Shown here: positions 1 to 64,000 of the stretch, piece after piece | Position numbering within the stretch: the first letter of the stretch is position 1 | Layout of the letters: each line of letters starts with the position of its first letter | From: a virus | Virus record (IMG/VR): IMGVR_UViG_3300027791_000009 | Location: 55,870-119,869 of that record | Strand: one strand, 5' to 3' | DNA: 64,000 nucleotides | Program-made: the position numbers and the translations under genes | Notes under the pieces: generated by a model | Database searches by the model: none | Seen by the model: the letters and a program-made list of their open reading frames with translations, nothing else | What the model was told of the DNA's origin: nothing

Positions 1-990
1 CTTACTGGAACAACTTCTGGTAATGTTCAAATTAAAGCTTCAACTCTTGGTTCTTATATCGCACAAGGCGGTAACGCTCTTGCAGGATTTGAAAATGCAA
101 CAACTTACGCTGGTGCATTTGCTGTTGATACATCAACTTACAAATCTTATTATGCAGCTAACGGAGCTTGGAACGAAATATTAGCTTCGACTTCATCTAT
201 AGACACTTTAAGTGATGTTGATACAACTACACAAGCGCCTACGAGTGGACAAGCATTAGTATGGAATGTTGGTGCAAGTGCATTTAGACCTGGTTCAATT
301 ACGACAAGTGTTGTCACAGATACAGCACCAAGTCTTGGCGGAAACCTAGATACTTCAGGATTCACAATTCAAGGAACTGGTAAATTAAGTTTAAGTGGTT
401 CTGGTTCAATTGTAAAGGCAGATTTTACTAACACTGGTGCATTACCAAATGCTTCAAATAGTGCAGGTGCTTTTGCTGTTGCAACAAGTACACTAAAAGC
501 ATACTTTGCTACTGCTTCAGGTTGGATTAACTTATTATCAGAAAATGACTCAATTGATTTACTTTCAGATGTAGACACATCAAGTAGTGCTCCTGCATAT
601 GGACAAGTATTAGTATGGACAAATGTAGGTGGTAGTGGTCAATGGAAACCTAATGATTATACTCCGGCAACTAGAGTATCAGCAAAGTTTCAGGTAACTG
701 CAAGTGGTTCAACTGATTATGTATTTAATGGTGATGGTTTTCCATCAGCACAGAATGACCCAACGCTTTATTTAAAGAAAGCACATACTTATCAATTTGA
801 AGTAAATGCTTCTGGTCACCCATTTGCTATTAGAACTGCGTCAGGTGGTTCTGCATACAGCTTTGGAGTAACCAACAATGAGTCAGCAGTTGCAACAATA
901 ACATTTACGGTGCCAATGAACGCACCTTCTACTTTATATTATCAATGTACTGCACATTCCGGTATGGGTGGAGTAATTAATATAGCATAA
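1..990 (+). CDS. Tail/fibre structural protein, C-terminal part, with cupredoxin-like end (5'-truncated)
   Basis: Open in frame 1 from the window edge to TAA at 988-990; the start lies upstream, so at least 330 residues. The protein is Ser/Thr/Gly/Ala-rich and low in charge, typical of phage fibre and baseplate proteins. It holds a tandem repeat of about 120 residues: each copy has a 'AGAFAV..ST...Y' stretch followed by 'LSDVDT...AP..GQ.LVW' (near residues 35-90 and 155-215). The last about 85 residues look like a cupredoxin: a GHPF histidine near residue 273, then YQCTAHSGMGG near residue 316, the Cys-x2-His-x2-Met pattern of a type 1 copper site. It is followed by a late promoter and the gp8-like gene. 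Structural role is confident; copper binding is inference. Confidence 0.75.
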   Translation, partial: LTGTTSGNVQIKASTLGSYIAQGGNALAGFENATTYAGAFAVDTSTYKSYYAANGAWNEILASTSSIDTLSDVDTTTQAPTSGQALVWNVGASAFRPGSITTSVVTDTAPSLGGNLDTSGFTIQGTGKLSLSGSGSIVKADFTNTGALPNASNSAGAFAVATSTLKAYFATASGWINLLSENDSIDLLSDVDTSSSAPAYGQVLVWTNVGGSGQWKPNDYTPATRVSAKFQVTASGSTDYVFNGDGFPSAQNDPTLYLKKAHTYQFEVNASGHPFAIRTASGGSAYSFGVTNNESAVATITFTVPMNAPSTLYYQCTAHSGMGGVINIA

Positions 991-1000
991 CAAGAAGATG

Positions 1001-1008
1001 TATAAATA
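1001..1008 (+). promoter_or_regulatory. T4-type late promoter TATAAATA
   Basis: Exact match to the T4 late promoter box recognised by gp55-loaded RNA polymerase, in the gap between two structural genes and 26 bases before the gp8-like ATG. It would drive the gp8-like and DUF4815-type genes. Confidence 0.75.
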
Positions 1009-1033
1009 TATCAAAGAACATAGGAATTAAACA

Positions 1034-2494
1034 ATGCCAGCAATTATAACAAGCAAATTTAGAAGAAATAATGCTCAGCAATTCGAGGAATCGTTTGGTG
1101 AAGCAACTCCTAATATCTATTATCTAGGTATTGGTAAACCTACTGAATATGGTACTAAAACTAGACCAGACGGTAGAACAGAAAACATTGGAACAGATAG
1201 TGCTCCAGTAACCCCAGCAGATTCAGTACAAGACGAATATGATGTATTTGATGATTTACTTGCTGCTAAGAGGGTAACAAGCTCAGATGTGTCTTTTGCG
1301 TGTCCAAGAATTAACTGGACAACAGGTACAACTTACGATATGTACAGACATGACTATGGCAACAGAATTACAGGAACTACTACAGCACAAGCTGCTCATA
1401 GTGGTGCAACAAATTTATATGACGCAAACTTCTATGTTCTTAATTCCAACTTTGAAGTTTACAAATGTTTAGATAACGATAACAATACACCATCAACGAT
1501 AGAACCTACTGGCGCTTCTATTCTTATTTTAGAAACTTCTGATGGTTACAAGTGGAAATATATGTACACTATGTCTGCTGCTCAACAAGCAAACTTTTTA
1601 TCAACAGACTTTATGGGTATCTCAACAAATAGTACAACAACGACTAATGCTAAAGATGGTGCAATAGATATCATTAAAATTAAAACTGCTGGTACAGGTG
1701 GTACAGACGGAACATTTACTAGTATTCCTATAAGAGGAGATGGTGCAAACGGAACTTGTACGGTTACGATTTCAAGTGGTTCGGTTACTGCTGTTCTTCC
1801 AACAGGAACACCGTTAGGATATTCTTTTGCAAATGTAAGAGTATCAGATATTAATGCTACTTCAGGTGGTTCCTTAACTGGTGCTGAACTAGATTGCATT
1901 ATTGGTCCAAAAGGTGGTCACGGATTTGACCCACACGAAGAACTAGGTGGTTTCTTTGTAATTCTTAATACTTCATTTGAAGGTGCTGAAACAGCAAACT
2001 CTGGTGACTTTACAACTGCAAACGATTTTAGAAGAGTTGCATTAATTAGAGACCCAAAATCTGCTGGTGCTGCTGTGAATACAACAACATTAAGAGCAAC
2101 AAAAGCTATCAGATTAGATTCTGGTGCTGGTGTATTTCAATCAGATGAAATAATTACACAAACGAGTACAGGTGCTGTAGGTAAAGTAGTACAATTTGAT
2201 ACTGCAAACAATTTATTGTTCTACACACAAACAAGATATAATAATGAAGGTGTTGACGCAACTGGAAATGGAACTGCATTTAGTGGAATAAATGTGATTA
2301 CAGGTTCGACTTCTAGTAGCACAGGAACACCAACTGGAAATACTGAAACGGTTAACAATGTCTCTCTAGTTTCTGGTTATGCAACTTCTGAACTTGACCA
2401 AGACTCTGGCGATATAATGTACATTGAAAACAGAGCACCGGTTAATAGAAGTGTTGACCAAACGGAGAATGTTAAGTTAATCATAGAATTTTAA
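1034..2494 (+). CDS. 8: Baseplate wedge protein, gp8-like
   Basis: 486 residues. The N-terminal third resembles gp8 of T4-like marine phages: an opening that reads as an assembly segment (SKFRRNNAQQFEESF), a 'YYLGIGKPT' stretch near residue 30, and 'TSDGYKWKYMYTMS' near residues 167-181, a conserved gp8 signature. The C-terminal half is Ser/Thr/Gly-rich with insertions, longer than T4 gp8 (334 residues) as is usual in marine relatives. gp8 is a structural subunit of the baseplate wedge that moves during sheath contraction. It sits behind a late promoter and is followed after 12 bases, with an AAAGAGG ribosome site, by the DUF4815-type gene. The identification rests on recognised motifs and order, not on an alignment. 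Confidence 0.75.
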   Translation: MPAIITSKFRRNNAQQFEESFGEATPNIYYLGIGKPTEYGTKTRPDGRTENIGTDSAPVTPADSVQDEYDVFDDLLAAKRVTSSDVSFACPRINWTTGTTYDMYRHDYGNRITGTTTAQAAHSGATNLYDANFYVLNSNFEVYKCLDNDNNTPSTIEPTGASILILETSDGYKWKYMYTMSAAQQANFLSTDFMGISTNSTTTTNAKDGAIDIIKIKTAGTGGTDGTFTSIPIRGDGANGTCTVTISSGSVTAVLPTGTPLGYSFANVRVSDINATSGGSLTGAELDCIIGPKGGHGFDPHEELGGFFVILNTSFEGAETANSGDFTTANDFRRVALIRDPKSAGAAVNTTTLRATKAIRLDSGAGVFQSDEIITQTSTGAVGKVVQFDTANNLLFYTQTRYNNEGVDATGNGTAFSGINVITGSTSSSTGTPTGNTETVNNVSLVSGYATSELDQDSGDIMYIENRAPVNRSVDQTENVKLIIEF

Positions 2495-2506
2495 AGAGGA
2501 AAATAA

Positions 2507-5500
2507 ATGCCAAGTCCAACTGACTTTAACCTCTCGCCGTACTATGACGATTTCTCGGAAGATAAAGCCTTCCATAGAATATTGTTTAGACCAGCATTTG
2601 CTGTACAGGCTAGAGAACTAACACAATCGCAAACGATACTACAGAACCAAATTGAAAAGATGGGTAACCATATCTTTGAGCAAGGTGCTCAAATGATTCC
2701 TGGTGAGATTACTTACGATTTACAATACTATGCGATTAAGTTAACATCATTTACAGGTACAAGTAATCTAACAGACTTTGTTGGAATAGAAGTAACCGGT
2801 CAAACATCTGGTGTTGTTGCGAAAGTAATTAATTCAGATGTCGCAACTTCTACTGACCCTGCAACTCTTTATGTAAAATACACTAAAACAGGAACTGGAA
2901 ATCAAACACCAGACTTTGTTGCTGGCGAAACAATTTTAGGTGTACTTAATGGAAGTACAAATATTAGTGGAGTGGTTACAAGTGCTGAAACCGGTTCTGC
3001 TGCTTCAGTTGCTTCTGGTACTTACTACATTAATGGTTATGCTGTTAATGTTTCAAAACAAACAATTGTATTAGACAAGTATACAAACACACCATCTTAC
3101 AGAGTAGGTCTAACGGTTACTGATAGTATTGTAACCCCTAACTTAGATGTCTCACTTGTAGACAATGCAGCCGGTTCATCAAACGCAAATGCTCCAGGTG
3201 CTCACAGATTTAAAATAGATTTAACTTTATCTAAACTTACAACGACTTCTGTTGAAGATTCAAGCTTCATAGAGTTATTAAGATTAGAAAAAGGTACTCT
3301 CCAGAATAGAGTTAGAACAACTGAATACTCTATTTTGGAAGATACACTAGCAAGAAGAACTAGTGACGAAAGTGGCGATTACACAATCAGACCATTTGAT
3401 TTAGATATTAGAGAACATTTAGATGATACTGCTGGCAATAGAGGTATCTTTACTGCTGCCGCTGGTGGTGACGCTAACAAACTTGCATTAGGTTTATCTC
3501 CTGGTAAAGCATATGTAAAAGGTTATGAAGTTGATAAAATTGGAACAACTTTTGTTCCTGTAGAAAAACCTAGAAGTTTTGGAAATGAAAATGGTTTCAA
3601 TACTATCTTTGATGTTGGTAACTTTCTCAATGTATCAAATGCTTATAACTCTCCGGACATTAACTTTGTAACCGGTAAGACAGAAGCGTTTAAAGGATTA
3701 CAACTAAAACTTGCTAGTGAAGCATATACTGCTGGTAACATACCAACAAATGTTCAAAACAGAGTAAAAGACATCGGTCGTGCTAAATCTAAAGGTTATG
3801 AATTTAACGCAACGACAGGTGCTGGCATTTCAACTGCTTCAAACATATCTCCGTCTTCAAGTAATATATTCAAACATTATCTGTTTGATGTAGAAATGTT
3901 TAGTCATATAAAAATTCCAACAAATGTAGTATTTACAAATGGTGAAACAATCACTGGTACTACTTCAGGTGCTAACGGTATTAAAGAAAGTGTTTCAACA
4001 AATACAACTTCGGCAATCGCTACATCAACAGCTGCAAATCCAGTAGTTATCACAATGTCTGCTGATTTAGAAGTTTCTGATGGTGACGCAATTACGATAG
4101 CAGGTGTCGCAACTCAAACAGAATTAAACGACATTGTTTTCTATGTAAGACAAAAAGTTGGTGGTGTTGCAAAAAGAGAATTTGAATTGTATAACGCTGA
4201 TGATGTTGCCATTGACGGTACAGGACATACAGGTGCTGGTTCCGGTGGTACTATCACAACATCTTGTGTAGTATTATCAAGTGTACAAGGTCAATTTATA
4301 CCAGGTGAAACAATCACTGGTGGTACTTCATCTAATACTGCTGTAGTAAAAGCAAATGTATTTGGCAATCAAGGTTTCACACATTACGGTTCAAGTGATG
4401 TAAAAGAAGTTACCATGGCAGGAAGTCCAGTATATACTGCACAAGCTGATTTATCTGCAACATATGGAGAAAATAAAACACTATCTGGTAATATTTCAAT
4501 TAGTGCTTCAACTTCGGATGTAACCGGTTTCAACACACAATTTTTAACAGAATTAAAAGTAGGAGATAGTGTTCAGTTTGCAACAACGACTGGTACTATT
4601 TTAACTAGAACGGTAATTAACATTGTCAATTCATCTTCAATCAGACTTGATAGTGCAATTTCAACAACTGCCGTTTCAAACTCATTGATTATAAGAAGAA
4701 GAGGAAAATTACAAGACGCAAGTAAAAACATTTCGTTGTTCTCTTTACCTTACACAACAATTAAAACATTAAAAACAGCAAACAACTCTGGTATTTCTGA
4801 TACATCATTTATTGTAAGAAAAACATTTGTAGGTTCTTTATCTTCAACTGGTGATATTACAATTACTGCAAACACAGGCGAAACTTTTGTTGCACAACAA
4901 GAACAAGATTATTCGGTAACTATTATGTCAGCAGGTGGTTCATCTTCTGCTGGTACAGCTGGTGACAAGATATCTACAACAGGTAATAACCATGAAGGTA
5001 ATGCTTGTTTCACATTAGGTGGTTCTCCAGTAGGTCGTTCATTAACTTTAGATTTTGGTGCTAATCACTCTGACCACGAAGTAAAAATTATTGCGACTAT
5101 ATCTAAATCTGCACAAAACGAAAAATCAAAAAATTTAGTATCAAACTCGACAGCAACTATTACAACTTCAGCAGCTGCAACTGCAAATCATATTTCATTA
5201 GGTGTTGCTGACGGATATCAATTAGTATCTGTTAAAATGGCGGCTGACTTTAGTACAACACCAACTGCAAGTGATACAGACATCACAACAAGATTTACAC
5301 TTGATAGTGGACAAAGAGATAACTTCTATGATATTGCTAGACTAGTAAGAAAAGAAGGTAGCTTGGCACCAAGTGGACAATTATTAATTACATTTAATTA
5401 TTTCACACACGGTTCTGGTGACTTCTTTAGTGTAGATAGTTATTCTGGTATTATTGATTACACAGCAATACCTAGTTATACTTCTGATACTTCAGGAGAA

Positions 5501-8500
5501 ACTTATCAATTAAGAGACACATTAGACTTTAGACCTAGAGTAGATGACGCAAGTACAATTAACTCTGGTACACAAGATAGAACTTATCCTGCAACAGCTT
5601 CAATTGAAGTTGTTAAGTTTAAAACAAATGTGACCACAGACCACGAATTTTACAAAGGAAGAGTTGATAAACTATTCTTAAATAAAGAAGGTGCCTTTGA
5701 AGTACTTAAAGGTGCTGAAGCAAATGTACCACAAGAGCCAGGTTCTATTGATAACGCAATGCACCTATACACTCTTTCTTTACCACCGTACACATTGTCA
5801 CCAGATGATGTATCATACGAGACGGTAGAAAATAGAAGATATACAATGAGAGATATTGGTGCTATTGATAAGAAGATTGATAGAATTGAATATTACACTC
5901 AATTGTCTCTATTAGAAACTGCGGCTCAATCTTTACAGATACAAGACGCTGATGGTTTCGATAGATTTAAAAATGGATTTGTTGTAGACAACTTTAACGG
6001 TCACGGTATCGGTGAAGTAACCAACGGTTCATACAGATGTTCGATTGATTATGCAAAAGGCGAATTAAGACCTTTGTTTAACCAAGACGCTGTAAAACTA
6101 GAAGAGATTGACGAAGACGGTACAACATTAGTTGCTACTGACAGAGCGGCTGCAAACTATCAAAAGTCTGGTGATGTACTAACATTACCATTTACAGAAA
6201 TAGATTTAATAAATCAACCTTTTGCTTCTAAAGCAATTAATGTTAACCCATTTGCAATTTTCAGTTGGATGGGAACAATAGATTTAACACCATCAAGTGA
6301 TGAATGGAGAGAAACACAAAGAACTCCTGATTTAGTAGTTAACTCAACTACAGGTGCGTGGGACCAATTACAAAGACAAAGTGGTATTACAGACCAAGAT
6401 GAAATCTCACTTGGAACGGTATGGAATGAATGGCAAACTAACTGGACTGGAAGAGCATTAACATCTTCAACTACAGCTTCAGGTGGAAGATTTATGCGTG
6501 GTCGTGCTATTGTACAAAGAACAGAAACTACTTCTATCAACCAAGTTAACCAAAGTAGGTCAGGTATTACAACAACTGCCGTACCTCAAACGATAAGAAC
6601 ATCTATGGGAGATAGAGTTGTTAGTGTTGCATTTGTACCATTTATCAGAAGCCGTGATGTTGCATTTAAAGCTACAAGATTAAAACCAAATACAAGAGTA
6701 TTTCCATTCTTTGATAATGTAAATATTGCTACTTATTGTACACCAGACGGTGGTTCAGTTGGTGGTAACTTAATTACTGACGGTGCTGGTGCTGTTGAAG
6801 GAGTATTCACAATACCGGATCCTAAAGTAAATACAAATCCTAGATGGAGAACTGGAGAAAGAACATTTAGATTAACTTCTTCTTCTACTAACTCGCAAGA
6901 CGCAGCTGCTGTTGCTACTGCGGCTAATGCTGAATATATTGCAAGAGGATTATTAAATACCGTTAGAGACACAATTGTTTCTACAAGAGAATTTAGAGGT
7001 GTACAACAAACGGTTACAGATTCACAAACCATTTTACAAACATCTACAAGAGCAGGTACGCAAATTGTTGGTTGGGTTGATCCATTATCTCAAACATTTA
7101 TGACAGATGAACCTGGTGGAGTATTCATATCTTCTGTTGATTTATTCTTTTCAACAAAAGACGCAAACATTCCTGTAACCGTTCAAATTAGAAATACGGT
7201 TAATGGTTATCCTGGAAGTAAATTATTACCATTTGGTGAAGTTTCATTAAATCCAACTGCTGTAAATACAAGTACAGACGGTTCAGTTAAAACAACATTT
7301 ACATTCCCTGCACCAATATACATACAAGATAAAGTTGAATATGCAATGACGGTATTGTCTAACTCAAATGATTACAATATGTATGTGGGTAGATTAGGAG
7401 AAACAAATATTGGTTCTAATAGAACAATATCTAAACAACCATATGCTGGTGTTATGTTCAAATCTCAAAACGGTTCAACTTGGACTGCTGAACAAAACGA
7501 AGATATGAAATTCACAATGAAAAGATGTGAGTTTAGTAATGTCGTAGGTACGGTTCACTTAGGAAGTAAAGAACTACCGGCACAAAATATTAAACAAAAC
7601 GGATTAAGAACTACAAACGGTTCAGGTGTAATTAGAGTTTTCTATTCAAATCACAATATGCACGATACTAATTCTGTGGTTACTATATCTGGTGTTCCTT
7701 CAGGAACTCTTAACGGTATTGCTTCGACAGATATAAACGGAACATATACTTCTATTTCTAATATTACATTAGATAGTTTTGATATTACAACATCAGGAAC
7801 TGCAAATACTGATGGTGATATCGGAGGCACAACAATACTTGTTACCGGTAATAAACAATTTGATGTATTAAATCTAGGTGGTCTACAAACTATGACCGTT
7901 CCTGGTACAAACATTGAACCGTTTATTAGAACAACATCTAGTAAGTCACTTCACGGTGCTCAAACACCATATTCATTAGTTTCTGAAAGTAATAGACAAT
8001 CGGTTACATTAGTAGACGATATTTACTTTACTGCGCCACAGGCTGTTATGTCTGGACCAAATGAAACAACTAGAATGGCAGGACAAAAATCTTTCTATAC
8101 TATTATGAAATTATCAACGACAAATAATAAGTTGTCTCCAGTAATTGATTTAGATAGAAGTAGTGCTTTCTGTGTTGCAAATAGATTAAATAATCCAACT
8201 AGTGGTAATACACCTAACTATGTTCCTGAAACTACTGCAAAAGGTTCATCAACTGCGTCTCAATATATTACGAAACCGGTTACACTTATTAATAACTCAA
8301 CTGCATTAGATATTAGATTAACACAAGTTATTAGAGATACTTCTAAAGTTGAAGTTTACTTTAGAACAACAAGTGCTGATGAAGTTAGAACTATCGGAGA
8401 CATTGACTGGACACCTTTCAATGCTGGTGGTGTTGAAGATAATTCAGTTTCAAAATCTAAAGATGATTTTGATTTTAAAGAATATCAATATTCACAAGAA

Positions 8501-8608
8501 CAATTGAACGCCTTTACTGCGTTTCAGATTAAGATTGTACTAAAAGGAACTAATACTAGTTACCCACCAATCTTACGAGACATGAGAGGTATCGCATTAG
8601 CGATTTAA
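2507..8608 (+). CDS. Giant virion structural protein with DUF4815-type N-terminus
   Basis: 2033 residues. The first about 130 residues (LSPYYDDFSEDKAFHRILFR, then FAVQARELTQSQTILQNQIE) match the DUF4815 family of marine T4-like phages, usually annotated as a baseplate-associated or long-fibre virion protein. Recurrent modules follow: 'G.TITG.TSG' units near residues 485 and 600 that resemble beta-strand turns in phage fibres, a central region with several YTI/RDIGAIDKKIDRIEYY helices near residue 1120, and a C-terminus ending RDMRGIALAI. The family's exact place in the particle is unclear; peripheral baseplate is my inference. Reading frame is intact with no sign of decay. It follows the gp8-like gene by 12 bases. 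Confidence 0.7.
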   Translation: MPSPTDFNLSPYYDDFSEDKAFHRILFRPAFAVQARELTQSQTILQNQIEKMGNHIFEQGAQMIPGEITYDLQYYAIKLTSFTGTSNLTDFVGIEVTGQTSGVVAKVINSDVATSTDPATLYVKYTKTGTGNQTPDFVAGETILGVLNGSTNISGVVTSAETGSAASVASGTYYINGYAVNVSKQTIVLDKYTNTPSYRVGLTVTDSIVTPNLDVSLVDNAAGSSNANAPGAHRFKIDLTLSKLTTTSVEDSSFIELLRLEKGTLQNRVRTTEYSILEDTLARRTSDESGDYTIRPFDLDIREHLDDTAGNRGIFTAAAGGDANKLALGLSPGKAYVKGYEVDKIGTTFVPVEKPRSFGNENGFNTIFDVGNFLNVSNAYNSPDINFVTGKTEAFKGLQLKLASEAYTAGNIPTNVQNRVKDIGRAKSKGYEFNATTGAGISTASNISPSSSNIFKHYLFDVEMFSHIKIPTNVVFTNGETITGTTSGANGIKESVSTNTTSAIATSTAANPVVITMSADLEVSDGDAITIAGVATQTELNDIVFYVRQKVGGVAKREFELYNADDVAIDGTGHTGAGSGGTITTSCVVLSSVQGQFIPGETITGGTSSNTAVVKANVFGNQGFTHYGSSDVKEVTMAGSPVYTAQADLSATYGENKTLSGNISISASTSDVTGFNTQFLTELKVGDSVQFATTTGTILTRTVINIVNSSSIRLDSAISTTAVSNSLIIRRRGKLQDASKNISLFSLPYTTIKTLKTANNSGISDTSFIVRKTFVGSLSSTGDITITANTGETFVAQQEQDYSVTIMSAGGSSSAGTAGDKISTTGNNHEGNACFTLGGSPVGRSLTLDFGANHSDHEVKIIATISKSAQNEKSKNLVSNSTATITTSAAATANHISLGVADGYQLVSVKMAADFSTTPTASDTDITTRFTLDSGQRDNFYDIARLVRKEGSLAPSGQLLITFNYFTHGSGDFFSVDSYSGIIDYTAIPSYTSDTSGETYQLRDTLDFRPRVDDASTINSGTQDRTYPATASIEVVKFKTNVTTDHEFYKGRVDKLFLNKEGAFEVLKGAEANVPQEPGSIDNAMHLYTLSLPPYTLSPDDVSYETVENRRYTMRDIGAIDKKIDRIEYYTQLSLLETAAQSLQIQDADGFDRFKNGFVVDNFNGHGIGEVTNGSYRCSIDYAKGELRPLFNQDAVKLEEIDEDGTTLVATDRAAANYQKSGDVLTLPFTEIDLINQPFASKAINVNPFAIFSWMGTIDLTPSSDEWRETQRTPDLVVNSTTGAWDQLQRQSGITDQDEISLGTVWNEWQTNWTGRALTSSTTASGGRFMRGRAIVQRTETTSINQVNQSRSGITTTAVPQTIRTSMGDRVVSVAFVPFIRSRDVAFKATRLKPNTRVFPFFDNVNIATYCTPDGGSVGGNLITDGAGAVEGVFTIPDPKVNTNPRWRTGERTFRLTSSSTNSQDAAAVATAANAEYIARGLLNTVRDTIVSTREFRGVQQTVTDSQTILQTSTRAGTQIVGWVDPLSQTFMTDEPGGVFISSVDLFFSTKDANIPVTVQIRNTVNGYPGSKLLPFGEVSLNPTAVNTSTDGSVKTTFTFPAPIYIQDKVEYAMTVLSNSNDYNMYVGRLGETNIGSNRTISKQPYAGVMFKSQNGSTWTAEQNEDMKFTMKRCEFSNVVGTVHLGSKELPAQNIKQNGLRTTNGSGVIRVFYSNHNMHDTNSVVTISGVPSGTLNGIASTDINGTYTSISNITLDSFDITTSGTANTDGDIGGTTILVTGNKQFDVLNLGGLQTMTVPGTNIEPFIRTTSSKSLHGAQTPYSLVSESNRQSVTLVDDIYFTAPQAVMSGPNETTRMAGQKSFYTIMKLSTTNNKLSPVIDLDRSSAFCVANRLNNPTSGNTPNYVPETTAKGSSTASQYITKPVTLINNSTALDIRLTQVIRDTSKVEVYFRTTSADEVRTIGDIDWTPFNAGGVEDNSVSKSKDDFDFKEYQYSQEQLNAFTAFQIKIVLKGTNTSYPPILRDMRGIALAI

Positions 8609-8612
8609 AATT

Positions 8613-8840
8613 ATGACAAGATTTCTGAAAGTTGAACAACAAGAATTTTTAATAAGAGATACGGAATCAGGTGGTATCATTAATACAAACTCAAGCGAAT
8701 ATGAGTTGTATATGAAAAGAATACAAATGCGAAAAGGTAATCTTAACCAAATGAAGTCAATGTGTAGAGAGATAAATAGTTTAAAGCAAGAGTTGTTTGA
8801 AATAAAAGATTTAATAAAAAATATGTGTAAGGATAAATAA
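8613..8840 (+). CDS. Small coiled-coil protein of unknown function
   Basis: 75 residues, starting four bases after the giant gene, so probably translationally coupled to it. The sequence is strongly charged, with the second half (NQMKSMCREINSLKQELFEIKDLIKNM) showing heptad spacing of Leu/Ile/Met consistent with a short coiled coil. It lies between two structural genes and may be a small tail or chaperone component, but I do not recognise a family. The coding call rests on position, codon use like its neighbours and tight packing. Confidence 0.6.
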   Translation: MTRFLKVEQQEFLIRDTESGGIINTNSSEYELYMKRIQMRKGNLNQMKSMCREINSLKQELFEIKDLIKNMCKDK

Positions 8841-8842
8841 AA

Positions 8843-10144
8843 ATGGCTGTAAGACAGGTAACAGAAACAGATAGTTTAGATAAATTACGAATAGAATTTA
8901 ACGCATTAGCGTCCTCAGATTTTGGTGATATTGCCACTCTGGATGCTACTTTATCTGCTACTTCTGTAATTGGTGCTGTTAACGAAATCAATGGTATTGC
9001 AATTGCAGCTGCTGGTTTCACATTAACAGATGGAACGAATGTACAAGGTATTGCCTCTGGTAACACATTAACCGTAGCGAGTGGTACAGGTCTTACTGCA
9101 ACGGTATCAAATCCAGATACATTAACAATCGGATTAAATACAAACTTAACTGGTCTATCAACAATTGATGTTGCAACAACAGCTGAGATTGCGAACATAC
9201 AGATTGGTACTTCTTCAATTACTTCTGCAAGTGGTACAATTGATTTTGGTAACGAACAATTAAATACAACAGGTGGTATATCTGCCGGTGGTACACTTGT
9301 TGGTGCTGGATTAACAATCAATGGTGCTTCAATGCAATTTGAAGGTGCTACTCCTAATAGTTTTGAAACTACATTACGAGTAGACGACCCATCACAAGAT
9401 AATGTAATTACACTACCTGACGCTAGTGGTACTCTTATTACTTCTGGTGATACGAATACGGTTACACAAACTATGATAGCAGATAATGCTGTAAGTACTT
9501 CACAAATTGCTGATAACTCGGTTACGATTGCAAAACTATCAGGATTTAATTCTGCAACATTAACGGTTGACACTTTAGTTGCAAATACTATTACAGGTAC
9601 TGCTTCATTATCAAGTGCTGTAGATTTAACTACTGAAAATACTCAAAACGCAACAAGATATTTAACTTTTGCTGATAGTACTTCAGGTTCAAATGTTCTA
9701 AAAGCAGATTCAGGATTATATTACAATCCATCAACAAATATTTTAACAACAACTGCTACATCAGCAAGATATGCTGACTTGGCAGAAAAGTATAAATCTG
9801 ATAGAGAATATCCAGTAGGTACCGTCTTATGTATAGGTGGCACAGCTGAGGTAACTATATGTACAGAAAATCATTGCACAAAAGTTATTGGTGTTCAATC
9901 AGAAAAACCTGCCTTTATTATGAATGGCAGTTTAGAAGGTGTTACCTCTACGGTAGCAATGACAGGAAGAGTACCAGTAAGAGTATGTGGTCCTGTAAGA
10001 AAAGGCGATATGTTAGTATCTTGTAGTATTGCAGGATGTGCTAGAGCTGAAGCAGAACCAAGAAACGGTGCATTAATTGGAAAAAGTTTAGTCAATGACG
10101 ATTCTAACGAAGAGAGAGTTATAGAAGCTGTTGTTGGTAAATAA
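8843..10144 (+). CDS. Tail-fibre-like structural protein
   Basis: 433 residues. The middle is a repetitive fibre sequence: 'LTVDTLVANTITGTASLSSAVDL' style beta-prism repeats, and a 'FETTLRVDDPSQDNVITLPDASGTLI' segment near residues 170-195 that recurs in the fibre genes at 21518 and 23254. The last about 125 residues form a distinct folded domain (ADLAEKYKSDREYPVGTVLC, then VIGVQSEKPAFIMN, then GRVPVRVCGPVRKGDMLV), a C-terminal domain common to many marine phage fibres. It contains seven cysteines, unusual in a fibre. It begins two bases after the previous stop and is followed by a strong AAGGAG site for the accessory cluster. Confidence 0.75.
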   Translation: MAVRQVTETDSLDKLRIEFNALASSDFGDIATLDATLSATSVIGAVNEINGIAIAAAGFTLTDGTNVQGIASGNTLTVASGTGLTATVSNPDTLTIGLNTNLTGLSTIDVATTAEIANIQIGTSSITSASGTIDFGNEQLNTTGGISAGGTLVGAGLTINGASMQFEGATPNSFETTLRVDDPSQDNVITLPDASGTLITSGDTNTVTQTMIADNAVSTSQIADNSVTIAKLSGFNSATLTVDTLVANTITGTASLSSAVDLTTENTQNATRYLTFADSTSGSNVLKADSGLYYNPSTNILTTTATSARYADLAEKYKSDREYPVGTVLCIGGTAEVTICTENHCTKVIGVQSEKPAFIMNGSLEGVTSTVAMTGRVPVRVCGPVRKGDMLVSCSIAGCARAEAEPRNGALIGKSLVNDDSNEERVIEAVVGK

Positions 10145-10155
10145 GGAGATATATT

Positions 10156-10635
10156 ATGGACGAACAAACAATCTTATGGATTTCCAGATTAAAAGAAGAA
10201 ATCCAATCACACACTAGATACGAAGCAAGACAACTATTTTACATAGATGAAGAAGGACTTGACCGTGAGGTTAAAGACCATATGTCTTATGGAGAATGGA
10301 TAAGAGAGTACGATAGATTTAAAACTATTAAGGTGGAAGGCTTAGAAGATGTAGCCTGGTTAAAAGAAGTTTTAGACGAAGTAGTATTGAATATCACAGG
10401 AAAGAAAAGACAAGATATTCATTTATTTGTAAATCAGAAACCAGGTATTAGTTTTAAAGAACATAAAGATGATAAAGATGTTTACTTATATGTTGTCAAA
10501 GGCAAAAAGAAAGTATCTTTAGATGGTGTTATTAAACCAGTATATGATGATGAAGGAATATTCATAGAACAAGGTGTAAAACATTATGTTGAAAACGAAG
10601 CAGATACTTGGGGGTTAAGTATAGGAGTTATATAA
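10156..10635 (+). CDS. JmjC/cupin-like putative 2OG-Fe(II) oxygenase
   Basis: 159 residues, start chosen for the AAGGAGAT site nine bases upstream. Residues 93-159 resemble the double-stranded beta-helix of small JmjC/Cupin-type oxygenases: a 'PGISFKEHKDDKDVYLYVVKGKKKV' run places His103 and Asp105 as an HxD iron pair, and 'IEQGVKHYVEN' supplies His143 as the third ligand. In this family a 2-oxoglutarate-dependent enzyme hydroxylates a protein side chain. The N-terminal 90 residues are acidic and unrecognised. Its stop codon overlaps the ATG of the first radical SAM gene, so the two are probably translated together. A non-catalytic cupin is the alternative. Confidence 0.5.
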   Translation: MDEQTILWISRLKEEIQSHTRYEARQLFYIDEEGLDREVKDHMSYGEWIREYDRFKTIKVEGLEDVAWLKEVLDEVVLNITGKKRQDIHLFVNQKPGISFKEHKDDKDVYLYVVKGKKKVSLDGVIKPVYDDEGIFIEQGVKHYVENEADTWGLSIGVI

Positions 10636-11666
10636 TGAATTGGATGTTTTATTTAAAAACAACCGAAACCTGCAACTTGAATTGTAAACATTGTTTTACT
10701 TCAGGTTCAAATGGTCCTAAAGTCTATTGGAATCCAGATAAAACCATTAAGTGGTTACAAGATTTCAGAAAATACAATTTTCACAAACACGATACAGCAC
10801 ATTTAGAACTACACGGTGGCGAACCGTTTTTAGTTCCTGTGTCTGAAATGCAATATGTCTATGAGAACACAAAAGATTTGTGGATTCAACAATCAATGGG
10901 CATAACTTCTAACTTAACATTTAAACTAAAACAAGAACACATTGACTTCATTAAAGGTCCACTTAAAAATAGATGTGGAACTAGTTGGGATCCTAACATA
11001 AGATTTGCAAATGAGAAACAAGCAAACTTATGGCGTAAGAATGTAGAGACTTTAATTAGTGAAGGTGTTGATATTAAACTCTTCATATCAGTAACCAAAG
11101 ACACAATTAGAATTGAACCTATTGAATTACTTAAATGGGTTAAAGATTTAGGTGTAAAAGAAATGGCACTTGAAAGATTGACTGGAAATGGTAATGCAAA
11201 CTTGCATCCAGAGATATTTCCTAGAAATATAGAACAAGATAAGTGGTTTTTAAAAATGCACGAGCAATCTATTCAGTATAACACAAGAGATTGGTTTGAT
11301 AATGAGTTTTTTGAAACAATTTACTCAAAATTTGATACTGGTTCAACAAAAGAAGGCACTTTCTGCCGAGATTGTGAACAAAAACTATTTACACTTAACG
11401 CAACTGGCACAATAGGTGGTTGTCCTAATGCAGCTCCCGAGTTTAATTTTGGAACTATAGATGACCCTCTAGTAGAACTTATAAATAGTCCTAAGAGATT
11501 AGAAAATGTTGCTTGTGAAGTAGCAAGAAATCCTAAATGCTTTGAGTGTGAAGTATTTAAGTATTGTGGTGGCGATTGTCACCAATTAGCATGGCAAGAC
11601 GACATATGTGGCGCTCCTAAATCTCTTATGAAACACTTAAAAAAACAAAGTGAGGCGAAATGGTAA
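10635..11666 (+). CDS. Radical SAM enzyme with SPASM-like C-terminus (A)
   Basis: I place the start at 10635, in a TAATG overlap with the preceding gene and behind an AGGAG at 10623-10627, giving 343 residues; an ATG at 10608 has no ribosome site. Cys13-x3-Cys17-x2-Cys20 is the radical SAM cluster motif, and HGGEPF near residues 59-64 is the SAM-binding GGE motif. The C-terminus has two cysteine groups: GTFCRDCEQ with GGCPNA, then CFECEVFKYCGGDC...DICG, matching a SPASM domain that binds auxiliary iron-sulphur clusters. Such enzymes are typical maturases of ribosomally made peptides and of proteins (anaerobic sulfatase maturase type). The next gene, the CHxS-tailed protein, overlaps its end by seven bases, so it is a plausible substrate. 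Confidence 0.85.
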   Translation: MNWMFYLKTTETCNLNCKHCFTSGSNGPKVYWNPDKTIKWLQDFRKYNFHKHDTAHLELHGGEPFLVPVSEMQYVYENTKDLWIQQSMGITSNLTFKLKQEHIDFIKGPLKNRCGTSWDPNIRFANEKQANLWRKNVETLISEGVDIKLFISVTKDTIRIEPIELLKWVKDLGVKEMALERLTGNGNANLHPEIFPRNIEQDKWFLKMHEQSIQYNTRDWFDNEFFETIYSKFDTGSTKEGTFCRDCEQKLFTLNATGTIGGCPNAAPEFNFGTIDDPLVELINSPKRLENVACEVARNPKCFECEVFKYCGGDCHQLAWQDDICGAPKSLMKHLKKQSEAKW

Positions 11667-12433
11667 CTTTAAACAACCCGATAACAAGTCAAAATATAGT
11701 TGATAGATTTGAAGAACTGGTAACAGATGTAGCAGACCACCATATTGTATGGGGTACTGATAATCTACCAGGACACTCTTCATTTACTTCTGCTGATTTT
11801 GGTGGTGTTGTTGACGGATTTGAATTAACACTAACAGGTGTGACTGGAACTTATACAGCAGGTGAAACGGTTAACTCTACAATAACTGCAACAACTGGTA
11901 TCGTAGTTAGTTATTCTAGCAATGTATTAAAATTAAGAACAATTAATCCAGGTGCTGGTCAAACAGGATTCTTACAAAACGATATTATATCAGGCACTTC
12001 TTCAGGTGCTGTAGGTACGGTTAATACTTTAGCAGTAATAAGTGCTGTATCAATTGGTATCACAGGTTCTAATATCGGTAATGCAGGTTCAGTAATTACT
12101 GCAAACAATATTTACGGTACACTAAAAGCAGAAATGAATAATTATACTAATATCAAAAATACATACGCTATAGTTAGTATGACAGGTGCAGGAACACAAT
12201 ATTCGGATACACAAATTGCACACTTAACAACTGCACAAAGAACAACATTAAATCCATCACAACCTAGTAGTTTACAACCTGGTCAAACAATTGACGATAC
12301 AAATTTAGAATCGTTTATGTCGAGCCTTGCAAACGCATATTCTACTGAAAGAGGTAACACTTATACATTAACAAAAACTATATGTCATAGTAGCTGTCAT
12401 AGTAGTTGTCACGGAAGTAGAGGAAGAAGATAA
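11660..12433 (+). CDS. Virion-like protein with C-terminal Cys-His-x-Ser repeat; candidate radical SAM substrate
   Basis: 257 residues. The body is a Thr/Gly/Ser-rich, beta-rich structural sequence with units such as 'GTYTAGETVNSTITATTG' and 'ISGTSSGAVGTV' that recur in the baseplate and fibre proteins of this window. The last 16 residues are CHSSCHSSCHGSRGRR: three perfectly spaced Cys-His-x-Ser units (Cys242, 246, 250; His243, 247, 251) followed by a basic end. This resembles the His-Xaa-Ser tails of HxsA-type proteins, which accompany two radical SAM maturases. Here radical SAM genes lie immediately before and 1.8 kb after. It overlaps radical SAM gene A by seven bases and shares TAATG with the next gene. 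Modification of the tail is inference; metal binding by the unmodified tail is an alternative. Confidence 0.75.
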   Translation: MVTLNNPITSQNIVDRFEELVTDVADHHIVWGTDNLPGHSSFTSADFGGVVDGFELTLTGVTGTYTAGETVNSTITATTGIVVSYSSNVLKLRTINPGAGQTGFLQNDIISGTSSGAVGTVNTLAVISAVSIGITGSNIGNAGSVITANNIYGTLKAEMNNYTNIKNTYAIVSMTGAGTQYSDTQIAHLTTAQRTTLNPSQPSSLQPGQTIDDTNLESFMSSLANAYSTERGNTYTLTKTICHSSCHSSCHGSRGRR

Positions 12434-13098
12434 TGATTAATACTATTGTACCGATTGAATTGAAAGACTTAAAAAAATACTTTGAAGATAAGACAGAAAG
12501 TTATCTTATTGATTACGAAAACAGCACATTAAAAGGTGCTCAGTTTCTAACCTATTTAAGTAATTTAGATATACCTTGTGATATATTAAATATGGACGAA
12601 GAACTAATTAGTGAATATCTTAACACACAAATGTTAGTAAATATACCTAAATTAGAAAAAGAAATAATCGCTGTATTATTTGAACACAAGGGGTTGTCAA
12701 AGACAGATAAATATAAGAGTGTTATAGAAAAGAACAAAGAAATACTTGACAAGTGGGAAGGCAAATTAGAAAGTCTACCATTGTATAATATGTCAATCGT
12801 TGGTGAAGGTGCTTTTAATGAATTTGTTGAGAGTTATCCTAAAGACGAGACAGAAGATGTTAGAGGTATTAACTTTGTTTCATTATTAAAACACAAAGAA
12901 TTTTATAGTTATTATCAAATACAAAAAGAAGGTATTGTTAAGAACTATACGAAGTACTTTAAAGATTATATGTTTAAAGGTAAATCTTTATTTGAATATT
13001 GGGCGACAGAAAGTAATCCACTATTCTTAATGACTTGGGCAATTGCCGAAGGTAAATTTGATACAAAAGAATATTTAAAAGGTAAAGAGAAAAACTAA
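12433..13098 (+). CDS. Unknown protein of the radical SAM cluster
   Basis: 221 residues, Lys/Glu/Leu-rich, with no recognised domain and no membrane segment. It reads as a mainly helical soluble protein. The start codon overlaps the stop of the CHxS-tailed protein (TAATG), so the two should be made in matched amounts, which would suit a chaperone, a leader-recognition partner or an assembly factor of that protein. Those roles are inference from position only. Confidence 0.65.
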   Translation: MINTIVPIELKDLKKYFEDKTESYLIDYENSTLKGAQFLTYLSNLDIPCDILNMDEELISEYLNTQMLVNIPKLEKEIIAVLFEHKGLSKTDKYKSVIEKNKEILDKWEGKLESLPLYNMSIVGEGAFNEFVESYPKDETEDVRGINFVSLLKHKEFYSYYQIQKEGIVKNYTKYFKDYMFKGKSLFEYWATESNPLFLMTWAIAEGKFDTKEYLKGKEKN

Positions 13099-13099
13099 T

Positions 13100-14215
13100 A
13101 TGCTACACTTATTTAATAAAGTCTATTTAGCGTTTGACGATTCAATTGATTGTCATACAAACAGATATGTAATATCAGCAGAAACTGGTAATGAAATGCA
13201 CCAGGAACTGCAAACTACATACAGAGGAACTTTAATTAACTATTCACACAATGTTAATGCAATGGCAGGTAAGTATACTGACTTAACTGGTTTCTTTGAA
13301 GATGTAAAATTAAAACAAAGTACTCTAGGTACTAAAGTTATTATTTACTGCGATAGTGAAGCATACTTAAACTTATCAGTAACCTGGTTAAAAACTATGT
13401 TACCATTTGTTGACCAAACAGCAGTACAGAAGTTTTTAGATATTAATTTACACCACGAAAAAATTATTGCAAATACACAATTGCAACCTACTCACACGCT
13501 AGCGCTAACAAAAATTAATGCTGGTCTAGGAGATGTTGCAGGATATTTTAATGTATTACCTACACTTGATTTAGATAGAATTAAAGCTCTTAATTTAAAT
13601 TTCTCAATTGAATTATTATTAGGCGAATACTTTGCAGGTGCTGATACTCACCAAGCAAACTTATTGTCTACTTGGCATTTATTCTTAAAAAGATTTTATA
13701 AAGAAGTATTAACAGATAGTAGAGAAGGTGCTGCTCTAAATCTTTTGAATACTAATCAACAAACTGCATTAGGTTATACTAGTGATGATGTTGATTTAAA
13801 TAATGACAATCCATTTTCAGGTATTACACCATTAGCACCATTTGCTGACGAAGATGTATTTACGCAAAAACCTACTGCAAATGTAGGTGCTGTAAATATT
13901 GCAAACATTGACGGTCTTTCAACAGACAAACAAACTGCATTGAAAGCATTAATTAAAGACCTATATGATTTCCAAAACTCTCCGGATCCTGATTACTTTA
14001 TGAACCATTTAGATAAAGCTTGTGCTTCAAGTTTATCTTCTACTGACTTTGATACAATTATAACTGAAACCGTGAATAGTCCATCTAGTCTATCTTTTAT
14101 TCCTAGATTTGATATTGGAAATATTAATTATACATTTTTACAATATCTCTTCTCATTAAAGAAATCTAACGATACAGACAAACTAGGAAAATACAGACTA
14201 TTCGCAAACTCATAG
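13100..14215 (+). CDS. Unknown protein of the radical SAM cluster, possibly structural
   Basis: 371 residues starting two bases after the previous gene. The first 110 residues look folded and mixed (LFNKVYLAFDDSIDCHTNRYVI, then GTKVIIYCDSEAYLNL), the middle is helical, and the last third (FADEDVFTQKPTANVGAVNI onward) is less charged. No catalytic motif or known family is visible. It might be an adaptor joining the modified protein to the particle, or another substrate. A GGAG before 14224 separates it from radical SAM gene B. Confidence 0.6.
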   Translation: MLHLFNKVYLAFDDSIDCHTNRYVISAETGNEMHQELQTTYRGTLINYSHNVNAMAGKYTDLTGFFEDVKLKQSTLGTKVIIYCDSEAYLNLSVTWLKTMLPFVDQTAVQKFLDINLHHEKIIANTQLQPTHTLALTKINAGLGDVAGYFNVLPTLDLDRIKALNLNFSIELLLGEYFAGADTHQANLLSTWHLFLKRFYKEVLTDSREGAALNLLNTNQQTALGYTSDDVDLNNDNPFSGITPLAPFADEDVFTQKPTANVGAVNIANIDGLSTDKQTALKALIKDLYDFQNSPDPDYFMNHLDKACASSLSSTDFDTIITETVNSPSSLSFIPRFDIGNINYTFLQYLFSLKKSNDTDKLGKYRLFANS

Positions 14216-14223
14216 GAGTTTAA

Positions 14224-15276
14224 ATGCGAGAGTTTTTAATAGACCCCAAAAGAGACCCAGAGCAAGAGTACACTATTCATTTATTTGAATTTTGTAATTT
14301 GCGTTGTAATTTCTGTTGGCAGAACCACGACAATAAAATCGGTGTTGATAATGTGGTTGACAAACTTCCTTCTATAGAAAAATTTATCTCAAAAGAAATG
14401 TATATGAAGGTCACCTTTAATATTATGGGTGGCGAAGTCTTTGCACCTGCAATCTATAACAAAGATTTAAATGACGGATATAAACTTCTAGTAAAAGGCA
14501 TAAAAAAGATATGTCAAAAACACAATAAAGAATTTTCAATCAATTGGGTGTCTAACTTGGTTACCTCAGATGAAGGTAATGAACTTATTATGGACTTACT
14601 CACTTGGTCCAGAGAAGAAGATATACCTAGTAGACTTACAACAAGTTATGACCCACGAGGTAGATTTAATAAAAAAGACTTTGAGATATTTAAATCTAAT
14701 GTAGAATTTTGGGGTGATGAAGTAACCTGTTTTTCTTGTTTACTTACAAAGCCTAATATTAACTTTTATTTAAATGAAGGTGATGAATACTTTGACTATC
14801 TGTATAAACAAGGTAAGTATATTTACTTTGATTATTATATGCCAGATGAACACGCAAAGTTTAATATGCCTGGCGATGAACTATTATTAAAGTTTTTTAA
14901 ACATTGTGTTGACAAATATCCTAATGTTCATCCTGTTAGAGATTGGATATTTAACAAAAAGAATTATGCAAGTTGTAGAGTTTCAAAACTTGTATTAGCA
15001 GATGGTACATTATGTCAATGTGGTAACCTTGTACAAGAAGAACAAGATATAAGTCAATACAAGTCGCCCATTAAACCAAGAGACAATAGTATAATAGAAA
15101 ACTCTTTCCTAGAGAAGTATAATTGTAGTAGTTGTGAATTTTTAGATAGATGTACACTTGGCTGTTTTATGAACCATGATTATAGATACAAGGAGGAGTT
15201 GGATGAATGTGTTTACAAGCTTACGCACCGATATATCGAAGATGTACGAGTACAGCGAAACTATATCGCAAACTAA
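14224..15276 (+). CDS. Radical SAM enzyme with C-terminal cysteine clusters (B)
   Basis: 350 residues. Cys24-x3-Cys28-x2-Cys31 (FCNLRCNFCW) is the radical SAM motif and 'IMGGEVFAP' near residues 75-83 is the GGE-like SAM-binding motif. The C-terminus carries CRVSK, LCQCGN and CSSCEFLDRCTLGC followed by a later Cys, a SPASM/Twitch pattern for auxiliary clusters. It is only distantly similar to gene A outside these motifs, so the cluster was not made by a recent tandem duplication. The next gene starts inside it, 74 bases before its end. Peptide or protein modification is the likely role; the substrate is not known. Confidence 0.85.
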   Translation: MREFLIDPKRDPEQEYTIHLFEFCNLRCNFCWQNHDNKIGVDNVVDKLPSIEKFISKEMYMKVTFNIMGGEVFAPAIYNKDLNDGYKLLVKGIKKICQKHNKEFSINWVSNLVTSDEGNELIMDLLTWSREEDIPSRLTTSYDPRGRFNKKDFEIFKSNVEFWGDEVTCFSCLLTKPNINFYLNEGDEYFDYLYKQGKYIYFDYYMPDEHAKFNMPGDELLLKFFKHCVDKYPNVHPVRDWIFNKKNYASCRVSKLVLADGTLCQCGNLVQEEQDISQYKSPIKPRDNSIIENSFLEKYNCSSCEFLDRCTLGCFMNHDYRYKEELDECVYKLTHRYIEDVRVQRNYIAN

Positions 15277-15835
15277 ATTAGGCTATAATTTTCCTAAACA
15301 TATCGAAGTACAACTAGATTACTTTCCTGTTGAGAAACCATATCTTCCTAGAATAGATGGTAGACGAGCACATATGTTTTTATGGTTAGGCAAGAAAGAA
15401 GAGGATCCTGAACTATACGAGATTGCACAAAAAACAAAAGGTGAGAGACAATGGGTTCAAAATGGTACGCCTAGCACTTATATTAAGGGCGTAGGTATGT
15501 TTCATATCTATAATGAGTATGTTATAGTCGGTTCTTTAAAATATGCAGGATACATGAAGAACAGACCTCCAACAGAAAACAGAAAACTAATTAGACAAAT
15601 GTGGTGTGATACGATAAACATATTTAAAGGTAGAGATATATTATGTCCGTCTGGTACTTACTTTGATTGGTTACACCTGACAATGAATCAAATGAGAGCA
15701 CAGAAAGAACCATATCATAGAGAAATAATGTGGCAGTTTGGTTTTGACAAAGTTAAAGAAGGTAAACTAAAAGATTACTGGATTAGAAATAAAGAATCTA
15801 CTACAGGATTGAACTGGATAGGAAAATGGATTTAA
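15203..15835 (+). CDS. Unknown protein of the radical SAM cluster
   Basis: I place the start at 15203 because AGGAGG at 15191-15196 lies six bases upstream; the ORF could open at 15176 but no ribosome site supports that. The product is 210 residues, aromatic and basic, with a compact segment 'GTPSTYIKGVGMFHIYNEYVIVGSLKYAGYM' and a conserved-looking 'GTYFDWLHLTMNQMR'. I recognise no family or catalytic motif. It begins 74 bases inside radical SAM gene B and overlaps radical SAM gene C by ten bases, tying its expression to both; a partner or substrate-recognition subunit is possible. Confidence 0.65.
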   Translation: MNVFTSLRTDISKMYEYSETISQTKLGYNFPKHIEVQLDYFPVEKPYLPRIDGRRAHMFLWLGKKEEDPELYEIAQKTKGERQWVQNGTPSTYIKGVGMFHIYNEYVIVGSLKYAGYMKNRPPTENRKLIRQMWCDTINIFKGRDILCPSGTYFDWLHLTMNQMRAQKEPYHREIMWQFGFDKVKEGKLKDYWIRNKESTTGLNWIGKWI

Positions 15836-16920
15836 TAATTAAACCTACTGAACTTTGTAATTTCAAATGCTCATTTTGTTCTAGTACGCAGCTTACAGAT
15901 GAGAAAAAGAACTGGTTAAAACATGACCAGATATTTCGTTTTTTAGAAAGATTCCCAGAAACAAAAACAATCATAGTAAATGGTGGTGACCCATTAATGA
16001 TGGAACCTAATTACTATTGGAAGATTATTGATTGGTTAGATGAAAGAGAATATACTACTTCACTTGCATTAACGACAAACTTATGGCCGTTCTATAAGAA
16101 ACCTAGTAAGTGGGTTGACTTATTTAATAACGAAAGAGTTGGTATCACAACTTCTTTTCAATATGGTGGTGGTAGATTAAAAGGTGACTATTCTGAATTT
16201 ACAGAAGAGGACTTTTATAAGTGTTCAGACGCAATGTTAGAACATTGTGGTTATAGACCAGACTTTATATCCGTTATTACAAGAGAGAATGAACACAACG
16301 CAATAAAGAATGTTGAACTTGCAAAGAAGATGTCCGAACAGAAAATACCTGAAGGCACATTACATAACTTCTGGAGAGAAGAGAAGACAGGTGTAGAATG
16401 TAAATTGAATTATGCAATGGCAAGTGGCGAACAAAAAGAGCCGTTTTTGTTATCAGATATATATGAGAAGTATGTAGAGATTTATAAGGCAGGTCTAGCA
16501 CCTTGGGAGTTTAATACTAGACAGATGATGTTAGCAATAAATGATACTGCTACAAGTTGTCCGTTAAGTAGAAAATGTGATGAAGGTATAAGATGTTTAC
16601 AACCAGATGGTGACTACTATAGTTGTGGTGCATTTGGTGATGATAAAGACAAAGCGATAGACTTTGAAGAAGAAATGAAAGGTAAGTTTTTTACACCTTT
16701 ACAAGATGACTTAAATTTATCTACAATGAAGAAAAGTTGCTATAGTTGTCCTATGTTTAACATATGTAATGGTTGTAGAAAGACCGTGAAAGATTATAAA
16801 GAGGCAGGAGTTGTAGAGAAACATTGTGAGAAGATGAAAAGAATTGGAAAAGATATTTTGGTTGCAAATAATAAATCACATATAGAAATGACACCTTATG
16901 AGAGAGAATATGTTAGTTAA
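15826..16920 (+). CDS. Radical SAM enzyme with SPASM-like C-terminus (C)
   Basis: 364 residues. Cys11-x3-Cys15-x2-Cys18 (LCNFKCSFCSS) is the cluster motif, and 'VNGGDPLMM' near residues 51-59 is the GGD/E motif. Later cysteines occur as SCPLSRKCDEGIRCLQPDGDYYSCGAF and CYSCPMFNICNGC...KHC, a full SPASM arrangement. The 'D/E...PDG..Y.CG' context before the last cysteines is typical of SPASM proteins acting on peptides. It overlaps its upstream neighbour by ten bases, and the downstream oxygenase begins inside its last 23 bases, so an oxygenase and a radical SAM enzyme are again directly coupled, as at 10156-10635. Confidence 0.85.
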   Translation: MDLIIKPTELCNFKCSFCSSTQLTDEKKNWLKHDQIFRFLERFPETKTIIVNGGDPLMMEPNYYWKIIDWLDEREYTTSLALTTNLWPFYKKPSKWVDLFNNERVGITTSFQYGGGRLKGDYSEFTEEDFYKCSDAMLEHCGYRPDFISVITRENEHNAIKNVELAKKMSEQKIPEGTLHNFWREEKTGVECKLNYAMASGEQKEPFLLSDIYEKYVEIYKAGLAPWEFNTRQMMLAINDTATSCPLSRKCDEGIRCLQPDGDYYSCGAFGDDKDKAIDFEEEMKGKFFTPLQDDLNLSTMKKSCYSCPMFNICNGCRKTVKDYKEAGVVEKHCEKMKRIGKDILVANNKSHIEMTPYEREYVS

Positions 16921-17362
16921 GAATAATGTAATGACAAGTTTAGAACTCAATCATATGATTGCTGAACTAGGTAATCTAGGTAAAGAATATCCTATCTATG
17001 AGAAGAATGTTCACAAGAAATTACCAGACGACTGGAATTGGGTAGATAGTATTTGTAAATTAAATGTACCTGACATAAAACATTGTATTGTTAGATATGT
17101 TATTTCTGTAAATAGTAAAAACGAAGAAAAGAATATTATAGGTTTTCATACAGACAGCGATGTAAAAGGAGAGAAGACTATTATATTATATCTACAAGGT
17201 GATTTAAATAAAGGTGGACAAATACAAGTTGAAGATAAGACATATGACTTTAGACAAAACGCAATGTTTATTATGGACTCTCATTTAGTACATAGGGCAA
17301 TGCCTTATTGGGGAGAAAAGACAAGACTTGCAATTAAATGGAGATGGACAAGTGAGGGGTGA
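16898..17362 (+). CDS. 2OG-Fe(II) oxygenase (prolyl-4-hydroxylase-like)
   Basis: 154 residues counted from ATG 16898; in-frame ATGs at 16910 and 16931 are also possible because no site is decisive. The HxD...H...R pattern is clear: 'GFHTDSD' gives His84 and Asp86, 'LVHRAMPYWGEKTRLAIKWRW' gives His132 and the 2-oxoglutarate-binding Arg143. The intervening 'TIILYLQGDLNKGGQIQV' is the family's central beta hairpin. Such enzymes hydroxylate protein side chains or small substrates. It overlaps radical SAM C upstream and the next oxygenase downstream. Confidence 0.75.
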   Translation: MRENMLVKNNVMTSLELNHMIAELGNLGKEYPIYEKNVHKKLPDDWNWVDSICKLNVPDIKHCIVRYVISVNSKNEEKNIIGFHTDSDVKGEKTIILYLQGDLNKGGQIQVEDKTYDFRQNAMFIMDSHLVHRAMPYWGEKTRLAIKWRWTSEG

Positions 17363-17873
17363 ACACGATTTATCAAATCTGGTAATAAATGGAGTGTGGC
17401 CACATAAAGACCTTGCACCATTTAAATTCTTTGAAGGTATACAAATACCTTTTGTAGAAACAGATAAAGAGTATACGATTGCTGTACATACTGAAAAGGT
17501 AGCACACGCACTCGCCACAACCCACAAATATTTGGGTGATAAATATATTAGTAAGGTGTCTAGTAAATACGAATTACACGGACGACCAAACATTGTCAAT
17601 GGTGTAGACTATGAAAGTACACTATGGCACAATGACTTGAAAGAAGGAGCTAACATTGCTATACTAATGTACTTTACAAATGCCTGTAATGAAGAACAAG
17701 GTGGTTCTTTATCAGTAAGACATAAACAAACAAAGTCATTGTCTTGTTGGTTATATCCAGGTAAGAACGATTTAATATTTTTAAATCATAGTAAAGTATG
17801 GGAACACAAAGTTGGTAAATTTAAATTAATTAACAATGAACGAATTGTAGGATGTTTTAATTATAATATATGA
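17352..17873 (+). CDS. 2OG-Fe(II) oxygenase
   Basis: The frame opens at a TTG (17328), but I prefer GTG 17352, which has GGAG at 17340-17343 and overlaps the upstream gene by 11 bases; this gives 173 residues. The motif is 'LWHNDLKEG' (His93, Asp95), then 'NACNEEQGGSLSV', then 'VWEHKVGKFKLINNERIVGCF' supplying His152 and Arg164, the iron ligands and 2-oxoglutarate anchor. Phage enzymes of this shape are common in marine T4-like genomes, with targets mostly unknown. Two adjacent oxygenases of different sequence suggest different sites or substrates. Confidence 0.75.
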   Translation: MRGEHDLSNLVINGVWPHKDLAPFKFFEGIQIPFVETDKEYTIAVHTEKVAHALATTHKYLGDKYISKVSSKYELHGRPNIVNGVDYESTLWHNDLKEGANIAILMYFTNACNEEQGGSLSVRHKQTKSLSCWLYPGKNDLIFLNHSKVWEHKVGKFKLINNERIVGCFNYNI

Positions 17874-18430
17874 AAAATAAAAAATTTGAAAACGGCAGAA
17901 TACACGCCTCACAAGAACAAGATTTAGATTATTCAAATGGGTATCTAGCTCTATCAGTAAGTCCATTTGACAAAGACTTTGACATTGAAGTTGAGAAAGG
18001 TGTATTACCTCATTGCCATGAATTTATTAGAAAAGGTTTTCTTCCAATATCAAGTTGCGAAGGACATTTTACAAAGAAACACCATATGCCATTTTATATA
18101 ATGTTGGCGTTAGGTGGTAAAAACAAATTAGATAGAATAACAGATATCATTAATAAAACAAAACATATATCTGGTATATCATATAAAATAAAAGAACAAC
18201 AAGCAAATGTAAAGGGTGAACTATTAGAACGAGTAGATTACACTTTAGATAAAGAACAAGAGTATGCTGAACTGAATAGATTGTTTATGAGAAATCATAT
18301 TGACTATCATTATCTATGGATAGGACTATTTGAAAAAGAAACAATTTTAAGAAATATTTTGTTTAGTAGAAGTAAAAGAATGTTATTAAAGTCTATTGAG
18401 GAATTGAATTATGACGAAGCGGAAAATTAA
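17870..18430 (+). CDS. Unknown protein with a SSCEGH motif
   Basis: 186 residues, starting in an ATGA overlap with the preceding oxygenase. A central motif 'PHCHEFIRKGFLPISSCEGHF' (residues about 44-64) groups Cys and His residues in a way that could bind a metal or act as a nucleophile; it recalls the SSC motif of TYW3-like proteins, but the resemblance is too short to name a family. The C-terminal third is helical and basic. Function unknown. Confidence 0.6.
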   Translation: MKNKKFENGRIHASQEQDLDYSNGYLALSVSPFDKDFDIEVEKGVLPHCHEFIRKGFLPISSCEGHFTKKHHMPFYIMLALGGKNKLDRITDIINKTKHISGISYKIKEQQANVKGELLERVDYTLDKEQEYAELNRLFMRNHIDYHYLWIGLFEKETILRNILFSRSKRMLLKSIEELNYDEAEN

Positions 18431-19382
18431 TCTATCAATCAATCCATCTTATTTTTGTAATTTTAGATGTAATTGGTGTTATCTTACGCCTGACCAATTA
18501 GGTGATAATAAATGTATTGACCACTTTAAATTAAGTGAACTATTAAATGAAGTACAAACTCATAGAGACATAGAACACATTGATTTATATGGTGGTGAGA
18601 TAGGTGTATTAAAAGAAGACAACCTAGAAAAGATTACTAACGCAATTAAGATATATTACAAAGACAAGATTAATATAAACACAAACTTATCTATGGTAAG
18701 AAGTGAGTTTATGAATCCTGATTATTTTATAAGTGTTAGTTATGATATGGAGACCAGAGAGAAACACGAACAAGTTTATGATAATATGAGAACTTTGCCT
18801 GTTGAGTTTTCTGTTTTAATGTTGGCAACACCAGAAGTTATGAAAATATCAACACAAAGTATTTGGTCAAAGATGATTAAATTAGGTGTAGATAATAAAA
18901 ACTTTAAAGGATTTGAAATTAAACCTTATAGTACAAATCAAGCAAATCAATTAGGTGCGACACACGCTGACTTTGAAGACTTTATAATAAAGATGATAGA
19001 AGAATTTAAAAGTGTAAAAACAAGAGAAGGATATCAGCAAAATAAATTTGCATTTATTAATGAAGAGAACATAAAAGATTCTCTTAATCATCAATACAAC
19101 GCATATAGTGATGACCACTTATATATTACACCTAATGGTAAATTTGCTGTATTAGATTTTGATAAAGATGATAATGAGTATTTTTTAGAACTTGATAGTT
19201 TTGCTGATTACGAAGTATGGTGTCAAAAAGAGAAAGAACAAAATATTTCTGATATATGTCGTAAGTGTGAATATTTAGGTAGATGTTTAACTGAACACTA
19301 TAGATATGTTAAAACTCTAAAAGATGGTTGCAATGGATATAGGTATCTGTTAGATACTTATAGTTTTAGATATGGCAAATAG
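18411..19382 (+). CDS. Radical SAM enzyme with Twitch-like C-terminus (D)
   Basis: 323 residues. Cys16-x3-Cys20-x2-Cys23 (FCNFRCNWCYL) is the radical SAM motif, followed by 'DLYGGEIGVL' near residues 62-71, the SAM-binding GGE. The C-terminus has a shorter set of cysteines, ICRKCEYLGRC then DGCNGYRY, consistent with one auxiliary cluster. The radical SAM start lies 20 bases before the end of the previous gene. It is the last and shortest of the four enzymes. All four share only the core motifs, so each may do a separate chemical step. Confidence 0.85.
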   Translation: MTKRKINLSINPSYFCNFRCNWCYLTPDQLGDNKCIDHFKLSELLNEVQTHRDIEHIDLYGGEIGVLKEDNLEKITNAIKIYYKDKININTNLSMVRSEFMNPDYFISVSYDMETREKHEQVYDNMRTLPVEFSVLMLATPEVMKISTQSIWSKMIKLGVDNKNFKGFEIKPYSTNQANQLGATHADFEDFIIKMIEEFKSVKTREGYQQNKFAFINEENIKDSLNHQYNAYSDDHLYITPNGKFAVLDFDKDDNEYFLELDSFADYEVWCQKEKEQNISDICRKCEYLGRCLTEHYRYVKTLKDGCNGYRYLLDTYSFRYGK

Positions 19383-20166
19383 AGCGTTTCTTATAGGCAA
19401 TGGTCAAAGTAGAAAAGGTTTTAAATTTTCTACTATTCAAGGACGAGGTGTTATCTTAGGTTGTAATAATCTGTACAAAGATTTTGCACCTGACATTTTA
19501 GTTGCAATGGACCATCCTGTTATGCACAGCATTTATCATTCAGGTTATAGTTATACGGCTAAATGTTATTTTAGAGATTGGAATCCTGTACCACACGAAC
19601 ATTACGAGAATATGGTAAATGGTTTCTTTCCTGGGTATAGACATATAAGAGCAATTAGGAATTCAGGTTTACTTGTAGAAAATCAAAGAGTAGGTTCTAA
19701 TAGTTTTGTTTTGCACGGATACAATGATAAAGAAACAGGAAAGAATATGGTCAACATTAGTTGGTTGACAGGTGATAAAGTAAAAAGTTTTACAGATTTA
19801 GTTGACGGTGGTGACGAGTTAACTTGGGCAACAGGTCCTGCAAGTGGTTTTGTTGCTTGTAAAGAAGTAGCAGAATTGAAAGAAGTTTACCTAATAGGAC
19901 ACGACATATATAGTATGTCAAATAAATTTAATAACATATATGCTGGACAACCTTATTACAAGTCTGATAAACACCCTAGTCAATATTACTTACAAAATTG
20001 GATATTACAATGGCGTCAACTCTTCAAGTCGTATCATTCGGTAAAGTTTTATAAAGTAAATAGACAGAATATGTTAAATGTTAATATTCCGGAATGGAAT
20101 GAATGTAAGAATGTGGAGTATATAAGTTATGAGAGAATGGAAACTCAAACAAGAAGTATATCATAG
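19372..20166 (+). CDS. Putative DUF115/glycosyltransferase-like protein
   Basis: 264 residues, overlapping radical SAM D by 11 bases. It opens 'RAFLIGNGQSRKGF', a Rossmann-like GNG.S motif found in DUF115 (MptE-like) and some sialyltransferase-like proteins, followed by 'GVILGCNNLYKDFAPDILVAMDHPVM' with an acidic end to a beta strand, then 'ATGPASGFVACKEVAELKEVYLIGHDIY' near residues 150-178, matching the second half of the same fold. The family includes enzymes using nucleotide sugars or pterin substrates. Assignment is from motif shape only. Its place at the end of the cluster leaves open that the CHxS protein or another virion protein is also glycosylated. Confidence 0.5.
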   Translation: MANRAFLIGNGQSRKGFKFSTIQGRGVILGCNNLYKDFAPDILVAMDHPVMHSIYHSGYSYTAKCYFRDWNPVPHEHYENMVNGFFPGYRHIRAIRNSGLLVENQRVGSNSFVLHGYNDKETGKNMVNISWLTGDKVKSFTDLVDGGDELTWATGPASGFVACKEVAELKEVYLIGHDIYSMSNKFNNIYAGQPYYKSDKHPSQYYLQNWILQWRQLFKSYHSVKFYKVNRQNMLNVNIPEWNECKNVEYISYERMETQTRSIS

Positions 20167-20539
20167 ATTAAATCCTACTCATAAAGATACATTGAATGAT
20201 AAGGAGATATATCTTATATGGGAAGATAATGATATTATTCTTAATGCGAAAAGACATTGGGTAGAACAAGTCGAAAGATTTATCTATCCAGCAAAGAGTT
20301 ATTGTGTGGCGATATGTTATGCAAAGTGGATAGAGAGAGATTATGGTGATAAGTTTTACGATTTGTTAAACGACAAGGACTTGTTATTTGGCAATGACCC
20401 ATACTTTGAAGTATATAAAGGAAAGGAACACATTTATGACCCAATCATAAAAGCGTTTCCTAAAGATGAACAAATGGGAATGATACCTGATATTAGAGAC
20501 TATTATGAAAAAGAAATTAGATATGATGGCAAAATCTGA
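20129..20539 (+). CDS. Unknown acidic/aromatic protein
   Basis: 136 residues; it overlaps the previous gene by 38 bases and ends the accessory cluster. The sequence is rich in Asp, Lys and Tyr ('FIYPAKSYCVAICYAKWIERDYGDKFYDLLND'), with a WIERDYGD stretch, but no motif I can place. A late promoter follows directly, so it is probably the last gene of the accessory transcript. Confidence 0.55.
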   Translation: MREWKLKQEVYHRLNPTHKDTLNDKEIYLIWEDNDIILNAKRHWVEQVERFIYPAKSYCVAICYAKWIERDYGDKFYDLLNDKDLLFGNDPYFEVYKGKEHIYDPIIKAFPKDEQMGMIPDIRDYYEKEIRYDGKI

Positions 20540-20551
20540 TATAAGAACGCT

Positions 20552-20559
20552 TATAAATA
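20552..20559 (+). promoter_or_regulatory. T4-type late promoter TATAAATA
   Basis: Exact late box 20 bases before the ATG at 20579, with an AAGGAGAT ribosome site between them. It restarts late transcription after the radical SAM cluster. Confidence 0.75.
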
Positions 20560-20578
20560 ATAATACAAGGAGATAATT

Positions 20579-20815
20579 ATGGCAATTAAGATAAATGGTA
20601 AAGATTATGATGAAGAGAAGTTTGACGATAGAACTAAAAATTATGTTATCGCTAGACAAGAGTTAGTACAGAATAAAGCGAGAGTTGAAGTTGAACTTGA
20701 AAAAATTGATGTGTTAGTTAGATACTACAATGCTAAGATTTGTGAATTTCTAGGTATTGATCCAACTGCTCCAAAAGAAGAAGAAACTCAAACAGAAGAA
20801 CCGAAAAAAGATTAA
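20579..20815 (+). CDS. Small protein, DUF6447-like
   Basis: 78 residues behind a strong AAGGAG site. It opens 'AIKINGKDYDEEKFDDRTKNYVIARQELVQNKARVEVELEKIDVL': a short 'ingkeYd' strand pair followed by one long helix, the layout of small proteins annotated DUF6447 in marine phages. The end is an acidic low-complexity tail. The function of that family is not known; its position among virion genes suggests a particle or assembly role. Confidence 0.55.
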   Translation: MAIKINGKDYDEEKFDDRTKNYVIARQELVQNKARVEVELEKIDVLVRYYNAKICEFLGIDPTAPKEEETQTEEPKKD

Positions 20816-20819
20816 ATAA

Positions 20820-21161
20820 ATGGCTGCAATAGCAAATCTAAGAATAGACCAAGGAACTACATTTTCCTCAAATATAACACTTGCAGGAAATGATGGTGCC
20901 GCTTGGGACCTAACAGGACATACCGTTGACGCTAAAATGGCAAAGGGGTATGAGAGTACAAAGACTAGGATAGCGATGTCTACGACCGTAGCAAACCCTG
21001 CTACAGGCATTATAACACTATCTTTGACTTCTGCTCAATCTAGTGCCTTGGATGCTCCAGCAAGATATGTTTATGATGTAGAGGTTACGAGAACTAGCGA
21101 TAGTGTAGTAACCAGGGTTATTGAAGGTATAATAACCGTTCGTCCTAATGTGACCGTTTAA
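20820..21161 (+). CDS. Virion protein with BppU-like beta domain
   Basis: 113 residues. The layout 'LRIDQGTTFSSNITL..DGAAWDLTGHTVDAKMAK' followed by 'ITLSLTSAQSSALDAPARYVYDVEVTR' and 'VIEGIITVRPNVT' matches the immunoglobulin-like N-terminal domain of the BppU baseplate/upper-fibre family, common as a stand-alone protein in marine T4-like phages. It follows the previous gene by four bases. Likely a small tail decoration or fibre-attachment protein. Confidence 0.6.
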   Translation: MAAIANLRIDQGTTFSSNITLAGNDGAAWDLTGHTVDAKMAKGYESTKTRIAMSTTVANPATGIITLSLTSAQSSALDAPARYVYDVEVTRTSDSVVTRVIEGIITVRPNVTV

Positions 21162-21198
21162 TTATTTTAATACTATTAGTTTTTGAATACCCTTCGGT

Positions 21199-21206
21199 TA
21201 TAAATA
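21199..21206 (+). promoter_or_regulatory. T4-type late promoter TATAAATA
   Basis: Exact late box 24 bases before the GTG start at 21230, with an AAGGGAG ribosome site between. It would drive the small virion protein and the fibre genes that follow. Confidence 0.75.
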
Positions 21207-21229
21207 TTAACAATTAAGGGAGACTAAAA

Positions 21230-21487
21230 GTGTCGCAAATTAAAGCAAGAATAGATTCAACGATAAGTAGACCGCAACAAGTGTCGGTTACTATGCCTGC
21301 AGGTGCAGCCGCTCAAACCGCTGTAACCAACTCTACTTTGAAATTTAGATTAATGGCAGATGTAGACGCTTCAACCTTAGCAGATGGTAGTATGATTCAG
21401 TACTCTGCAACAAGTGATAAGTTTGTTGTGAGAGACGAGATTTCGACTACTACTGGTTCAATAACATTGAACGGTGGTTCATTTTAA
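21230..21487 (+). CDS. Small virion protein
   Basis: 85 residues, starting at GTG behind AAGGGAG. Sequence is Ser/Thr/Ala-rich with a 'STLADGSMIQYSATSDKFVVRDEI' segment, a pattern seen at the ends of phage fibre proteins where a beta-hairpin repeat carries 'GS.I.Y....FV'. Probably a short tail or fibre-associated protein. No enzyme motif. Confidence 0.6.
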   Translation: MSQIKARIDSTISRPQQVSVTMPAGAAAQTAVTNSTLKFRLMADVDASTLADGSMIQYSATSDKFVVRDEISTTTGSITLNGGSF

Positions 21488-21517
21488 GTTTAAGGTAACA
21501 AAAGAGAGAGTTAAGAT

Positions 21518-23254
21518 ATGTCAACAATAATCAGAATAAAAAGAAGTTCCAATGTCGCTGCCCCACTATCATTAAAACTTGGTGAATTAGCATTTACATA
21601 TGGTACAGGTACCGCTGGCAACAATGGTGATAGACTATTCGTAGGTGCAGGTGGCGTAGACGGTTCAGGAAACGCAAACGACCTTGATGTAATTGGTGGT
21701 AAGTATTTCACTAGTTTATTTCCAACAACGAACGGTGCTGTCGCTGCTGAAAAACTAATAACAACAGATTCAAATAAAAGAATAGACGAGATTATAATTG
21801 GTAACGAAACCACTAACTCTGGTCGTATAACTTTTAATGAGGCTACAAACAACGGTTCAAACAATGTTGTTTTAAAGGCTCCATTATCACTAACAAATTC
21901 ATCAACACTATTACTACCTGACGGTGCAGGTTCTCAAGGACAATTTCTAAAAGTAATCTCTGCCTCTGGTACAGAAGCTCAATTAGGATTTGACGCTGTA
22001 GATACTACACTTACAATTGAAGATAGTGCCGGTGCAACAACAGATTACTCAACTAACTCGACTCTATTACTTACAGGTGATGGAACGATTGATACAGCAG
22101 TTTCCGGTAATACGGTTACTATAAATGTACAAGACGGTGGAATTAGCACAGCAAAACTTGCTGACGGTGCCGTATCAAATATTAAACTTGCAAATGACGG
22201 TGTAACCTTAGGTACTACTGCATTAACTCTCGGTGCTACTGCAACTGACATTGCTGGATTAACAAATATAGTTGTTGACCATTTAACAATAGATGGACAA
22301 GACATTGCTACATCAGCTGCAAATAGAAATATTACTTTCACACCACACGGAACTGGAACGGTTACCGTACCTAGTGGTTATAAAGATAGAGCAGGTTTCG
22401 CTGCTGACTCACTTGCAACAAAAGAATATGTTGATAGTGCTTCAAGTGGTTTAGATGTAAAAGATAGTTGTAGAGTTGCTACCACAGCAAACTTATCTGC
22501 AACATATGACCAATCAAATGGAAGATTAGACAACAACGCAACTCAAGCCGCTTTAACAATTGACGGTATTTCATTGCTAGTAAATGACAGAGTTGTAGTT
22601 AAAGACCAAACAGAAGCTAGACAAAACGGTATTTACTTTGTAGAAATCGTTGGTGACGGTTCTTCTAACTGGAGATTAACAAGAGCATTAGACGCAAATT
22701 TAGGTACTGACTTAACTGGTGGTACATTTACTTTCGTAGAAGAAGGTACTGCTAATAGTGATAACGGTTATGTATTCACTCACAACGGTACACCAACATT
22801 AAACGATAATACACTTTCAAACAATACTGAATTACCTGTATCACAATTCTCTGGTGCTGGTCAAGTAGTTGCCGGTGCAGCTATGGTAAAATCAGGAAAC
22901 ACTTTAGATGTTAATGTAGATAACCAGACAATAGAAGTAGTATCAGACAAACTACAAGTTAAGGCGCTTGGAATTACAAGTGCTATGTTAGCAGGAAGTA
23001 TTGCAAACTCTAAACTTGCGGATCCAAATCTTTTACTTGCTGGTGAGACTGGAACTGGTACGGTTGGATTAGGAAATACATTAACTATTTCTGCTGGAGA
23101 AGGAATTGATACTTCTGCTTCAGGTTCTTCAATTACAATTGCTGGCGAAGACGCAAGTACAAGTAATAAAGGAGTTGCGTCATTTCATAGTACACAATTT
23201 ACGGTAACAAGTGGTGCTGTTGAATTGAATACTATTGACGGTGGATTGTTCTAA
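21518..23254 (+). CDS. Tail-fibre protein
   Basis: 578 residues. The start '[27 protein letters not shown]' is the N-terminal attachment motif of many phage fibres ('p..l..GElAy...'). Beta-repeats follow ('[39 protein letters not shown]'), a '[25 protein letters not shown]' joint near residue 305, and a long region with '[30 protein letters not shown]' near residue 345, a widespread fibre domain. It shares its last base with the next fibre gene (TAATG). Likely part of the distal adhesion apparatus. Confidence 0.8.
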
Positions 23255-23637
23255 TGGCAGACCAAGTCCTAAAACCAAAAAGAAGTTTTACAGCTTCTGC
23301 TGTTCCTCAATTATCTGATTTAGAAATTGGTGAATTGGCAATGAACATTGCTGATGGTAAGTTTTATACTAAACAAAATTCAAGTACTATTAAAGAAGTA
23401 GGTGGTGCTTCTGCGGTTGATATTCAATCAGTATTAACAGCAGGTGCTATTGCAACTACTGACTTAACTTTTAATAATGCAAACATTATTTTTGAAGGTA
23501 ACACAGCTGACGCCTTTGAAACAACATTAACGGTAGAAAATCCAACAGCTGATAGAACGATTAAACTACCAAATTCTAGTGGAACATTAGCATTGACCGG
23601 AGATATTCTCGCCTTTGCTGTTGTGTTTGGAGGATAA
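23254..23637 (+). CDS. Short tail-fibre-like protein
   Basis: 127 residues. It repeats the N-terminal motif of its upstream neighbour in a short form ('RSFTASAVPQLSDLEIGELAMNIADGKFYTKQ') and then 'FEGNTADAFETTLTVENPTADRTIKLPNSSGTLAL', which closely matches a segment of the fibre at 8843 (FEGATPNSFETTLRVDDPSQ). The protein looks like a minimal fibre: attachment motif plus one beta repeat. TAATG overlap with the previous gene. Confidence 0.7.
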   Translation: MADQVLKPKRSFTASAVPQLSDLEIGELAMNIADGKFYTKQNSSTIKEVGGASAVDIQSVLTAGAIATTDLTFNNANIIFEGNTADAFETTLTVENPTADRTIKLPNSSGTLALTGDILAFAVVFGG

Positions 23638-23640
23638 TAA

Positions 23641-23970
23641 ATGGCTAGTGCTTTTAAAAACGCAGGAATGACAAACTCGCAAGTTGATGACTCAACTTCA
23701 AATGTTTATACAGCGCCATCAAATGGTACTGCTGTATTACACGCTATTTACATTTCAAATACTTCAACTGATACTCCAGCAGAAGTTGATGTGAAAATAA
23801 CGATAGACGGTGGAACAACTTTTAAGACTATGATGTCTAATATCATCATTCCACAAAACAACACATTTATATTAGATAAACCAGTAAACCTTGAGGCAAA
23901 TGACATTATACGAGTTATTGCGTCTCATGGAAATACAGATACGGTAATGTCGGTATTAGAAAACACTTAA
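23641..23970 (+). CDS. Small virion protein
   Basis: 109 residues beginning three bases after the previous stop. Pattern 'TSNVYTAPSNGTAVLHAIYISNTSTDTPAEVDVKITIDGG' then 'IIIPQNNTFILDKPVNLEANDIIRVIAS' is a beta-sandwich seen in small marine phage tail proteins, where it occurs alone or in fibre tips. No catalytic motif. Probably a tail accessory protein. Confidence 0.65.
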   Translation: MASAFKNAGMTNSQVDDSTSNVYTAPSNGTAVLHAIYISNTSTDTPAEVDVKITIDGGTTFKTMMSNIIIPQNNTFILDKPVNLEANDIIRVIASHGNTDTVMSVLENT

Positions 23971-23993
23971 TAGTTTTTAGACGCTGGTTATTG

Positions 23994-24001
23994 TATAAAT
24001 A
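23994..24001 (+). promoter_or_regulatory. T4-type late promoter TATAAATA
   Basis: Exact late box 26 bases before ATG 24027, with GAGGAAT as ribosome site. Confidence 0.75.
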
Positions 24002-24026
24002 TAAAGAAACGAAGAGGAATAATTAA

Positions 24027-24524
24027 ATGGCATTAGCATTACCAACAGGAGCTTCACAAGCAGTAGCAACAGACGCTGCTGGTTTTCAAATCTCTAACGA
24101 ATATGCAATGCACTCCCTTAACCGTGATGTTAACGGTCTTTTAATCTATACTAAAGTAAAATTAGATAGTAATGAGACAATTGAAGTTAACTCTGGTGAA
24201 GGATTTGGGTTTAATGGTTTTGAAGGTATGGCACTTGGTAAAACAAGTGATGGAAGTACCGTTCAAAATTCACTACAAAGTGATTTTGACGAAAGTACAG
24301 ACGCACACTATCAAACGAATGCTCAGTTTAGGAAGTATCAACAAACGAGATTTGATCCGTTGAAACTTTTTTATTTCATAAATGATGACGGTAATCTTGT
24401 TGCAAGGTATCAGCAAGACTATACATACGCCGCTAGCGAAACAGCGACTGCTTCTACTGGAAGCAACTGGACACCTAGTGGAGGAAATTATTATACCCAA
24501 AACAATATTAACAGGTATTTGTAA
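24027..24524 (+). CDS. Virion structural protein
   Basis: 165 residues behind a late promoter. Opening 'ALALPTGASQAVATDAAGFQISNEYAMHSLNRDVNGLLIYTKVKLDSNETIEV' is a beta-rich structural sequence. The second half has 'RKYQQTRFDPLKLFYFINDDGNLVARYQQDYTY', rich in aromatic residues. No family recognised; position between fibre genes and the late promoter make a particle role likely. Confidence 0.65.
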   Translation: MALALPTGASQAVATDAAGFQISNEYAMHSLNRDVNGLLIYTKVKLDSNETIEVNSGEGFGFNGFEGMALGKTSDGSTVQNSLQSDFDESTDAHYQTNAQFRKYQQTRFDPLKLFYFINDDGNLVARYQQDYTYAASETATASTGSNWTPSGGNYYTQNNINRYL

Positions 24525-24547
24525 AAATTAAATAGAGAGAGATAAAA

Positions 24548-27500
24548 ATGGCAGATTTTATTCTAGGTAGACTTAAATTTCACTTCAAAGGAGATTGGGT
24601 TACAGGAACGGCATACATCAAAGATGATGTTGTAAGATACGGAGGAAATAGCTTCGTGGCGATGGCGAACCATACAGGTTCATCAGCGTTTGAAACAGAT
24701 TTAACAGCGACTAAATGGAAAAAGATGGTTGCTGGACAAGAATGGAAAGGTGCTTGGGCAGGTTCTACTAACTATAAAGTAGATGATGTTGTCCAATGGG
24801 GTGGTTCTACATTTGTATGTAATACTGCTCACGCTTCACAAACAGATTTATATGATGACACTTCAAAGTGGACATCATTTGTTCCAGGATTTAAATGGAC
24901 AGGAACATATGCTTCTGCGACTGCATATAAAGTTAACGATTTAGCAAAGTACGGTGCGAATGTTTACATTTGTACGGTTGAACATACTGCCGCTTCAACT
25001 ATTGATACTTCTAAATTTACTTTATTCGTTTCAGGACTAGAATTTGAAGATTCATATGCTTCGGGTACTGCATATCAAGCAGGTGACATTGTAACCTACG
25101 GTGGTTACAACTATGTTGCCGAACAACAATCAACAGGTCAAACACCATATAACAACGCTTCATATTGGACGGTTTTAACAACTGGTTTCAAAATGCTAGG
25201 TACATATGCTGGTGGTACTGCATACAAAACTGGTAATGTAGTAAAATATGGTGGTCACACTTATGTTGCAAAACAAGACGCAACTGGAGTTGTACCAACA
25301 ACTACTGCGACTTGGGATTTATTAAACGAAGGATTTAACTGGAGAAACAATTGGACAGACGGAACTGCTTATGCACCTGGCGACACAATTGGTTACGGTT
25401 CATCATCTTATAGATGTAAACTTGCTCACACAGCTACTGCTGTTGTAGGAGACGCATTACGACCTGATTATGATACAGGCGGAGTTTATTGGGACCTACT
25501 TGCTGAAGGAGATTCAAACTTTGTTACCACGGTAAGAGGTGACATATTAACAAGAAACGCTACACAAAATATTAGATTGCCAATCGGTACAGCTGGTTCA
25601 GTTGTTTCATCAAATGGAACAGATGTTAGTTGGACAATACCTGGGGTTAGTTTTAGTGTTTATTATGTTGCAAAACATGGTACAGATAGTGATCCTTCTT
25701 CTGATACAGGAAGAGGAACTTCATTAGACAAACCTTGGTTAACTTTGCAATATGCAACAACTTGGATTAATAGCAATGTTGCTACTAGTGTATTCAAAAC
25801 GGTTTATGTTAAAACTGGAGAATACGAAGAAGCATTACCTATCATCTTATCTGCTAATACACAAGTAGTTGGAGACGGTGTTAGAAGTACAAGAATTAAA
25901 CCTGCTGCTGGTAACTCAACAGCTACTGGATTAACAAACACTCCAAACAATCGTGCTGATATGTTTAGAGTACATAACGGTACAACGGTTACAGGATTTA
26001 CATTTACTGGAATGGTTGGAACTATGGGAAGTGCTGACTCTTACGGAGTTGCAAGACCTAATATAGCTGACGGTGCAACACGAAGTGGTGTTGTATTTGC
26101 ATTAGACCCAGGAACTGGAGTTTCTGATACGACTACACACATTTCAACTAAATCACCATTTATTCAGAATTGTACTCACTTTGGATTCGGTTCTGTTGGT
26201 ATTAAGATTGACGGTTCATTACACAACTCTGGAAACAGAAGTATACTTGCAAACGACTTTACACAAGTCTCTTCTGACGGTGTTGGAGTTTGGGCATTGA
26301 ATAATGCTAAATCAGAATTAGTATCTGTATTTACATATTACGCACATCACGGTTACTTATGTGATAGTGGTGCTGTTATGAGAAGTTTGAACTCAAACAA
26401 CTCTTACGGTGAATACGGTTCAACAGCTGCTGGTATTGACTCAACAGAAACACCATATACTGCTGTTGTAGATTTAAGAAATAATGAAGCACAAGTAGGA
26501 AGAGTATTAGTATCCGGTTCAGGTATTGGAAGATTAGAATTACAATATGCTGGACAAGCTTACTCATCTTCTGCTGTCTCAATTGCTGGATCCGGTGCCT
26601 CTGGTGCTGTATCAACAACTCATGCTGACGGTGCTGTAAACTTTATAAAGATTAACACTACCGGTTCAACACACTTTACTACAACAGGTTATGCACAAGC
26701 AGGAACTGCAAGTACAATTAAACTTGCTGCTTCTGATTCACAACCTGATGACTTCTACAATGGTATGAGAATTACGGTATATACAGGAACTGGTTATGGT
26801 AACACAGGAGTTATCGCTGACTATGTTGCTTCTACAAAAACTGCAACGATACAAAAAGAAGCAGGCTCTGCCGGTTTTGATGTATTCGTAAACTCTGGAT
26901 TATCTCCTGCTACTGCATTTGATACAACTTCAGGATATGAAATTGAACCAAGAGTTGCTTTAAGTGGTGGTGGTTCTCCTAGTAGAAACGCACTCGCAAG
27001 AGCAGTTGTAGAAAATCAACAAATTTCAAAAATTCTTATATTAGACGGAGGTGCCGGTTATTCTAGTGCACCAACGGTAACAATTACAGACCCTAACGCA
27101 AGTACGGTAGCAACTGCAACATCACACATTAGTGACGGTGTAATTTCACAGACTACGGTAACAACAAGTGGCTCTGGATATAAAACAGAAACAACAACTG
27201 CAACTATTACTGGTGACGGTTATGCTGAAATCTCTAGTGAAGGTACTGCCTTTGTTAGACTAACAGGATTATCTAAATCACCAACTGGTGGTGACATTAT
27301 TGAATTTGCTGGAATATCCGGTCAAGCATATTATGTTGTTAGTGTAACCGGTTACGCTGGTGGCGCTGGACTTGTTAGAGTAAATCCTAAATTTACAACT
27401 TCTAACGCTCCAACTCATGCTGAAACTGCAACATTAAGAAGTAATTACTCAAACATTAGATTGACTGGACATGACTTCTTAGATGTAGGTACTGGTGATA

Positions 27501-28264
27501 TTGTATCAACAAATTATCCTAACACACCAACACAATTACCTGACGCAAATGATGAAGTCTTTGAGGCAGATAGAGGAAGAGTATTCTACTCATCTACTGA
27601 CCAAGACGGTAACTTTAGAGTTGGTAACTTATTCCAAATCGAACAAGCAACTGGTAAGGCGACATTGAACGCTGAAGCATTTGACCTTTCTGGATTACAA
27701 GAATTGAGTTTAGGCTCAAACGCACAAGGTAACTTCGGTGCTACGATTAATGAATTTAGTACTGACGGAACATTAGCAGATAATTCTGATACTGCTCTAG
27801 TTACCGAAAGAGCGATTAAGACCTATGTAGATGGTCAACTTGGTGGAGGACAAAACGATTTATCAGTTAACTCATTAACTGCTGGTTCAATTACTGCCTC
27901 TGGAAGTAATATCTCTACAACAGGTACAAGTGGAACAGATGTTAACTTATCTATTGGAACACAAAACAATGGTATAATTACTCTTTCTGCACAGGCACAA
28001 ACTGCTATTACTCCAACTGCGGCTAATGATTTAGTTAATAAGTCATATGTTGACGCACAAGGAACTCCTACATTACAAACACTTTCAATTGATGATGAAG
28101 ATTTATCATTAAAAAGAAGAGTAATAACAAATGCAAATGAGTTAATACAAAAAGAGAGTGCTTACTTTGATGGTACGGACGCAACTGAAGGATTTGAATT
28201 TATCAATGGAAGTATGCAAATAAACATTGATAAATCTGGAGACTTGGTAATAGAAACAATATAA
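24548..28264 (+). CDS. Large tail fibre with six carbohydrate-binding-like repeats and a beta-helix region
   Basis: 1238 residues. After the shared opening 'FILGRLKFHFKGDW', six repeats of about 48 residues (roughly 17-325) each have 'W..GTAY..DDVV.YGG..YVA....' and end near 'W..L/F..G', the pattern of chitin-binding CBM5/12-like modules. A segment near residues 370-400 ('VYYVAKHGTDSDPSSDTGRGTS' then 'KPWLTLQYATTWI') begins a pectate-lyase-type beta-helix that runs to about residue 700, with 'NCTHFGFGSVGIKIDG' coils. Later parts are fibre repeats. The gene ends in a late promoter. It is a probable host- or polysaccharide-binding fibre. Confidence 0.8.
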   Translation: MADFILGRLKFHFKGDWVTGTAYIKDDVVRYGGNSFVAMANHTGSSAFETDLTATKWKKMVAGQEWKGAWAGSTNYKVDDVVQWGGSTFVCNTAHASQTDLYDDTSKWTSFVPGFKWTGTYASATAYKVNDLAKYGANVYICTVEHTAASTIDTSKFTLFVSGLEFEDSYASGTAYQAGDIVTYGGYNYVAEQQSTGQTPYNNASYWTVLTTGFKMLGTYAGGTAYKTGNVVKYGGHTYVAKQDATGVVPTTTATWDLLNEGFNWRNNWTDGTAYAPGDTIGYGSSSYRCKLAHTATAVVGDALRPDYDTGGVYWDLLAEGDSNFVTTVRGDILTRNATQNIRLPIGTAGSVVSSNGTDVSWTIPGVSFSVYYVAKHGTDSDPSSDTGRGTSLDKPWLTLQYATTWINSNVATSVFKTVYVKTGEYEEALPIILSANTQVVGDGVRSTRIKPAAGNSTATGLTNTPNNRADMFRVHNGTTVTGFTFTGMVGTMGSADSYGVARPNIADGATRSGVVFALDPGTGVSDTTTHISTKSPFIQNCTHFGFGSVGIKIDGSLHNSGNRSILANDFTQVSSDGVGVWALNNAKSELVSVFTYYAHHGYLCDSGAVMRSLNSNNSYGEYGSTAAGIDSTETPYTAVVDLRNNEAQVGRVLVSGSGIGRLELQYAGQAYSSSAVSIAGSGASGAVSTTHADGAVNFIKINTTGSTHFTTTGYAQAGTASTIKLAASDSQPDDFYNGMRITVYTGTGYGNTGVIADYVASTKTATIQKEAGSAGFDVFVNSGLSPATAFDTTSGYEIEPRVALSGGGSPSRNALARAVVENQQISKILILDGGAGYSSAPTVTITDPNASTVATATSHISDGVISQTTVTTSGSGYKTETTTATITGDGYAEISSEGTAFVRLTGLSKSPTGGDIIEFAGISGQAYYVVSVTGYAGGAGLVRVNPKFTTSNAPTHAETATLRSNYSNIRLTGHDFLDVGTGDIVSTNYPNTPTQLPDANDEVFEADRGRVFYSSTDQDGNFRVGNLFQIEQATGKATLNAEAFDLSGLQELSLGSNAQGNFGATINEFSTDGTLADNSDTALVTERAIKTYVDGQLGGGQNDLSVNSLTAGSITASGSNISTTGTSGTDVNLSIGTQNNGIITLSAQAQTAITPTAANDLVNKSYVDAQGTPTLQTLSIDDEDLSLKRRVITNANELIQKESAYFDGTDATEGFEFINGSMQINIDKSGDLVIETI

Positions 28265-28267
28265 ATA
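28260..28267 (+). promoter_or_regulatory. T4-type late promoter TATAAATA
   Basis: Exact late box overlapping the stop codon of the upstream fibre gene, 25 bases before ATG 28292. Confidence 0.7.
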
Positions 28268-28291
28268 ATAGTTAAATAGGAAGATATAAAA

Positions 28292-31200
28292 ATGGCAACA
28301 ACAAAAACTAGAATTGGTAATCTGTTCTTCAATTACCAGGGTGATTATTCGAGTACGAAGGCTTATATAAAAGATGATGTTGTATTACACAACAATTCTG
28401 ATTATATTTGCGTTAAAAACTCGTCTACTACAGGAGTAGCACCTGATACTGGAACAGAAGCTCAACAAAAAAGATATGCAAGGGTAACAATTGCTACATC
28501 AGCAACTACTGGTGGTAATGCTTATAAATGGGACGGTGAATCTACTTGGCCTCAAACAGAAGTACAATACAAAATTGGTGATACATTAGTATTATACCAA
28601 GACGGTAATGACTTTGATGATAATAAGATTGCATTTTCTAACTCTGCTACATCAAAAGAAACAAATTTATTCCACACAGATGTAACCTATATGCTAGACG
28701 GTAAGTCTGTTGGTGGTGGAACTGCAAGTGGTAACTACTTTAACTCTGGTACATTTAACAATGCTACTAAAAGAGAAATTAGAATAGAGATTACTGCTGA
28801 AACTCCAAAAGAAATCTATATCTTCAACTTTGATAATCCTTCTGCTACTTGGGGACCTAAAATGGTCGTTGCCGAAAACCAAGTATGGAAAGAAATCAGA
28901 CAATCATTTAAATGGAGAGGTGACCATAGTGAAGCTTCTATAGTTTACAATCCAAATGACTTAGTACATATTAATGTTCCTGTAGATAATGACTTTTCTA
29001 CAAACAATCAATATTCTGGAGACCAAATACAAAATATTAGAGCAACTTATGTCTGTTTGAGAGAACACACATCTGGTGTTGCAGGTACTTTACCTTGGGA
29101 CCAAGATACTGATACAGACGCAAATAAGTATTGGGAAAGAATTTCAGAAGAACATCAATTTGATGACGAAACAATTACAGATAGTGGTGCTGTTGCAACA
29201 ATAGACACTTCATCTACTTCTGCTTCTCCTGCTAGACAAGCAGGATTTTATCCTTTCGTAAATACTACAAATATTACTGCCGCTGCTGAAAATAGTGGTG
29301 CAGGAAGAACGAACGGTTATAATACACCACAGGTTAACATAACGGTCGAAGGTTACCAATCTGCTAAAACGGTTGGCAACTTCTCTACTGCACATTACAA
29401 AAGAAAACCTGGTATTTACAGAAACTTAACTCCAACTTCAACTTCAGGTGCTGGTTCAAACGCAACATTTGATGTAGAAGTAGACAACAACGGTGCTGTA
29501 ATTTCAGTCGCTGTTACCAAGAAATCACTTGGTGGTCAAATGGGAGGTTTAGGATATGCTGTTAACGAAACAATTACTTTGGCTGACGCACTTATAGGAG
29601 CTGGTGGTGCACCTGACTTTACTTTTGATGTGACAGCAATTGGTACTTGGGGAGCTCTTCAAATAGAAATCGCTAGAGACCAAAAAAGAGGAATGCAAAA
29701 CGCACAATGGGAAAATAATAACGAACCTGAATTACTTGGTGGAGAAAACAACGCTGCTGCTGATGTATTAGCTGTTGACGCACAAGTATTATATTCTAGT
29801 GCAGCTGTACAATTCTCTGTGGTAACTACACAGAAAAAAGCAAGAGGTTATCAAAACTTCTTTAGTGGAAACAGATTAGAAGCAATGGCATTATGTAATG
29901 AAAACGGACCTATCGGTGATGACCATCCGTTATACAGATTGCCTGGACAATTCCAACAAGCGAATTGTTATAACTGGCCTTGTTTCATTAACGGTAGAGG
30001 TTCAATTACAAGTTGGGGTTCAAACTCTAACGGTCAAAACGGATTAGAAACTGGTTCTGTTATGACTGGTGTTGGTATGGTATTTCCATTCCTTGACTGG
30101 TACAGAAGTACAGATAACGGTGGTAGTGGTATTCATACTACTCCTGATGGAGAACCACCAAAAGCAATTCAACTATTATCTGGATATGAAGTTGGTATGG
30201 CACTATTTAATAATGGTGAAATATACCATTGGGGTTACGGAGGTCACGGACAAAATGGTGACGCTGCTGATTCTAATAGAGGATATCCGACAAGACCTGG
30301 TGGAACATACCAAGAAATTTATCAAGCTTCTAACACTTCAACGCATACATTGAAAGATACAAGAATTAAAAGAATTTACATTACTAATTGGGGCGGAGAC
30401 AATAACACAAATACACACTCTGTTTATGCGTTAGATACTAACGGTGAACTATGGGCTTGGGGTTACAATGGATACGGTCAATTAGGACAAAACAATACAA
30501 CTAATTTAAATAGACCTACAAAAATTAATAAGACTACTTACTTCAATGGTAATAAGATTGACGCTTTCTGGACTGCTGGTGCAGGATACGCTTTCTGTTT
30601 TGCTTTAGATGTAACCGGTAAATTATATACTTGGGGTTATAATGGTTACGGTGTTTTAGGACAAGGTAACACCACTAACTTATCAGTACCAACTCAAATT
30701 CCAACTATCGTTTGGGATAACGGTGCTGCTAATCCTGGTAAGATTAAAAAATTATTAGTAGACTCGCAACAATCATATCAAAGATGTGCCATTCTTACTG
30801 AAAAAGGTAAGATATATTGGTGTGGAAGGAATGAATACGGTTGGGCTATGATGGGCAATACTACAGATGTAAGTACATTTACAATTATGTCTAATGGTCC
30901 AGGAAGTGGAACATATTCTGATTGTCAAAATATGTGGTTTACAGGTAACGGAAGATACGCAAGTTTCTGGACTAAAGATAGTACAGACTCTATTAAGTGC
31001 TGTGGTTACAATGGTAACTATGAACTAGGTATTGGTAACTCAACAAACCAAACTGCTGCTATTTCACCAAAATGGCAGATTAATGGAACTACAACTTCTG
31101 ACTTACATAACATTAAAGACATCGGTTGTAATAGTGAATATGGTAACCAATGGATGTGTAATGTATGGGTATTAACATATGACGGATTTATGTTTAATGT

Positions 31201-31510
31201 AGGAAGAAATAATTACGGAATCGGTGCTCAAGGATATAGTAGTGATTATACCAGCAGACAATCAACTAATGGTATTGAAGAAACAGATGATTATTATTTC
31301 CAAATGCAAAGAATGCCTAATTACGCTCACGGAAGAGTTGAAGATGTAAGAGGACGAGGTTACTACTCTACAGACGGTAATAGATATCACTTTAGAGAAA
31401 TTAGAACTTTTGATAACAGATACCTAATTTGGGGTTACGGTGGAGACCATATACAAGGTCAAAATGACGGTAATTATAGCTCTATGCCACAACCCGCTGT
31501 TTTAGGATAG
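28292..31510 (+). CDS. Large tail fibre with RCC1-like propeller
   Basis: 1072 residues. Opening 'IGNLFFNYQGDYSSTKAYIKDDVVLHNNSDYICVKN' is one copy of the carbohydrate-binding-like module shared with the fibres at 24548, 31548 and 36120; a second lies near residue 205. From about residue 570 to the end it contains RCC1-type repeats: 'LWAWGYNGYGQLGQNNTTN', 'LYTWGYNGYGVLGQGNTTN', 'IYWCGRNEYGWAMMGNTT' and others, the signature 'WG.N..GQLG.G....' of a beta-propeller. RCC1-like domains in phage fibres are known as receptor-binding candidates. Late promoters flank it on both sides. Confidence 0.8.
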   Translation: MATTKTRIGNLFFNYQGDYSSTKAYIKDDVVLHNNSDYICVKNSSTTGVAPDTGTEAQQKRYARVTIATSATTGGNAYKWDGESTWPQTEVQYKIGDTLVLYQDGNDFDDNKIAFSNSATSKETNLFHTDVTYMLDGKSVGGGTASGNYFNSGTFNNATKREIRIEITAETPKEIYIFNFDNPSATWGPKMVVAENQVWKEIRQSFKWRGDHSEASIVYNPNDLVHINVPVDNDFSTNNQYSGDQIQNIRATYVCLREHTSGVAGTLPWDQDTDTDANKYWERISEEHQFDDETITDSGAVATIDTSSTSASPARQAGFYPFVNTTNITAAAENSGAGRTNGYNTPQVNITVEGYQSAKTVGNFSTAHYKRKPGIYRNLTPTSTSGAGSNATFDVEVDNNGAVISVAVTKKSLGGQMGGLGYAVNETITLADALIGAGGAPDFTFDVTAIGTWGALQIEIARDQKRGMQNAQWENNNEPELLGGENNAAADVLAVDAQVLYSSAAVQFSVVTTQKKARGYQNFFSGNRLEAMALCNENGPIGDDHPLYRLPGQFQQANCYNWPCFINGRGSITSWGSNSNGQNGLETGSVMTGVGMVFPFLDWYRSTDNGGSGIHTTPDGEPPKAIQLLSGYEVGMALFNNGEIYHWGYGGHGQNGDAADSNRGYPTRPGGTYQEIYQASNTSTHTLKDTRIKRIYITNWGGDNNTNTHSVYALDTNGELWAWGYNGYGQLGQNNTTNLNRPTKINKTTYFNGNKIDAFWTAGAGYAFCFALDVTGKLYTWGYNGYGVLGQGNTTNLSVPTQIPTIVWDNGAANPGKIKKLLVDSQQSYQRCAILTEKGKIYWCGRNEYGWAMMGNTTDVSTFTIMSNGPGSGTYSDCQNMWFTGNGRYASFWTKDSTDSIKCCGYNGNYELGIGNSTNQTAAISPKWQINGTTTSDLHNIKDIGCNSEYGNQWMCNVWVLTYDGFMFNVGRNNYGIGAQGYSSDYTSRQSTNGIEETDDYYFQMQRMPNYAHGRVEDVRGRGYYSTDGNRYHFREIRTFDNRYLIWGYGGDHIQGQNDGNYSSMPQPAVLG

Positions 31511-31518
31511 TATAAATA
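31511..31518 (+). promoter_or_regulatory. T4-type late promoter TATAAATA
   Basis: Exact late box immediately after the stop of the upstream fibre, 30 bases before ATG 31548, with AGGAAA as ribosome site. Confidence 0.75.
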
Positions 31519-31547
31519 TAAAGAACAATTAAGATAGGAAAATAAAA

Positions 31548-34500
31548 ATGGCAAAAATTAATCTCGGAAGAATTAAATTACAATTCCAAGGAGAGTTCAA
31601 TAAGGACCAACAATACAGACGAGACGATATTGTTTATCATAATAACGCAATGTGGATTATGAAACAAGAATACTTTGCTGATGGTTCTTCTGCGTATGCT
31701 CCTGGTACTAAAATCTTTGGATATAATCCAAAAGATATCACTGGCGACTTCTGGTCAAACGACCCGAACTTCAATGGTGAAGATAGCACCTTCAAGCACA
31801 ACCAATACTGGACTGAAAACGAAAGAAGAGGCGAAACAAGTAGAACTGACCAAGACGGTAATCCTATCACAAAAAACTCTACTTACGGCTCTAACGAAGA
31901 CGGTGCAAGAGAAATTAGACACGATTATATTGATTCATCATTAGGAACGGTTGTACGCCATCAACAAAACTTAATGGGTGAGTATGACGCTATGTTTCAA
32001 CAAACAGAAGACGATTACGACCAATTAGATACATATAATCATTACGAACAAAATTACTTTAGATATCATTATACACCTGCACACAATACATTTGTTGTAG
32101 AGGTTAATGTATCAGGTGGTGTTCCAGATTTTAAAATTGATAACAGACTTGGTAACGATACTAAAGGTAGACAATTTGAAGGATATAGAAACTGGGAAAA
32201 CTTCAAAGAAGGACACACATACAGATTTTCACAAGACAAACCTAATAACAAATATTATCCATTAGGTTTCTCTTACACTTCTGACGGAATACACAACGCC
32301 GGCGATACTGGTAAGTCATTAGGACAAGATCCTGATGGACCTTACTATGTTAAAGGTACTGCTTCAAATGGTGATAGTGGATTCTTTTCACCTATGTATA
32401 AAAATGAAGCGACTGCGATTGCTGAAGATACAAGAAGAGGTGGTGCTGGTGTTGCTCATAAACTTTCTTTCAACGAAGGTGATGTACCTGGTTGGGAAAC
32501 AGAAGCAAGTTCCTCATTAAAAGGACATTTACATTCAGACGGAACTCAATTAAAAGATACGGTTGTATCTGTATTGACAGACGCTAGTAATAACACATAC
32601 TTACAAGTATCAAATGCTTGGGCAGGACAAACATCAGGTGGTGTTTCTGCACACGCAAGAAAAACAATTTATCTTAACACAGGTGACTCAACTGAATATC
32701 ATTCAATCACTGGAAGTACACACTCATATGTGTATGTTCAAGGTGCATTAAAAGTTGGTTCTAATGTTTCTGCTGTAATCACTCAACAAAGAGACGATAC
32801 AACAACTGCAAACGATAGTGCCGGAAGAAAAATATTATTAGTAAATGGTCATCCTGTTTATCAACTAGTTGGTGAAGCTTCTTCTTCAACGGTTGGTGGT
32901 ATCTCTGGTGCTTATCAAGCACTTACAAATGCCGGTACAGGAACAACTACTACTCTAGGTGCAAGTGCTGCTTCAAACGAAGGTTTAGTAGACTTGTATA
33001 TGCCGAAACTTACAGACCCAACAGCAAATGTTGAAAGAACAATGCAAGTTTCAGTTGCTAATCCTGGTTCAGGAAACAAATTCTACATTGATGGTAGTTT
33101 ACCAACTGCAACTTCAATTATGTTAGAAGAAGGAAAAACTTATAAGTTTGACCAATCTGATAGTACAAATGCTACGCATTTATTAAAACTATCAACTACT
33201 TCTGACGGAACACACGGTGGCGGTGCTGAATATACTGCTGGTGTTAAAATAGTAGGTACTCCTGGAAACAGAGGTGCATACACAGAAATTAAATTAAGAA
33301 CTGGAGTAGCAAAACTTTACTTATATTGTAATGCTCATTCTGGTATGGGTCAAGCTGCTGAAACATTTGATGTTTCAACAAATCTTGGAAAAACATACGC
33401 TCCTGGTAACATTAAAAAGTGGCAAGGTTACAACAAAAACGGTGTTGTTAAGTATTACTTAAACGGCACACAAGTTGACGAAAACACTTACATTGAAACA
33501 TTTTTCAATGATAATGTAGTAAAAGATAGAAACTATCCTAAGACTATGCCTAATAATAAAGTTAAAGGTGGAAACAAATATACTTTTGAACATATGGCAG
33601 GAAGATATGTTGAGATAACTATTCCTTATCAAGCAACACAATCAGACGCTGAAAGTACAAAAATATATCCATTCTGTTTAGAACCTACAACGGCTGCTAG
33701 ACAAACTTCTGGAATGTATAACACATTCGGTTGGGACATTGAGAAGTCTTGGAGAGGTCATAGACATTGGGATAAAGTACAATCTTCTATGAGATTTAGA
33801 GGAGAGTTTAGTCCTAATACACAATACAACTACAATGATATTATTTCATACAAACCTTATAAAAGACTTTCTACTGGAGAGAAATTTTATAAACACGGTA
33901 CTGGTTTATACAGATGTTTAAGAGACAATAGAGGAAGACCACCTCAACACGGATTCCAAGAACCTACAAGGTCTCCATTGATGACTGCTTCAACGGTTAC
34001 TTCTGGAAGATTAACTGGAAGAAGTGAACACGAACAAAACAATGAGACAGGTAAGAATTATCCTGCACATATTCAATCGTATCACAACTGCTGGGAATCT
34101 TGGGCTGGAATGAACAACCAAGAACAAGGTGCTGGTGTTTGGTTCCCGAACAAAGGACCAATGGCATGGCCATACAAACACGGTTCTTCAACTGGTGCAA
34201 ACATCTACAGATGTCATATGTACATTGATAAGAATGGTGCTGTATGGGTTATCGGAAACGGTACTTCATCACACAATATGGAACAAGGTCGTTCTTCTTC
34301 ATACTTTAGAGAAGTAACCTTTAGATGGAGAGATTTCTACAATTCTGAAAACAGAAACGAAGGCGGTTACAACGAAAGAAGAAGTAGTAAGTGGACTCGT
34401 TATGACAGAATGAGAACTCCTAGAGCTATTCAAATTGAAATGTCTTATGACGGAACAATGATTTTGTTTGACAATGGACAAATCTTCCACGGAGGTTACG

Positions 34501-35651
34501 GTTCACATGGTCAACAAGGTACTGGTTATGACGGTGCTCCTGGTTCTGCAATGTCACCTGACGGATTAGAAGATGTACACTTTATCAAAATCGCAATGAA
34601 AACTAATAACGAAGATTCAATTCATACTCCTTGCGGATTAACAGATGATGGAGATGTATATGTTTGGGGTTACAATGGTTATGGTGAAGTCGGAGACGGT
34701 AGAACACAAAACGCATATGGTCCTAAGAGAATACCAAGAGAATTCTTTAATGACGAAAAAATTATTGATATTTTAGCAACCGGTGGAGATAGTACTTCAT
34801 TCTATGCTAGAACATCACAAGACAACATTTACGCTTGGGGAAGAAACAACATCGGCCAATTAGGAGATACAACAACAACTGACAAATACAGACCAGTATT
34901 AATGACTGGATTTGTTGCTTCAGACAATGGTGGTATCGCTGTATGGCAAGGTAATGCTCACTCATCAAACTCAAATTTCTCAATACTAGACGGAAACGGA
35001 TTTATATGGGCAACAGGTTACAACGGTTATGGTAACTTTGTTGACAATACAACAGCTAACAAAGCTACATTAACTAAATCAACTGCTGCTCCTAATGGAG
35101 ACATTGCAGACTTCTGGACATTATTCTGGAATGGATATCATACAACATTTATGAGATTGAAAAATGGTGAAACTTGGACTGCTGGACATAGTGGTGGATA
35201 CTACAACTCTGGTGATGGTGGAACTGGAACAAACCAGGCACCTGTACAAGTAGATAAGATAACTAATCTAAAAGAAGTTTGTATATGTAATACATATTCA
35301 GACCAAGGTAGAAGTTATTGGTTAACAGATAATGGTGAATTCTTTAGTCAAGGCCGTGATGTATACGGTTCTATGCCAAATAGTGTTGCCGGAGATAACT
35401 GGACTGGTGAAGATGGAACATACAAACCTTTCCACGCTTTTGTACCTGCAGGAACTAGAATTAGAACTATGTGTATTCAAGGTATTGACCAATCAACAAG
35501 CTACTACGGACTTCAACCAATGGTTGGAACAGAAGATGGCCAAGTTTTACTTTGGGGCTATTCTTCAAACAATAACCTAGGACACCACGCTAGTGCAACT
35601 TACTCAAATACGGGTCGTTCACAAATGTGGAATGCTGGTATAGGTAGATAA
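31548..35651 (+). CDS. Giant tail fibre with cupredoxin-like and RCC1-like domains
   Basis: 1367 residues. It opens with the shared module 'LGRIKLQFQGEFNKDQQYRRDDIVYHNNAMW'. A cupredoxin-like domain spans about residues 505-605: 'TYKFDQSDSTNATHLLKLS' gives His541 and 'LYLYCNAHSGMGQ' gives Cys-x2-His-x2-Met near residue 593. An earlier segment near residues 218-250 (GHTYRFSQDKPNNKYYPLGF, then SYTSDGIHNAG) looks like the first half of the same domain without the cysteine. From about residue 896 to the end are RCC1-like repeats ('VYVWGYNGYGEVGDGRTQN', 'IYAWGRNNIGQLGDTTTTD'). It is the longest of the RCC1 fibres. Confidence 0.8.
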   Translation: MAKINLGRIKLQFQGEFNKDQQYRRDDIVYHNNAMWIMKQEYFADGSSAYAPGTKIFGYNPKDITGDFWSNDPNFNGEDSTFKHNQYWTENERRGETSRTDQDGNPITKNSTYGSNEDGAREIRHDYIDSSLGTVVRHQQNLMGEYDAMFQQTEDDYDQLDTYNHYEQNYFRYHYTPAHNTFVVEVNVSGGVPDFKIDNRLGNDTKGRQFEGYRNWENFKEGHTYRFSQDKPNNKYYPLGFSYTSDGIHNAGDTGKSLGQDPDGPYYVKGTASNGDSGFFSPMYKNEATAIAEDTRRGGAGVAHKLSFNEGDVPGWETEASSSLKGHLHSDGTQLKDTVVSVLTDASNNTYLQVSNAWAGQTSGGVSAHARKTIYLNTGDSTEYHSITGSTHSYVYVQGALKVGSNVSAVITQQRDDTTTANDSAGRKILLVNGHPVYQLVGEASSSTVGGISGAYQALTNAGTGTTTTLGASAASNEGLVDLYMPKLTDPTANVERTMQVSVANPGSGNKFYIDGSLPTATSIMLEEGKTYKFDQSDSTNATHLLKLSTTSDGTHGGGAEYTAGVKIVGTPGNRGAYTEIKLRTGVAKLYLYCNAHSGMGQAAETFDVSTNLGKTYAPGNIKKWQGYNKNGVVKYYLNGTQVDENTYIETFFNDNVVKDRNYPKTMPNNKVKGGNKYTFEHMAGRYVEITIPYQATQSDAESTKIYPFCLEPTTAARQTSGMYNTFGWDIEKSWRGHRHWDKVQSSMRFRGEFSPNTQYNYNDIISYKPYKRLSTGEKFYKHGTGLYRCLRDNRGRPPQHGFQEPTRSPLMTASTVTSGRLTGRSEHEQNNETGKNYPAHIQSYHNCWESWAGMNNQEQGAGVWFPNKGPMAWPYKHGSSTGANIYRCHMYIDKNGAVWVIGNGTSSHNMEQGRSSSYFREVTFRWRDFYNSENRNEGGYNERRSSKWTRYDRMRTPRAIQIEMSYDGTMILFDNGQIFHGGYGSHGQQGTGYDGAPGSAMSPDGLEDVHFIKIAMKTNNEDSIHTPCGLTDDGDVYVWGYNGYGEVGDGRTQNAYGPKRIPREFFNDEKIIDILATGGDSTSFYARTSQDNIYAWGRNNIGQLGDTTTTDKYRPVLMTGFVASDNGGIAVWQGNAHSSNSNFSILDGNGFIWATGYNGYGNFVDNTTANKATLTKSTAAPNGDIADFWTLFWNGYHTTFMRLKNGETWTAGHSGGYYNSGDGGTGTNQAPVQVDKITNLKEVCICNTYSDQGRSYWLTDNGEFFSQGRDVYGSMPNSVAGDNWTGEDGTYKPFHAFVPAGTRIRTMCIQGIDQSTSYYGLQPMVGTEDGQVLLWGYSSNNNLGHHASATYSNTGRSQMWNAGIGR

Positions 35652-35659
35652 CATAAATA
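35652..35659 (+). promoter_or_regulatory. Near-consensus late promoter CATAAATA
   Basis: One mismatch from TATAAATA directly after the giant fibre stop, 37 bases before ATG 35697. Position matches the other late promoters of this fibre block. Confidence 0.5.
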
Positions 35660-35696
35660 GAAGTATAACAAATAAAGAAAACGGAGAAAAAACAAA

Positions 35697-36086
35697 ATGG
35701 CAAAAGTAATTTATTCAATGACTGCTGGAATCGGTCAAGGTGACAACTATACTGCTCCTACAGGAGATACGCCAATCAGTTTAGGAGAATTAAGTGGAAA
35801 AACTTATTTTTCAATTGATGATGGTAATACTACTATCACAACTGATGGCGAAAATCTTTCTGTATACGGTGTAGCGATTGTAACCGACGCTGACGAAAAG
35901 GCAAGTATTCAAGCTGCTTCAGCTCATGTTGAGCAAGGCTTGTCTAACTTAGATAACGAATTTATGAATGGTAAATCAATGATTGACCTATTAGCAGATG
36001 TAGCTGATGACACTTCAGCAACAAAAACTGCAATAGCAACTCACAAAGCGGCTAAGGCTTCATTTTTATCAAACTTAGGATTCTAA
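35697..36086 (+). CDS. Small virion-associated protein between fibres
   Basis: 129 residues behind an ACGGAGAA site. N-terminal half is beta-like ('SLGELSGKTYFSIDDGNTTITTDGENLSVYGVAIVTD'), the C-terminal half is helical and Ala-rich ('DLLADVADDTSATKTAIATHKAAKASFLSNLGF'). No known family. Placed between two RCC1 fibres, it might be a fibre chaperone or a connector. Confidence 0.6.
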   Translation: MAKVIYSMTAGIGQGDNYTAPTGDTPISLGELSGKTYFSIDDGNTTITTDGENLSVYGVAIVTDADEKASIQAASAHVEQGLSNLDNEFMNGKSMIDLLADVADDTSATKTAIATHKAAKASFLSNLGF

Positions 36087-36119
36087 AGACAGATTAATTA
36101 AAAAGAAGGTAATAGCAAT

Positions 36120-38315
36120 ATGGCACTAGATATACAAAACTTTAAAGTATCCTGGAAAGGAAACTGGAAAGATAAAGAGAAGTATTACAAGAATGATATA
36201 GTTTACTGGAGAGGTAAATCATACAGATGTACAGAAGAGACACCTGATAGTTTTACAATTTCAAGTGAAGCTATGATTAATACTAACTCTTACGGCCAGT
36301 ACAGCCCTACGGTTGTTAGACGGTCATACAGACCTGACAACAATAGATATTGGGCATTATTGCTAGCAGGTAACGACAACATTGAAACTTGGCAGTATTG
36401 GAGACAATACGAAAGAGGAGAAATGTGTAAAGTAGCTGACAAGATTTATCTTTGTTTAAGAAAAACAAGATATTGTAATACTTGGGTAGAAGAACACGAT
36501 GGTAATCCATCAAAATATTGGGTACTTGTTTATGTTAACGAAAACAAGTGGAGTACAAGAAACGAAGTAGTTTCATTTAACAACCGAGCTCCGTTAGGTT
36601 GGAAATATAATATGGGTGTTGACACTTCTGATAGTGCTGACCAAACATATAGAAGTTGTACACTATGCTCAGATGGTTCTGATATGTGGGTAGGTTCTTC
36701 TGAAGGAACTTCTTCATCTGGATTAGGTGACGGTGTTGCTGGAAATGACGAACCTGGAAAACACTTTTCTACAGGATTTACATTTACTGATTGGATGGCT
36801 TCTACAGACAACCAATCTTGGAATATTAATGCTACAGGTAGAATGACTACACCTGATGGAAAAGCACCAAGAGTAATACAAGTTAGAAAAAATCAAAATA
36901 GAACTTTCTGGTTAATGAACAATGGTGAAGTTTACGCTGCTGGTGAAAATGGAAACTACGGTTTAGGAAATTCAGAAACTACAGATAGAAATTATAGTGT
37001 AAGGGTTACTGCTAATGATACAACAGATTGGCAAGGTAACACTATAGGCAAAACATTCAATCAAACTAAAATGGTTAAAGTCGGTATGTCCGACGCCGGA
37101 CATGACGCAGGAACATCATCTTGTTTCTCACTAGGTGATGACGGTTCAGTATGGGTTTGGGGTTACAATAACAACGGTCAATTAGGACTAGGTAATCCAA
37201 CAATAAACAATTCAGCAGACACATCTGGTGGACCAACAAATACTGCTTTCTATAGTGCCAATGTGACCAGACCAGTTAGATTACCTCAATCATACTTTGA
37301 CGGAAGACAAATCATTGATATGTGGACTTCAGGTTCAGAAGAGGCATGGTTTCACGCATTAGACGAACAAGGTCAACTATGGGCTTGGGGACATAACCAA
37401 CACGGTGAATTAGGAGTAGGAAACAGAAATGGCTCTTACTACTATACACACCCACAAAGAGTTGGTATCAACTGGAACAGATACGGTGGAATTAAAATGT
37501 ACAAGACAACTCACTCAAACGGTGGACACTCTTGTACTCACATATTAGACGGCGAAGGCTATATGTGGTTTACAGGTTACACAACCTCAGGCGCTTGGCC
37601 AATTGGTTCTCCTGGTTATACAGGAACACATCATATTGGTTCATTCAGAAGAGAAGGTCACCACTTAAATGGAGATATTGACTTCTTCTGGTGTGGTGGA
37701 GATGAGAACAAATGGTTATATATCAGACAGAAAACTACTGGTATGCTATGGGTACATGATGGTAACTATGGTACATACGGTGGTCGTGGACAATCAGTTG
37801 AAAGTAATGCCTACTGGTATGTTTCAGGTGGTCACCCAGGAAGTTTCATACATATGAAAGGTCCTAAATGGGCAGTTAATGTATGTGATGTAGGTATGAG
37901 TAGAGCTGATGGTACTTATATGTACTCTTTCCCAATGATACTTGATGACGAAGGTTTGATATGGGGCGGTGCTCCTTATGGAAATGACGAACAAGGTCTT
38001 GGTGGAGATAGTGGTTCTGATGACCAATGGGAAAATGGTGGTAGAAACGATACCGGTCAAGGTATGGAAGACAATGAAATGTTTAGAACAAGAAAGAAAA
38101 TCGTATTTCAACCTGCTGGTGGACATAGATGGACAGACTTATTCTATTCAGGAACTGGTTCTTCAAATTGTCCGAGAGCTATTAATCAACGAGGTCAAAT
38201 ATATTGGACTGGTTATGATGGCGGTGCTTCGGTAACTATGAACTATGATTACTATTCTGAAGGTGCTAATGGCAACCAGACTTCACACTTCTTCCATTTG
38301 GGTCCTAGAGACTAG
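36120..38315 (+). CDS. Tail fibre with RCC1-like propeller
   Basis: 731 residues, the shortest of the RCC1 set. It opens with the shared module 'IQNFKVSWKGNWKDKEKYYKNDIVYWRGKSYRC' and a second copy near residue 95 ('WQYWRQYERGEMCKVADKIYLCLRKTRY'). RCC1-type repeats run from about residue 187 to the end ('VWVWGYNNNGQLGLGNPT', 'LWAWGHNQHGELGVGNRN'). Tryptophan content is very high. It ends at a late promoter followed by a hairpin. Probably an alternative receptor-binding fibre. Confidence 0.8.
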   Translation: MALDIQNFKVSWKGNWKDKEKYYKNDIVYWRGKSYRCTEETPDSFTISSEAMINTNSYGQYSPTVVRRSYRPDNNRYWALLLAGNDNIETWQYWRQYERGEMCKVADKIYLCLRKTRYCNTWVEEHDGNPSKYWVLVYVNENKWSTRNEVVSFNNRAPLGWKYNMGVDTSDSADQTYRSCTLCSDGSDMWVGSSEGTSSSGLGDGVAGNDEPGKHFSTGFTFTDWMASTDNQSWNINATGRMTTPDGKAPRVIQVRKNQNRTFWLMNNGEVYAAGENGNYGLGNSETTDRNYSVRVTANDTTDWQGNTIGKTFNQTKMVKVGMSDAGHDAGTSSCFSLGDDGSVWVWGYNNNGQLGLGNPTINNSADTSGGPTNTAFYSANVTRPVRLPQSYFDGRQIIDMWTSGSEEAWFHALDEQGQLWAWGHNQHGELGVGNRNGSYYYTHPQRVGINWNRYGGIKMYKTTHSNGGHSCTHILDGEGYMWFTGYTTSGAWPIGSPGYTGTHHIGSFRREGHHLNGDIDFFWCGGDENKWLYIRQKTTGMLWVHDGNYGTYGGRGQSVESNAYWYVSGGHPGSFIHMKGPKWAVNVCDVGMSRADGTYMYSFPMILDDEGLIWGGAPYGNDEQGLGGDSGSDDQWENGGRNDTGQGMEDNEMFRTRKKIVFQPAGGHRWTDLFYSGTGSSNCPRAINQRGQIYWTGYDGGASVTMNYDYYSEGANGNQTSHFFHLGPRD

Positions 38316-38323
38316 TATAAATA
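38316..38323 (+). promoter_or_regulatory. T4-type late promoter TATAAATA upstream of the pigment operon
   Basis: Exact late box directly after the fibre stop. It is the only promoter I see before the heme-oxygenase operon at 38375, so that operon is probably expressed late. The predicted transcript start, near 38328, lies just before the hairpin at 38335-38349. Confidence 0.7.
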
Positions 38324-38334
38324 ATTATATATTA

Positions 38335-38350
38335 AGACCGTAAGGTCTTT
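38335..38350 (+). terminator. Short GC-rich hairpin, terminator or 5' leader stem
   Basis: AAGACC and GGTCTT pair around a GTAA loop, followed by only a short T run (TTT then A). GNRA-type GTAA loops are frequent in phage terminators and in stabilising leader stems. It lies about seven bases into the predicted late transcript, so it may protect that mRNA's 5' end or stop readthrough from the fibre gene. Confidence 0.5.
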
Positions 38351-38374
38351 TACATTAAACAATTGAGGTGAATA

Positions 38375-39190
38375 ATGAAGAGAATAGAAGAATTTGTTGA
38401 ACAGGCTCGTAAAAAGTTTGAATCACAACCGTTCGTTAACGACTATCTAAACAAGAAACTTAAATACAAAGAATCTGTTGGTACTTATTTGTACAATCAA
38501 TGGGTCTATGTATGTCAAATAGAAGGACATTGCAAAGACGCAGGTGTACTTGACGGTATTGAAGAAATTTGTATTAAAGAAAATCTACTAGAAGCGTGGA
38601 AAGCAGAATGGCCTTATGACGCTGATGATATATCAAAAACTTGGATAGAACCATCTGTAATGTATGCAACGCAAAATTGGTGTACTTCTATTATAGATGT
38701 TAAAGAAGATAAAGATTTATTACTCGCACACCTTTACGCCTCTCATAGTGAGATAATGACTAATCAAGGTACTTCAATTCTCAAAGATAGACTTACAGAA
38801 AAATTTACAGAAGCCTACAATCGTAGACCAGACGAAATACTTAATATTATAAAATTAAGTTGGGACTTTAAAATTGGTATGTCTGGCGATTTAGAAGCAC
38901 ACACCGAACATTTAGAAGAAGTCTTACCTAGAATTTCTTTATTCAAAGTTGCCGCCAAAGAAATAAGTGAAGACAGGTCAGGTTTAAATGATATGTCTGG
39001 TGGTGAAAGAGACGAAACAGAAGACCAAAAAATAAGAGCAGAATTAATGGCAAATTCAGTCTTTGTAGGTGAAATGAATTTAGATGAAGTGCCAGAAGAT
39101 TATCAAAGTTTTGTAAAAGAAGACTTACATCAACTTGAACAAAAGAAAAAAGAGACTGAAAAAACATTTGAAGAAGCTCCTAAAAGATGA
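38375..39190 (+). CDS. Heme-oxygenase-like paralogue lacking the heme ligand
   Basis: 271 residues behind TTGAGGTG. Residues 4-135 align by eye to the true heme oxygenase next door: 'QPFV' (18-21) with QQFV, then 'YLYNQ' one residue out of register, then 'LLLAHLYASHSEIMTNQG' with 'KIAAHIYVRHMGDLSGGQ'. The proximal His12 of heme oxygenase falls on Arg12 here and the distal Gly-Gly is missing, so heme cleavage is unlikely. The C-terminal about 70 residues are acidic and helical (ending EKKKETEKTFEEAPKR style), absent in the neighbour. It overlaps heme oxygenase by four bases. It may be a structural partner, bilin carrier or regulator; a TenA-like enzyme is an alternative. Confidence 0.6.
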   Translation: MKRIEEFVEQARKKFESQPFVNDYLNKKLKYKESVGTYLYNQWVYVCQIEGHCKDAGVLDGIEEICIKENLLEAWKAEWPYDADDISKTWIEPSVMYATQNWCTSIIDVKEDKDLLLAHLYASHSEIMTNQGTSILKDRLTEKFTEAYNRRPDEILNIIKLSWDFKIGMSGDLEAHTEHLEEVLPRISLFKVAAKEISEDRSGLNDMSGGERDETEDQKIRAELMANSVFVGEMNLDEVPEDYQSFVKEDLHQLEQKKKETEKTFEEAPKR

Positions 39191-39843
39191 AGACATTAAA
39201 AGAATTAACTTGGGAACATCATAAAGAAGCAGAAAGACAACAATTTGTAAAAGTATTAATGTCTGGAAAGATATTAGAAGAAGTTTACGCTGTTTATCTT
39301 TACAATCAACATCAAGCATATAATATATTAGAAGCAGTCGCAATGTCGGAAGGTTTCTTTGATGATATGCCACAATTAAGAAGAGCGCCAGAAATCTTAA
39401 AAGATTTTAATGAACTATGGACTTGGGACCATAAACCTTGGTTATGTGAGAGTACTAAAAAGTACATAGACCATTGTCAAACATTAATGGATTCTCCAGA
39501 GAAAATAGCTGCACATATATATGTAAGACATATGGGTGATTTATCAGGTGGGCAGATGATTAGAAGAAAGACACCAGGTCGTAATTATTATTATGATTTC
39601 AATTTTAAAAAAGTTGATGACGGTGTACAGAAATATAAAAGTGTACAAGAATTAAAAGACGCATTAAGATTAAAAGTGGATAGTTATCAAAAGTATTCAG
39701 ACGCAAGTACACTTACAGAAAATGTAAATAATGTTGTATACGAAGCAAGAGTTTGTTTTAGTTTTGCAACGGAACTATTTAAAGAAATGATGACATTTAT
39801 TAATAACAATGAAAAGAGGTTTGGTGATGGAACGAAGAAGTAG
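39187..39843 (+). CDS. ho1: Heme oxygenase
   Basis: 218 residues, the usual length of bacterial heme oxygenase. It opens 'LKELTWEHHKEAERQQFV', with His12 as the proximal heme ligand by comparison with cyanobacterial 'AHTMAEN'. The distal helix is 'RHMGDLSGGQ' (Asp118, Gly121, Gly122), the motif that lets heme oxygenase open heme to biliverdin IX-alpha, CO and iron using reduced ferredoxin. It starts in an ATGA overlap and its end overlaps the bilin reductase start, so its product would pass to that enzyme. All key residues are present. Confidence 0.9.
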   Translation: MKTLKELTWEHHKEAERQQFVKVLMSGKILEEVYAVYLYNQHQAYNILEAVAMSEGFFDDMPQLRRAPEILKDFNELWTWDHKPWLCESTKKYIDHCQTLMDSPEKIAAHIYVRHMGDLSGGQMIRRKTPGRNYYYDFNFKKVDDGVQKYKSVQELKDALRLKVDSYQKYSDASTLTENVNNVVYEARVCFSFATELFKEMMTFINNNEKRFGDGTKK

Positions 39844-40528
39844 AATATGGGAAATGCTTGAGCAACACACTCAAAGTATTATCGCAAATTTTGAAAGAGA
39901 AGGTGAAGAGATATTTGAACCTGCAATGAAAAAGTTTAATAGACCTGAAGAAGGTTGGGTTAATAGAGTATGGAAAACACCTGAAGCAAGAAGATGTCAT
40001 TTAGATGTAGTTGACGCTAGAGACGAAAAAGGTTTGTTTATGTTTCATTGCTGTGTGTTTCCTAATCTAACAAGTGAAGCACCTATATTTGGATTAGATG
40101 TAATCGCAGGTGCAAAAAAGGTTACAGGTTTCTTCCACGACTTTTCTCCTCTTGCAAAGAGAGACCATTCAATGGTAGATTGGTTTGTAAAAGAAGCAAG
40201 TAATTATACACCATCAAAAGCAAGACCATTACCTGATTGGGCTATGAAAATCTTTAGTCCAGGTATGATTGCGGCTGGTAATATTAATACTGAAAAAGAA
40301 TTAACACAAGCGTTAAGTATGGCACAAGCAAATTTACAAGTATACTTTACACTACTAAGAAGAAACAACGAAGTAGGAGACTTACAGGAAATCAAAGACG
40401 CACAAAACAGATACGCAAAACATCAAAGAGAGAATCCACATACTCCTAGAGTTATGTTAAGTTTAGGTTTACCTGAAGATGATGTAAAAGAATTTTGTAC
40501 AGACGCTTTATTTCCTTATGTGGAATAA
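39827..40528 (+). CDS. pcyX: Ferredoxin-dependent bilin reductase, PcyX-type
   Basis: I start at 39827, seven bases after AGAGG; an upstream ATG at 39809 is less well placed. The 233 residues match the ferredoxin-dependent bilin reductase family: 'RRCHLDVVDARDEKGLFMFHCCVFP' and 'APIFGLDVIAGAKKVTGFFHDFSP'. Compared with Synechocystis PcyA, His74 and Asp91 sit at the positions of His88 and Asp105, while Asp60 replaces Glu76. That exchange and the PcyA-like core are features of the viral PcyX group, which makes phycoerythrobilin from biliverdin in a four-electron reaction. PebS is the other phage option. The ALAS start overlaps its stop. Confidence 0.8.
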   Translation: MERRSRIWEMLEQHTQSIIANFEREGEEIFEPAMKKFNRPEEGWVNRVWKTPEARRCHLDVVDARDEKGLFMFHCCVFPNLTSEAPIFGLDVIAGAKKVTGFFHDFSPLAKRDHSMVDWFVKEASNYTPSKARPLPDWAMKIFSPGMIAAGNINTEKELTQALSMAQANLQVYFTLLRRNNEVGDLQEIKDAQNRYAKHQRENPHTPRVMLSLGLPEDDVKEFCTDALFPYVE

Positions 40529-41721
40529 TGGAACATTTAGATAAATTTAAAAAAATAATAACAGAATTAAAAGCTGACGGTAGATACCGTGTATTCAATG
40601 ATATCTTACGAACCAGAGGTAGTTATCCTAACGCAATCTGGTATTCAAAATACTCAATCAAAAAAATAGTCAACTGGTGTTCAAATGATTATCTAGGCAT
40701 GGGCCAACATTCTTATGTTATAGATAGCATGAAAACAGCACTGGAGACGAGCGGAGCGGGTGCTGGAGGGACGAGAAACATCTCCGGTACAACTCACTAT
40801 CACATTGCATTAGAACACGAATTAACTCAATTACACGACAAAGAAAGTGCGTTATTATTCACTTCAGCATACAACGCTAATCAAACAACTTTAGAAACTA
40901 TGGGCAAGATTATGCCTGAAATTTTATTTATTTCAGACGCCGAAAATCATTCTTCTATCATACAAGGATTAAGACATAGTAAATGTAAAAAAGAAATATT
41001 TAAACATAATGATTTAGACGATTTAGAAAGTATCTTAAAGTCTAACCCTGGTCCTAAATGTGTAGTATTTGAAAGTGTCTATAGTATGGACGGAGATATT
41101 GCACCTGTAAAAGAGATTGCTGATTTATGTAAAAAGTATAAAGCTATATCGTACATTGATGAAGTACACGGAGTTGGTTTATACGGACCAAAAGGTGCTG
41201 GTATTTGTGAACGAGATAATGTTGATGTTGATATTATTAATGGAACATTAGCAAAGGCCTATGGTGTACAGGGAGGTTACATTTGTGGAAAGAGAGAGTT
41301 TATAGACGCAATTAGAAGTATGGCAAGTGCGTTTATATTTACAACTAGTTTATCGCCTGTACTATGTGCCGGTGCTTTAACAAGTATTAAGTATGTTAAA
41401 GACCATCCAGAATTAAGAGAACAACTACAAGAACGAGCTCAAAAAACAAAAGAAGAATTAACAAGACAAGGTATAGAAGTATTACAAAACGATAGTCATA
41501 TCGTACCAGTAATTATAGGTGACGCTAAAAAATGTAAAGCAGTTTCAGATGAATTACTTTACAAAGATGGTATCTATGTACAACCTATTAACTATCCTAC
41601 GGTTGCTGTTGGTACTGAAAGACTAAGATTTACACCTACACCATTTCATACAGATATGATGATATTTGATATGGTAGTTAAAGTTAAATCTGCTATGCGA
41701 AGATGTGGTAAAACTAAATGA
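40528..41721 (+). CDS. hemA: 5-Aminolevulinate synthase
   Basis: 397 residues from ATG 40528, which overlaps the preceding TAA (TAATG); the longer frame from 40495 lacks a ribosome site. It is a class II PLP enzyme: 'WCSNDYLGMGQH' near residues 50-61, 'GAGAGGTRNISGT.HYH' near 79-95, 'YIDEVHGVGLYG' with Asp211, and 'GTLAKAYGVQGGYI' with Lys243 as the PLP lysine. Those segments match 5-aminolevulinate synthase rather than the related KBL, AONS or SPT enzymes. It joins glycine and succinyl-CoA to give 5-aminolevulinate, the first step of heme synthesis by the Shemin route. A GC-rich island covers 40741-40788. Confidence 0.9.
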   Translation: MEHLDKFKKIITELKADGRYRVFNDILRTRGSYPNAIWYSKYSIKKIVNWCSNDYLGMGQHSYVIDSMKTALETSGAGAGGTRNISGTTHYHIALEHELTQLHDKESALLFTSAYNANQTTLETMGKIMPEILFISDAENHSSIIQGLRHSKCKKEIFKHNDLDDLESILKSNPGPKCVVFESVYSMDGDIAPVKEIADLCKKYKAISYIDEVHGVGLYGPKGAGICERDNVDVDIINGTLAKAYGVQGGYICGKREFIDAIRSMASAFIFTTSLSPVLCAGALTSIKYVKDHPELREQLQERAQKTKEELTRQGIEVLQNDSHIVPVIIGDAKKCKAVSDELLYKDGIYVQPINYPTVAVGTERLRFTPTPFHTDMMIFDMVVKVKSAMRRCGKTK

Positions 41722-41912
41722 ATGTAAAAGAAGAACTTGATTGGTTAATAAGTGATGGTGCAAATGGTTTAGAAATCTTATTGTTTCTATTACGATACGA
41801 CACAACTATACAAAGTTTGATAGGTATAGGGGTGTTATTTGTACTAGTATGTTGGTATTTTGATAAAAAAGACGATAAAGACACGAAATGGGACATCGAC
41901 CCTCATGGATAA
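41718..41912 (+). CDS. Small membrane protein
   Basis: 64 residues, starting in an ATGA overlap with the ALAS stop. A single membrane segment near residues 33-49 ('SLIGIGVLFVLVCWYF') is followed by a charged tail (DKKDDKD) that would be cytoplasmic. The N-terminal part is a short amphipathic helix. No family recognised. As the last gene of the pigment operon it could anchor those enzymes to the membrane, or be an unrelated small gene; a late promoter follows immediately. Confidence 0.6.
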   Translation: MNVKEELDWLISDGANGLEILLFLLRYDTTIQSLIGIGVLFVLVCWYFDKKDDKDTKWDIDPHG

Positions 41913-41913
41913 T

Positions 41914-41921
41914 TATAAATA
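41914..41921 (+). promoter_or_regulatory. T4-type late promoter TATAAATA
   Basis: Exact late box 25 bases before ATG 41947, with an AAAGGAAT ribosome site. It drives the neck and terminase genes. Confidence 0.75.
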
Positions 41922-41946
41922 TTGCTAAAGACAAAGGAATAAAACT

Positions 41947-42753
41947 ATGGCCATACCTAACACTAGACAGACGCTTATCTCATATGCTAAGAGAGCCTTG
42001 GGACATCCTGTAATTGAAATTAATGTTGATGATGACCAAGTAGATGATAGAGTTGATGAAGCAATACAATACTATCAACAATATCATTATGACGGTATCA
42101 AAAGAGTATACTTAAAATACCAATACACACAGGCAGACAAAACTAGAATACTATCAGATACTTCTGAAGGTGTCACAAAAAATTCTGTAACCACAACTTG
42201 GAAAACAGGAAACGGTTATATCATTGTTCCTGATTCAATTGTTGGAGTACAAAACATATTTCCTTTTTCTAGTAAAGGTAGTCTAAACTTATTTGATGTT
42301 AGATATCAGTTAAGACTAAATGACCTTTACGATTTCTCATCTACAAGTGTTGTCAACTATGACATTGTAATGAGACAATTAGATTTCCTAGACCACATAT
42401 TAGTTGGTGAAAAACCATTAAGGTTTAATCAACATGACAATAAATTACACATTGATATGGATTGGGGAAGCGACTTGCAAGTTGGTGAGTATCTAGTTAT
42501 TGACGCATACAGAAAACTAGACCCAGACACTTATACAGATGTATATGATGACATTTGGTTAAAGAGATACACAACTGCATTAGTAAAAAAACAATGGGGT
42601 GCCAACCTCTCTAAATTTAATGGAGTAGCAATGATTGGTGGGGTTACATTAAACGGACAACAAATCTATTCTGAAGCACTACAAGATGTAGAAAAATTAG
42701 AAACAGAAATTAGAAACTCGTTTGAACTAAACCCAGCAATGTTAATAGGATAA
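41947..42753 (+). CDS. 13: Neck protein gp13
   Basis: 268 residues. The start 'AIPNTRQTLISYAKRALGHPVIEINVDDDQVDDRVDEAIQYYQQYHYDG' is the gp13 opening of marine T4-like phages, and the protein is of usual length. gp13 forms the neck ring that closes the packaged head and joins it to the tail. It is first in the gp13-gp14-gp15 run and directly follows a late promoter. Confidence 0.85.
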   Translation: MAIPNTRQTLISYAKRALGHPVIEINVDDDQVDDRVDEAIQYYQQYHYDGIKRVYLKYQYTQADKTRILSDTSEGVTKNSVTTTWKTGNGYIIVPDSIVGVQNIFPFSSKGSLNLFDVRYQLRLNDLYDFSSTSVVNYDIVMRQLDFLDHILVGEKPLRFNQHDNKLHIDMDWGSDLQVGEYLVIDAYRKLDPDTYTDVYDDIWLKRYTTALVKKQWGANLSKFNGVAMIGGVTLNGQQIYSEALQDVEKLETEIRNSFELNPAMLIG

Positions 42754-42760
42754 AAATACA

Positions 42761-43600
42761 ATGGCCGTTAATCATTACTTTCAAGGCGGCGATGGCATAG
42801 GTAGTCAAAATGAAAAAAGGTTAATAGAAGATTTAATCGTTGAAAATTTAAAAATCTATGGTCACGCTGTTTATTATTTACCAAGAACTCTTGTCAATAG
42901 AGATTTAATTCTTGGCGAAGACTCTGCGTCTAGGTTTGACGACTCGTATATGGTTGAAATGTACTTTGAAACGGTAGAAGGATTCCAAGGCGAACAAGAA
43001 ATAATTAGTAAGTTTGGTTTAGAAATAAGAGACGATACAACTTTTGTAATCGCAAAGAGAAGATTCCAAGAACAAGTTGATGATACTGCAAACTTAGTAG
43101 TAGATGGTCGACCTAACGAAGGTGATGTAATATACTATCCTTTAATGAACAAGTTTTTTGAAGTTGCATTTGTCGAAGACCAAGAGCCGTTCTTTCAATT
43201 AGGTGCTTTACCTGTTTACAAATTAAGATGTAAAACTTTTGAATATTCAAGTGAAGAGTTTAACACAGGAGTTGGTGCAATAGATTCAGCAGATGATAGA
43301 CTATCATTAGATACAAGTTTACAATACCAATTTAGACTTGAAGACGGTACACTAAATCAGTCTTCTTATTCTGGTTTCTTACAACTAGAACAAGGTGACG
43401 CAAATGGTAATCCTCAGTATGTAATACAAGAAGAATTTGATGATATTACTACAGACGGAGACGCCGCTACAAGTATACAAACAAGGTCTGTTTACGCTGA
43501 TAATTTAGATTTAGATACTGAAGCAGGTTTTGATACTGCAACGGTTTCAGATGACATATTAGACTTTACAGAAAGCAACCCATTTGGAGATGTTAAGTAA
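42761..43600 (+). CDS. 14: Neck protein gp14
   Basis: 279 residues. The opening 'NHYFQGGDGIGSQNEKRLIEDLIVENLKIYGHAVYYLPRTLVN' and 'DDSYMVEMYFETVEGFQGE' match gp14 of marine T4-like phages. With gp13 it completes the head-tail neck. It follows gp13 by seven bases and shares one base with gp15. Confidence 0.85.
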   Translation: MAVNHYFQGGDGIGSQNEKRLIEDLIVENLKIYGHAVYYLPRTLVNRDLILGEDSASRFDDSYMVEMYFETVEGFQGEQEIISKFGLEIRDDTTFVIAKRRFQEQVDDTANLVVDGRPNEGDVIYYPLMNKFFEVAFVEDQEPFFQLGALPVYKLRCKTFEYSSEEFNTGVGAIDSADDRLSLDTSLQYQFRLEDGTLNQSSYSGFLQLEQGDANGNPQYVIQEEFDDITTDGDAATSIQTRSVYADNLDLDTEAGFDTATVSDDILDFTESNPFGDVK

Positions 43601-44412
43601 TGTTCGGAACACATTTTTATAACGAAGGATTAAGAAAACTAACTATTGCGTTTGGACAGATTTTTAATAAGATTATTGTACAAACAAAAGACGCAAACGG
43701 TTCAGTTGTAAAACGATATACGGTGCCTTTAGCATATGCACCTAAAGAAAAGTTTATTACAAGATTAACACAACAACCTGATTTACAAGATACACAATTT
43801 TCAACTATTCTACCTCGTATAGGTTTTCAAATTAGTGGTCTACAATATGACCCTAGTAGAAAATTAAATAAGTTGACAAAAACTAGAACTCCATCAACAG
43901 AAGGTTCTACTACTGCTCAACAACAAAATATGAAGTTTAATTATACACCTGTTCCGTATAACATAACTTACTCTTTGTATATCTTTACTGCAACAGCAGA
44001 AAATGGATTACAGATTATGGAACAGATAGTTCCGTATTTTCAACCCGATTATACGGTGACTATAAATATGATACCAGACATGAACATTAAGCGTGATGTA
44101 CCTATTATCATAGGCGACATTGCATACGAAGATAATTATGACGGAGACTTTAGTACAAGAAGAGCAGTAATTTATACAATTAACTTTACTGCAAAAACCT
44201 ATCTATATGGACCGTCAACTAGTCAAGGTGTTGTTAGAAAAGTACAAACAGACCTTGGTACAGATACAATAAATAAAGCAAGAGAAGAGAGAATAGTGAT
44301 AACACCAAATCCATCATCAGCAACACCTGGTGACGATTTCGGATTTACAACAAATATATCATTCTTTAACGATGGAAAGAAATTTGACCCATCAACTGGA
44401 AGTGATACATAA
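43600..44412 (+). CDS. 15: Tail sheath stabiliser gp15
   Basis: 270 residues, close to T4 gp15 length. The opening 'FGTHFYNEGLRKLTIAFGQIFNKIIVQ' and 'NITYSLYIFTATAENGLQIMEQIVPYFQPDYTVTI' are the gp15 signatures. It forms the terminator ring at the head end of the tail tube and sheath. Start overlaps gp14's stop (TAATG). Confidence 0.85.
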   Translation: MFGTHFYNEGLRKLTIAFGQIFNKIIVQTKDANGSVVKRYTVPLAYAPKEKFITRLTQQPDLQDTQFSTILPRIGFQISGLQYDPSRKLNKLTKTRTPSTEGSTTAQQQNMKFNYTPVPYNITYSLYIFTATAENGLQIMEQIVPYFQPDYTVTINMIPDMNIKRDVPIIIGDIAYEDNYDGDFSTRRAVIYTINFTAKTYLYGPSTSQGVVRKVQTDLGTDTINKAREERIVITPNPSSATPGDDFGFTTNISFFNDGKKFDPSTGSDT

Positions 44413-44424
44413 TGAGAGGTATAA

Positions 44425-45057
44425 ATGAACAAAGAAGAAATAATAGTATTAGACAATGTTTTACCAGAAGTCGTAAATAACAGCTTTCAACAAAACATTA
44501 CAAGACTAGCATATATCCTATCTATGGATATCCTACCAAATCAAGTAGACAATAAAGGCATTGTAAAAGATGATAATACATTTTCGTCTACACAAATGGT
44601 ACACAGAGTTTTTTTACACAATCAACCTCAAAAAGGACCTCAAAATCCTGCCATTGAACCTATAAGACATTCATTATCTGAAATGGTTGGCAAAGCAGGA
44701 CTACTTACAAAAGAGTTTGATAAGGTAGAAATGTTAAGAGCAAAATTTAATTTAATGTTTCCACATCCTGATTTCAAAGATGGTAAATATAATATGGCTC
44801 ATGTTGATGATGAAGACGAAGAACATATGGTTTGCATTTACTATCCAACAGATACAGATGGTGATACTATATTGTTTAATGAGTTTTTTAGTAAAGATAA
44901 GAAACCAGAAACACTAAGTATTGCTAAGAGAGTTAAACCAAAAGCAAATCGTTGCGTAATATTTCATGGTTGGAGATTTCACGCAAGTAGTAATCCAGTT
45001 AAATCTAATAGTAGAATAGTTTTAAATACAAACTTCAAGGTCGTAAACAATGGGTAA
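44425..45057 (+). CDS. 2OG-Fe(II) oxygenase between neck and terminase genes
   Basis: 210 residues, starting behind GAGAGG. The iron motif is 'MAHVDDED' (His126, Asp128) and 'FHASSNPVKSNSRIVLN' (His186, Arg197 as the 2-oxoglutarate anchor), with 'CIYYPTDTDGDTILFNEF' between. Similar oxygenases sit beside head or tail genes in marine T4-like phages, but their substrate is not known. It overlaps gp16 by eight bases, so it is made together with the packaging proteins. Confidence 0.75.
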   Translation: MNKEEIIVLDNVLPEVVNNSFQQNITRLAYILSMDILPNQVDNKGIVKDDNTFSSTQMVHRVFLHNQPQKGPQNPAIEPIRHSLSEMVGKAGLLTKEFDKVEMLRAKFNLMFPHPDFKDGKYNMAHVDDEDEEHMVCIYYPTDTDGDTILFNEFFSKDKKPETLSIAKRVKPKANRCVIFHGWRFHASSNPVKSNSRIVLNTNFKVVNNG

Positions 45058-45538
45058 ACTAGAAGACAAAGTAAATGATATTTTAGGTATCAAAGAAGAG
45101 AGTACTCCTGTAGCAGAATTAATGTTGCAAGAGAAGTCTGTACCTGTACCTAGAGTTGAAGACCCAAAGAAAGACGATATAGAAAACGATTACAAATATA
45201 GTAGAGAAAATTACTATAATTTAATTGAACGAGGACAAGACGCAATACAAGGCATTTTAGATGTTGCAAAAGAAGGGCAACACCCAAGAGCATATGAAGT
45301 CGCAGGTGCATTAATTAAAAATGTAGCCGACACCGTTGATAAATTACAAGACTTACAAAGTAAATTATCTAAACTAAAAGATGTACCGAATAAGACAACT
45401 AATAACATTAAGAATGCTTTGTTTGTAGGTTCAACTGCTGAACTACAAAAACATTTAAAGGACAAAAAGTTTGATGAACAACCAAGAGACATATCAAACG
45501 ACCCCTTTAAAGATACACCAATTGAAGGAAAAGATTAA
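45050..45538 (+). CDS. 16: Small terminase subunit gp16
   Basis: 162 residues, the T4 gp16 size. 'LEDKVNDILGIKE' opens it, and the core 'DYKYSRENYYNLIERGQDAIQGILDVAKEGQHPRAYEVAGALIKNVADTVDKLQDLQ' is the gp16 coiled-coil helical pair. It binds concatemeric DNA and activates gp17. The gene sits directly before gp17. Confidence 0.85.
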   Translation: MGKLEDKVNDILGIKEESTPVAELMLQEKSVPVPRVEDPKKDDIENDYKYSRENYYNLIERGQDAIQGILDVAKEGQHPRAYEVAGALIKNVADTVDKLQDLQSKLSKLKDVPNKTTNNIKNALFVGSTAELQKHLKDKKFDEQPRDISNDPFKDTPIEGKD

Positions 45539-45541
45539 GTT

Positions 45542-47173
45542 ATGACAGACGCATATCTAGGTAACCCTAATCTAAAAAAAGTAAACACACCACAAGAGTT
45601 TACTTCTGAGGAGATTAAGGAGTTTAAAAAATGTGAAAATAATCCTGTGTACTTTATGAAATCATATGTACAGATTGTTTCACTTGATGAAGGACTAGTG
45701 CCTTTTGATATGTATCCTTTCCAAGAAAAAATTGTAAAAACAATACATGAGAATAGATTTACTATTTGTAAACTACCTAGACAATCAGGTAAGTCTACAA
45801 CAACTATATCATATCTATTACATTATGCGTTATTTAATCCTAATAGTAATATTGCTATATTGGCAAACAAATCATCTACTGCAAGAGATATATTAGGAAG
45901 ACTACAACTTGCATATGAGAATTTACCAAAATGGTTACAACAAGGTGTGTTAAACTGGAACAAAGGTAATATAGAATTAGAGAATGGAAGTAAAGTAGTA
46001 GCAGCTGCAACATCTTCAAGTGCTGTTCGAGGAGGTTCATATAACATTATCTTCCTTGACGAGTTTGCTTTCGTACCTACAACTATTGCTGAACAATTTT
46101 TTAGTTCCGTTTATCCTACGATTACTTCTGGTAAGTCAACTAAAGTTATTATCGTTTCAACTCCTCACGGAATGAATCAATTTTATAAACTATGGGTTGA
46201 CGCTGAAGCAGGACAAAACGATTACATACCTATTGAAGTACATTGGTCAGAAGTACCAGGTAGAGATATTAAGTGGAAAGAAGAAACAATAAGAAACACT
46301 AGTGAGTCTCAATTTGCTAGTGAGTTTGAGTGTGAGTTTTTAGGAAGTATTGATACATTAATCAATCCTGCTAAAATCAAAGCGACACCGTATATGACAC
46401 CACTTAAAACAAATGGACGATTGAGTATCTTTGAAGAAGTTGTAAAAGGCAATACTTACTTATGTACGGTTGATGTTGCCAGAGGTACACTAAAAGATTT
46501 CTCAGCGTTTATTATATTTGATGTAACCTCTTTACCTTATAGAGTGGTTGCAACATTTAGAGACAATGAGATTAAACCTATATTATTTCCTAATACGATT
46601 GCTCAAGTCTGTACACAATATAACAAAGCACATATACTTGTAGAGGTCAATGATATTGGTGCTCAGATTTCAGATGGTTTACATTATGAATTAGAGTATG
46701 ACAATATGTTAATGACTACACAGAAAGGTAGAGCTGGACAAATACTTGGCGCTATGTTTAGTGCAAGAGGTTCACAATTAGGTGTACGAATGACTAAACA
46801 GATTAAAAAAATAGGTACTGCAAACATCAAAGCGATTATAGAGTCTGATAAAATAATTCTTAATGACTTTAATATTATCGGAGAAATGTCTACCTTTACA
46901 AGAAAAAATCAAAGTTGGCAAGCTGAAGAAGGTTGCAATGATGACTATATGACTTGTCTAACTATATTAGGTTGGGTTGCAAACCAAAGGTATTTCAAAG
47001 AAATGACTGATAGAAATATCAGAGCAGAAATGTATGCTGAACAAGAAAAGTTAATAGAACAAGATATGGCGCCGTTTGGATTCGTGGATAATGGTATTGA
47101 TACAGAAGAAGAACAACCGTTTTCAGACGAATATGGACAGATTTGGCATCCCGCTGTACGCAAAGGTAGTTGA
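45542..47173 (+). CDS. 17: Large terminase subunit gp17
   Basis: 543 residues. Walker A is 'LPRQSGKSTT' (Lys84), Walker B 'NIIFLDEFAF' near residues 168-177, followed by 'STPHGMNQFYKLW' (coupling motif). The nuclease half begins with 'CTVDVARGTLKDFSAF' (catalytic Asp near residue 312). It pumps and cuts genome DNA into the prohead. Length is slightly under T4 gp17 (610). Intact. Confidence 0.95.
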   Translation: MTDAYLGNPNLKKVNTPQEFTSEEIKEFKKCENNPVYFMKSYVQIVSLDEGLVPFDMYPFQEKIVKTIHENRFTICKLPRQSGKSTTTISYLLHYALFNPNSNIAILANKSSTARDILGRLQLAYENLPKWLQQGVLNWNKGNIELENGSKVVAAATSSSAVRGGSYNIIFLDEFAFVPTTIAEQFFSSVYPTITSGKSTKVIIVSTPHGMNQFYKLWVDAEAGQNDYIPIEVHWSEVPGRDIKWKEETIRNTSESQFASEFECEFLGSIDTLINPAKIKATPYMTPLKTNGRLSIFEEVVKGNTYLCTVDVARGTLKDFSAFIIFDVTSLPYRVVATFRDNEIKPILFPNTIAQVCTQYNKAHILVEVNDIGAQISDGLHYELEYDNMLMTTQKGRAGQILGAMFSARGSQLGVRMTKQIKKIGTANIKAIIESDKIILNDFNIIGEMSTFTRKNQSWQAEEGCNDDYMTCLTILGWVANQRYFKEMTDRNIRAEMYAEQEKLIEQDMAPFGFVDNGIDTEEEQPFSDEYGQIWHPAVRKGS

Positions 47174-47189
47174 TGAAGCTTCCCTATTT

Positions 47190-47197
47190 GATAAATA
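47190..47197 (+). promoter_or_regulatory. Near-consensus late promoter GATAAATA
   Basis: One mismatch from TATAAATA in the 135-base gap before gp18. It would give a leader of about 100 bases, longer than elsewhere. The gap also holds TTGACA at 47244-47249 and a palindrome at 47264-47281. Confidence 0.45.
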
Positions 47198-47263
47198 TAA
47201 ACGATTGAGAAATTTGAATATGGGCGTATGAATAATACGAATTTTGACAAAGGAAAACATTAT

Positions 47264-47281
47264 GTATTTTTATAAAAATAC
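47264..47281 (+). repeat. Perfect 18-base AT palindrome upstream of gp18
   Basis: GTATTTTTATAAAAATAC is its own reverse complement. It lies 28 bases before the gp18 ATG, within the leader. It may fold as a hairpin in RNA or be an AT-rich -10-like element. In an AT-rich genome chance is possible. Confidence 0.5.
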
Positions 47282-47308
47282 AAACAATAAAATAGAGGAG
47301 AAAACCTA

Positions 47309-49243
47309 ATGGCATTTCAAGTATCACCAGGCGTTCTCGTACAAGAAAAGGATTTAACTAATATAATTCCTGCTGTATCTACTAGTATTGGAGCATATGC
47401 TCTAAATTCAAGTAGAGGTCCAGTTGGAGAGGTAACGCTTATCTCTTCTGAACAAGAATTAGTTAGTATCTTTGGAAAACCTACTGCAACGAACTTTGAA
47501 GAGTATTTTACTGCTTCATCTTTCCTTCAGTATTCCAATGCTCTGAAGCTAGTACGAACTGAAAACCCTGGAATTTTAAACGCTGTAACCAACGGTGGTT
47601 CAGCAGTATTGGTCAAAAATACTGACCAATATAACTCAACATACTTAGCAGATGGTGCTTACACTGGTATTTCTGGTAGGGAGTTTGTCGCAAGAACAGC
47701 TGGCGCTTATGGAAATAGTTTATCTGTTTCTGTATGTCCTTCTGCTATTGCATACTCACAGGATGCGGTTACAACCGTAAACGATAGTGCAGTATCAATT
47801 GGCGACACAACTATAACAATGACAAGTGGAACTAACATTAATGTTGGTGACATTGTTGCATTTTCAACATCAGCCGCTACTAACGATTATGATGACGGAA
47901 TTGAATACGAGGTAACAGCCGTATCAACTAACGACATTACAATTAAGAAAAAAGTTGGTTCAGGTGGTTTAACTAGAGTTATCTTAGATGGCGCTAATGT
48001 TAGACGAAGATGGTCACATTACGATTTTGTAAGTGGTGCACCTGGAACATCTCCAGATGTATTAGCTGCCGGTGGTAGTGATGATGAAATTCATGTTGTC
48101 GTTATAGACGCTGACGGTTCTATATCAGGAACTAAAGGCGAAGTACTAGAAGTATACGAAAAAGTATCAAAAGCTAAAGACGCAAAAGACGCTGGTGGTT
48201 CTAATAATTTCTATCCAGAAGTTATTTACAAGAAATCATCTTTCATCTTTTGGGGAGACCATAACTCAAACGGAACTAATTGGGGTAACGCAAAAGCAAA
48301 TACTGCTTTCACTGCTGTATCAGGACCTATTGCATTAACATTCGGAAACGGTGCTGATGGAAGTGTGACTGACGGTGCTAGAAAGTCTGCATTTGAATTG
48401 TTCCAAGATTCAGAAACCGTTGATGTTGGTTTGATAATGGCTGGTCCAGCAAGTCTGAACTTGATTGGTGATTTAATTACAATCGCTGAAACAAGAAAAG
48501 ATTGTATAGTATTTGCTAGTCCACAAAGAAGTGATGTAGTTAATATTGCTTCTGCTATAACTCAAACTAATAATGTACTTGCGTTCTTCAATGCAGTACA
48601 ATCATCTAGTTATGTAATCTTTGATAGTGGTTACAAATATATGTATGACAGATATTCTGATGTATATAGATATGTACCGTTAAACGGAGATATGGCTGGT
48701 TTGTCAGCAAGAACTGATTTAACTAATGACGCTTGGTTTAGTCCTGCTGGATTAAACAGAGGTATTGTTAGAGGTGCAGTTAAACTTGCTTATAGTCCAA
48801 ACAAAACTCAACGAGACGAACTTTACAGAGCGAGAGTAAACCCAGTTGTTTCTTTCCCTGGTCAAGGTATTATCTTGTTTGGTGATAAGACTGGACTAAC
48901 AACACCATCTGCATTTGATAGAATAAATGTACGAAGATTGTTCATTGTTTTAGAAAAGGCAATTGCTACAGCTTCTAAATTTCAACTCTTTGAATTCAAT
49001 GATGAGTTTACAAGAGCTAACTTTAGAAACCTAACAGAACCTTTTTTAAGAGAAGTACAAGGTAGACGAGGTATCACAGACTTTTTAGTAGTATGTGATG
49101 AAACAAATAACACAGGCGAAGTAATTGATAGAAACGAGTTTATTGCTGAGATTTACATTAAACCAGCAAGAAGTATCAACTTTATCACATTATCTTTTGT
49201 CGCAACCAGAACTGGTGTGGCTTTTTCAGAAGTCGCAGGTTAG
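47309..49243 (+). CDS. 18: Tail sheath protein gp18
   Basis: 644 residues, near T4 gp18 length. The N-terminal 'FQVSPGVLVQEKDLTNIIPAVSTSIGAYA' is the sheath arm motif and the C-terminal part ('DFLVVCDETNNTGEVIDRNEFIAEIYIKPARSINFITL') is the conserved core that interlocks subunits. It contracts during infection. A GAGGAG site precedes the ATG and gp19 follows 19 bases on. Confidence 0.95.
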   Translation: MAFQVSPGVLVQEKDLTNIIPAVSTSIGAYALNSSRGPVGEVTLISSEQELVSIFGKPTATNFEEYFTASSFLQYSNALKLVRTENPGILNAVTNGGSAVLVKNTDQYNSTYLADGAYTGISGREFVARTAGAYGNSLSVSVCPSAIAYSQDAVTTVNDSAVSIGDTTITMTSGTNINVGDIVAFSTSAATNDYDDGIEYEVTAVSTNDITIKKKVGSGGLTRVILDGANVRRRWSHYDFVSGAPGTSPDVLAAGGSDDEIHVVVIDADGSISGTKGEVLEVYEKVSKAKDAKDAGGSNNFYPEVIYKKSSFIFWGDHNSNGTNWGNAKANTAFTAVSGPIALTFGNGADGSVTDGARKSAFELFQDSETVDVGLIMAGPASLNLIGDLITIAETRKDCIVFASPQRSDVVNIASAITQTNNVLAFFNAVQSSSYVIFDSGYKYMYDRYSDVYRYVPLNGDMAGLSARTDLTNDAWFSPAGLNRGIVRGAVKLAYSPNKTQRDELYRARVNPVVSFPGQGIILFGDKTGLTTPSAFDRINVRRLFIVLEKAIATASKFQLFEFNDEFTRANFRNLTEPFLREVQGRRGITDFLVVCDETNNTGEVIDRNEFIAEIYIKPARSINFITLSFVATRTGVAFSEVAG

Positions 49244-49262
49244 TAAAGAGGAGAAATAAAAA

Positions 49263-49790
49263 ATGGCAAACATTAATGACTTCAAAACTAAACTTGCTGG
49301 CGGTGGAGCTAGAGCAAACCAATTTAAGGTAACAATGCCTTTCCCTGGTTATGCACAAGTTGGTGGAGAAACAGAAGAACTAGCGTTCTTATGTCAAACG
49401 ACAAGCATACCTGCAATGTCTATTGGTACTACTACGGTTAACTTCCGTGGAAGACCTGTATATCTTGCAGCTGATAGAAACTTTGAACCTTGGAGTATTA
49501 CGGTACTTAACGATACAAACTTCAAATTAAGAGACGCTTTTGAAAGATGGCAAAATGGAATCAATAATATGTCTGATAACGAAGGATTAGTTAATCCAGT
49601 AGATTATCAAGTAGACGCATTTATTGACCATTTAGACAGAAATGGCTCTACTATTAAATCATACACTTTAAGAGGTTGTTTTCCAACTTCTATCGGTGGC
49701 ATTGATTTGAATATGGAACCAACAGAAGCAGTTGAAACATTTGAAGTGGCGTTTAGATACCTATTCTTTGAGGCAAGAACGACTACTTAA
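49263..49790 (+). CDS. 19: Tail tube protein gp19
   Basis: 175 residues, T4 gp19 size (163). 'INDFKTKLAGGGARANQFKVTMPFPGY' and 'LAFLCQTTSIPAMSIGTTTVNFRGRPVYLAADRNFEPWSITV' are the tube signatures. It stacks as rings to form the tail tube under gp18. A related protein is encoded at 57304. Confidence 0.95.
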   Translation: MANINDFKTKLAGGGARANQFKVTMPFPGYAQVGGETEELAFLCQTTSIPAMSIGTTTVNFRGRPVYLAADRNFEPWSITVLNDTNFKLRDAFERWQNGINNMSDNEGLVNPVDYQVDAFIDHLDRNGSTIKSYTLRGCFPTSIGGIDLNMEPTEAVETFEVAFRYLFFEARTTT

Positions 49791-49796
49791 TAGTTG

Positions 49797-49804
49797 AATA
49801 AATA
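49797..49804 (+). promoter_or_regulatory. Near-consensus late promoter AATAAATA
   Basis: One mismatch from the late box, in the gap before the portal gene and 33 bases before its ATG. Confidence 0.4.
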
Positions 49805-49837
49805 TATAATAAAAAGTAAACTTGTGAGGAAAATATA

Positions 49838-51355
49838 ATGGCAGAACTTTTCGGTTTTCAAATTACTAGAGTTAAAGATACTCCAGACCCGAAGCAAAGT
49901 TTTACTCAACCCTCAGCAGATGACGGAACACAAACCGTCTCTGCTGGTGGTTATTTTGGTCAATACCTTGACATGGAAGGTAACGCCAAGACAGAGCAAG
50001 ACTTAATAAGAAGGTATAGAGAGATTTCAATCCATCCTGAATGTGATATGGCTGTTGAAGATATTGTCAACGAGGCTATAGTTGCAAACGAGATAGATAG
50101 AGATCCAGTACGAGTAGATTTAACTGACACGGACTTTAGCGATAAAGTTAAGCGTAAGGTTGAAGATGAATTTAAAGAGATACTAAGGTTGATGAACTTT
50201 AGTACAAAAGGACACGACATATTCAGAAGATGGTATGTTGATGGAAGAATTTACTATCATAAAGTTATTGATAGAGAATCGCCTGTAAGAGGTATAACAG
50301 AATTAAGGTATATTGATCCTCGTAAGATTAAAAAAATACGAGAGATTAAAAAAGGTCGACCAATTGATATGGCAAACATACAAGTGGTACATGACTACAA
50401 TGAGTATTTTTTATACAATGAAAAAGGTGTTGCAGGACCTGGTATGGCAAGTGGTGGTATTAAGATTGCTACAGACGCTATCGCATTTTGTCCAAGTGGA
50501 TTAGTAGACTTGAACAAAAATATGGTTATGGGTTATATGCACAAGGCAATTAAACCAGTTAATCAATTAAGAATGATTGAAGACGCTGTTGTTATTTACA
50601 GAATTGCAAGAGCACCTGAAAGAAGAATATTTAAGATTGATGTAGGTAACTTACCTAAAGTAAAAGCAGAGCAATATCTCCGTGATGTTATGGCAAGATA
50701 CAGAAACAAACTTGTCTATGACGCAAGTACTGGAGAGATTAGAGACGATAGAAACTATATGTCTATGCTTGAAGACTTTTGGTTACCAAGTAGAGAAGGC
50801 GGAAGAGGAACTGATATTACTACATTACCTGGTGGACAAAACCTAGGTGAGACAGGTGATATTGAATACTTTAAAGCAAAACTATACAGAAGTTTAAATG
50901 TACCAGTAAGTAGATTAGAAGGAAGTCAAGGTTTCAATTTAGGTAGAACAACTGAAATTACTAGAGACGAACTTAAATTTACGAAGTTTGTACATAGATT
51001 AAGAAAGAAATTTACAGATTTATTTAATGACTTATTAAGAACTCAACTAGTTTTAAAATCAGTCATAAATGAAGAAGACTGGGAGGCAATTAGTCAAAAA
51101 ATTAAATACGACTTTTTGGCTGATGGTCATTTCTCGGAACTGAAAGACGCTGAACTATTAAGAGAAAGAATAGCATTAGCGAATGATGTGAGAGATTATG
51201 TTGGTAAATACTTTAGTGTACAATTTGTACGACAAACTATTTTAAAACAATCTGAAAGAGAAATTGAACAAATTGATAATCAAATTAAAAAAGAAATTGA
51301 TGATGGTCTTATCGCAGCTCCACAAACAAGTGTACCTGAAGATACTGGCTATTAG
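49838..51355 (+). CDS. 20: Portal protein gp20
   Basis: 505 residues, T4 gp20 size (524). 'GYFGQYLDMEGNAKTEQDLIRRYREISIHPECDMAVEDIVNEAIV' and 'RIARAPERRIFKIDVGNLPKVKAEQYL' are diagnostic portal segments used as marine myovirus markers. It forms the dodecameric DNA entry ring of the head and nucleates head assembly. Behind GTGAGGAAA. Confidence 0.95.
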   Translation: MAELFGFQITRVKDTPDPKQSFTQPSADDGTQTVSAGGYFGQYLDMEGNAKTEQDLIRRYREISIHPECDMAVEDIVNEAIVANEIDRDPVRVDLTDTDFSDKVKRKVEDEFKEILRLMNFSTKGHDIFRRWYVDGRIYYHKVIDRESPVRGITELRYIDPRKIKKIREIKKGRPIDMANIQVVHDYNEYFLYNEKGVAGPGMASGGIKIATDAIAFCPSGLVDLNKNMVMGYMHKAIKPVNQLRMIEDAVVIYRIARAPERRIFKIDVGNLPKVKAEQYLRDVMARYRNKLVYDASTGEIRDDRNYMSMLEDFWLPSREGGRGTDITTLPGGQNLGETGDIEYFKAKLYRSLNVPVSRLEGSQGFNLGRTTEITRDELKFTKFVHRLRKKFTDLFNDLLRTQLVLKSVINEEDWEAISQKIKYDFLADGHFSELKDAELLRERIALANDVRDYVGKYFSVQFVRQTILKQSEREIEQIDNQIKKEIDDGLIAAPQTSVPEDTGY

Positions 51356-51377
51356 AAATATATAAGGAGAACATAAA

Positions 51378-51686
51378 ATGGCAGATAATGAAATAACACA
51401 AGTAGATACTTTTGTAGACCAATTAGCAAAAGGCAATAACGCAGAGGCCGGTGACGCTTTTAAAGGTGCTTTAAGAGATAAAGTCGGAGACGCATTAGAC
51501 ACAAGTAGAAAAGAATACGCTTCTTCTCTATTTCAAAGTGCAGCTAATGTAATGACTGGAGAGGTTAATGCTGAAGACCATTCCGATCCGAAACCTGAAA
51601 TTGCTTCACCTATTGGACAAAACGCTACAGAAGACGAAGTAAAACAAGCATTTAACCAGGCAACACCTGGTAACACAGGAGAATAA
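51378..51686 (+). CDS. Prohead core protein (gp67/gp68-like)
   Basis: 102 residues between portal and protease genes, where T4 has gp67 and gp68. 'TFVDQLAKGNNAEAGDAFKGALRDKVGDALDTSRKEYASSLF' is an amphipathic helix pattern typical of internal prohead core proteins, and the rest is acidic and flexible, consistent with later cleavage by gp21. Assignment to gp67 or gp68 is not secure. Confidence 0.6.
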   Translation: MADNEITQVDTFVDQLAKGNNAEAGDAFKGALRDKVGDALDTSRKEYASSLFQSAANVMTGEVNAEDHSDPKPEIASPIGQNATEDEVKQAFNQATPGNTGE

Positions 51687-51688
51687 AA

Positions 51689-51925
51689 ATGGCATTAACG
51701 GTATCAAGTATTGTAGGACATACATCTGGTTACATCAAAAATGATAGATTCAACGCTCTATCACCAGCGATGAAAGAAAGTGTAGAATCCTTAGTAAGTG
51801 GCCTTGACGCAATTGATTGGAAACAACCACAAGATTTAGTTGATATTATTGAAACTAAAATCACAGAAGTTGCGGCCGGCGATAGCGATGTAGAGACTGC
51901 ATTGACAACATATTTTTCGGAGTAA
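51689..51925 (+). CDS. Small head-region protein
   Basis: 78 residues, two bases after the prohead core gene. Mostly helical ('GYIKNDRFNALSPAMKESVESLVSGLDAID' then 'QDLVDIIETKITEVAAGD'). No named family; conserved position between portal and protease genes suggests a head assembly role. Confidence 0.6.
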   Translation: MALTVSSIVGHTSGYIKNDRFNALSPAMKESVESLVSGLDAIDWKQPQDLVDIIETKITEVAAGDSDVETALTTYFSE

Positions 51926-51929
51926 TTAG

Positions 51930-52271
51930 ATGGCATTAAGTATTGTCTCAAAGGTAGACGATACCACTAAAGCTATTATTACGGCTAGTGGTGCGGACAA
52001 TGAAAGTGGAACATTATATTCTGCTGGTCAATCTGTATCTTTAGCGAATGTATATTATGAGATTAGAGGAACAGGCACAGCGACTCTTAAACTCGGAGAC
52101 CAATCTTTAAGTTTAACAGGGTTTGGTAATTGGGGATTAAAAGAAGGTGAAGCTCGTAAAGTAATTGAACAAGAATTAAATACGGCAACAACTTTAGAGA
52201 TTACGACAGACGCTAATGTGTCAAAATTCAATATGGCTGTAGAAGTACAGAAAGAAACGGAGACAAAATAA
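51930..52271 (+). CDS. Small virion-like beta protein
   Basis: 113 residues. Begins 'LSIVSKVDDTTKAIITASGADNESGTLYSAGQSVSLANVYYEIRGTGTATLKLGDQSLSLTGFGNWGLKEGE', a beta-sandwich with 'LKLG....L.L.G.G.W' that recurs in the next gene ('WGGA....LLLSGQGHLDF'), so the two are likely distant paralogues. Role in the head or as a decoration protein is inference. Confidence 0.6.
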   Translation: MALSIVSKVDDTTKAIITASGADNESGTLYSAGQSVSLANVYYEIRGTGTATLKLGDQSLSLTGFGNWGLKEGEARKVIEQELNTATTLEITTDANVSKFNMAVEVQKETETK

Positions 52272-52272
52272 A

Positions 52273-52668
52273 ATGGCAGATTTGATAACACAACAGATAA
52301 TATCGGACACGGCAGGTGTTAAGTATGTTGTAAAACAAACAAACTATTCTGATGGCACTGGTGAGACAAACACCGTGATTGCTAACCCGACAACTTCTAA
52401 CTTTATGACAGCAGATGGTACTAAAGAGATTGCGAAAGTGTGGTATTCAGTTAATACTGCAAATAGAAAATCAGCAGTAGAGATTGCTTGGGGAGGCGCT
52501 ACTGAAAACACAACATCATTATTATTATCTGGACAAGGGCATTTAGACTTTAGAACTGCGGGAAATGACATAGTAAACAATGCGACATCGCCTAACGGAT
52601 ATGTCTATTTAAGTACTAAAGACTTTGCATTAAATGACAATTATACGATTATTGTTGAATTTAGATAA
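52273..52668 (+). CDS. Small virion-like beta protein, paralogue of the upstream gene
   Basis: 131 residues, starting one base after the previous stop. Shares the pattern 'kVWYsv......veI.WGGa.......LL.G.G.ldf' with the upstream protein and has no catalytic residues. It ends at a late promoter that starts the protease-scaffold-capsid block. Confidence 0.6.
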   Translation: MADLITQQIISDTAGVKYVVKQTNYSDGTGETNTVIANPTTSNFMTADGTKEIAKVWYSVNTANRKSAVEIAWGGATENTTSLLLSGQGHLDFRTAGNDIVNNATSPNGYVYLSTKDFALNDNYTIIVEFR

Positions 52669-52675
52669 TAAATAT

Positions 52676-52683
52676 TATAAATA
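52676..52683 (+). promoter_or_regulatory. T4-type late promoter TATAAATA
   Basis: Exact late box 25 bases before the gp21 ATG. Confidence 0.75.
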
Positions 52684-52708
52684 TTAGGAAAGAGAGAGAT
52701 AAACTATT

Positions 52709-53356
52709 ATGAAATTAATTACAGAAACTTTGGAAAATGTAGAATACATCACCGAAGAAGTAAAAGGTAAAACGAATTACAAAATTCGTGGCGTATTCCT
52801 ACAATCTGAAATAAAAAACAGAAATGGTAGAGTCTATCCTAAAGAAACACTAGCAAAAGAAGTTAGTAGATATAACAGAGAATTTGTGGAACAGAAAAGA
52901 GCGTTTGGTGAATTAGGACATCCTGATGGACCAACGGTTAACTTGGAAAGAGTAAGTCATATGATTACTAAACTCTATCCAGACGGTAACAACTTTATCG
53001 GTGAAGCAAAGATAATGGATACTCCATATGGTAAGATTGTAAAAAATCTTATAGATGAAGGCGCTAAATTAGGCGTTTCTTCTCGTGGTATGGGTTCATT
53101 AGAGAGAAGTCGTGGTGGTGAAGCAAGAGTTGGAAACGACTTTTACCTTGCAACTGCAGCTGACATTGTGGCAGACCCATCTGCTCCTGACGCTTTCGTA
53201 GAAGGCATTATGGAAGGAAAAGAATGGATTTGGGACAATGGTGTAATAAAACAAAAAGATATTGAAGAATATAAAAAATACATTAAGGAAGCAAAATCAC
53301 TAAAACTTGCCGAAGCGAAAGCGTTGGTATTTAGTAAGTTCCTTAAAGGTTTGTAA
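52709..53356 (+). CDS. 21: Prohead protease gp21
   Basis: 215 residues, T4 gp21 size (212). 'RAFGELGHPDGPTVN' gives the catalytic His71 and 'LGVSSRGMGS' the catalytic Ser (124 or 125), the herpes-assemblin-like serine protease fold of family S77. It cleaves the scaffold and capsid proteins in the prohead. Confidence 0.9.
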   Translation: MKLITETLENVEYITEEVKGKTNYKIRGVFLQSEIKNRNGRVYPKETLAKEVSRYNREFVEQKRAFGELGHPDGPTVNLERVSHMITKLYPDGNNFIGEAKIMDTPYGKIVKNLIDEGAKLGVSSRGMGSLERSRGGEARVGNDFYLATAADIVADPSAPDAFVEGIMEGKEWIWDNGVIKQKDIEEYKKYIKEAKSLKLAEAKALVFSKFLKGL

Positions 53357-53359
53357 TAT

Positions 53360-53367
53360 TATAAATA
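53360..53367 (+). promoter_or_regulatory. T4-type late promoter TATAAATA
   Basis: Exact late box in the gap between protease and scaffold genes, 59 bases before ATG 53427, with a long A/T stretch and AAGGAG between. Confidence 0.7.
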
Positions 53368-53426
53368 TCTTATAACAAAACAAGAAAATAATTATTTTTT
53401 TTAAAAGAAATAAGGAGAACTTCAAT

Positions 53427-54590
53427 ATGGCCGAGACAGAAAAACAGGTCGCAGAAATGACGGTTCCAGACGCTCCCAAAAAGAACGCTGTAGCTGCTGA
53501 AAATTCACCACTATCTAATAGTGCTGAAGATTTAGGTGCTGCTGTAGTAAAACCTACAGATAGTAATCCAGACGCAACCAAAAAAGTTAAACTAGTTTCA
53601 GGTGACGCTCAACAGAAAAATTCTGGTAGTGCGGATCCAATGCCTTCTGTAAAGAAGGAAGAAACTGATTCTGATGGCGAGAAGATTTCCGAGGGAGATA
53701 TGCCTGACGGTCTGAAAAAATTCCTAGATAAGAAGAAAGATAAAGCAACTAATGAAGACGGCCACAAGATGAAAAAAGAATCTGAAGCTGACGACAAAGA
53801 CGCTAAATCTACTTCTAAGGAATCTACTGACCAGAAAGCGAAAGACATTGATGTAAAAGAACACATTGACGCTTTGACCTCTGGTGAATCAGACTTGTCC
53901 GAAGAATTTAAATTAAAGGCTGCTACTATTTTTGAAGCTGCAATTACTAGTAAAGTAAAAGAAATTGCTGAAGAAATGGAAGTAGACTATAATAAGAAAT
54001 TTGATGAAGAAAGTGCTAAAGCTAAATCCGAATTAGTTGAGAAGGTAGACAATTATTTGAACTATGTTGTCAACGAATGGATGAAAGAAAACGAACTTGC
54101 TATTGAAAAAGGTATCAAGGGCGAAATTGCTGAGGACTTTATTTCGGGTCTAAAAAAACTTTTTGAAGACCACTATATAGATGTACCTGATGAAAAATAT
54201 GATGTGTTAGAAGACCAAGCTTCAAAAATCGAATCGTTAGAAAATAAACTTAACGAACAGATTGCGAAGAATGTTGAACTTAACGGTAAGACAAACTTAC
54301 TTGAAAAGTCTGACATTTTAGCTGATGTTGCTTCGGATTTAACAGATGTATCGAAAGAGAAATTTGATAAACTAACTGAAGCGGTTGAATTTTCAAACGG
54401 TGAAGACTTTAGAAACAAAGTAATGACTATTAAAGAAAGTTATTTTGGAACAAAAAAAGAAGCCAACTCTGACAGCGAAATAGATAATGCGGTAGCTGAT
54501 AATAACGGTGTAGATTCTACACAAGATTTATCTAATGCAATGGCTGCTTATACTACCGCTATTAGTAAAACAAAAGACTTGAAACTTTAG
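53427..54590 (+). CDS. 22: Prohead core scaffold gp22
   Basis: 387 residues, longer than T4 gp22 (269). The first about 150 residues are disordered and acidic (many Ser, Asp, Lys), a scaffolding pattern; the rest is helical ('FEAAITSKVKEIAEEMEVDYNKKFDEESAKAKSELVEKVDNYLNYVVNEWMKENELAIEKGI'), the gp22 core. It builds the transient inner core on which gp23 assembles and is then cut up by gp21. Between gp21 and gp23, as in T4. Confidence 0.85.
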   Translation: MAETEKQVAEMTVPDAPKKNAVAAENSPLSNSAEDLGAAVVKPTDSNPDATKKVKLVSGDAQQKNSGSADPMPSVKKEETDSDGEKISEGDMPDGLKKFLDKKKDKATNEDGHKMKKESEADDKDAKSTSKESTDQKAKDIDVKEHIDALTSGESDLSEEFKLKAATIFEAAITSKVKEIAEEMEVDYNKKFDEESAKAKSELVEKVDNYLNYVVNEWMKENELAIEKGIKGEIAEDFISGLKKLFEDHYIDVPDEKYDVLEDQASKIESLENKLNEQIAKNVELNGKTNLLEKSDILADVASDLTDVSKEKFDKLTEAVEFSNGEDFRNKVMTIKESYFGTKKEANSDSEIDNAVADNNGVDSTQDLSNAMAAYTTAISKTKDLKL

Positions 54591-54632
54591 TGTTCAAGTT
54601 AATAAAATAATAATAGGAGAGAGGAACAAGAT

Positions 54633-55964
54633 ATGTACTTATCTGAAAACTACCAAAAAAAGTGGCAGCCAGTATTAGAGCATCCAGATTTACCAAAAAT
54701 TACGGATACTTATAAACGAGCTGTTACTAGTGTTATACTTGAAAACCAAGAAAGAGCACTAAAAGAGGACGCTCAGTTTATGACTGAAACTGCGCCGACT
54801 AACTCAACTGCTGGTTCTGTAGCTAACTGGGATCCAATCCTAATTAGTCTAGTAAGACGAGCAATGCCAAACCTTATCGCTTACGATATCGCTGGCGTAC
54901 AACCAATGTCTGGTCCAACTGGACTTATCTTTGCTATGAGAAGCAGATTTAAGGCTTCAAACGGAACAGAGGCATTATTTGACGAAGCTGAATCACAATT
55001 CTCAGCTGCGAAAACTACAGCAAATGTACCTGGTTCTGCTGGAACATCATCTGCTGGAGAAACAAATCCTGCTGTACTTAACGACTCTTCACCTGGAGCA
55101 TATACTGCTGAAGGTGGAATGACTACTGCTACGGCAGAAGCATTAGGAGACACGGCTAATAATAGTTTTGCTGAAATGGCATTCTCAATTGAGAAGTCAA
55201 CGGTAACTGCTAAGTCAAGAGCTCTTAAAGCTGAGTATACAATGGAACTTGCACAAGACCTTAAAGCTATTCACGGTTTAGACGCTGAGTCTGAATTAGC
55301 GAATATTCTTTCTGCTGAAATCCTTGCTGAAATTAACAGAGAAGTTGTTAGAACTATCTATGTAAATTCAGAAAAAGGTGCTCAAACTGACACAACTACT
55401 GCTGGTATCTTTGATTTAGATACTGACTCAAACGGTAGATGGTCTGTAGAGAGATTTAAAGGACTTATGTTCCAACTAGAAAGAGACGCTAACGCTATCG
55501 CACAAAGAACAAGAAGAGGAAAAGGTAATGTTATTATCTGTTCTTCCGATGTTGCTAGTGCATTACAGATGGCTGGTGTTTTAGACTATACACCTGCATT
55601 GAACAACAACTTAGCTGTTGACGATACAGGGAACACTTTTGCTGGTGTCTTAAACGGCAGATTCAAAGTGTACATTGATCCATATAGTGCGAACGGCTCT
55701 AGCAAACAATTTTATGTTGTTGGCTACAAAGGTACTTCACCTTATGACGCTGGTATGTTCTATTGCCCTTATGTGCCATTACAAATGGTTAGAGCAGTTG
55801 GACAAGACACTTTCCAACCGAAAATCGGTTTTAAAACTAGATACGGCTTACAAGCAAATCCTTTTGCTGAAGCGGGTTCTGGTGATAATGCTGTTGTTAA
55901 CGGTTCGGGTGCTGCTAACTCAAACAGATACTACAGAAAAGTACAAATCACTAACCTTGCGTAA
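54633..55964 (+). CDS. 23: Major capsid protein gp23
   Basis: 443 residues. 'WDPILISLVRRAMPNLIAYDIAGVQPMSGPTGLIFAMRSRF' is the diagnostic gp23 segment, preceded by the 'FMTETAPTNSTAGSVANW' region where gp21 cuts T4 gp23, and followed by 'RGKGNVIICSSDVASALQMAG' near residue 292. Forms the head lattice. A strong terminator follows. Confidence 0.95.
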   Translation: MYLSENYQKKWQPVLEHPDLPKITDTYKRAVTSVILENQERALKEDAQFMTETAPTNSTAGSVANWDPILISLVRRAMPNLIAYDIAGVQPMSGPTGLIFAMRSRFKASNGTEALFDEAESQFSAAKTTANVPGSAGTSSAGETNPAVLNDSSPGAYTAEGGMTTATAEALGDTANNSFAEMAFSIEKSTVTAKSRALKAEYTMELAQDLKAIHGLDAESELANILSAEILAEINREVVRTIYVNSEKGAQTDTTTAGIFDLDTDSNGRWSVERFKGLMFQLERDANAIAQRTRRGKGNVIICSSDVASALQMAGVLDYTPALNNNLAVDDTGNTFAGVLNGRFKVYIDPYSANGSSKQFYVVGYKGTSPYDAGMFYCPYVPLQMVRAVGQDTFQPKIGFKTRYGLQANPFAEAGSGDNAVVNGSGAANSNRYYRKVQITNLA

Positions 55965-56002
55965 TTGCAAATAGTGATTGTATAGTAGACAATCTTATGA
56001 AG

Positions 56003-56031
56003 AAAGGCGATGTAAAAGTCGCCTTTTTTTT
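56003..56031 (+). terminator. Rho-independent terminator after gp23
   Basis: AAAGGCGA (56003-56010) pairs with TCGCCTTT (56019-56026) around an eight-base loop, followed by an unbroken T run to 56031. It closes the head operon and separates it from the alkB unit. Confidence 0.9.
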
Positions 56032-56083
56032 GGCCCACATTACAATATAAGTATATTCAGATTTTATTATATACATCAAATAC

Positions 56084-56112
56084 TTGACATAGAAACTTCT
56101 TTATGTTATAAA
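56084..56112 (+). promoter_or_regulatory. sigma70-type promoter of alkB
   Basis: TTGACA (56084-56089), 17-base spacer, TATAAA (56107-56112). Transcription should start near 56119, about 60 bases before the ATG. The -10 element overlaps a late box (next entry). Confidence 0.75.
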
Positions 56113-56114
56113 TA
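56107..56114 (+). promoter_or_regulatory. T4-type late promoter TATAAATA overlapping the alkB -10
   Basis: Exact late box sharing six bases with the sigma70 -10 element, so this promoter could be read both early by host polymerase and late with gp55. Confidence 0.65.
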
Positions 56115-56177
56115 ATATTAGAGTGATAAAAGACTTATCACTATGCAATTAATGACTAGTAATAGTCGGAGGATATT

Positions 56178-57245
56178 ATGTTAAAACTCTTAACAAATAT
56201 TCGTTATTTCATTGCACCAATATTAATCATCACTACTGCTTACGGTATCCACATAGGTGGTCTATTTGCGTGGACTGGTGTTGCTTTATTAGGTGTTGGA
56301 ATAATAATAGATACATTAATCACATACCAAACTAAAGGTGCTGGGGTTGATGGAAATGGAGACTCATTAGGTATTGCGTGGTTGCAAAACAGCGTTATGT
56401 ATTTAATGTTACCTGTTTTCTTAATCCTACAATTAGTTGTCGCTTACAAACTCTTTAACGGAGTGGGTGGCATGGAGTTAGTTGGTACAACATTATCTGC
56501 TGGTATCTTTTTAGGTATCGGTATCATATATGGACACGAACTATCTCATACAAAAGGTGGGTCATTTGTAATAAGTAGATGGATGATGGCGTTAAGTGGG
56601 TCAGCACATTTTTGCTATGCTCATGTATACAATCATCATTTAGAACTTGCAAGTGAAGATGACCCAGCGACTGCACCTCGTGGTCGTACAATATACGGAC
56701 ATTATCTATTGTCTTATCTTGGTCAATCAAAGTTTCTTTTTGAAATGGAGAAAGCAAGATTAAGTAGAATAGGTAAATCTTTTATCAGTTTTGATAACAG
56801 ATGGATAAGAGGATATCTTATGTCTGTACCTATAGTAAGTTTATTCTTTATGGCAGGTGGTTGGACAGGTGTTGCTGTATTAGCAACAATGTGGGTTATC
56901 TCAAACTTTGAGTTAGAAGCATTGAACTACCTAGAACACTACGGTTTAATAAGAGTAAAAAATCAACCAATAGATTATCGACACAACTGGGATAACTCAA
57001 CATTATTCACAAGTTGGTTCTTCATTGAAATTGGTCGTCAAGCAGACCACCACGATAGAGGTGAAACACACTTCTGGGAACTTGATGATGTCGGTGCTCC
57101 TAATACTGGTGTTGGTTACTTTACACTTTTCACTATTGCGTTAATACCACCATTGTTTAATAAGTTTATGAAAAAACATTTAGACAAATGGGATAGTGAT
57201 TATGCAAGTGCTGACGAGATTAAAATAGCACAAAAACTAGTATAA
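56178..57245 (+). CDS. alkB: AlkB-type alkane/fatty-acyl hydroxylase
   Basis: 355 residues, shorter than the usual about 400. The N-terminal 115 residues are hydrophobic membrane segments. The histidine boxes of membrane di-iron hydroxylases are all there: 'GHELSH' (His120, His124), 'HVYNHH' (His149, His153, His154), 'NYLEHYGL' (His254, the AlkB-specific motif) and 'QADHHDRGETH' (His291, His292, His298). 'EDDPATAPRG' after box 2 also matches AlkB. Box 2 lacks the usual Glu and Gly (EHxxGHH). AlkB inserts oxygen at a terminal methyl group using rubredoxin, none of which is encoded here, so a host rubredoxin would be needed. It has its own promoter and terminators. GGAGG precedes the ATG. Confidence 0.85.
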   Translation: MLKLLTNIRYFIAPILIITTAYGIHIGGLFAWTGVALLGVGIIIDTLITYQTKGAGVDGNGDSLGIAWLQNSVMYLMLPVFLILQLVVAYKLFNGVGGMELVGTTLSAGIFLGIGIIYGHELSHTKGGSFVISRWMMALSGSAHFCYAHVYNHHLELASEDDPATAPRGRTIYGHYLLSYLGQSKFLFEMEKARLSRIGKSFISFDNRWIRGYLMSVPIVSLFFMAGGWTGVAVLATMWVISNFELEALNYLEHYGLIRVKNQPIDYRHNWDNSTLFTSWFFIEIGRQADHHDRGETHFWELDDVGAPNTGVGYFTLFTIALIPPLFNKFMKKHLDKWDSDYASADEIKIAQKLV

Positions 57246-57251
57246 TTATGG

Positions 57252-57284
57252 CCCCTAGTAATTCAGTTTTACTAGGGGTTTATT
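57252..57284 (+). terminator. Rho-independent terminator after alkB
   Basis: CCCCTAGTA (57252-57260) pairs with TACTAGGGG (57270-57278) around a nine-base loop, followed by TTTATT. Located seven bases after the alkB stop. Confidence 0.85.
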
Positions 57285-57290
57285 AGGTCT

Positions 57291-57298
57291 TATAAATA
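57291..57298 (+). promoter_or_regulatory. T4-type late promoter TATAAATA, very close to a start codon
   Basis: Exact late box ending five bases before ATG 57304. A T4 late transcript would begin at or next to the ATG, giving a leaderless or almost leaderless message. Confidence 0.7.
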
Positions 57299-57303
57299 GT
57301 ATT

Positions 57304-57918
57304 ATGACAAGTACAAACGCAATCACTCGACAACCAACGCAACTTGATTATGCGTCACCAACGCAATTTAAGTTTAATATTACAAAACTTCCAAAGGTAG
57401 AATACTTTTGTACAGAAGTTAATATCCCAAGCCTACAGATGACCAATGCAACACAGGTAACTCCTTTGAGAGATATACCTTTGCCTGGAACTAAACTTGA
57501 CTTTGGAGATTTAGTACTTACATTTATGATAGATGAAAAGTTAGAAAACTATGAAGAAGTATTTGCTTGGTTAAGAGGTCTTGGTTTTCCTGAAGACCAT
57601 TCAGATTATTCTAATTTAGTAAAATCTGGAAGAGATAGATTTCCTACACAAGGTAAAGGTGTGCAAAATGCCAATGCTGGTAGAGAAGGAACTGCTACTC
57701 CTCAAGGAGGTATTTTGTCTGACGCCACACTAACAATATTAAGTGCAAAGAATAATCCGATTAAAGAAGTAAGATTTAGAGATATATTTCCTGTTTCATT
57801 AACCGGTGTAAATTATAGTCAACAAGCAGGTGATGTTCAATACTTAACTAGTAGTGTTAGCTTTAAATATACAACTTATTCTTTTGCTGAACCTGGCAAA
57901 ACTTCTACAACTTATTAA
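57304..57918 (+). CDS. gp19-like tail tube/baseplate protein
   Basis: 204 residues. 'DYASPTQFKFNITKLPKVEYFCTEVNIPSLQM' followed by 'TKLDFGDLVLTFMIDEKLENYEEVFAWLRGLGFP' has the same order of motifs as gp19 (N-terminal strand, cysteine, 'PGT.l.fg.l...f.iDe'), so it is a tube-fold protein. Candidates are a gp54-like tube initiator or a baseplate hub ring; the position away from gp19 favours a different role. No ribosome site precedes the ATG, which matches the leaderless promoter arrangement. Confidence 0.65.
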   Translation: MTSTNAITRQPTQLDYASPTQFKFNITKLPKVEYFCTEVNIPSLQMTNATQVTPLRDIPLPGTKLDFGDLVLTFMIDEKLENYEEVFAWLRGLGFPEDHSDYSNLVKSGRDRFPTQGKGVQNANAGREGTATPQGGILSDATLTILSAKNNPIKEVRFRDIFPVSLTGVNYSQQAGDVQYLTSSVSFKYTTYSFAEPGKTSTTY

Positions 57919-57928
57919 CAATAGAAGC

Positions 57929-57957
57929 TTGACAAAACACTAGATTTAGTATATAAT
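57929..57957 (+). promoter_or_regulatory. Consensus sigma70 promoter of uvsY-uvsW
   Basis: TTGACA (57929-57934), 17-base spacer, TATAAT (57952-57957): a perfect match to the sigma70 consensus. It should be active early with host polymerase. A GGAG site at 57971-57974 follows, before ATG 57989. Confidence 0.9.
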
Positions 57958-57988
57958 TATACTTAAAACTGGAGAAAGATACTATATT

Positions 57989-58417
57989 ATGACATTAGAA
58001 GAATTACAAGAACTTTCAGATAAGAAATTAAAAATCAATGATACCGAGCTTGATATTGAAGCTCTTAAAACACCACAACTACATAATGAATTTTTGAAGC
58101 ATTACAACAAGTTTAATCTTTTACTTTCTAAAACTGAAAATGAACTAAAGATTATAAAATTACATAAATGGGAATATTACACAGGGAAAGCGGACCCAGC
58201 AGTTTATCAAACTAAACCATTCAATCTAAAACTTTTAAAGTATGATGTTGATAAGTACATTGACGCAGATGAAGATTACATAAGAATAAAGCAAAAAGTA
58301 GATTACTTGAAAACTATATGTGATTATCTGGACAAAACAATCAAACAAATATCAAATCGTGGATTCCTAATCAAGGATGCTATTGAATGGCGTAAGTTTA
58401 CTTCTGGCGCTATTTGA
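57989..58417 (+). CDS. uvsY: Recombination mediator UvsY
   Basis: 142 residues, T4 UvsY size (137). Helical, with 'LHKWEYYTGKADPAVYQTKPFNLKLLKYDVDKYIDADEDYIRIKQKVDYLKTICDYLDKTIKQI' matching the UvsY core. It loads UvsX recombinase on single strands coated by gp32. It lies behind a consensus promoter and four bases before UvsW. Confidence 0.85.
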   Translation: MTLEELQELSDKKLKINDTELDIEALKTPQLHNEFLKHYNKFNLLLSKTENELKIIKLHKWEYYTGKADPAVYQTKPFNLKLLKYDVDKYIDADEDYIRIKQKVDYLKTICDYLDKTIKQISNRGFLIKDAIEWRKFTSGAI

Positions 58418-58420
58418 TAA

Positions 58421-59905
58421 ATGGTAGAAAATCGTTATTTAATATTAGAAAAGAAAGATGAAGTCTATCTTTCAATAGAAGCCGAGAGCGATATTCGTAG
58501 AGAACTATCAGAGTTTTTTACATTTGAAGTTCCTGGTTATAAATTCATGCCTCAATATAGAAGTAGATATTGGGATGGTAAGATAAGACTTTTTAAATAT
58601 GCAAGTGGTGAGATATACTATGGTCTACTACCATATATTAAAAAGTTTTGTGAAGATAACAATATTAGTATTGTATCTAAAATAAAAGAGAAAGCAAAAC
58701 CATTAGATAAATTAGAGTGTGCTAGATTTTGTAAAGCATTAAAGATACCTAAGATTACTATTAGAGATTATCAATTCAATGCTTTCTATCATGCCATACA
58801 AGAAGATAGATGTTTATTACTATCGCCAACTGCTAGTGGTAAATCACTTATTGCATATCTCATATTAAGATTTCAGTTATTAAGAATTAAAGAAAAGAAA
58901 TCAAATAAAGTATTAATCATTGTACCTACAACATCACTAGTAGAACAATTATATAAAGACTTTGCAGAATATGGATATAACACAAAACACATTCATAGAA
59001 TATATCAAGGACACGATAAAGACACAACAAAGAAAGTAGTTATATCTACTTGGCAATCAATATATAAACTACCTAAAACATGGTTTGCACAATTTGGTTG
59101 TATCATTGGTGATGAAGCACATCTATTCAAATCCCAGTCCCTTACAGGTATAATGACGAAGATGACTAATTGTAAATATCGAATAGGTATGACTGGTACA
59201 TTAGATGGTTCAAAGACGCATAAGCTCGTGCTAGAGGGTCTATTCGGGGCTGTAAACAGAGTTGCGAGTACAACTGACTTGATAGATAAGAAACAACTAG
59301 CAGCCTTTAAAATACACTGCTTAATACTCAAGCATGGAAAGAATAGTAAAGACTTTCTAAAAGATAAGAACTACCAAGAAGAAATGGATTTCTTATGTGC
59401 TAGTAAAGCAAGAAACAAATATATCACTAACTTGACAAATGGTCTTCAAGGTAATACACTATTGTTATTTCAATTTGTAGAAAAACATGGTAAGATATTA
59501 CAAGAACAAATTGAAAAGAAAGTAGATGATGGTCGTAAAGTATTTTTCGTATACGGAGGAGTGTCAGCAGATGACAGAGAAAACATTAGAGCAATTACAG
59601 AGAAGAGTGATAATGCAATCATTGTCGCTTCCTATGGTACTTTTTCTACTGGTATTAATATTAGAAACTTGCATAATATTATTTTTTCTAGTCCTAGTAA
59701 GTCTAGGATAAGAAACTTACAATCTATTGGTCGTGGTTTAAGACTTGGTGACAATAAAGTAAATGCGACATTATACGATATATCAGATGATGTTTCACAT
59801 GGAGAAAAAGAGAATTATACATTACAGCACTTTAGAGAAAGAATAAATATATACAACGAAGAAAACTTTGATTACGAAATACATAATGTGGAGCTGAAGG
59901 AGTAG
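58421..59905 (+). CDS. uvsW: Recombination/repair helicase UvsW
   Basis: 494 residues, T4 UvsW size (503). Superfamily 2 motifs: 'SPTASGKSL' (Walker A, near residues 138-146), 'GDEAH' (Walker B), 'MTGTLDG' (motif III), 'FSTGINIRNL' and 'SIGRGLRLG' (motifs V and VI). It unwinds branched and R-loop DNA and helps the switch to recombination-dependent replication. Bases 59223-59260 are richer in G and C than the rest of the gene. Confidence 0.9.
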   Translation: MVENRYLILEKKDEVYLSIEAESDIRRELSEFFTFEVPGYKFMPQYRSRYWDGKIRLFKYASGEIYYGLLPYIKKFCEDNNISIVSKIKEKAKPLDKLECARFCKALKIPKITIRDYQFNAFYHAIQEDRCLLLSPTASGKSLIAYLILRFQLLRIKEKKSNKVLIIVPTTSLVEQLYKDFAEYGYNTKHIHRIYQGHDKDTTKKVVISTWQSIYKLPKTWFAQFGCIIGDEAHLFKSQSLTGIMTKMTNCKYRIGMTGTLDGSKTHKLVLEGLFGAVNRVASTTDLIDKKQLAAFKIHCLILKHGKNSKDFLKDKNYQEEMDFLCASKARNKYITNLTNGLQGNTLLLFQFVEKHGKILQEQIEKKVDDGRKVFFVYGGVSADDRENIRAITEKSDNAIIVASYGTFSTGINIRNLHNIIFSSPSKSRIRNLQSIGRGLRLGDNKVNATLYDISDDVSHGEKENYTLQHFRERINIYNEENFDYEIHNVELKE

Positions 59906-59906
59906 T

Positions 59907-60362
59907 ATGAACAAAGAAGAAACGAAACTAGAAATCAAAATCGTAAAGATTATAAATGGCACAGACATTGTTTGCCATATACCTACGGTAGCAAATCAAC
60001 AAAGAAATCCGTTGCTGACATTAGACAAACCATTAGAAATAAAATATGTGCCACAGATTACTAACATTGGTATCAAAGATTATATAGCACTTGTGAAGTG
60101 GGCTGCATATACAAACGACCATATGGTTACTATACCTAAAGATAAGATACTAACTATTACTAATGCAAGTGAACAAATGATTAAATCTTATACGCAAGTT
60201 ATTAGTGACTACAACAACCACGACAAGGTTATGAGAAGAGAAGATAATCCATTAACTCAAAAACTTATGGATAGAGAAATTATGCGAGACGAGGAACTGG
60301 AAGAGTATGATGAAATATTTGAGACCTTTAATGACATTAAAAAGAAAACTACATTTCACTAG
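59907..60362 (+). CDS. Unknown conserved protein before gene 55
   Basis: 151 residues starting one base after UvsW, with GGAG before it. The first 90 residues are beta-like ('LEIKIVKIINGTDIVCHIPT', 'LTLDKPLEIKYVPQI', 'YIALVKWAAYTNDHMVTIPKDKILTITNA'), a layout like an Sm/Lsm or OB-type barrel, then an acidic helix. No family recognised. Because it sits between uvsW and the late sigma factor it might have a nucleic acid role; that is inference. Confidence 0.6.
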   Translation: MNKEETKLEIKIVKIINGTDIVCHIPTVANQQRNPLLTLDKPLEIKYVPQITNIGIKDYIALVKWAAYTNDHMVTIPKDKILTITNASEQMIKSYTQVISDYNNHDKVMRREDNPLTQKLMDREIMRDEELEEYDEIFETFNDIKKKTTFH

Positions 60363-60386
60363 ACGCTACTCTATAGACTCTATCTC

Positions 60387-60404
60387 TCAGCAGCAACACG
60401 CTGA
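60387..60404 (+). repeat. Small hairpin in the gap before gene 55
   Basis: TCAGC and GCTGA pair around an eight-base loop. No T run follows, so it is weak as a terminator. It is the first of two stem-loops in this 141-base gap. Confidence 0.35.
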
Positions 60405-60430
60405 TAATAACACACGATTCAGGATATGTC

Positions 60431-60470
60431 AAGCGCCTGTATCATTTAAAAATAAATGTGTTAGGTGCTT
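60431..60470 (+). repeat. Long interrupted inverted repeat abutting the gene 55 promoter
   Basis: AAGCGCCT (60431-60438) pairs with AGGTGCTT (60463-60470) with one G-U; inside it CATTTA and TAAATG pair around AAAA. The right arm runs into the -35 box of the gene 55 promoter, so it may act as an operator or end readthrough from the uvsW transcript. Confidence 0.5.
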
Positions 60471-60497
60471 GACTTATTTAACAACATATAGTATAGT
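60469..60497 (+). promoter_or_regulatory. sigma70-type promoter of gene 55
   Basis: TTGACT (60469-60474), 17-base spacer, TATAGT (60492-60497). The predicted start of transcription is at or next to ATG 60504, so the message is leaderless or nearly so. Confidence 0.75.
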
Positions 60498-60503
60498 GAG
60501 AAC

Positions 60504-61133
60504 ATGATGAAAACTAAAAAAGAAAAAGTAGTTAAAGAAATTGAAACGGCCGAAGTGCCTGAAAAAAAGAAACGCATACGAACACCTGCGAAGAAGGAGC
60601 ACTATGTTAATAACAAAGAGTTTCTAATTGCAATGGTAGAGTATAAAGACAAATGTAATAAAGCAGAAGCAAGAGGCAGAAAGAAACCTCCGGTTACTAA
60701 TTACATTGGAGAATGTTTTTTAAAGATTGCAAACCATTTATCGTATAGACCTAACTTTATTAATTATACTTTTAGAGACGATATGATTTCAGATGGTATT
60801 GAGAATTGTTTACAATATCTTGGTAACTTTAATCCAGAGAAGTCAAACAATCCATTTGCATACTTTACACAAATTATCTATTATGCCTTTATAAGAAGAA
60901 TACAAAAAGAAAAGAAACAAACAACAATCAAACATAAACTTATTATGGATGCAAACTATGACGATATGACATTGCAACCTGGTGAAGATAGAGACTTTAA
61001 AAATCAATTTACAGAATTCTTACAAAAGAACTTACCAAACCAAGAACCTACAAGTGAACCTATAGAAGTAAAACCTAAAGGTGCAAAACTAAAGAGAACA
61101 AGAAAAGCAAAGATAAATTTAGAGAACTTTTAA
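60504..61133 (+). CDS. 55: Late-transcription sigma factor gp55
   Basis: 209 residues, T4 gp55 size (185). 'PPVTNYIGECFLKIANHLSYRPNFINYTFRDDMISDGIENCLQYLGNFNPEKSNNPFAYFTQIIYYAFIRRIQKEKKQ' is the gp55 core with its sigma region 2-like helix, which binds TATAAATA together with gp33 and gp45. The N-terminus is Lys/Glu-rich. No ribosome site precedes the ATG; a second ATG follows at 60507. Its presence explains the late boxes of this window. Confidence 0.85.
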   Translation: MMKTKKEKVVKEIETAEVPEKKKRIRTPAKKEHYVNNKEFLIAMVEYKDKCNKAEARGRKKPPVTNYIGECFLKIANHLSYRPNFINYTFRDDMISDGIENCLQYLGNFNPEKSNNPFAYFTQIIYYAFIRRIQKEKKQTTIKHKLIMDANYDDMTLQPGEDRDFKNQFTEFLQKNLPNQEPTSEPIEVKPKGAKLKRTRKAKINLENF

Positions 61134-61142
61134 AGGTATATT

Positions 61143-62204
61143 ATGAAGATAGCATTGTTGAATGACACTCACTTTGGTGCGAGAAGTGATAGTCCTGCAT
61201 TTATTAAATATTTTAACAGGTTTTATGATGAGATATTTTTTCCATATTTGGAAGAGAATAACATCACAACCTTAATACATTTAGGCGATGTAGTAGACAG
61301 AAGAAAGTTTATTAACTTTAATACTGCTCATAACTTTCAAAATAAGTTTTGGAAGAGACTATGGGAGATGAAGATTGATACACATATCATACTAGGTAAC
61401 CATGACACATACTATAAGAACACAAACTCTATTAATAGTATGCAACAACTGATTACAACTTTTGATGGTGTAAATGAACCATTTATATATGAGAAACCAA
61501 AGACGGTTGAGTTTGATGGTTTGCCTATTCTATTCGTACCTTGGATATGTCCAGAGAATGAAGAAGAAAGTCTAAAGGCAATAACAGAAAGTCAAGCACA
61601 AATATGTATGGGTCACCTAGAAGTTAAAGGTTTTGAAATGCACAAAGGACACTTCCAAGACCACGGTTTAGAAATGGACTTGTTTAAAAGATTTGAGAAA
61701 GTATATTCTGGTCACTATCATAGAAAATCAGATAATGGTACTATCTTTTATCTAGGCACACAATACGAAATTACTTGGTCTGATTATCAATGTCCTAAAG
61801 GTTTTCATGTCTTTGATACAAATACAAGAGAACTAACAAGAATTCCTAATCCTATCAGTATGTTTAAGAAGATATTATATAATGATAAAGTTAATTCATA
61901 TAGTACTATGGATATAAGTGAATATGAAAATTGTTTTATTAAAGTTATTGTAGAAGAAAAAACAGATGTCAACCAGTTTGGTGACTTTATTGATAGACTA
62001 CATAATGAGATACACACAAATGAAGTAAATGTAATTGAAGATAGTTATAATATCAATTCAACTGCTGATGTTAATATCGTAGACCAAGGAGAAGATACAT
62101 TATCTTTCTTGCAAAATTATATTAATAGTTTAGATACTAAATTAGATAAAAATAAGATGAATAGTATAGTGAAAGACTTATATAGTGAGGTGCAAGATAA
62201 GTGA
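61143..62204 (+). CDS. 47: Recombination endonuclease subunit gp47 (SbcD/Mre11-like)
   Basis: 353 residues, T4 gp47 size (339). Metallophosphoesterase motifs in order: 'NDTHFG' (residues 7-12), 'HLGDVVDR', 'LGNHD', 'MGHLEVKG' and 'SGHYHRK'. It is the nuclease of the Mre11/Rad50-type complex and resects DNA ends for recombination-dependent replication. The downstream gp46 start overlaps its stop (GTGA). Confidence 0.9.
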   Translation: MKIALLNDTHFGARSDSPAFIKYFNRFYDEIFFPYLEENNITTLIHLGDVVDRRKFINFNTAHNFQNKFWKRLWEMKIDTHIILGNHDTYYKNTNSINSMQQLITTFDGVNEPFIYEKPKTVEFDGLPILFVPWICPENEEESLKAITESQAQICMGHLEVKGFEMHKGHFQDHGLEMDLFKRFEKVYSGHYHRKSDNGTIFYLGTQYEITWSDYQCPKGFHVFDTNTRELTRIPNPISMFKKILYNDKVNSYSTMDISEYENCFIKVIVEEKTDVNQFGDFIDRLHNEIHTNEVNVIEDSYNINSTADVNIVDQGEDTLSFLQNYINSLDTKLDKNKMNSIVKDLYSEVQDK

Positions 62205-63916
62205 TAATATTTCATAACATAACCTGGAAGAACTTTCTTTCTACAGGCAATACACCAATCAGCGTAAATTTAAACGAATCACCTACGACATTAATCATAG
62301 GTACTAATGGTTCAGGTAAATCAACTTTACTTGACGCTTTATGCTTTGCATTGTTTAACAAACCTTTTAGAATTATTAAGAAAGACCAGATGGTTAATAC
62401 AATCAACAATGCTGATACCGTTGTTGAAGTTTACTTTAGTATTGGTCCAAAGAAATACAAGATACGAAGAGGTATTAAACCTAACATATTTGAAATATTC
62501 CAAGACGGTATTTTATTAAATCAGGATGCTTCTTCTATAGATTATCAAAAGTACCTTGAACAAAACATAATGAAACTTAATTATAGGTCATTTTGTCAAG
62601 TTGTAATTTTAGGTTCTTCTTCTTATGAACCATTTATGAAGATGAGAGCAAGTTATCGTAGAGATGTAATTGAAGAGATACTAGACATTAAAGTATTTGC
62701 AAGTATGAACTTATTGTTAAGAAGTAAACAACAAGACTTAACAAAAGACATTACCACAATGAGACACCAGGTAGACTTGATTGATAACAAAGTTAATCTA
62801 CAAGAGAAACATTACGAAGAATTACAAGGTAGAGATACAGACGCTATCACTAGAAAAAAAGAAGACATAGAGAAAGCACAACAAGGTAAAAGAGATTATA
62901 TGGTCCGTATCAATAGTCTCAATAACGAAATTGAAACAAACAAATTAAAATTACAAAACAAAGATAAGACTAAAAGTAAGTTTCTTCAATTGCAGAAGTT
63001 AGAATCCAAGATTGATACTAATTTAAAGACACATAAAAGAACATTAAAATTCTTTGAAGAGAATACTAATTGTCCAACTTGTACACAAGAACTTGAACCT
63101 AGTTTCAAACAAGAGAAAATCAATGAAGAGAAGGCTGCTGTAGATAAATTGAATAATGGTTATAAAGAACTATTGACTGAAATCACTAATACAGAAGAGA
63201 AGATACTAACCATTGATAAGGTATCAGAAACTATTAGAACTATAGAAACAAATGTTTCAAAACTTAATCATAGTGTTGATGAGATTAAAAGACATAGTGA
63301 TAGAATACAAGATGAGATTGAACTCCTACAAGTAGAGGATGCTTCAGGCCTAAATATCAAAGAAGAGATATTGAAGTTGAAACAAGACCTAGTTAAGACA
63401 ATGGGAGAACGAGACGAAGTTATTGAAGAGAAAAAATACATTGATGTATTAAGACAGATTGTAGACGATAGTGGTGCAAGAGCACAAATTATTAAGAAGT
63501 ATATTCCAGTAATGAATACACTTATCAATCAGTATCTACAATCAATGGACTTCTTTATATCTTTTCATTTAGACGAAGAGTTTAAAGAAACGGTTAAGAG
63601 TAGACATATGGATTCTTTTAACTATAACAATTTTAGTGAAGGTGAGAAGATGAGAATAGATTTATCATTACTATTCACTTGGAGAAGTATTGCGAAGATG
63701 AAGAACTCCGTCAATACTAATTTATTAATACTTGATGAGATATTTGATAGTAGTTTAGATGGTCAAGGAACAGACGACTTCTTTAAGATTATTGCTCAAC
63801 TTTCAAAAGAAAATGTCTTTATCATATCACACAAAGGAGATATTATGTTTGACAAGTTTACTAATATATTAAAATTTGAGAAGTATCAAAACTTTACGAG
63901 GTTAGAAAATGCCTAA
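62201..63916 (+). CDS. 46: Recombination endonuclease subunit gp46 (SbcC/Rad50-like)
   Basis: 571 residues, T4 gp46 size (560), with a GTG start in a GTGA overlap with gp47. Walker A 'GTNGSGKSTLLDAL' near residues 34-47, a long coiled coil with the zinc hook 'CPTC' (Cys291 and Cys294), ABC signature 'FSEGEKMRID', Walker B 'LLILDEIFDSSL' and 'ISHKGD' D-loop. It is the ATPase partner of gp47. The next gene overlaps its stop. Confidence 0.9.
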   Translation: MIIFHNITWKNFLSTGNTPISVNLNESPTTLIIGTNGSGKSTLLDALCFALFNKPFRIIKKDQMVNTINNADTVVEVYFSIGPKKYKIRRGIKPNIFEIFQDGILLNQDASSIDYQKYLEQNIMKLNYRSFCQVVILGSSSYEPFMKMRASYRRDVIEEILDIKVFASMNLLLRSKQQDLTKDITTMRHQVDLIDNKVNLQEKHYEELQGRDTDAITRKKEDIEKAQQGKRDYMVRINSLNNEIETNKLKLQNKDKTKSKFLQLQKLESKIDTNLKTHKRTLKFFEENTNCPTCTQELEPSFKQEKINEEKAAVDKLNNGYKELLTEITNTEEKILTIDKVSETIRTIETNVSKLNHSVDEIKRHSDRIQDEIELLQVEDASGLNIKEEILKLKQDLVKTMGERDEVIEEKKYIDVLRQIVDDSGARAQIIKKYIPVMNTLINQYLQSMDFFISFHLDEEFKETVKSRHMDSFNYNNFSEGEKMRIDLSLLFTWRSIAKMKNSVNTNLLILDEIFDSSLDGQGTDDFFKIIAQLSKENVFIISHKGDIMFDKFTNILKFEKYQNFTRLENA

Positions 63917-64000
63917 AAATTTAGACGAGAAAAGAATGTCTGTTTATGAAGAAGAGAAATTTAAAGAGGACATGATGAGACAGGCAGAAGAGAAAATAAA
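63909..64000 (+). CDS. Start of an unknown charged protein (3'-truncated)
   Basis: ATG at 63909 overlaps the gp46 stop (ATGCCTAA) and the frame stays open to the window edge: 30 residues, opening MPKNLDEKRMSVYEEEKFKE, rich in Glu and Lys. Too short to identify. It is probably the next gene of the gp47-gp46 operon. Confidence 0.5.
   Translation, partial: MPKNLDEKRMSVYEEEKFKEDMMRQAEEKI

What the first reader, a model, noticed from the sequence alone, without database searches (positions are those of the whole stretch)
10156..20539. Compact cluster of four SPASM-type radical SAM enzymes and three HxD...H oxygenases inside the tail-gene region of a T4-like phage
Seen: four proteins with CxxxCxxC plus GGE-type motifs and extra C-terminal cysteine groups (10635, 14224, 15826, 18411), interleaved with cupin/2OG-type proteins (10156, 16898, 17352) and four to five unknown proteins. 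Start and stop codons overlap repeatedly, including oxygenase-radical SAM pairs at 10635 and 16898. Known: SPASM radical SAM enzymes and small 2OG oxygenases modify peptides and proteins. Inference: this is one multi-step maturation pathway for a phage-encoded protein, a system I cannot match to a described one.
Basis: partly seen in the sequence, partly recalled or inferred. Interest (0 to 1): 0.88.

Follow-up and report, generated by a model that had tools for sequence, protein, structure and literature searches.

The report
Phage enzyme cassette for fibre-protein tag
Many large tailed phages carry a matched set of radical-chemistry enzymes that always travels with one virus protein ending in the same 17-residue Cys/His tag, so the enzymes probably rebuild that tag on the virus particle, a form of protein maturation for which I found no description in viruses.

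Summary
A 10.4-kb translationally coupled operon (10156-20539) encodes four radical SAM proteins (three full-SPASM, one with a single predicted auxiliary cluster), a cupin and two 2OG-type oxygenases. Related pelagimyophage HTVC008M lacks the operon at the same site.

The key is the 11660 protein. Its last 17 residues, ICHSSCHSSCHGSRGRR, are a tag shared by unrelated proteins: 193 distinct tagged proteins, consensus [VIL]CHxSCHx[SN]CHx[SAN]R[GS]RR-COOH. In all 76 testable rSAM1 loci this tag ends a protein just downstream. Of 30 phage records found by the tag alone, all carry rSAM1 and 28 carry rSAM3; the two exceptions end soon after the tag. rSAM1-4 are four well-supported clades spanning T4-like and phiKZ-like phages.

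Best explanation (0.8): a phage-borne, RiPP-like system matures the CHxS tag of a tail-fibre-associated virion protein. In Atu_ph07 a mass-spectrometry-defined virion gene cluster starts exactly at the tagged gene. Chemistry and biological role remain inferred.

It resembles the bacterial His-Xaa-Ser (Hxs) system but fails its family tests. I found no published description of the system; only its genes had been listed.

The parts
10156..10635 (+). Cupin (HxD...H) protein, first gene of the cassette; core component
   Evidence: Pfam Cupin_2 30.9 bits, over cut-off 27.2; present in 78/78 cassettes with >=9 kb downstream held (77 with a long and 1 with a short tagged protein)
10635..11666 (+). 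rSAM1: radical SAM protein with full SPASM (3 core + 8 auxiliary Cys); overlaps the cupin stop and the substrate start
   Evidence: TIGR04085 33.3 bits vs cut-off 27; Cys conservation over 190 homologues; monophyletic clade 100/99; nearest solved structures 8vpo, 5wgg, anaerobic sulfatase maturase
11660..12433 (+). Substrate candidate: folded body (1-240) with disordered C-terminal tag; tail-fibre-associated virion protein (inferred)
   Evidence: AlphaFold2 pLDDT 89.9, tag region 55-61; BFVD matches to proteins of the same kind and to marine T4-like structural/fibre domains
12380..12430 (+). Coding sequence of the 17-residue C-terminal tag ICHSSCHSSCHGSRGRR
   Evidence: Same tag in 193 distinct proteins of 8 body clusters; synonymous codons vary freely at every invariant residue
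12433..13098 (+). PHROG_20767 protein, core accessory factor of unknown fold (candidate substrate-binding or scaffold protein)
   Evidence: phrog_20767 5e-57; in 78/78 cassettes; AF2 pLDDT 91.8, no PDB match
13100..14215 (+). U371: core protein of unknown function
   Evidence: In 74 of 77 cassettes with a long tagged protein; no Pfam or PHROG match, only a weak NCBIfam one far below its cut-off
14224..15276 (+). rSAM2: radical SAM protein with 7-Cys SPASM pattern
   Evidence: phrog_1802 9e-41; 7 auxiliary Cys conserved in >=99% of 151 homologues; clade 100/99
15176..15835 (+). U219: accessory protein of unknown function (longest ORF; true start probably further downstream)
   Evidence: In about a third of cassettes (23 of 77)
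15826..16920 (+). rSAM3: radical SAM protein with full SPASM (8 auxiliary Cys)
   Evidence: PF04055 29.6 bits, over cut-off 29.5; Cys conservation over 158 homologues; clade 100/99
16898..17362 (+). OG1: small 2OG-type oxygenase, accessory
   Evidence: Asp_Arg_Hydrox E=0.016 (weak); HTD...H...R seen in the sequence; in 7 of 77 cassettes
17352..17873 (+). OG2: 2OG-Fe(II) oxygenase, common
   Evidence: PF13640 E=1.9e-5, 25.9 bits against a cut-off of 27; in 48 of 77 cassettes
17870..18430 (+). U186: accessory protein of unknown function
   Evidence: In 15 of 77 cassettes
18411..19382 (+). rSAM4: radical SAM protein with one predicted auxiliary cluster (4 Cys)
   Evidence: Nearest solved structure YydG (peptide epimerase), E=2.8e-6; 4 auxiliary Cys invariant in 142 homologues; clade 100/99
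19372..20166 (+). U264: accessory protein (phrog_30607)
   Evidence: phrog_30607 4e-45; in 9 of 77 cassettes
20129..20539 (+). U136: common accessory protein (phrog_20737), last gene of the cassette
   Evidence: phrog_20737 3e-38; in 66 of 77 cassettes
8843..10144 (+). Flanking fibre-type protein (not part of the insertion); its C-terminal domain also precedes the tagged protein in many other phages
   Evidence: phrog_19602 'tail fiber protein' E=2.8e-5; same C-terminal domain in Atu_ph07 gp176, 42% identity; within 4.5 kb upstream of the tag in 78 of 114 loci

Best explanation
The cassette is a phage-encoded, RiPP-like maturation system for a virion protein. The tail-fibre-associated protein at 11660 is made with a flexible C-terminal tag of three CHxS repeats followed by RxRR. 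The tag serves as recognition sequence, as modified core, or both. Four conserved radical SAM enzymes, a cupin and usually a 2OG oxygenase act on it, with the PHROG_20767 protein and U371 as likely docking or scaffold factors. Likely chemistry (inferred): cross-links or other C-H functionalisation of the Cys/His/Ser residues by the SPASM enzymes, plus hydroxylation by the oxygenases. The modified tip is then built into the particle and probably serves host-surface contact, either as a rigid cross-linked adhesive cap or as a metal-binding tip. SHOWN: operon structure, the invariant tag, strict coupling of tag and enzymes across unrelated phages, modularity of the substrate body, insertion at a fibre locus. 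INFERRED: that the tag is modified, by which reactions, in which order, and for what purpose. STRONGLY SUGGESTED: that the tagged protein is part of the virion (Atu_ph07 proteomics cluster boundary).
For: (1) rSAM1 search in IMG/VR: 76 of 80 loci have a protein ending in the tag just downstream; the other 4 contigs end within a few hundred bases of rSAM1. (2) Tag-only DNA pattern: 30/30 large records contain rSAM1 and 28/30 contain rSAM3; the two lacking rSAM3 end soon after rSAM1 and the tag. (3) rSAM4-seeded records: 46/48 have the tag, plus one with CHTSCHSNCNCNRGRR; reversed control pattern 0 in 72 records. (4) Same 17-mer on 8 body clusters with no detectable similarity at E<1e-3, including tandem pairs of 124-140 aa proteins with a rearranged operon order. 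(5) Codon variation shows selection on the residues, not on DNA. (6) rSAM1-4 each one clade, 100/99, across T4-like and phiKZ-like phages. (7) AlphaFold2: ordered body, disordered tag. (8) Cassette absent between the corresponding flanking genes of pelagiphage HTVC008M. (9) Atu_ph07 virion proteins by MS cluster at CDS 170-215 (PMC6102473); CDS 170 is the tagged protein, CDS 165-169, which include rSAM2 and rSAM3, lie outside, and gp198 being the portal in both sources fits the same numbering. (10) Best enzyme relatives act on peptides or proteins: DynA, PapB, anaerobic sulfatase maturase, YydG.
Against: No mass-spectrometric or biochemical proof of any modification. PHROG_20767 is not recognisably an RRE domain. 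The tag could be a recognition element while the modified residues lie elsewhere, or a metal-binding motif in its own right. NCBIfam matches to known maturases are all far below their cut-offs, so no specific reaction can be named. Five of 24 rSAM3-seeded records showed no exact tag; they were not resolved individually, and some are cut near the locus.
Confidence: 0.8

Rival explanations
1. The CHxS tag is not covalently modified: it is a metal-binding tip (three Cys/His repeats) of a fibre protein, and the radical SAM and oxygenase set loads, protects or reduces it or builds a metal cofactor there.
For: Cys-His repeats with regular spacing and a flexible C-terminus; SPASM enzymes carry Fe-S clusters; metal-bound fibre tips are known (T4 gp37 iron sites, my own knowledge).
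Against: Four separately conserved radical SAM clades plus oxygenases are far more than metal loading needs; their nearest relatives are peptide-modifying enzymes.
Confidence: 0.08
2. The tag is a leader-type recognition sequence only: enzymes dock on it and modify residues in the fibre protein body or in the neighbouring fibre, after which the RxRR end may be clipped.
For: The tag is the only feature shared by unrelated bodies; the neighbouring fibre has a conserved C-terminal domain in many loci; leader recognition is usual in RiPPs (general knowledge).
Against: Body clusters share no conserved residues that could be a common core; the tag itself is rich in residues used by SPASM enzymes.
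Confidence: 0.07
3. The enzymes make or modify a small molecule or a host-surface component (or a DNA base), and the tagged protein is a neighbour with its own role.
For: Phage host-recognition islands often carry glycosyltransferases and other surface-modifying genes (PMC7029224); PHROGs labels phrog_1802 only 'radical SAM domain-containing protein'.
Against: Tag and enzymes are inseparable across unrelated phage lineages, substrate bodies and gene orders; no small-molecule biosynthesis model passes a cut-off.
Confidence: 0.05

Closest known systems
His-Xaa-Ser (Hxs) system of bacteria (HxsA/B/C/D; NCBIfam TIGR03979, TIGR03978, TIGR03977, TIGR03976; described by Haft and Basu, cited in PMC9062424)
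   Same: Repeated His-x-Ser-type motif in a protein's C-terminal part (HxsA, my own knowledge) next to two or more radical SAM enzymes; distant profile similarity of rSAM1 to HxsB (1.1e-7) and rSAM3 to HxsC (4.5e-7).
   Different: Scores 31 and 29 bits against cut-offs of 370 and 267.9; no HxsD or HxsA match among the proteins scanned; Cys before each His and a fixed RxRR end; four conserved radical SAM proteins plus a cupin and 2OG oxygenase; found in phages.
SPASM radical SAM RiPP and protein maturases (DynA of dynobactin, PapB, SCIFF maturase, anaerobic sulfatase maturase)
   Same: Core fold, SPASM cysteines, short or protein substrate encoded in the same operon.
   Different: All equivalog cut-offs missed by a wide margin; the substrate is a full-size folded protein with a C-terminal tag, not a leader-core peptide; several different radical SAM enzymes per system.
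YydG/EpeE radical SAM peptide epimerase
   Same: Nearest solved structure to rSAM4 (E=2.8e-6).
   Different: Match covers only the N-terminal part of the barrel (residues 7-135); rSAM4's four auxiliary Cys would all be needed for one cluster, so no obvious spare Cys as H donor (inference).
Radical SAM cassettes noted in pelagimyophage host-recognition clusters (PMC7029224) and in jumbo phages FLC6, S13 and phiRP12/31 (PMC8066314, PMC11898562, PMC5468394)
   Same: FLC6 and S13 carry this system; the pelagimyophage and phiRP cassettes are probably the same kind (their sequences were not tested here).
   Different: Those papers list the genes one by one; the passages read name no substrate, tag or pathway.

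Membership tests
Hxs (His-Xaa-Ser) system | Radical SAM protein over the HxsB (TIGR03978) cut-off | tested here: not met
   rSAM1 31.1 bits vs 370
Hxs (His-Xaa-Ser) system | Radical SAM protein over the HxsC (TIGR03977) cut-off | tested here: not met
   rSAM3 29 bits vs 267.9
Hxs (His-Xaa-Ser) system | HxsD partner and HxsA repeat protein | tested here: not met
   No NCBIfam HxsA or HxsD match for the ten cassette proteins scanned, including the tagged protein; 17352, 17870, 19372 and 20129 were not scanned against NCBIfam
SPASM-domain radical SAM enzymes | CxxxCxxC core plus the auxiliary-cluster cysteine pattern (rSAM1, rSAM2, rSAM3) | tested here: met
   7-8 auxiliary Cys conserved in essentially all homologues; TIGR04085 over cut-off for rSAM1 only
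SPASM-domain radical SAM enzymes | CxxxCxxC core plus the auxiliary-cluster cysteine pattern (rSAM4) | tested here: not met
   Only four auxiliary Cys, one predicted cluster; no TIGR04085 match
RiPP biosynthesis (mechanistic kind) | Genetically encoded substrate with a conserved modifiable motif in the same operon | tested here: met
   Tag-bearing protein just downstream of rSAM1 in 76/76 testable loci
RiPP biosynthesis (mechanistic kind) | Enzymatic modification of the substrate | not testable with these tools
   Needs mass spectrometry
RiPP biosynthesis (mechanistic kind) | RRE (PqqD-like) leader-binding domain (common, not required) | tested here: not met
   No such match in Pfam for the ten cassette proteins scanned; the PHROG_20767 model has no PDB fold match
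Prokaryotic viperins (anti-phage) | Over the viperin model cut-off | tested here: not met
   NF038283 35.3 bits vs 180 for rSAM1; PADLOC pVip matches only over the radical SAM core

The most novel reading that the evidence does not exclude
A virus-specific class of protein maturation, with no cellular counterpart, in which a dedicated set of four to six radical SAM enzymes converts a universal C-terminal CHxSCHxSCHxSRxRR tag into a heavily cross-linked tip that the virion uses to attach to or breach the host envelope. It would be a radical-SAM-modified virion structural protein, carried by many tailed-phage lineages.
Probability: 0.5. Interest if true: 0.95.

Novelty: new variant of a known kind. 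Interest (0 to 1): 0.88.

Why it matters
I found no published case of a virion structural protein matured by radical SAM chemistry. If this is one, it opens a class of natural, genetically tagged, enzymatically rebuilt adhesins carried by widespread phages (pelagimyophages, T4-like and phiKZ-like jumbo phages). It would explain why these phages keep 10 kb or more of oxygen-sensitive enzymes beside their fibre genes. It also offers a short C-terminal tag that may be portable to other proteins, and it is testable in cultured phages (Atu_ph07, FLC6/FLC8/S13, DT01, Phosso) with ordinary mass spectrometry.

Tried and rejected
Viperin or defence function: matches only to the common radical SAM core, far below the curated cut-off. 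Hxs membership: cut-offs missed by an order of magnitude. PHROG_20767 as an RRE: no fold match. Body of the substrate against the PDB: no significant match. Bacterial origin of the tag: only 10 stretches in 84,980 species genomes; the one in a Pseudoalteromonas assembly is a chance antisense match (L209) and the other nine are in metagenome bins, five of which carry other cassette genes beside the tag; their viral nature was not tested. Records of phiRP31 and phage RSF1 could not be fetched by the accessions I recalled. Papers: in the held open library no paper was found that describes the tag or the pathway. The Atu_ph07 proteomics table (supplement S5) could not be opened, so detection of gp170 itself is read from the stated cluster boundary.
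Full report
CHECK OF THE OBSERVATION. The window is bases 55870-119869 of a 119,869-bp virus record. The four radical SAM matches in this stretch are the only ones in the record. Over 142-190 distinct homologues per enzyme the core cysteines are kept in 93-100% of members. rSAM1, rSAM2 and rSAM3 keep 8, 7 and 8 auxiliary cysteines, the full SPASM pattern; rSAM4 keeps four, enough for one cluster. So 'four SPASM-type' is right for three of the four. The upstream protein is a true cupin, OG2 a near-threshold 2OG oxygenase, OG1 a weak one.

WHERE IT SITS. The phage is T4-like (prohead protease PF03420), and its VrlC protein is closest to Pelagibacter phages Mosig (53.5%) and HTVC008M (45.9%). HTVC008M has the same local order, VrlC - small structural protein - fibre - gp060 - gp061, without the cassette. 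The window's flanking genes 8843-10144, 20579-20815 and 20820-21161 match gp059, gp060 (45% over a short stretch) and gp061 (51%). The cassette is therefore an insertion of exactly 10156-20539 in a fibre locus. A published pelagimyophage survey already noticed radical SAM gene cassettes as differences between host-recognition islands (PMC7029224).

THE TAG. Seven cultured-phage records (Atu_ph07 twice, Phosso, FLC6, FLC8, S13/SURPRISE13, DT01) carry rSAM1 homologues at 41-51% identity. In the four whose neighbourhoods I read (Phosso, Atu_ph07, SURPRISE13, DT01), a cupin-type gene lies upstream, and the next gene downstream encodes a protein whose body differs but whose C-terminus is CHxSCHxSCHxSRxRR or a close variant. 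In IMG/VR, 362 relatives of rSAM1 were found, and the best 80 were fetched. In 76, a nearby downstream ORF ends in the tag; the other four contigs stop within a few hundred bases of rSAM1. In this set, which was not selected for the tag, C, H, C, H, C, H, R, R, R are invariant in 78 of 78 tagged proteins. Altogether 193 distinct tagged proteins fall into clusters of 132, 49, 4, 3, 2, 1, 1 and 1 by body similarity (BLASTP E<1e-3, tag removed). At every invariant position synonymous codons are mixed, and the Ser and Arg positions use both codon families (AGY/TCN, AGR/CGN). The conservation is therefore of residues, not of DNA.

COUPLING OF TAG AND ENZYMES. Among 58 rSAM1-seeded loci with at least 6 kb held downstream of the tag, rSAM1, rSAM2, rSAM3, the PHROG_20767 protein and U371 are present in 58, rSAM4 in 53, OG2 in 50. 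Among 78 cassettes pooled from all searches (at least 9 kb downstream and 2.5 kb upstream), rSAM1 and rSAM2 occur in 78, rSAM3 in 77, rSAM4 in 72; four radical SAM genes is commonest (41), then six (22). Cupin and PHROG_20767 are in all 78, U371 in 74 of the 77 with a long tagged protein. These pools are partly selected by enzyme, so independent tests were made. A DNA pattern for the tag alone found more than 119 stretches in viral contigs. Thirty large records among them were searched whole: rSAM1 in 30, rSAM3 in 28; in the two without rSAM3 the contig ends 2-3 kb after rSAM1. Conversely, 48 large records found by rSAM4 contain the tag in 46, and a 47th has the degenerate tag CHTSCHSNCNCNRGRR. 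Twenty-four found by rSAM3 contain it in 19. The reversed control pattern matched none of these 72 records. In 84,980 bacterial and archaeal species genomes the tag pattern matched ten stretches: nine in metagenome bins, several with other cassette genes beside the tag, and one chance antisense match.

ONE ANCIENT SET. A maximum-likelihood tree of 67 radical SAM proteins places rSAM1, rSAM2, rSAM3 and rSAM4 each on its own branch with 100/99 support, each spanning the pelagiphage-like window, T4-like jumbo phages and phiKZ-like jumbo phages (midpoint root, no outgroup). The extra rSAM5/rSAM6 enzymes are a separate, more divergent group. A second architecture has two tagged 124-140 aa proteins in tandem; in L153 they stand right behind a fibre gene and are followed by the same enzyme set in a different order. 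The coupling therefore survives changes of substrate, gene order and phage lineage, which argues for one functional system.

WHAT THE TAGGED PROTEIN IS. AlphaFold2 gives the window protein a confident fold (mean pLDDT 89.9, pTM 0.83) with only the tag falling to 55-61. It has no PDB relative. Its viral matches include a 178-aa protein of unknown name, the tagged protein of Atu_ph07, and, over part of the body, structural and fibre proteins of marine T4-like phages. A fibre-type C-terminal domain ends within 4.5 kb upstream in 78 of 114 distinct loci. Independent support comes from Atu_ph07 proteomics: virion proteins found by mass spectrometry cluster at CDS 170-215 (PMC6102473). CDS 170 is the tagged protein; CDS 165-169, which include rSAM2 and rSAM3, are outside; gp198 being the portal in both sources fits the same numbering. 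The table itself could not be opened, so this is a strong hint, not a proof.

MECHANISM. The most economical reading is a RiPP-like maturation in which the constant 17-mer is docking site and core at once. Nearest enzyme relatives act on peptides and proteins: DynA, anaerobic sulfatase maturase and PapB for rSAM1, DynA for rSAM3, YydG for rSAM4. All are below equivalog cut-offs, so no specific reaction is claimed. The H-x-S spacing resembles three-residue cyclophane motifs (my own knowledge) and the bacterial Hxs motif; that is a lead only. The purpose, a rebuilt fibre-associated tip for host contact, rests on location at fibre genes and virion association.

KNOWN OR NEW. Single genes had been listed in jumbo phage papers (PMC8066314, PMC11898562, PMC5468394). 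No described system with this tag or set was found in the held library. It works like a RiPP/Hxs system but is not a member of Hxs by the tests made. I therefore rate it a new variant of a known kind, with a real chance that it deserves a class of its own.

Noticed in passing
G054 (record of L162/L326), 29116-30746 and 48460-59767: One 151-kb phage record holds two rSAM1 genes and three tags, apparently one single-substrate and one tandem-substrate system side by side.
   Followed up: no
L083 11088-12601, L155 11753-13467: Some single-type cassettes carry two different large tagged proteins in a row (255+247 aa; 309+260 aa), with bodies that fall in separate clusters.
   Followed up: no
L007 18406-19583 (Burkholderia phage SURPRISE13): Two genes annotated as dihydrofolate reductase sit between rSAM2 and rSAM3 of the cassette.
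   Followed up: no
window 16898-17362: The 2OG-type protein OG1 falls in phrog_274, labelled 'DNA endonuclease V'; HTVC008M proteins gp034 and gp039 bear the same label. The label looks like a wrong transfer for this protein.
   Followed up: partly
L005 23591-24508 (Sinorhizobium phage Phosso): A further radical SAM gene lies about 4 kb beyond the cassette, next to an HNH endonuclease; it groups with rSAM2 in the tree.
   Followed up: partly
G000 whole record: No CsgG (curli) match, although curli genes are reported as widespread in marine pelagimyophages; the record may be incomplete.
   Followed up: partly
L094 10436-10975, L100 1562-2113, L237 5471-6010: In some relatives the third repeat reads CHCA or CNCN, adding a fourth Cys; possible natural variant of the modification site.
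   Followed up: no

What the first reader, a model, noticed from the sequence alone, without database searches (positions are those of the whole stretch)
11660..12433. Virion-like protein ending in three Cys-His-x-Ser units: candidate RiPP-like modified tail
Seen: C-terminal CHSSCHSSCHGSRGRR with exact four-residue spacing on a Thr/Gly-rich structural body. Known: HxsA-type proteins carry His-Xaa-Ser repeats and are encoded with two radical SAM maturases; the phage has radical SAM genes directly on both sides. Inference: the tail is the substrate, giving a thioether- or otherwise crosslinked, or metal-binding, tip on the virion, maybe at a tail tip or fibre joint.
Basis: partly seen in the sequence, partly recalled or inferred. 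Interest (0 to 1): 0.85.

Follow-up and report, generated by a model that had tools for sequence, protein, structure and literature searches.

The report
Viral fibre protein with enzyme-tailored tail
Many bacterial viruses, and a few relatives of predatory bacteria, carry a surface-fibre-like protein ending in the near-invariant CHxS-CHxS-CHxS tag, and wherever the sequence around it can be read a radical-SAM enzyme gene lies close by, so the tag is very probably chemically altered by those enzymes, although the chemistry has not been shown.

Summary
In detail: window 11660-12433 (+) encodes 257 aa ending CHSSCHSSCHGSRGRR. It is not a one-off. The same C-terminal tag closes a protein family (phrog_35144, unknown function) in about 75 nonredundant loci. 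Bodies are about 25% identical by median; in 64 aligned members all six Cys/His are invariant. Every locus long enough to judge has radical-SAM (rSAM) genes nearby (71/72, the exception a 1,083-bp fragment; chance pattern hits 1/47, itself a tailed relative). In reverse, all 76 assessable upstream-rSAM loci have a tailed gene, and body-only searches (14/14, 8/8) never found a tailless homologue. The cassette (cupin, SPASM rSAM, tailed protein, two unknown proteins, more rSAMs, 2OG oxygenases, sometimes a B12-rSAM) follows baseplate and fibre genes in relatives of pelagimyophages, and occurs in cultured Agrobacterium, Sinorhizobium, Burkholderia and Pseudomonas jumbo phages. One homologue continues after the tag into a Peptidase_S74 fibre chaperone. 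The cassette also sits in Bdellovibrionota contigs, at least two plainly chromosomal, beside prepilin-S74 fibre genes. Best reading: a fibre/baseplate-associated protein whose C-terminal tag is modified by the cassette's rSAM enzymes. The chemistry is unproven, and HxsA membership is not met.

The parts
11660..12433 (+). CHxS-tailed protein T (257 aa); conserved N-terminal helix + WGTxxxP region, a baseplate-like inserted domain (res. ~52-127), conserved C-terminal helix and strand, then the CHxS tail
   Evidence: ORF; family alignment A1; AlphaFold model mean pLDDT 89.6; phrog_35144 hit
12383..12430 (+). codons of the C-terminal tag CHSSCHSSCHGSRGRR (residues 242-257)
   Evidence: C242 H243 C246 H247 C250 H251 invariant in 64 homologues; low-confidence, probably flexible, in the model
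10635..11666 (+). r1: SPASM radical SAM enzyme immediately upstream of T (ORF listing starts it at TTG 10608; homologues start at ATG 10635)
   Evidence: Radical_SAM and SPASM hits; CxxxCxxC, GGEP and CX2CX5CX3C cysteines invariant in 30 orthologues; overlaps the start of T by 7 nt
10156..10635 (+). Cupin_2 protein (159 aa) upstream of r1
   Evidence: Pfam Cupin_2 2.2e-07; cluster c5 in 38 of 75 nonredundant loci
12433..13098 (+). c2 (phrog_20767, 221 aa), the gene most constantly next to T; unknown function, N-terminal alpha/beta region then helical
   Evidence: phrog_20767 5e-57; in 67 of 75 loci; model pLDDT 91.6, no clear PDB match
13100..14215 (+). c3 (371 aa), unknown function
   Evidence: in 49 of 75 loci
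14224..15276 (+). r2: second radical SAM (SPASM-like) gene
   Evidence: phrog_1802 9.2e-41
15176..15835 (+). 219-aa conserved protein (c13), no family match; start uncertain, overlaps r2 by 100 nt as called
   Evidence: in 13 of 75 loci
15826..16920 (+). r3: third radical SAM (SPASM-like) gene
   Evidence: Pfam Radical_SAM 9.5e-07 above cut-off; phrog_1802 1.1e-56
16898..17362 (+). putative 2OG-type hydroxylase (154 aa), weak hit
   Evidence: Asp_Arg_Hydrox 0.016; phrog_274 8e-12
17328..17873 (+). 2OG-Fe(II) oxygenase-like protein (181 aa)
   Evidence: 2OG-FeII_Oxy_3 2.1e-05, just under cut-off; cluster c8 in 27 loci
17870..18430 (+). 186-aa cassette protein of unknown function (c14)
   Evidence: in 7 loci
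18411..19382 (+). r4: fourth radical SAM gene
   Evidence: phrog_1802 6.8e-31
2507..8608 (+). VrlC-type baseplate protein (DUF4815, 2033 aa) that anchors the cassette's position
   Evidence: DUF4815 2.1e-51; 53% identity to VrlC of Pelagibacter phage Mosig
8613..8840 (+). small virion structural protein (phrog_473)
   Evidence: cluster c9 in 32 loci
8843..10144 (+). tail-fibre-like protein (433 aa) preceding the cassette
   Evidence: phrog_19602 tail fiber protein 2.8e-05 and phrog_22593 7.4e-15; cluster c4 in 46 loci

Best explanation
T is a fibre- or baseplate-associated protein of the virion's host-contact end. Its C-terminal tag (three, sometimes four, Cys-His-x-Ser units, usually closed by SRGRR) is a built-in substrate that the radical SAM enzymes of the same cassette modify before or during particle assembly. 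The rest of the protein acts as the folding and positioning platform, like a giant leader with a C-terminal core. The adjacent SPASM enzyme r1 is the most likely first maturase. It probably forms one or more crosslinks or oxidations on Cys/His/Ser, for example a thioether or a His/Cys C-X bond, repeated once per unit; the other rSAMs, 2OG oxygenases and cupin may add later steps. The product would be a rigid, possibly metal-binding, C-terminal tip that touches the host envelope. Shown here: tag invariance, the two-way linkage to rSAM genes, gene order, fibre/baseplate context, and a fibre-chaperone fusion. Inferred: that the tag is modified, by which enzyme, the bond type, presence in the particle, and the function of the tip.
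For: Tag C/H invariant in 64/64 homologues while median pairwise body identity is 25%; tail codons change almost only synonymously; most bodies carry no other Cys. Tail-to-rSAM: 71/72 loci (the exception is 1,083 bp) against 1/47 chance-pattern loci, that one (L049) being a tailed relative itself; Fisher p about 1e-30, loci not independent. Of 133 tailed loci, 123 matched the first rSAM HMM; eight of the other ten carry a divergent rSAM gene with CxxxCxxC in the locus or an rSAM in their record, leaving two cut fragments (L115, L176). rSAM-to-tail: 76/76 assessable r1 loci. Body-only queries found tails in 14/14 and 8/8. r1 usually ends within about 40 nt of T's start, same strand; r1-T-c2 order conserved. 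r1 has a full SPASM Cys set and its profile matches PDB entries named anaerobic sulfatase maturase and other radical SAM proteins. Fibre context: homologue L049 has Peptidase_S74 right after the tag (1.5e-11); insert domain resembles T4/KP1 gp7 (Z 7.0-7.5) and cyanophage structural proteins; position after gp8, VrlC and fibre genes, where PMC7029224 places the host recognition cluster and noted radical SAM cassettes. Same core cassette in four groups of cultured jumbo phages. In Bdellovibrionota loci it lies beside N_methyl + S74 proteins.
Against: No mass, structure or biochemical datum shows any modification. No protein of the family was verified in a particle: the Atu_ph07 virion-proteome cluster 'CDS 170-215' starts exactly at T (gp170), but all three clusters in that paper are 46 genes wide, so the boundary is not proof. 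The PDB matches of the insert domain are at a level that can be chance. Some cassettes lack the cupin, the 2OG oxygenases or c3, so most partners are not essential. Loci share ancestry, so the p-value overstates independence. In the double-T class the rSAM genes near T are of another subfamily and lie downstream. The Bdellovibrionota copies, at least two of them plainly chromosomal, show the system is not strictly a virion trait.
Confidence: 0.66

Rival explanations
1. The tag is an unmodified metal-binding tip: Cys/His stripes of subunits brought together in a trimer coordinate Zn or Fe, sharpening or rigidifying the end of a fibre or spike, as His/Cys metal sites do at known phage spike and PAAR tips. 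The rSAM genes act on something else (the neighbouring fibre, or host molecules) and travel with T because both are host-recognition genes.
For: CHxS spacing is a plausible metal ligand set; the S74 fusion points to a trimeric fibre; the tag is C-terminal and flexible in the monomer model; iron- and zinc-bearing phage tips are established knowledge.
Against: The linkage to rSAM holds in both directions with no exception among assessable loci and across very different phages and bacteria, and r1 is coupled to T itself rather than to the fibre genes. Metal sites usually tolerate Cys/His exchange; here none of 64 sequences swaps one.
Confidence: 0.15
2. T is not a structural protein but a large-leader RiPP precursor or delivered effector: the modified C-terminal peptide is released or injected into the host or a competitor.
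For: Enzyme mix of several SPASM rSAMs, a large B12-type rSAM cluster in 16 loci and 2OG oxygenases resembles elaborate RiPP pathways; C-terminal core with N-terminal leader-like body.
Against: No gene recognised as a peptidase or peptide exporter among the cassette families scanned; the body is a well-folded, domain-carrying protein rather than a leader; fusion to S74 and position among baseplate and fibre genes.
Confidence: 0.1
3. The tag is a recognition handle: the rSAM enzymes bind it but modify other residues in T's body or in neighbouring fibre proteins.
For: Several rSAM paralogues, a methyltransferase-type B12-rSAM and 2OG oxygenases exceed what a 16-residue tag needs; SRGRR is a plausible docking motif.
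Against: A docking tag would tolerate more change than the CHxS units do; two tag classes end in GS[IL] or a Gly-rich tail instead of SRGRR while keeping C, H and S, so the invariant part is the chemically reactive part.
Confidence: 0.09

Closest known systems
HxsA/HxsB/HxsC/HxsD (His-Xaa-Ser repeat system)
   Same: C-terminal repeats containing His-x-Ser, encoded with two or more radical SAM enzymes.
   Different: Period of four with an invariant Cys; no HxsA model hit; rSAMs score about 29-32 bits against HxsB/C cut-offs of 370 and 268; fibre-type body; viral.
SPASM radical SAM peptide maturases (PapB and SCIFF ranthipeptide, DynA dynobactin) and anaerobic sulfatase maturases
   Same: r1 has CxxxCxxC plus SPASM auxiliary-cluster cysteines; its best weak matches are DynA, sulfatase maturase and PapB; a Cys-containing substrate is encoded next door.
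   Different: About 42 bits against cut-offs of 340-450, so none of these subfamilies; substrate is a large folded fibre-like protein, not a short peptide.
phrog_35144 (PHROGs, unknown function; FLC6 gp72)
   Same: T is a distant member: 63 of 64 homologues match, mainly at the tail.
   Different: The PHROG carries no function and no link to radical SAM genes in its record.
Mosaic adhesive trimer (MAT) fibres of Bdellovibrio (PMC10769870)
   Same: Phage-fibre-like S74 proteins in Bdellovibrionota; the bacterial CHxS cassettes lie beside S74 proteins.
   Different: The neighbours here start with a prepilin methylation motif; 'pilin' does not occur in that paper's text; relation not tested.
Radical SAM cassettes in the host recognition cluster of pelagimyophages (PMC7029224)
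   Same: Same place after VrlC; the paper noticed radical SAM cassettes there.
   Different: The two passages on radical SAM found in that paper name no substrate, tag or function.

Membership tests
HxsA-type His-Xaa-Ser system | precursor matches the HxsA model | tested here: not met
   no NCBIfam hit for T up to E 0.1
HxsA-type His-Xaa-Ser system | maturases match HxsB and HxsC above cut-off | tested here: not met
   r1 31.7 bits vs 370; r3 29 bits vs 267.9
Radical SAM superfamily with SPASM domain (r1) | CxxxCxxC, GGEP and SPASM cysteine pattern | tested here: met
   invariant in 30 orthologues; SPASM model 33.1 bits vs cut-off 27
RiPP-like precursor/maturase pair | maturase gene adjacent to precursor gene, core more conserved than leader | tested here: met
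RiPP-like precursor/maturase pair | core is post-translationally modified | not testable with these tools
   needs mass spectrometry
RiPP-like precursor/maturase pair | leader removal and export genes in the cluster | tested here: inconclusive
   the cassette families scanned gave no peptidase or transporter hit; several are unknown
Ranthipeptide/sactipeptide (PapB, SCIFF) or dynobactin (DynA) maturases | maturase above the family cut-off | tested here: not met
   41.5 vs 340 (PapB), 25.5 vs 425 (SCIFF), 42.6 vs 450 (DynA)
Trimeric tail-fibre proteins with S74 chaperone | Peptidase_S74 domain in a T homologue | tested here: met
   L049 homologue, 1.5e-11, bits above cut-off; absent from the window's own T
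Virion structural protein | found in purified particles | not tested
   published Atu_ph07 proteome is suggestive but its protein list was not readable here

The most novel reading that the evidence does not exclude
An envelope-contact device with an rSAM-built C-terminal tip, encoded as a cassette with its own maturation enzymes and carried both by diverse tailed phages (relatives of pelagimyophages to jumbo phages) and by Bdellovibrionota bacteria beside pilus-like S74 fibres: a shared post-translationally crosslinked tip for contacting or breaching bacterial envelopes.
Probability: 0.35. Interest if true: 0.95.

Novelty: new variant of a known kind. Interest (0 to 1): 0.85.

Why it matters
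If true, a widespread set of phages (about 350 viral contigs with the r1 enzyme) builds part of the particle by radical SAM chemistry, which I found reported nowhere. It would give a function to a recurrent group of phage radical SAM, 2OG and cupin genes so far listed as auxiliary genes or genes of unknown function, and a defined, testable substrate. Its presence in Bdellovibrionota beside fibre genes suggests a common tool for touching other bacteria. The pair T + r1 is a ready-made test of a new protein modification.

Tried and rejected
HxsA kinship: rejected by family models. tblastn of T or of its tail against isolate phages found nothing useful, since bodies are too divergent and the short tail query gave no match; anchoring on r1 and c2 worked. 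Apparent rSAM-less exceptions (L098, L138, L139, L145, L146, L166, L168, L173) looked like a refutation until a divergent rSAM cluster (c10) was read in the loci, or, for L166, in its record. Literature strings for the motif returned only unrelated text. Fold search of T and c2 in the PDB gave no confident match; an absence there shows nothing. Profile search of T against PDB sequences gave none. A link between the bacterial 184-209-aa neighbour family and the phage fibre c4 was tested by HMM and not found. The idea that the bacterial hits were all phage contigs was rejected for two of them by reading their flanks; a prophage origin was not formally excluded for the rest. c2 does not look like a winged-helix RiPP recognition element from its predicted secondary structure (my reading).

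Full report
1. The observation. Window 11660-12433 (+) encodes 257 aa ending in CHSSCHSSCHGSRGRR. No other CHxxCH occurs in any frame of the window, and the triple-CH pattern occurs once in the 119,869-base IMG/VR record. The protein-level pattern with a stop codon is found in 90 viral stretches but only 5 stretches of 257 Gb of bacterial and archaeal genomes. In ten close relatives the tail's codons vary almost only synonymously (223 vs 33), unlike the body (2452 vs 2699).

2. The family. A looser pattern turned up many proteins of about 125-325 aa that end in this tag. They align as one family, T: conserved N-terminal helix and WGTxxxP region, variable middle, conserved C-terminal helix and strand, then the tag. 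All six Cys and His are invariant in 64 sequences, and Ser in 56, 57 and 63 of 64 at the three fourth positions; median pairwise body identity is 25% against 92% for the 12-residue tag; most bodies have no other Cys. Variants end in GS[IL] instead of SRGRR, or have four units. Sixty-three of 64 match phrog_35144, of unknown function.

3. Link to radical SAM genes. Among the 119 stretches, 72 have an in-frame tail and 71 of these have an rSAM gene within the locus; the other is a 1,083-bp fragment. Of 47 chance-pattern stretches only one has an rSAM gene, L049, and this is itself a tailed relative with a C-terminal extension. Over all 133 tailed loci, 123 matched the first rSAM HMM. Eight of the other ten carry a divergent CxxxCxxC rSAM gene (cluster c10) in the locus, or, for L166, rSAM genes in its record; two fragments (L115, L176) cannot be judged. 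The converse: of 80 r1 relatives, all 76 with enough downstream DNA have a tailed ORF within 4.5 kb. Searches using body peptides only found 14/14 and 8/8 with the tag.

4. Cassette. In 75 nonredundant loci the order baseplate protein (c6) - phrog_473 (c9) - fibre (c4) - cupin (c5) - r1 - T - c2 - c3 - r2 - ... recurs; c2 is in 67, c3 in 49, the main rSAM cluster in 69, the cupin in 38. r1 usually ends within about 40 nt of T's start on the same strand; in the window it overlaps T by 7 nt and T's stop overlaps c2's start. r1 has CxxxCxxC, GGEP and a full SPASM cysteine set, invariant in 30 orthologues. Other members are 2OG oxygenases (c7, c8) and, in 16 loci (c12), a radical SAM protein, with a B12-binding hit in one of the two scanned. 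The GS[IL]-tailed loci lack the cupin and share c21 and c12 where the contig reaches; they may be one clade, so this is only suggestive. Some partner genes are missing in some loci.

5. Where it sits and what T is. The window's 2033-aa protein is 53% identical over its first 1331 aa to VrlC of Pelagibacter phage Mosig. PMC7029224 treats VrlC as a baseplate component replacing gp7, defines the island after it as the host recognition cluster, and remarks on radical SAM gene cassettes there. A T4 gp8 homologue lies further upstream in a relative (c25). Mosig itself has VrlC and the small gene but no radical SAM cassette in its annotation there. The AlphaFold model of T is confident except for the tag. 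Its inserted domain, present in the window's subfamily, has T4 and KP1 gp7 as best PDB matches (Z 7.0-7.5, a level that can be chance), and in BFVD matches cyanophage structural proteins as well as the Atu_ph07 protein. The strongest sign of a fibre is homologue L049: after CHTSCHSSCHDSCHGDSPGTGDGTD comes SDERLK and a Peptidase_S74 domain (1.5e-11). Its relative L042 simply stops at CHGDGPGNGGGV, so self-cleavage of L049 would yield the same kind of end (inference).

6. Isolates. The core cassette occurs in Agrobacterium phage Atu_ph07, Sinorhizobium phage Phosso, Burkholderia phages FLC6, FLC8 and SURPRISE13 and Pseudomonas phage pPa_SNUABM_DT01. T was read out in Atu_ph07 (gp170), Phosso, FLC6 (gp72) and pPa_SNUABM_DT01, ending CHSSCHASCHNSRSRR, CHTSCHASCHSSRSRR, CHSSCHTSCHGSRGRR and CHTSCHTSCHSARGRR. 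For Atu_ph07 a virion proteome exists; one virion-protein cluster is 'CDS 170-215' and gene numbering agrees (gp215 = major capsid), but the three clusters are all 46 genes wide, so I do not count this as detection.

7. Beyond phages. The tag pattern occurs in 9 of 368 genomes of the phylum of a Halobacteriovoraceae MAG, with no control (reversed) match. NCBI places Halobacteriovoraceae in Bdellovibrionota. In eight of the nine loci the tailed ORF was called and matched the T model; the ninth (L318) shows c2, c3 and rSAM matches but its T was not called. Two flanks look plainly chromosomal: L311 beside fatty-acid oxidation genes and L312 beside cbb3-oxidase-like genes (my reading of the sequences). 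Four loci (L311, L312/L300, L313, L314) have, near the cassette, a protein with Peptidase_S74, and in three of them also an N_methyl prepilin hit (2e-05 and 2.9e-05 above cut-off, 0.001 just below); L311's protein has a prepilin-like N-terminus by eye only. This suggests, without proving it, that T works with S74 fibres there too.

8. Mechanism and certainty. I commit to: the tag is a substrate of the cassette's rSAM enzymes, r1 first, and the product is a hardened or metal-binding tip on a host-contact fibre. Shown: invariance, two-way linkage, order, context, S74 fusion. Inferred: the modification, its chemistry, the enzyme-substrate pair, presence in particles, function. Overall 0.66. The metal-only, released-RiPP and docking-tag rivals are kept at 0.15, 0.10 and 0.09.

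9. Known or new. It is not an HxsA system: no HxsA hit, rSAMs far below the HxsB/C cut-offs, though it may work like one. It is not a PapB, SCIFF or DynA system by cut-off. My paper searches (PMC open-access only) found radical SAM genes merely listed in such phages. I therefore file it as a new variant of a known kind (rSAM maturation of an adjacent substrate), with the categorically new reading given separately.

Noticed in passing
L311, L312/L300, L313, L314: Bdellovibrionota contigs carry the r1-T-c2 cassette near a protein with a Peptidase_S74 C-terminus, three of the four with a prepilin N_methyl hit, plus a conserved 184-209-aa family of unknown function.
   Followed up: partly
L049:2486-3436 (-): T homologue whose CHxS tag is followed by a Peptidase_S74 domain with a SDxxxK motif; self-cleavage would expose the tag as the new C-terminus.
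   Followed up: yes
L048:3-1619 (-), L040:6477-8366 (-): Large radical SAM protein (cluster c12, 16 loci), with a B12-binding hit in L040, in cassettes unlike the window's; suggests C-methylation somewhere in the pathway.
   Followed up: no
L066, L067, L082, L098, L138, L139, L145, L146, L166, L168, L173: Class with two small tandem T genes (about 125 and 130 aa) and rSAMs of another subfamily (c10), up to five in a row (L066, L082); perhaps a heteromeric tip.
   Followed up: partly
G004 (record of L145, 159,618 bases): Fourteen phrog_1802-type radical SAM matches in one viral record, two groups far apart.
   Followed up: no
window 16898-17362: Protein with a weak Asp/Arg beta-hydroxylase match also hits phrog_274, labelled 'DNA endonuclease V'; that label looks doubtful.
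   Followed up: no
window 19372-20166: 264-aa protein after the last rSAM gene (phrog_30607, unknown function), shared with 6 loci.
   Followed up: no

What the first reader, a model, noticed from the sequence alone, without database searches (positions are those of the whole stretch)
38375..41912. Operon joining Shemin-pathway ALAS, heme oxygenase and a PcyX-type bilin reductase in one phage
Seen: overlapping genes 38375-41912 with all key residues in HO (His12, GDLSGG), the bilin reductase (His74, Asp91) and ALAS (Lys243, Asp211). Known: phage bilin genes (PebS, PcyX) and phage Shemin genes have been reported in aquatic viral sequences, so each part is not new; the co-location with a second HO-like gene and a small membrane protein may be. 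Inference: the phage pushes carbon from glycine and succinyl-CoA towards biliverdin and phycoerythrobilin in an alphaproteobacterial host that makes heme by this route.
Basis: partly seen in the sequence, partly recalled or inferred. Interest (0 to 1): 0.72.

Follow-up and report, generated by a model that had tools for sequence, protein, structure and literature searches.

The report
Phage bilin operon with inactive heme oxygenase
An ocean virus of bacteria, related to viruses of the abundant SAR11 group, carries a known set of pigment genes (make ALA, open heme, reduce biliverdin) and, always with it, an undescribed heme-oxygenase look-alike that has lost its catalytic residues; the set is mostly known, the companion protein is new and testable.

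Summary
38375-41912 holds five overlapping genes: a heme-oxygenase-like protein (ORF1), heme oxygenase (HO), a PcyX-type bilin reductase, 5-aminolevulinate synthase (ALAS) and a 64-aa membrane protein. T4-type late promoters (TATAAATA) sit just before and after the set and are conserved in most relatives. The HO-PcyX-ALAS cassette is already published (Wegner et al. 2024, PMC11480375), with activity shown for a freshwater homologue, so the core is not new. What I did not find described is ORF1: an HO-fold paralogue (Z 17) in which the heme-ligand His is an invariant Arg and the distal catalytic Asp an invariant Ile. It occurs in 28 IMG/VR contigs, always directly before HO, under purifying selection: a phage pseudo-HO. 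Trees show ORF1, HO and reductase inherited together, but ALAS moving independently between phages, often overlapping a small membrane-protein gene. The closest cultured phage, Mosig (host SAR11), lacks ALAS and ORF1. ORF1's function is inferred, not shown.

The parts
38316..38323 (+). T4-type late promoter TATAAATA, 52 nt before ORF1
   Evidence: intact in 11 of 13 relatives compared; 14 copies on +, 0 on - strand of the window, 9 of 14 just before a gene (P 4e-9)
38334..38349 (+). leader stem-loop AAGACC-GTAA-GGTCTT right after the late promoter
   Evidence: -9.3 kcal/mol for the leader, z -2.1; pairing kept with changed sequence in relatives (GACC/GGTC, GACTT/AAGTC, AACCT/AGGTT); weak evidence on its own
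38375..39190 (+). ORF1: HO-fold protein without HO catalytic residues (pseudo-heme-oxygenase), 271 aa, with a charged C-terminal extension
   Evidence: HO fold; Arg12 in place of proximal His, Ile127 in place of distal Asp, Glu126/Asn130 in place of Gly, all invariant in 10 copies; dN/dS 0.18-0.47
39187..39843 (+). heme oxygenase, 218 aa, catalytic His12 and GDLSGG intact
39827..40528 (+). PcyX-type ferredoxin-dependent bilin reductase, 233 aa (Asp60 = PcyX Asp55, His74, Asp91)
   Evidence: (best solved match PcyX 5owg, E 4.7e-77)
40528..41721 (+). 5-aminolevulinate synthase, 397 aa (Lys243 PLP lysine; R. capsulatus His342 replaced by Lys; Cys393 at about the Cys400 position)
41718..41912 (+). 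small membrane protein with one predicted helix, 64 aa, ATGA overlap with ALAS
   Evidence: 13 aligned homologues, invariant DG..GL..L core; no Pfam/PHROG/NCBIfam match
41914..41921 (+). T4-type late promoter TATAAATA of the following neck gene (41947); closes the cassette
   Evidence: conserved in all loci compared, with or without the cassette

Best explanation
This is a late-expressed operon of overlapping auxiliary metabolic genes in a T4-like marine phage. ALAS makes 5-aminolevulinate from glycine and succinyl-CoA; the host turns it into heme; the phage HO opens heme to biliverdin (releasing Fe and CO); the PcyX-type reductase, using host ferredoxin, makes phycoerythrobilin. ORF1 is a duplicated HO that has lost catalysis and most likely works as a heme- or biliverdin-binding partner of the active HO and reductase (carrier, product sink or regulator). 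The small membrane protein is linked to ALAS, not to the HO part. Shown here: gene content, residues, fold of ORF1, conservation, operon borders, co-inheritance. Known from published work on homologues: activities of vALAS, vHO and PcyX/PcyA. Inferred: flux direction, the ORF1 ligand, the role of the membrane protein, and the benefit to the phage.
For: Families and residues. ORF1 as HO-fold pseudoenzyme. ORF1 always directly before HO in 28 contigs and absent from 57 other phage HO+reductase loci; its tree matches the HO tree. Operon borders: two conserved late promoters. Pathway logic: heme synthesis consumes one iron and HO gives it back, so ALAS+HO together yield bilin and CO with no net iron; and in the one ORF1 lineage without ALAS next to it (L062-L065) the reductase has lost catalytic Asp residues and its C-terminus while HO and ORF1 are kept, as if ALAS and reductase serve one purpose.
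Against: No expression or activity data for this phage. No ferredoxin gene found in the 119,869-base record, so the reductase would depend on the host. No known use of phycoerythrobilin in SAR11 (own knowledge). The four contigs behind the ALAS/reductase co-loss look like one phage type, so this is a single event. ORF1's ligand is untested; loss of the His may equally mean loss of tetrapyrrole binding.
Confidence: 0.6

Rival explanations
1. Iron release: the HO frees iron from host heme late in infection for iron-using phage proteins (2OG-Fe oxygenases, possibly tail parts); biliverdin reduction is only disposal.
For: The cassette is late and lies between tail-fibre-like and neck genes; 2OG-Fe(II) oxygenases are encoded nearby (Mosig has several at this place); L062-L065 keep HO+ORF1 with a broken reductase.
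Against: Making new heme through ALAS consumes the same iron, so an ALAS-HO pair gains none; elsewhere the reductase is under strong constraint (dN/dS mostly near 0.1).
Confidence: 0.2
2. ALAS is an independent heme-supply gene (supports host respiration during infection) that merely landed next to an HO-reductase pair.
For: ALAS occurs alone or away from HO in other phages, and its tree does not follow HO and reductase; Wegner et al. favour a supply role.
Against: In this lineage the five genes overlap between two late promoters and stay together in 24 contigs, so they are probably made together.
Confidence: 0.3
3. ORF1 is a decaying HO copy without function.
For: Long branch, 37-57% identity between sublineages, higher dN/dS than its neighbours.
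Against: Open in all full-length copies; dN/dS 0.18-0.47, below 1; the replacing residues themselves (Arg12, Glu126, Ile127, Asn130) are invariant; a conserved C-terminal extension.
Confidence: 0.07

Closest known systems
Phage hemO-pcyA/X-valaS three-gene cassette (Wegner et al. 2024, PMC11480375)
   Same: Same three enzymes in marine Mosig-like (pelagiphage) and freshwater phages; heme-feedback site of ALAS partly lost; PcyX-specific Asp
   Different: That paper's text mentions neither an HO-like fourth gene, nor the small membrane gene, nor late promoters (figures not seen)
Pelagibacter phage Mosig EXVC030M (MT647606)
   Same: HO+reductase at the same place before the neck gene; capsid 80%, terminase 73% identical
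   Different: No ALAS match, no ORF1 match; ferrochelatase and 2OG oxygenases instead
PcyX (PDB 5owg)
   Same: E 4.7e-77, nearly full length, same Asp/His/Asp catalytic set
   Different: Activity of the window copy not tested
Inactive HO homologues Arabidopsis HO2 and Plasmodium PfHO (PMC11634067)
   Same: HO relatives without the His ligand; Arabidopsis HO2 has the same His-to-Arg change
   Different: Those are chloroplast or apicoplast proteins; this one is phage-encoded and paired with an active HO in one operon
Bradyrhizobium ORS278 hemO-pcyA-alaS island
   Same: Same three activities together (as reported in PMC11480375)
   Different: Phytochrome gene nearby, PcyA rather than PcyX, no pseudo-HO mentioned

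Membership tests
5-aminolevulinate synthase | score above curated ALAS cut-off and below AONS/KBL cut-offs | tested here: met
   TIGR01821 567 > 338.55; bioF 329.6 < 426.45; glycine C-acetyltransferase 322.8 < 460
5-aminolevulinate synthase | PLP lysine and substrate-site motifs conserved | tested here: met
   Lys243, Asp211, GGTRNISGTT and PTV motifs aligned with R. capsulatus ALAS
[quoted passage not shown]
   shown for the CB_2 phage homologue in PMC11480375
PcyX bilin reductase | Asp at PcyX position 55 (Glu76 in PcyA), His88- and Asp105-equivalents | tested here: met
   Asp60, His74, Asp91
PcyX bilin reductase | product is phycoerythrobilin | not testable with these tools
   assay needed
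heme oxygenase (39187-39843) | proximal His and GDxSGG distal helix | tested here: met
heme oxygenase (ORF1) | HO fold | tested here: met
   Z 17.2, 2.5 A over 170 residues
heme oxygenase (ORF1) | proximal His ligand | tested here: not met
   Arg12 invariant; aligns with phage HO His12, and the range puts it at HO-1 His25
heme oxygenase (ORF1) | distal catalytic Asp and Gly residues | tested here: not met
   GDLSGG replaced by EI(M/H)xN
hemO-pcyX-valaS cassette | three adjacent genes in a Mosig-like phage | tested here: met

The most novel reading that the evidence does not exclude
Phages have turned a duplicated heme oxygenase into a non-catalytic heme- or bilin-binding protein that partners the active HO and PcyX; to my knowledge this would be the first viral pseudo-HO, and one paired with its active twin in the same operon.
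Probability: 0.4. Interest if true: 0.68.

Novelty: new variant of a known kind. Interest (0 to 1): 0.47.

Why it matters
Why phages of non-photosynthetic bacteria make bilins is an open question. A conserved non-catalytic HO twin in the same operon is a ready-made handle: its ligand would say whether heme, biliverdin or phycoerythrobilin is what the phage needs. The separate movement of ALAS together with small membrane proteins gives a second handle.

Tried and rejected
ORF1 as a bilin-associated globin: rejected, it has the HO fold. ORF1 in cellular genomes: no match in the species genomes by pattern scan, which only reaches fairly close relatives. ORF1 against PDB sequences: nothing, the fold search was needed; Foldseek alone gave E of only 1.6e-3. 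Cellular origin of ALAS: the single-protein scan returned only two distant hits (32-36% identity), so the bacterial source was not tested here; Wegner et al. report about 55% identity to Pelagibacteraceae. Phage records matching ALAS in the annotated collection look like bacterial KBL/AONS genes, some labelled so. Ferrochelatase and ferredoxin not found in the record. No Rfam element. DUF454: no clear literature link to heme. Hairpins of 6 or more pairs are common in random segments of this AT-rich window (38%), so the leader stem-loop rests on conservation only.

Full report
WHAT IS THERE. The window is the last 64 kb of a 119,869-base IMG/VR record. Five + strand genes run from 38375 to 41912 with overlapping ends: ORF1 (271 aa), HO (218 aa), bilin reductase (233 aa from the ATG at 39827), ALAS (397 aa) and a 64-aa membrane protein. 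They lie between a large RCC1-repeat gene among tail-fibre-like genes and the neck genes. Structural proteins are closest to Pelagibacter phage Mosig (capsid 80%, terminase 73%), then to Methylophilales phage Melnitz (74%, 64%) and Pelagibacter phage HTVC008M.

THE ENZYMES. HO matches Pfam Heme_oxygenase (1.9e-21) and keeps His12 and GDLSGG. The reductase matches solved PcyX over nearly its full length (E 4.7e-77); the PcyX-specific Asp55, whose absence Wegner et al. use to explain why the phage CB_2 enzyme is a PcyA, is present as Asp60 (PcyA has Glu76 there), with His74 and Asp91. ALAS scores 567 bits against its curated cut-off of 338.55, while AONS and KBL models stay below theirs; the PLP lysine and substrate motifs align with R. 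capsulatus ALAS. The R. capsulatus heme-feedback residue His342 is Lys here; a Cys lies at about the Cys400 position, so only one of the two feedback residues is clearly gone.

ORF1. No family library recognises it (sub-threshold noise only). A profile of ten homologues aligns with the phage HO profile at E 4.5e-15, the ORF1 profile finds phage HOs at about 1e-6 to 1e-15 and the HO profile finds ORF1 at 1e-6, and the predicted structure (mean pLDDT 77, most of the core above 80) superposes on algal HO-2 and human HO-1 with Z 17.2 and 17.0, 2.5 A over about 170 residues, above TenA-type relatives at about 14.6. The aligned range starts at model residue 1 and HO-1 residue 14, which puts Arg12 at the heme-ligand His25. 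Arg12, Glu126, Ile127 and Asn130, which replace the ligand His, the distal Gly, the catalytic Asp and another Gly, are invariant in ten copies down to 37% identity. Pairwise dN/dS is 0.18-0.47, looser than ALAS (about 0.1) but below 1. Arabidopsis HO2 has the same His-to-Arg change and no detectable HO activity, and Plasmodium PfHO lacks the His and has another, essential role (PMC11634067); human HO-1 H25R, the engineered version, has been solved with biliverdin bound (5btq, listed). This makes a ligand-binding, non-catalytic role plausible, but it is inference.

DISTRIBUTION. ORF1 is found in 28 IMG/VR contigs, each with HO directly downstream; 24 of them also have ALAS next to the reductase, and four (L062-L065, alike, probably one phage type) have ORF1-HO-reductase followed by the neck gene with no ALAS or membrane gene between. 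In the copy examined (L062) the reductase has Lys and Ser at two catalytic Asp positions and a truncated C-terminus, while HO keeps its residues. 57 other phage HO+reductase loci have no ORF1. The HO list was cut at 80 loci, so this is a sample.

HISTORY. ORF1 and cassette HO each form one supported group with largely matching subgroups, and the reductases do too. ALAS does not: ALAS of the 'broken cassette' phages, whose HO and reductase are Mosig-like, nests inside the cassette ALAS (supports 98/96 and 99/98). So ORF1-HO-reductase travelled together and ALAS moved separately among phages. In most lineages the ALAS stop overlaps the next gene: this membrane protein (cassette phages and L040), a DUF454 membrane protein (L039, L108, L114), an A-type Fe-S carrier (L024, L030), or unrelated phage genes.

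EXPRESSION. TATAAATA, the T4 late promoter consensus (own knowledge), occurs 14 times on + and never on - in the window; 9 of 14 lie 25-64 nt before a gene start (binomial P 4e-9). One is 52 nt before ORF1 and one 26 nt before the neck gene, bracketing the cassette; the first is intact in 11 of 13 relatives compared, the second in all loci compared. A stem-loop follows the first; its sequence changes but pairing persists, though hairpins are common by chance here.

MECHANISM. The simplest reading is a route from glycine and succinyl-CoA through host heme to phycoerythrobilin, made late in infection. Because ALAS-driven heme synthesis uses the iron that HO releases, the full set cannot be a net iron source; bilin or CO is the more likely product of interest. 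This step is reasoning, not data.

COMPARISON. The enzyme cassette is that of Wegner et al. 2024, who also showed activity of homologues. I did not find ORF1, the membrane gene or the promoters in that paper's text, but its Figure 2 and supplements were not available, so the genes may be drawn there without comment. No phage in the annotated collection has a match to ORF1 or the membrane protein.

VERDICT. Observation confirmed; core already known; a conserved phage pseudo-HO is the new part.

Noticed in passing
window 38316, 41914 and 12 other sites: T4-type late promoters TATAAATA, all on the + strand, most just before genes.
   Followed up: yes
window 38334-38349: Leader stem-loop after the late promoter with pairing kept by changed sequences in relatives.
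   Followed up: partly
L039:7212-7634, L108:3322-3741, L114: DUF454 (YbaN) membrane protein gene overlapping the stop of phage ALAS; A-type Fe-S carrier next to ALAS in L024, L030, L040.
   Followed up: partly
L062:8429-9034 (same in L063-L065): Bilin reductase that has lost two catalytic Asp residues and its C-terminus, in a lineage without ALAS next to it.
   Followed up: partly
window 10608-19379: Cluster with at least four radical-SAM proteins (weak Pfam scores), a 2OG oxygenase and many unassigned genes.
   Followed up: no
window 56178-57242: Fatty acid desaturase gene between the capsid and UvsY genes.
   Followed up: no
L037:1276-1926 and window 45050-45538: HO of L037 ends in NDPFKGTSIEGKD, nearly the same tail as the window's terminase-small-subunit-like protein (NDPFKDTPIEGKD); a shared C-terminal tag or a recombination scar.
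   Followed up: no
L052 (Mosig) 4910-5680: Mosig has a putative ferrochelatase near its HO+reductase pair; none found in the window's record.
   Followed up: partly
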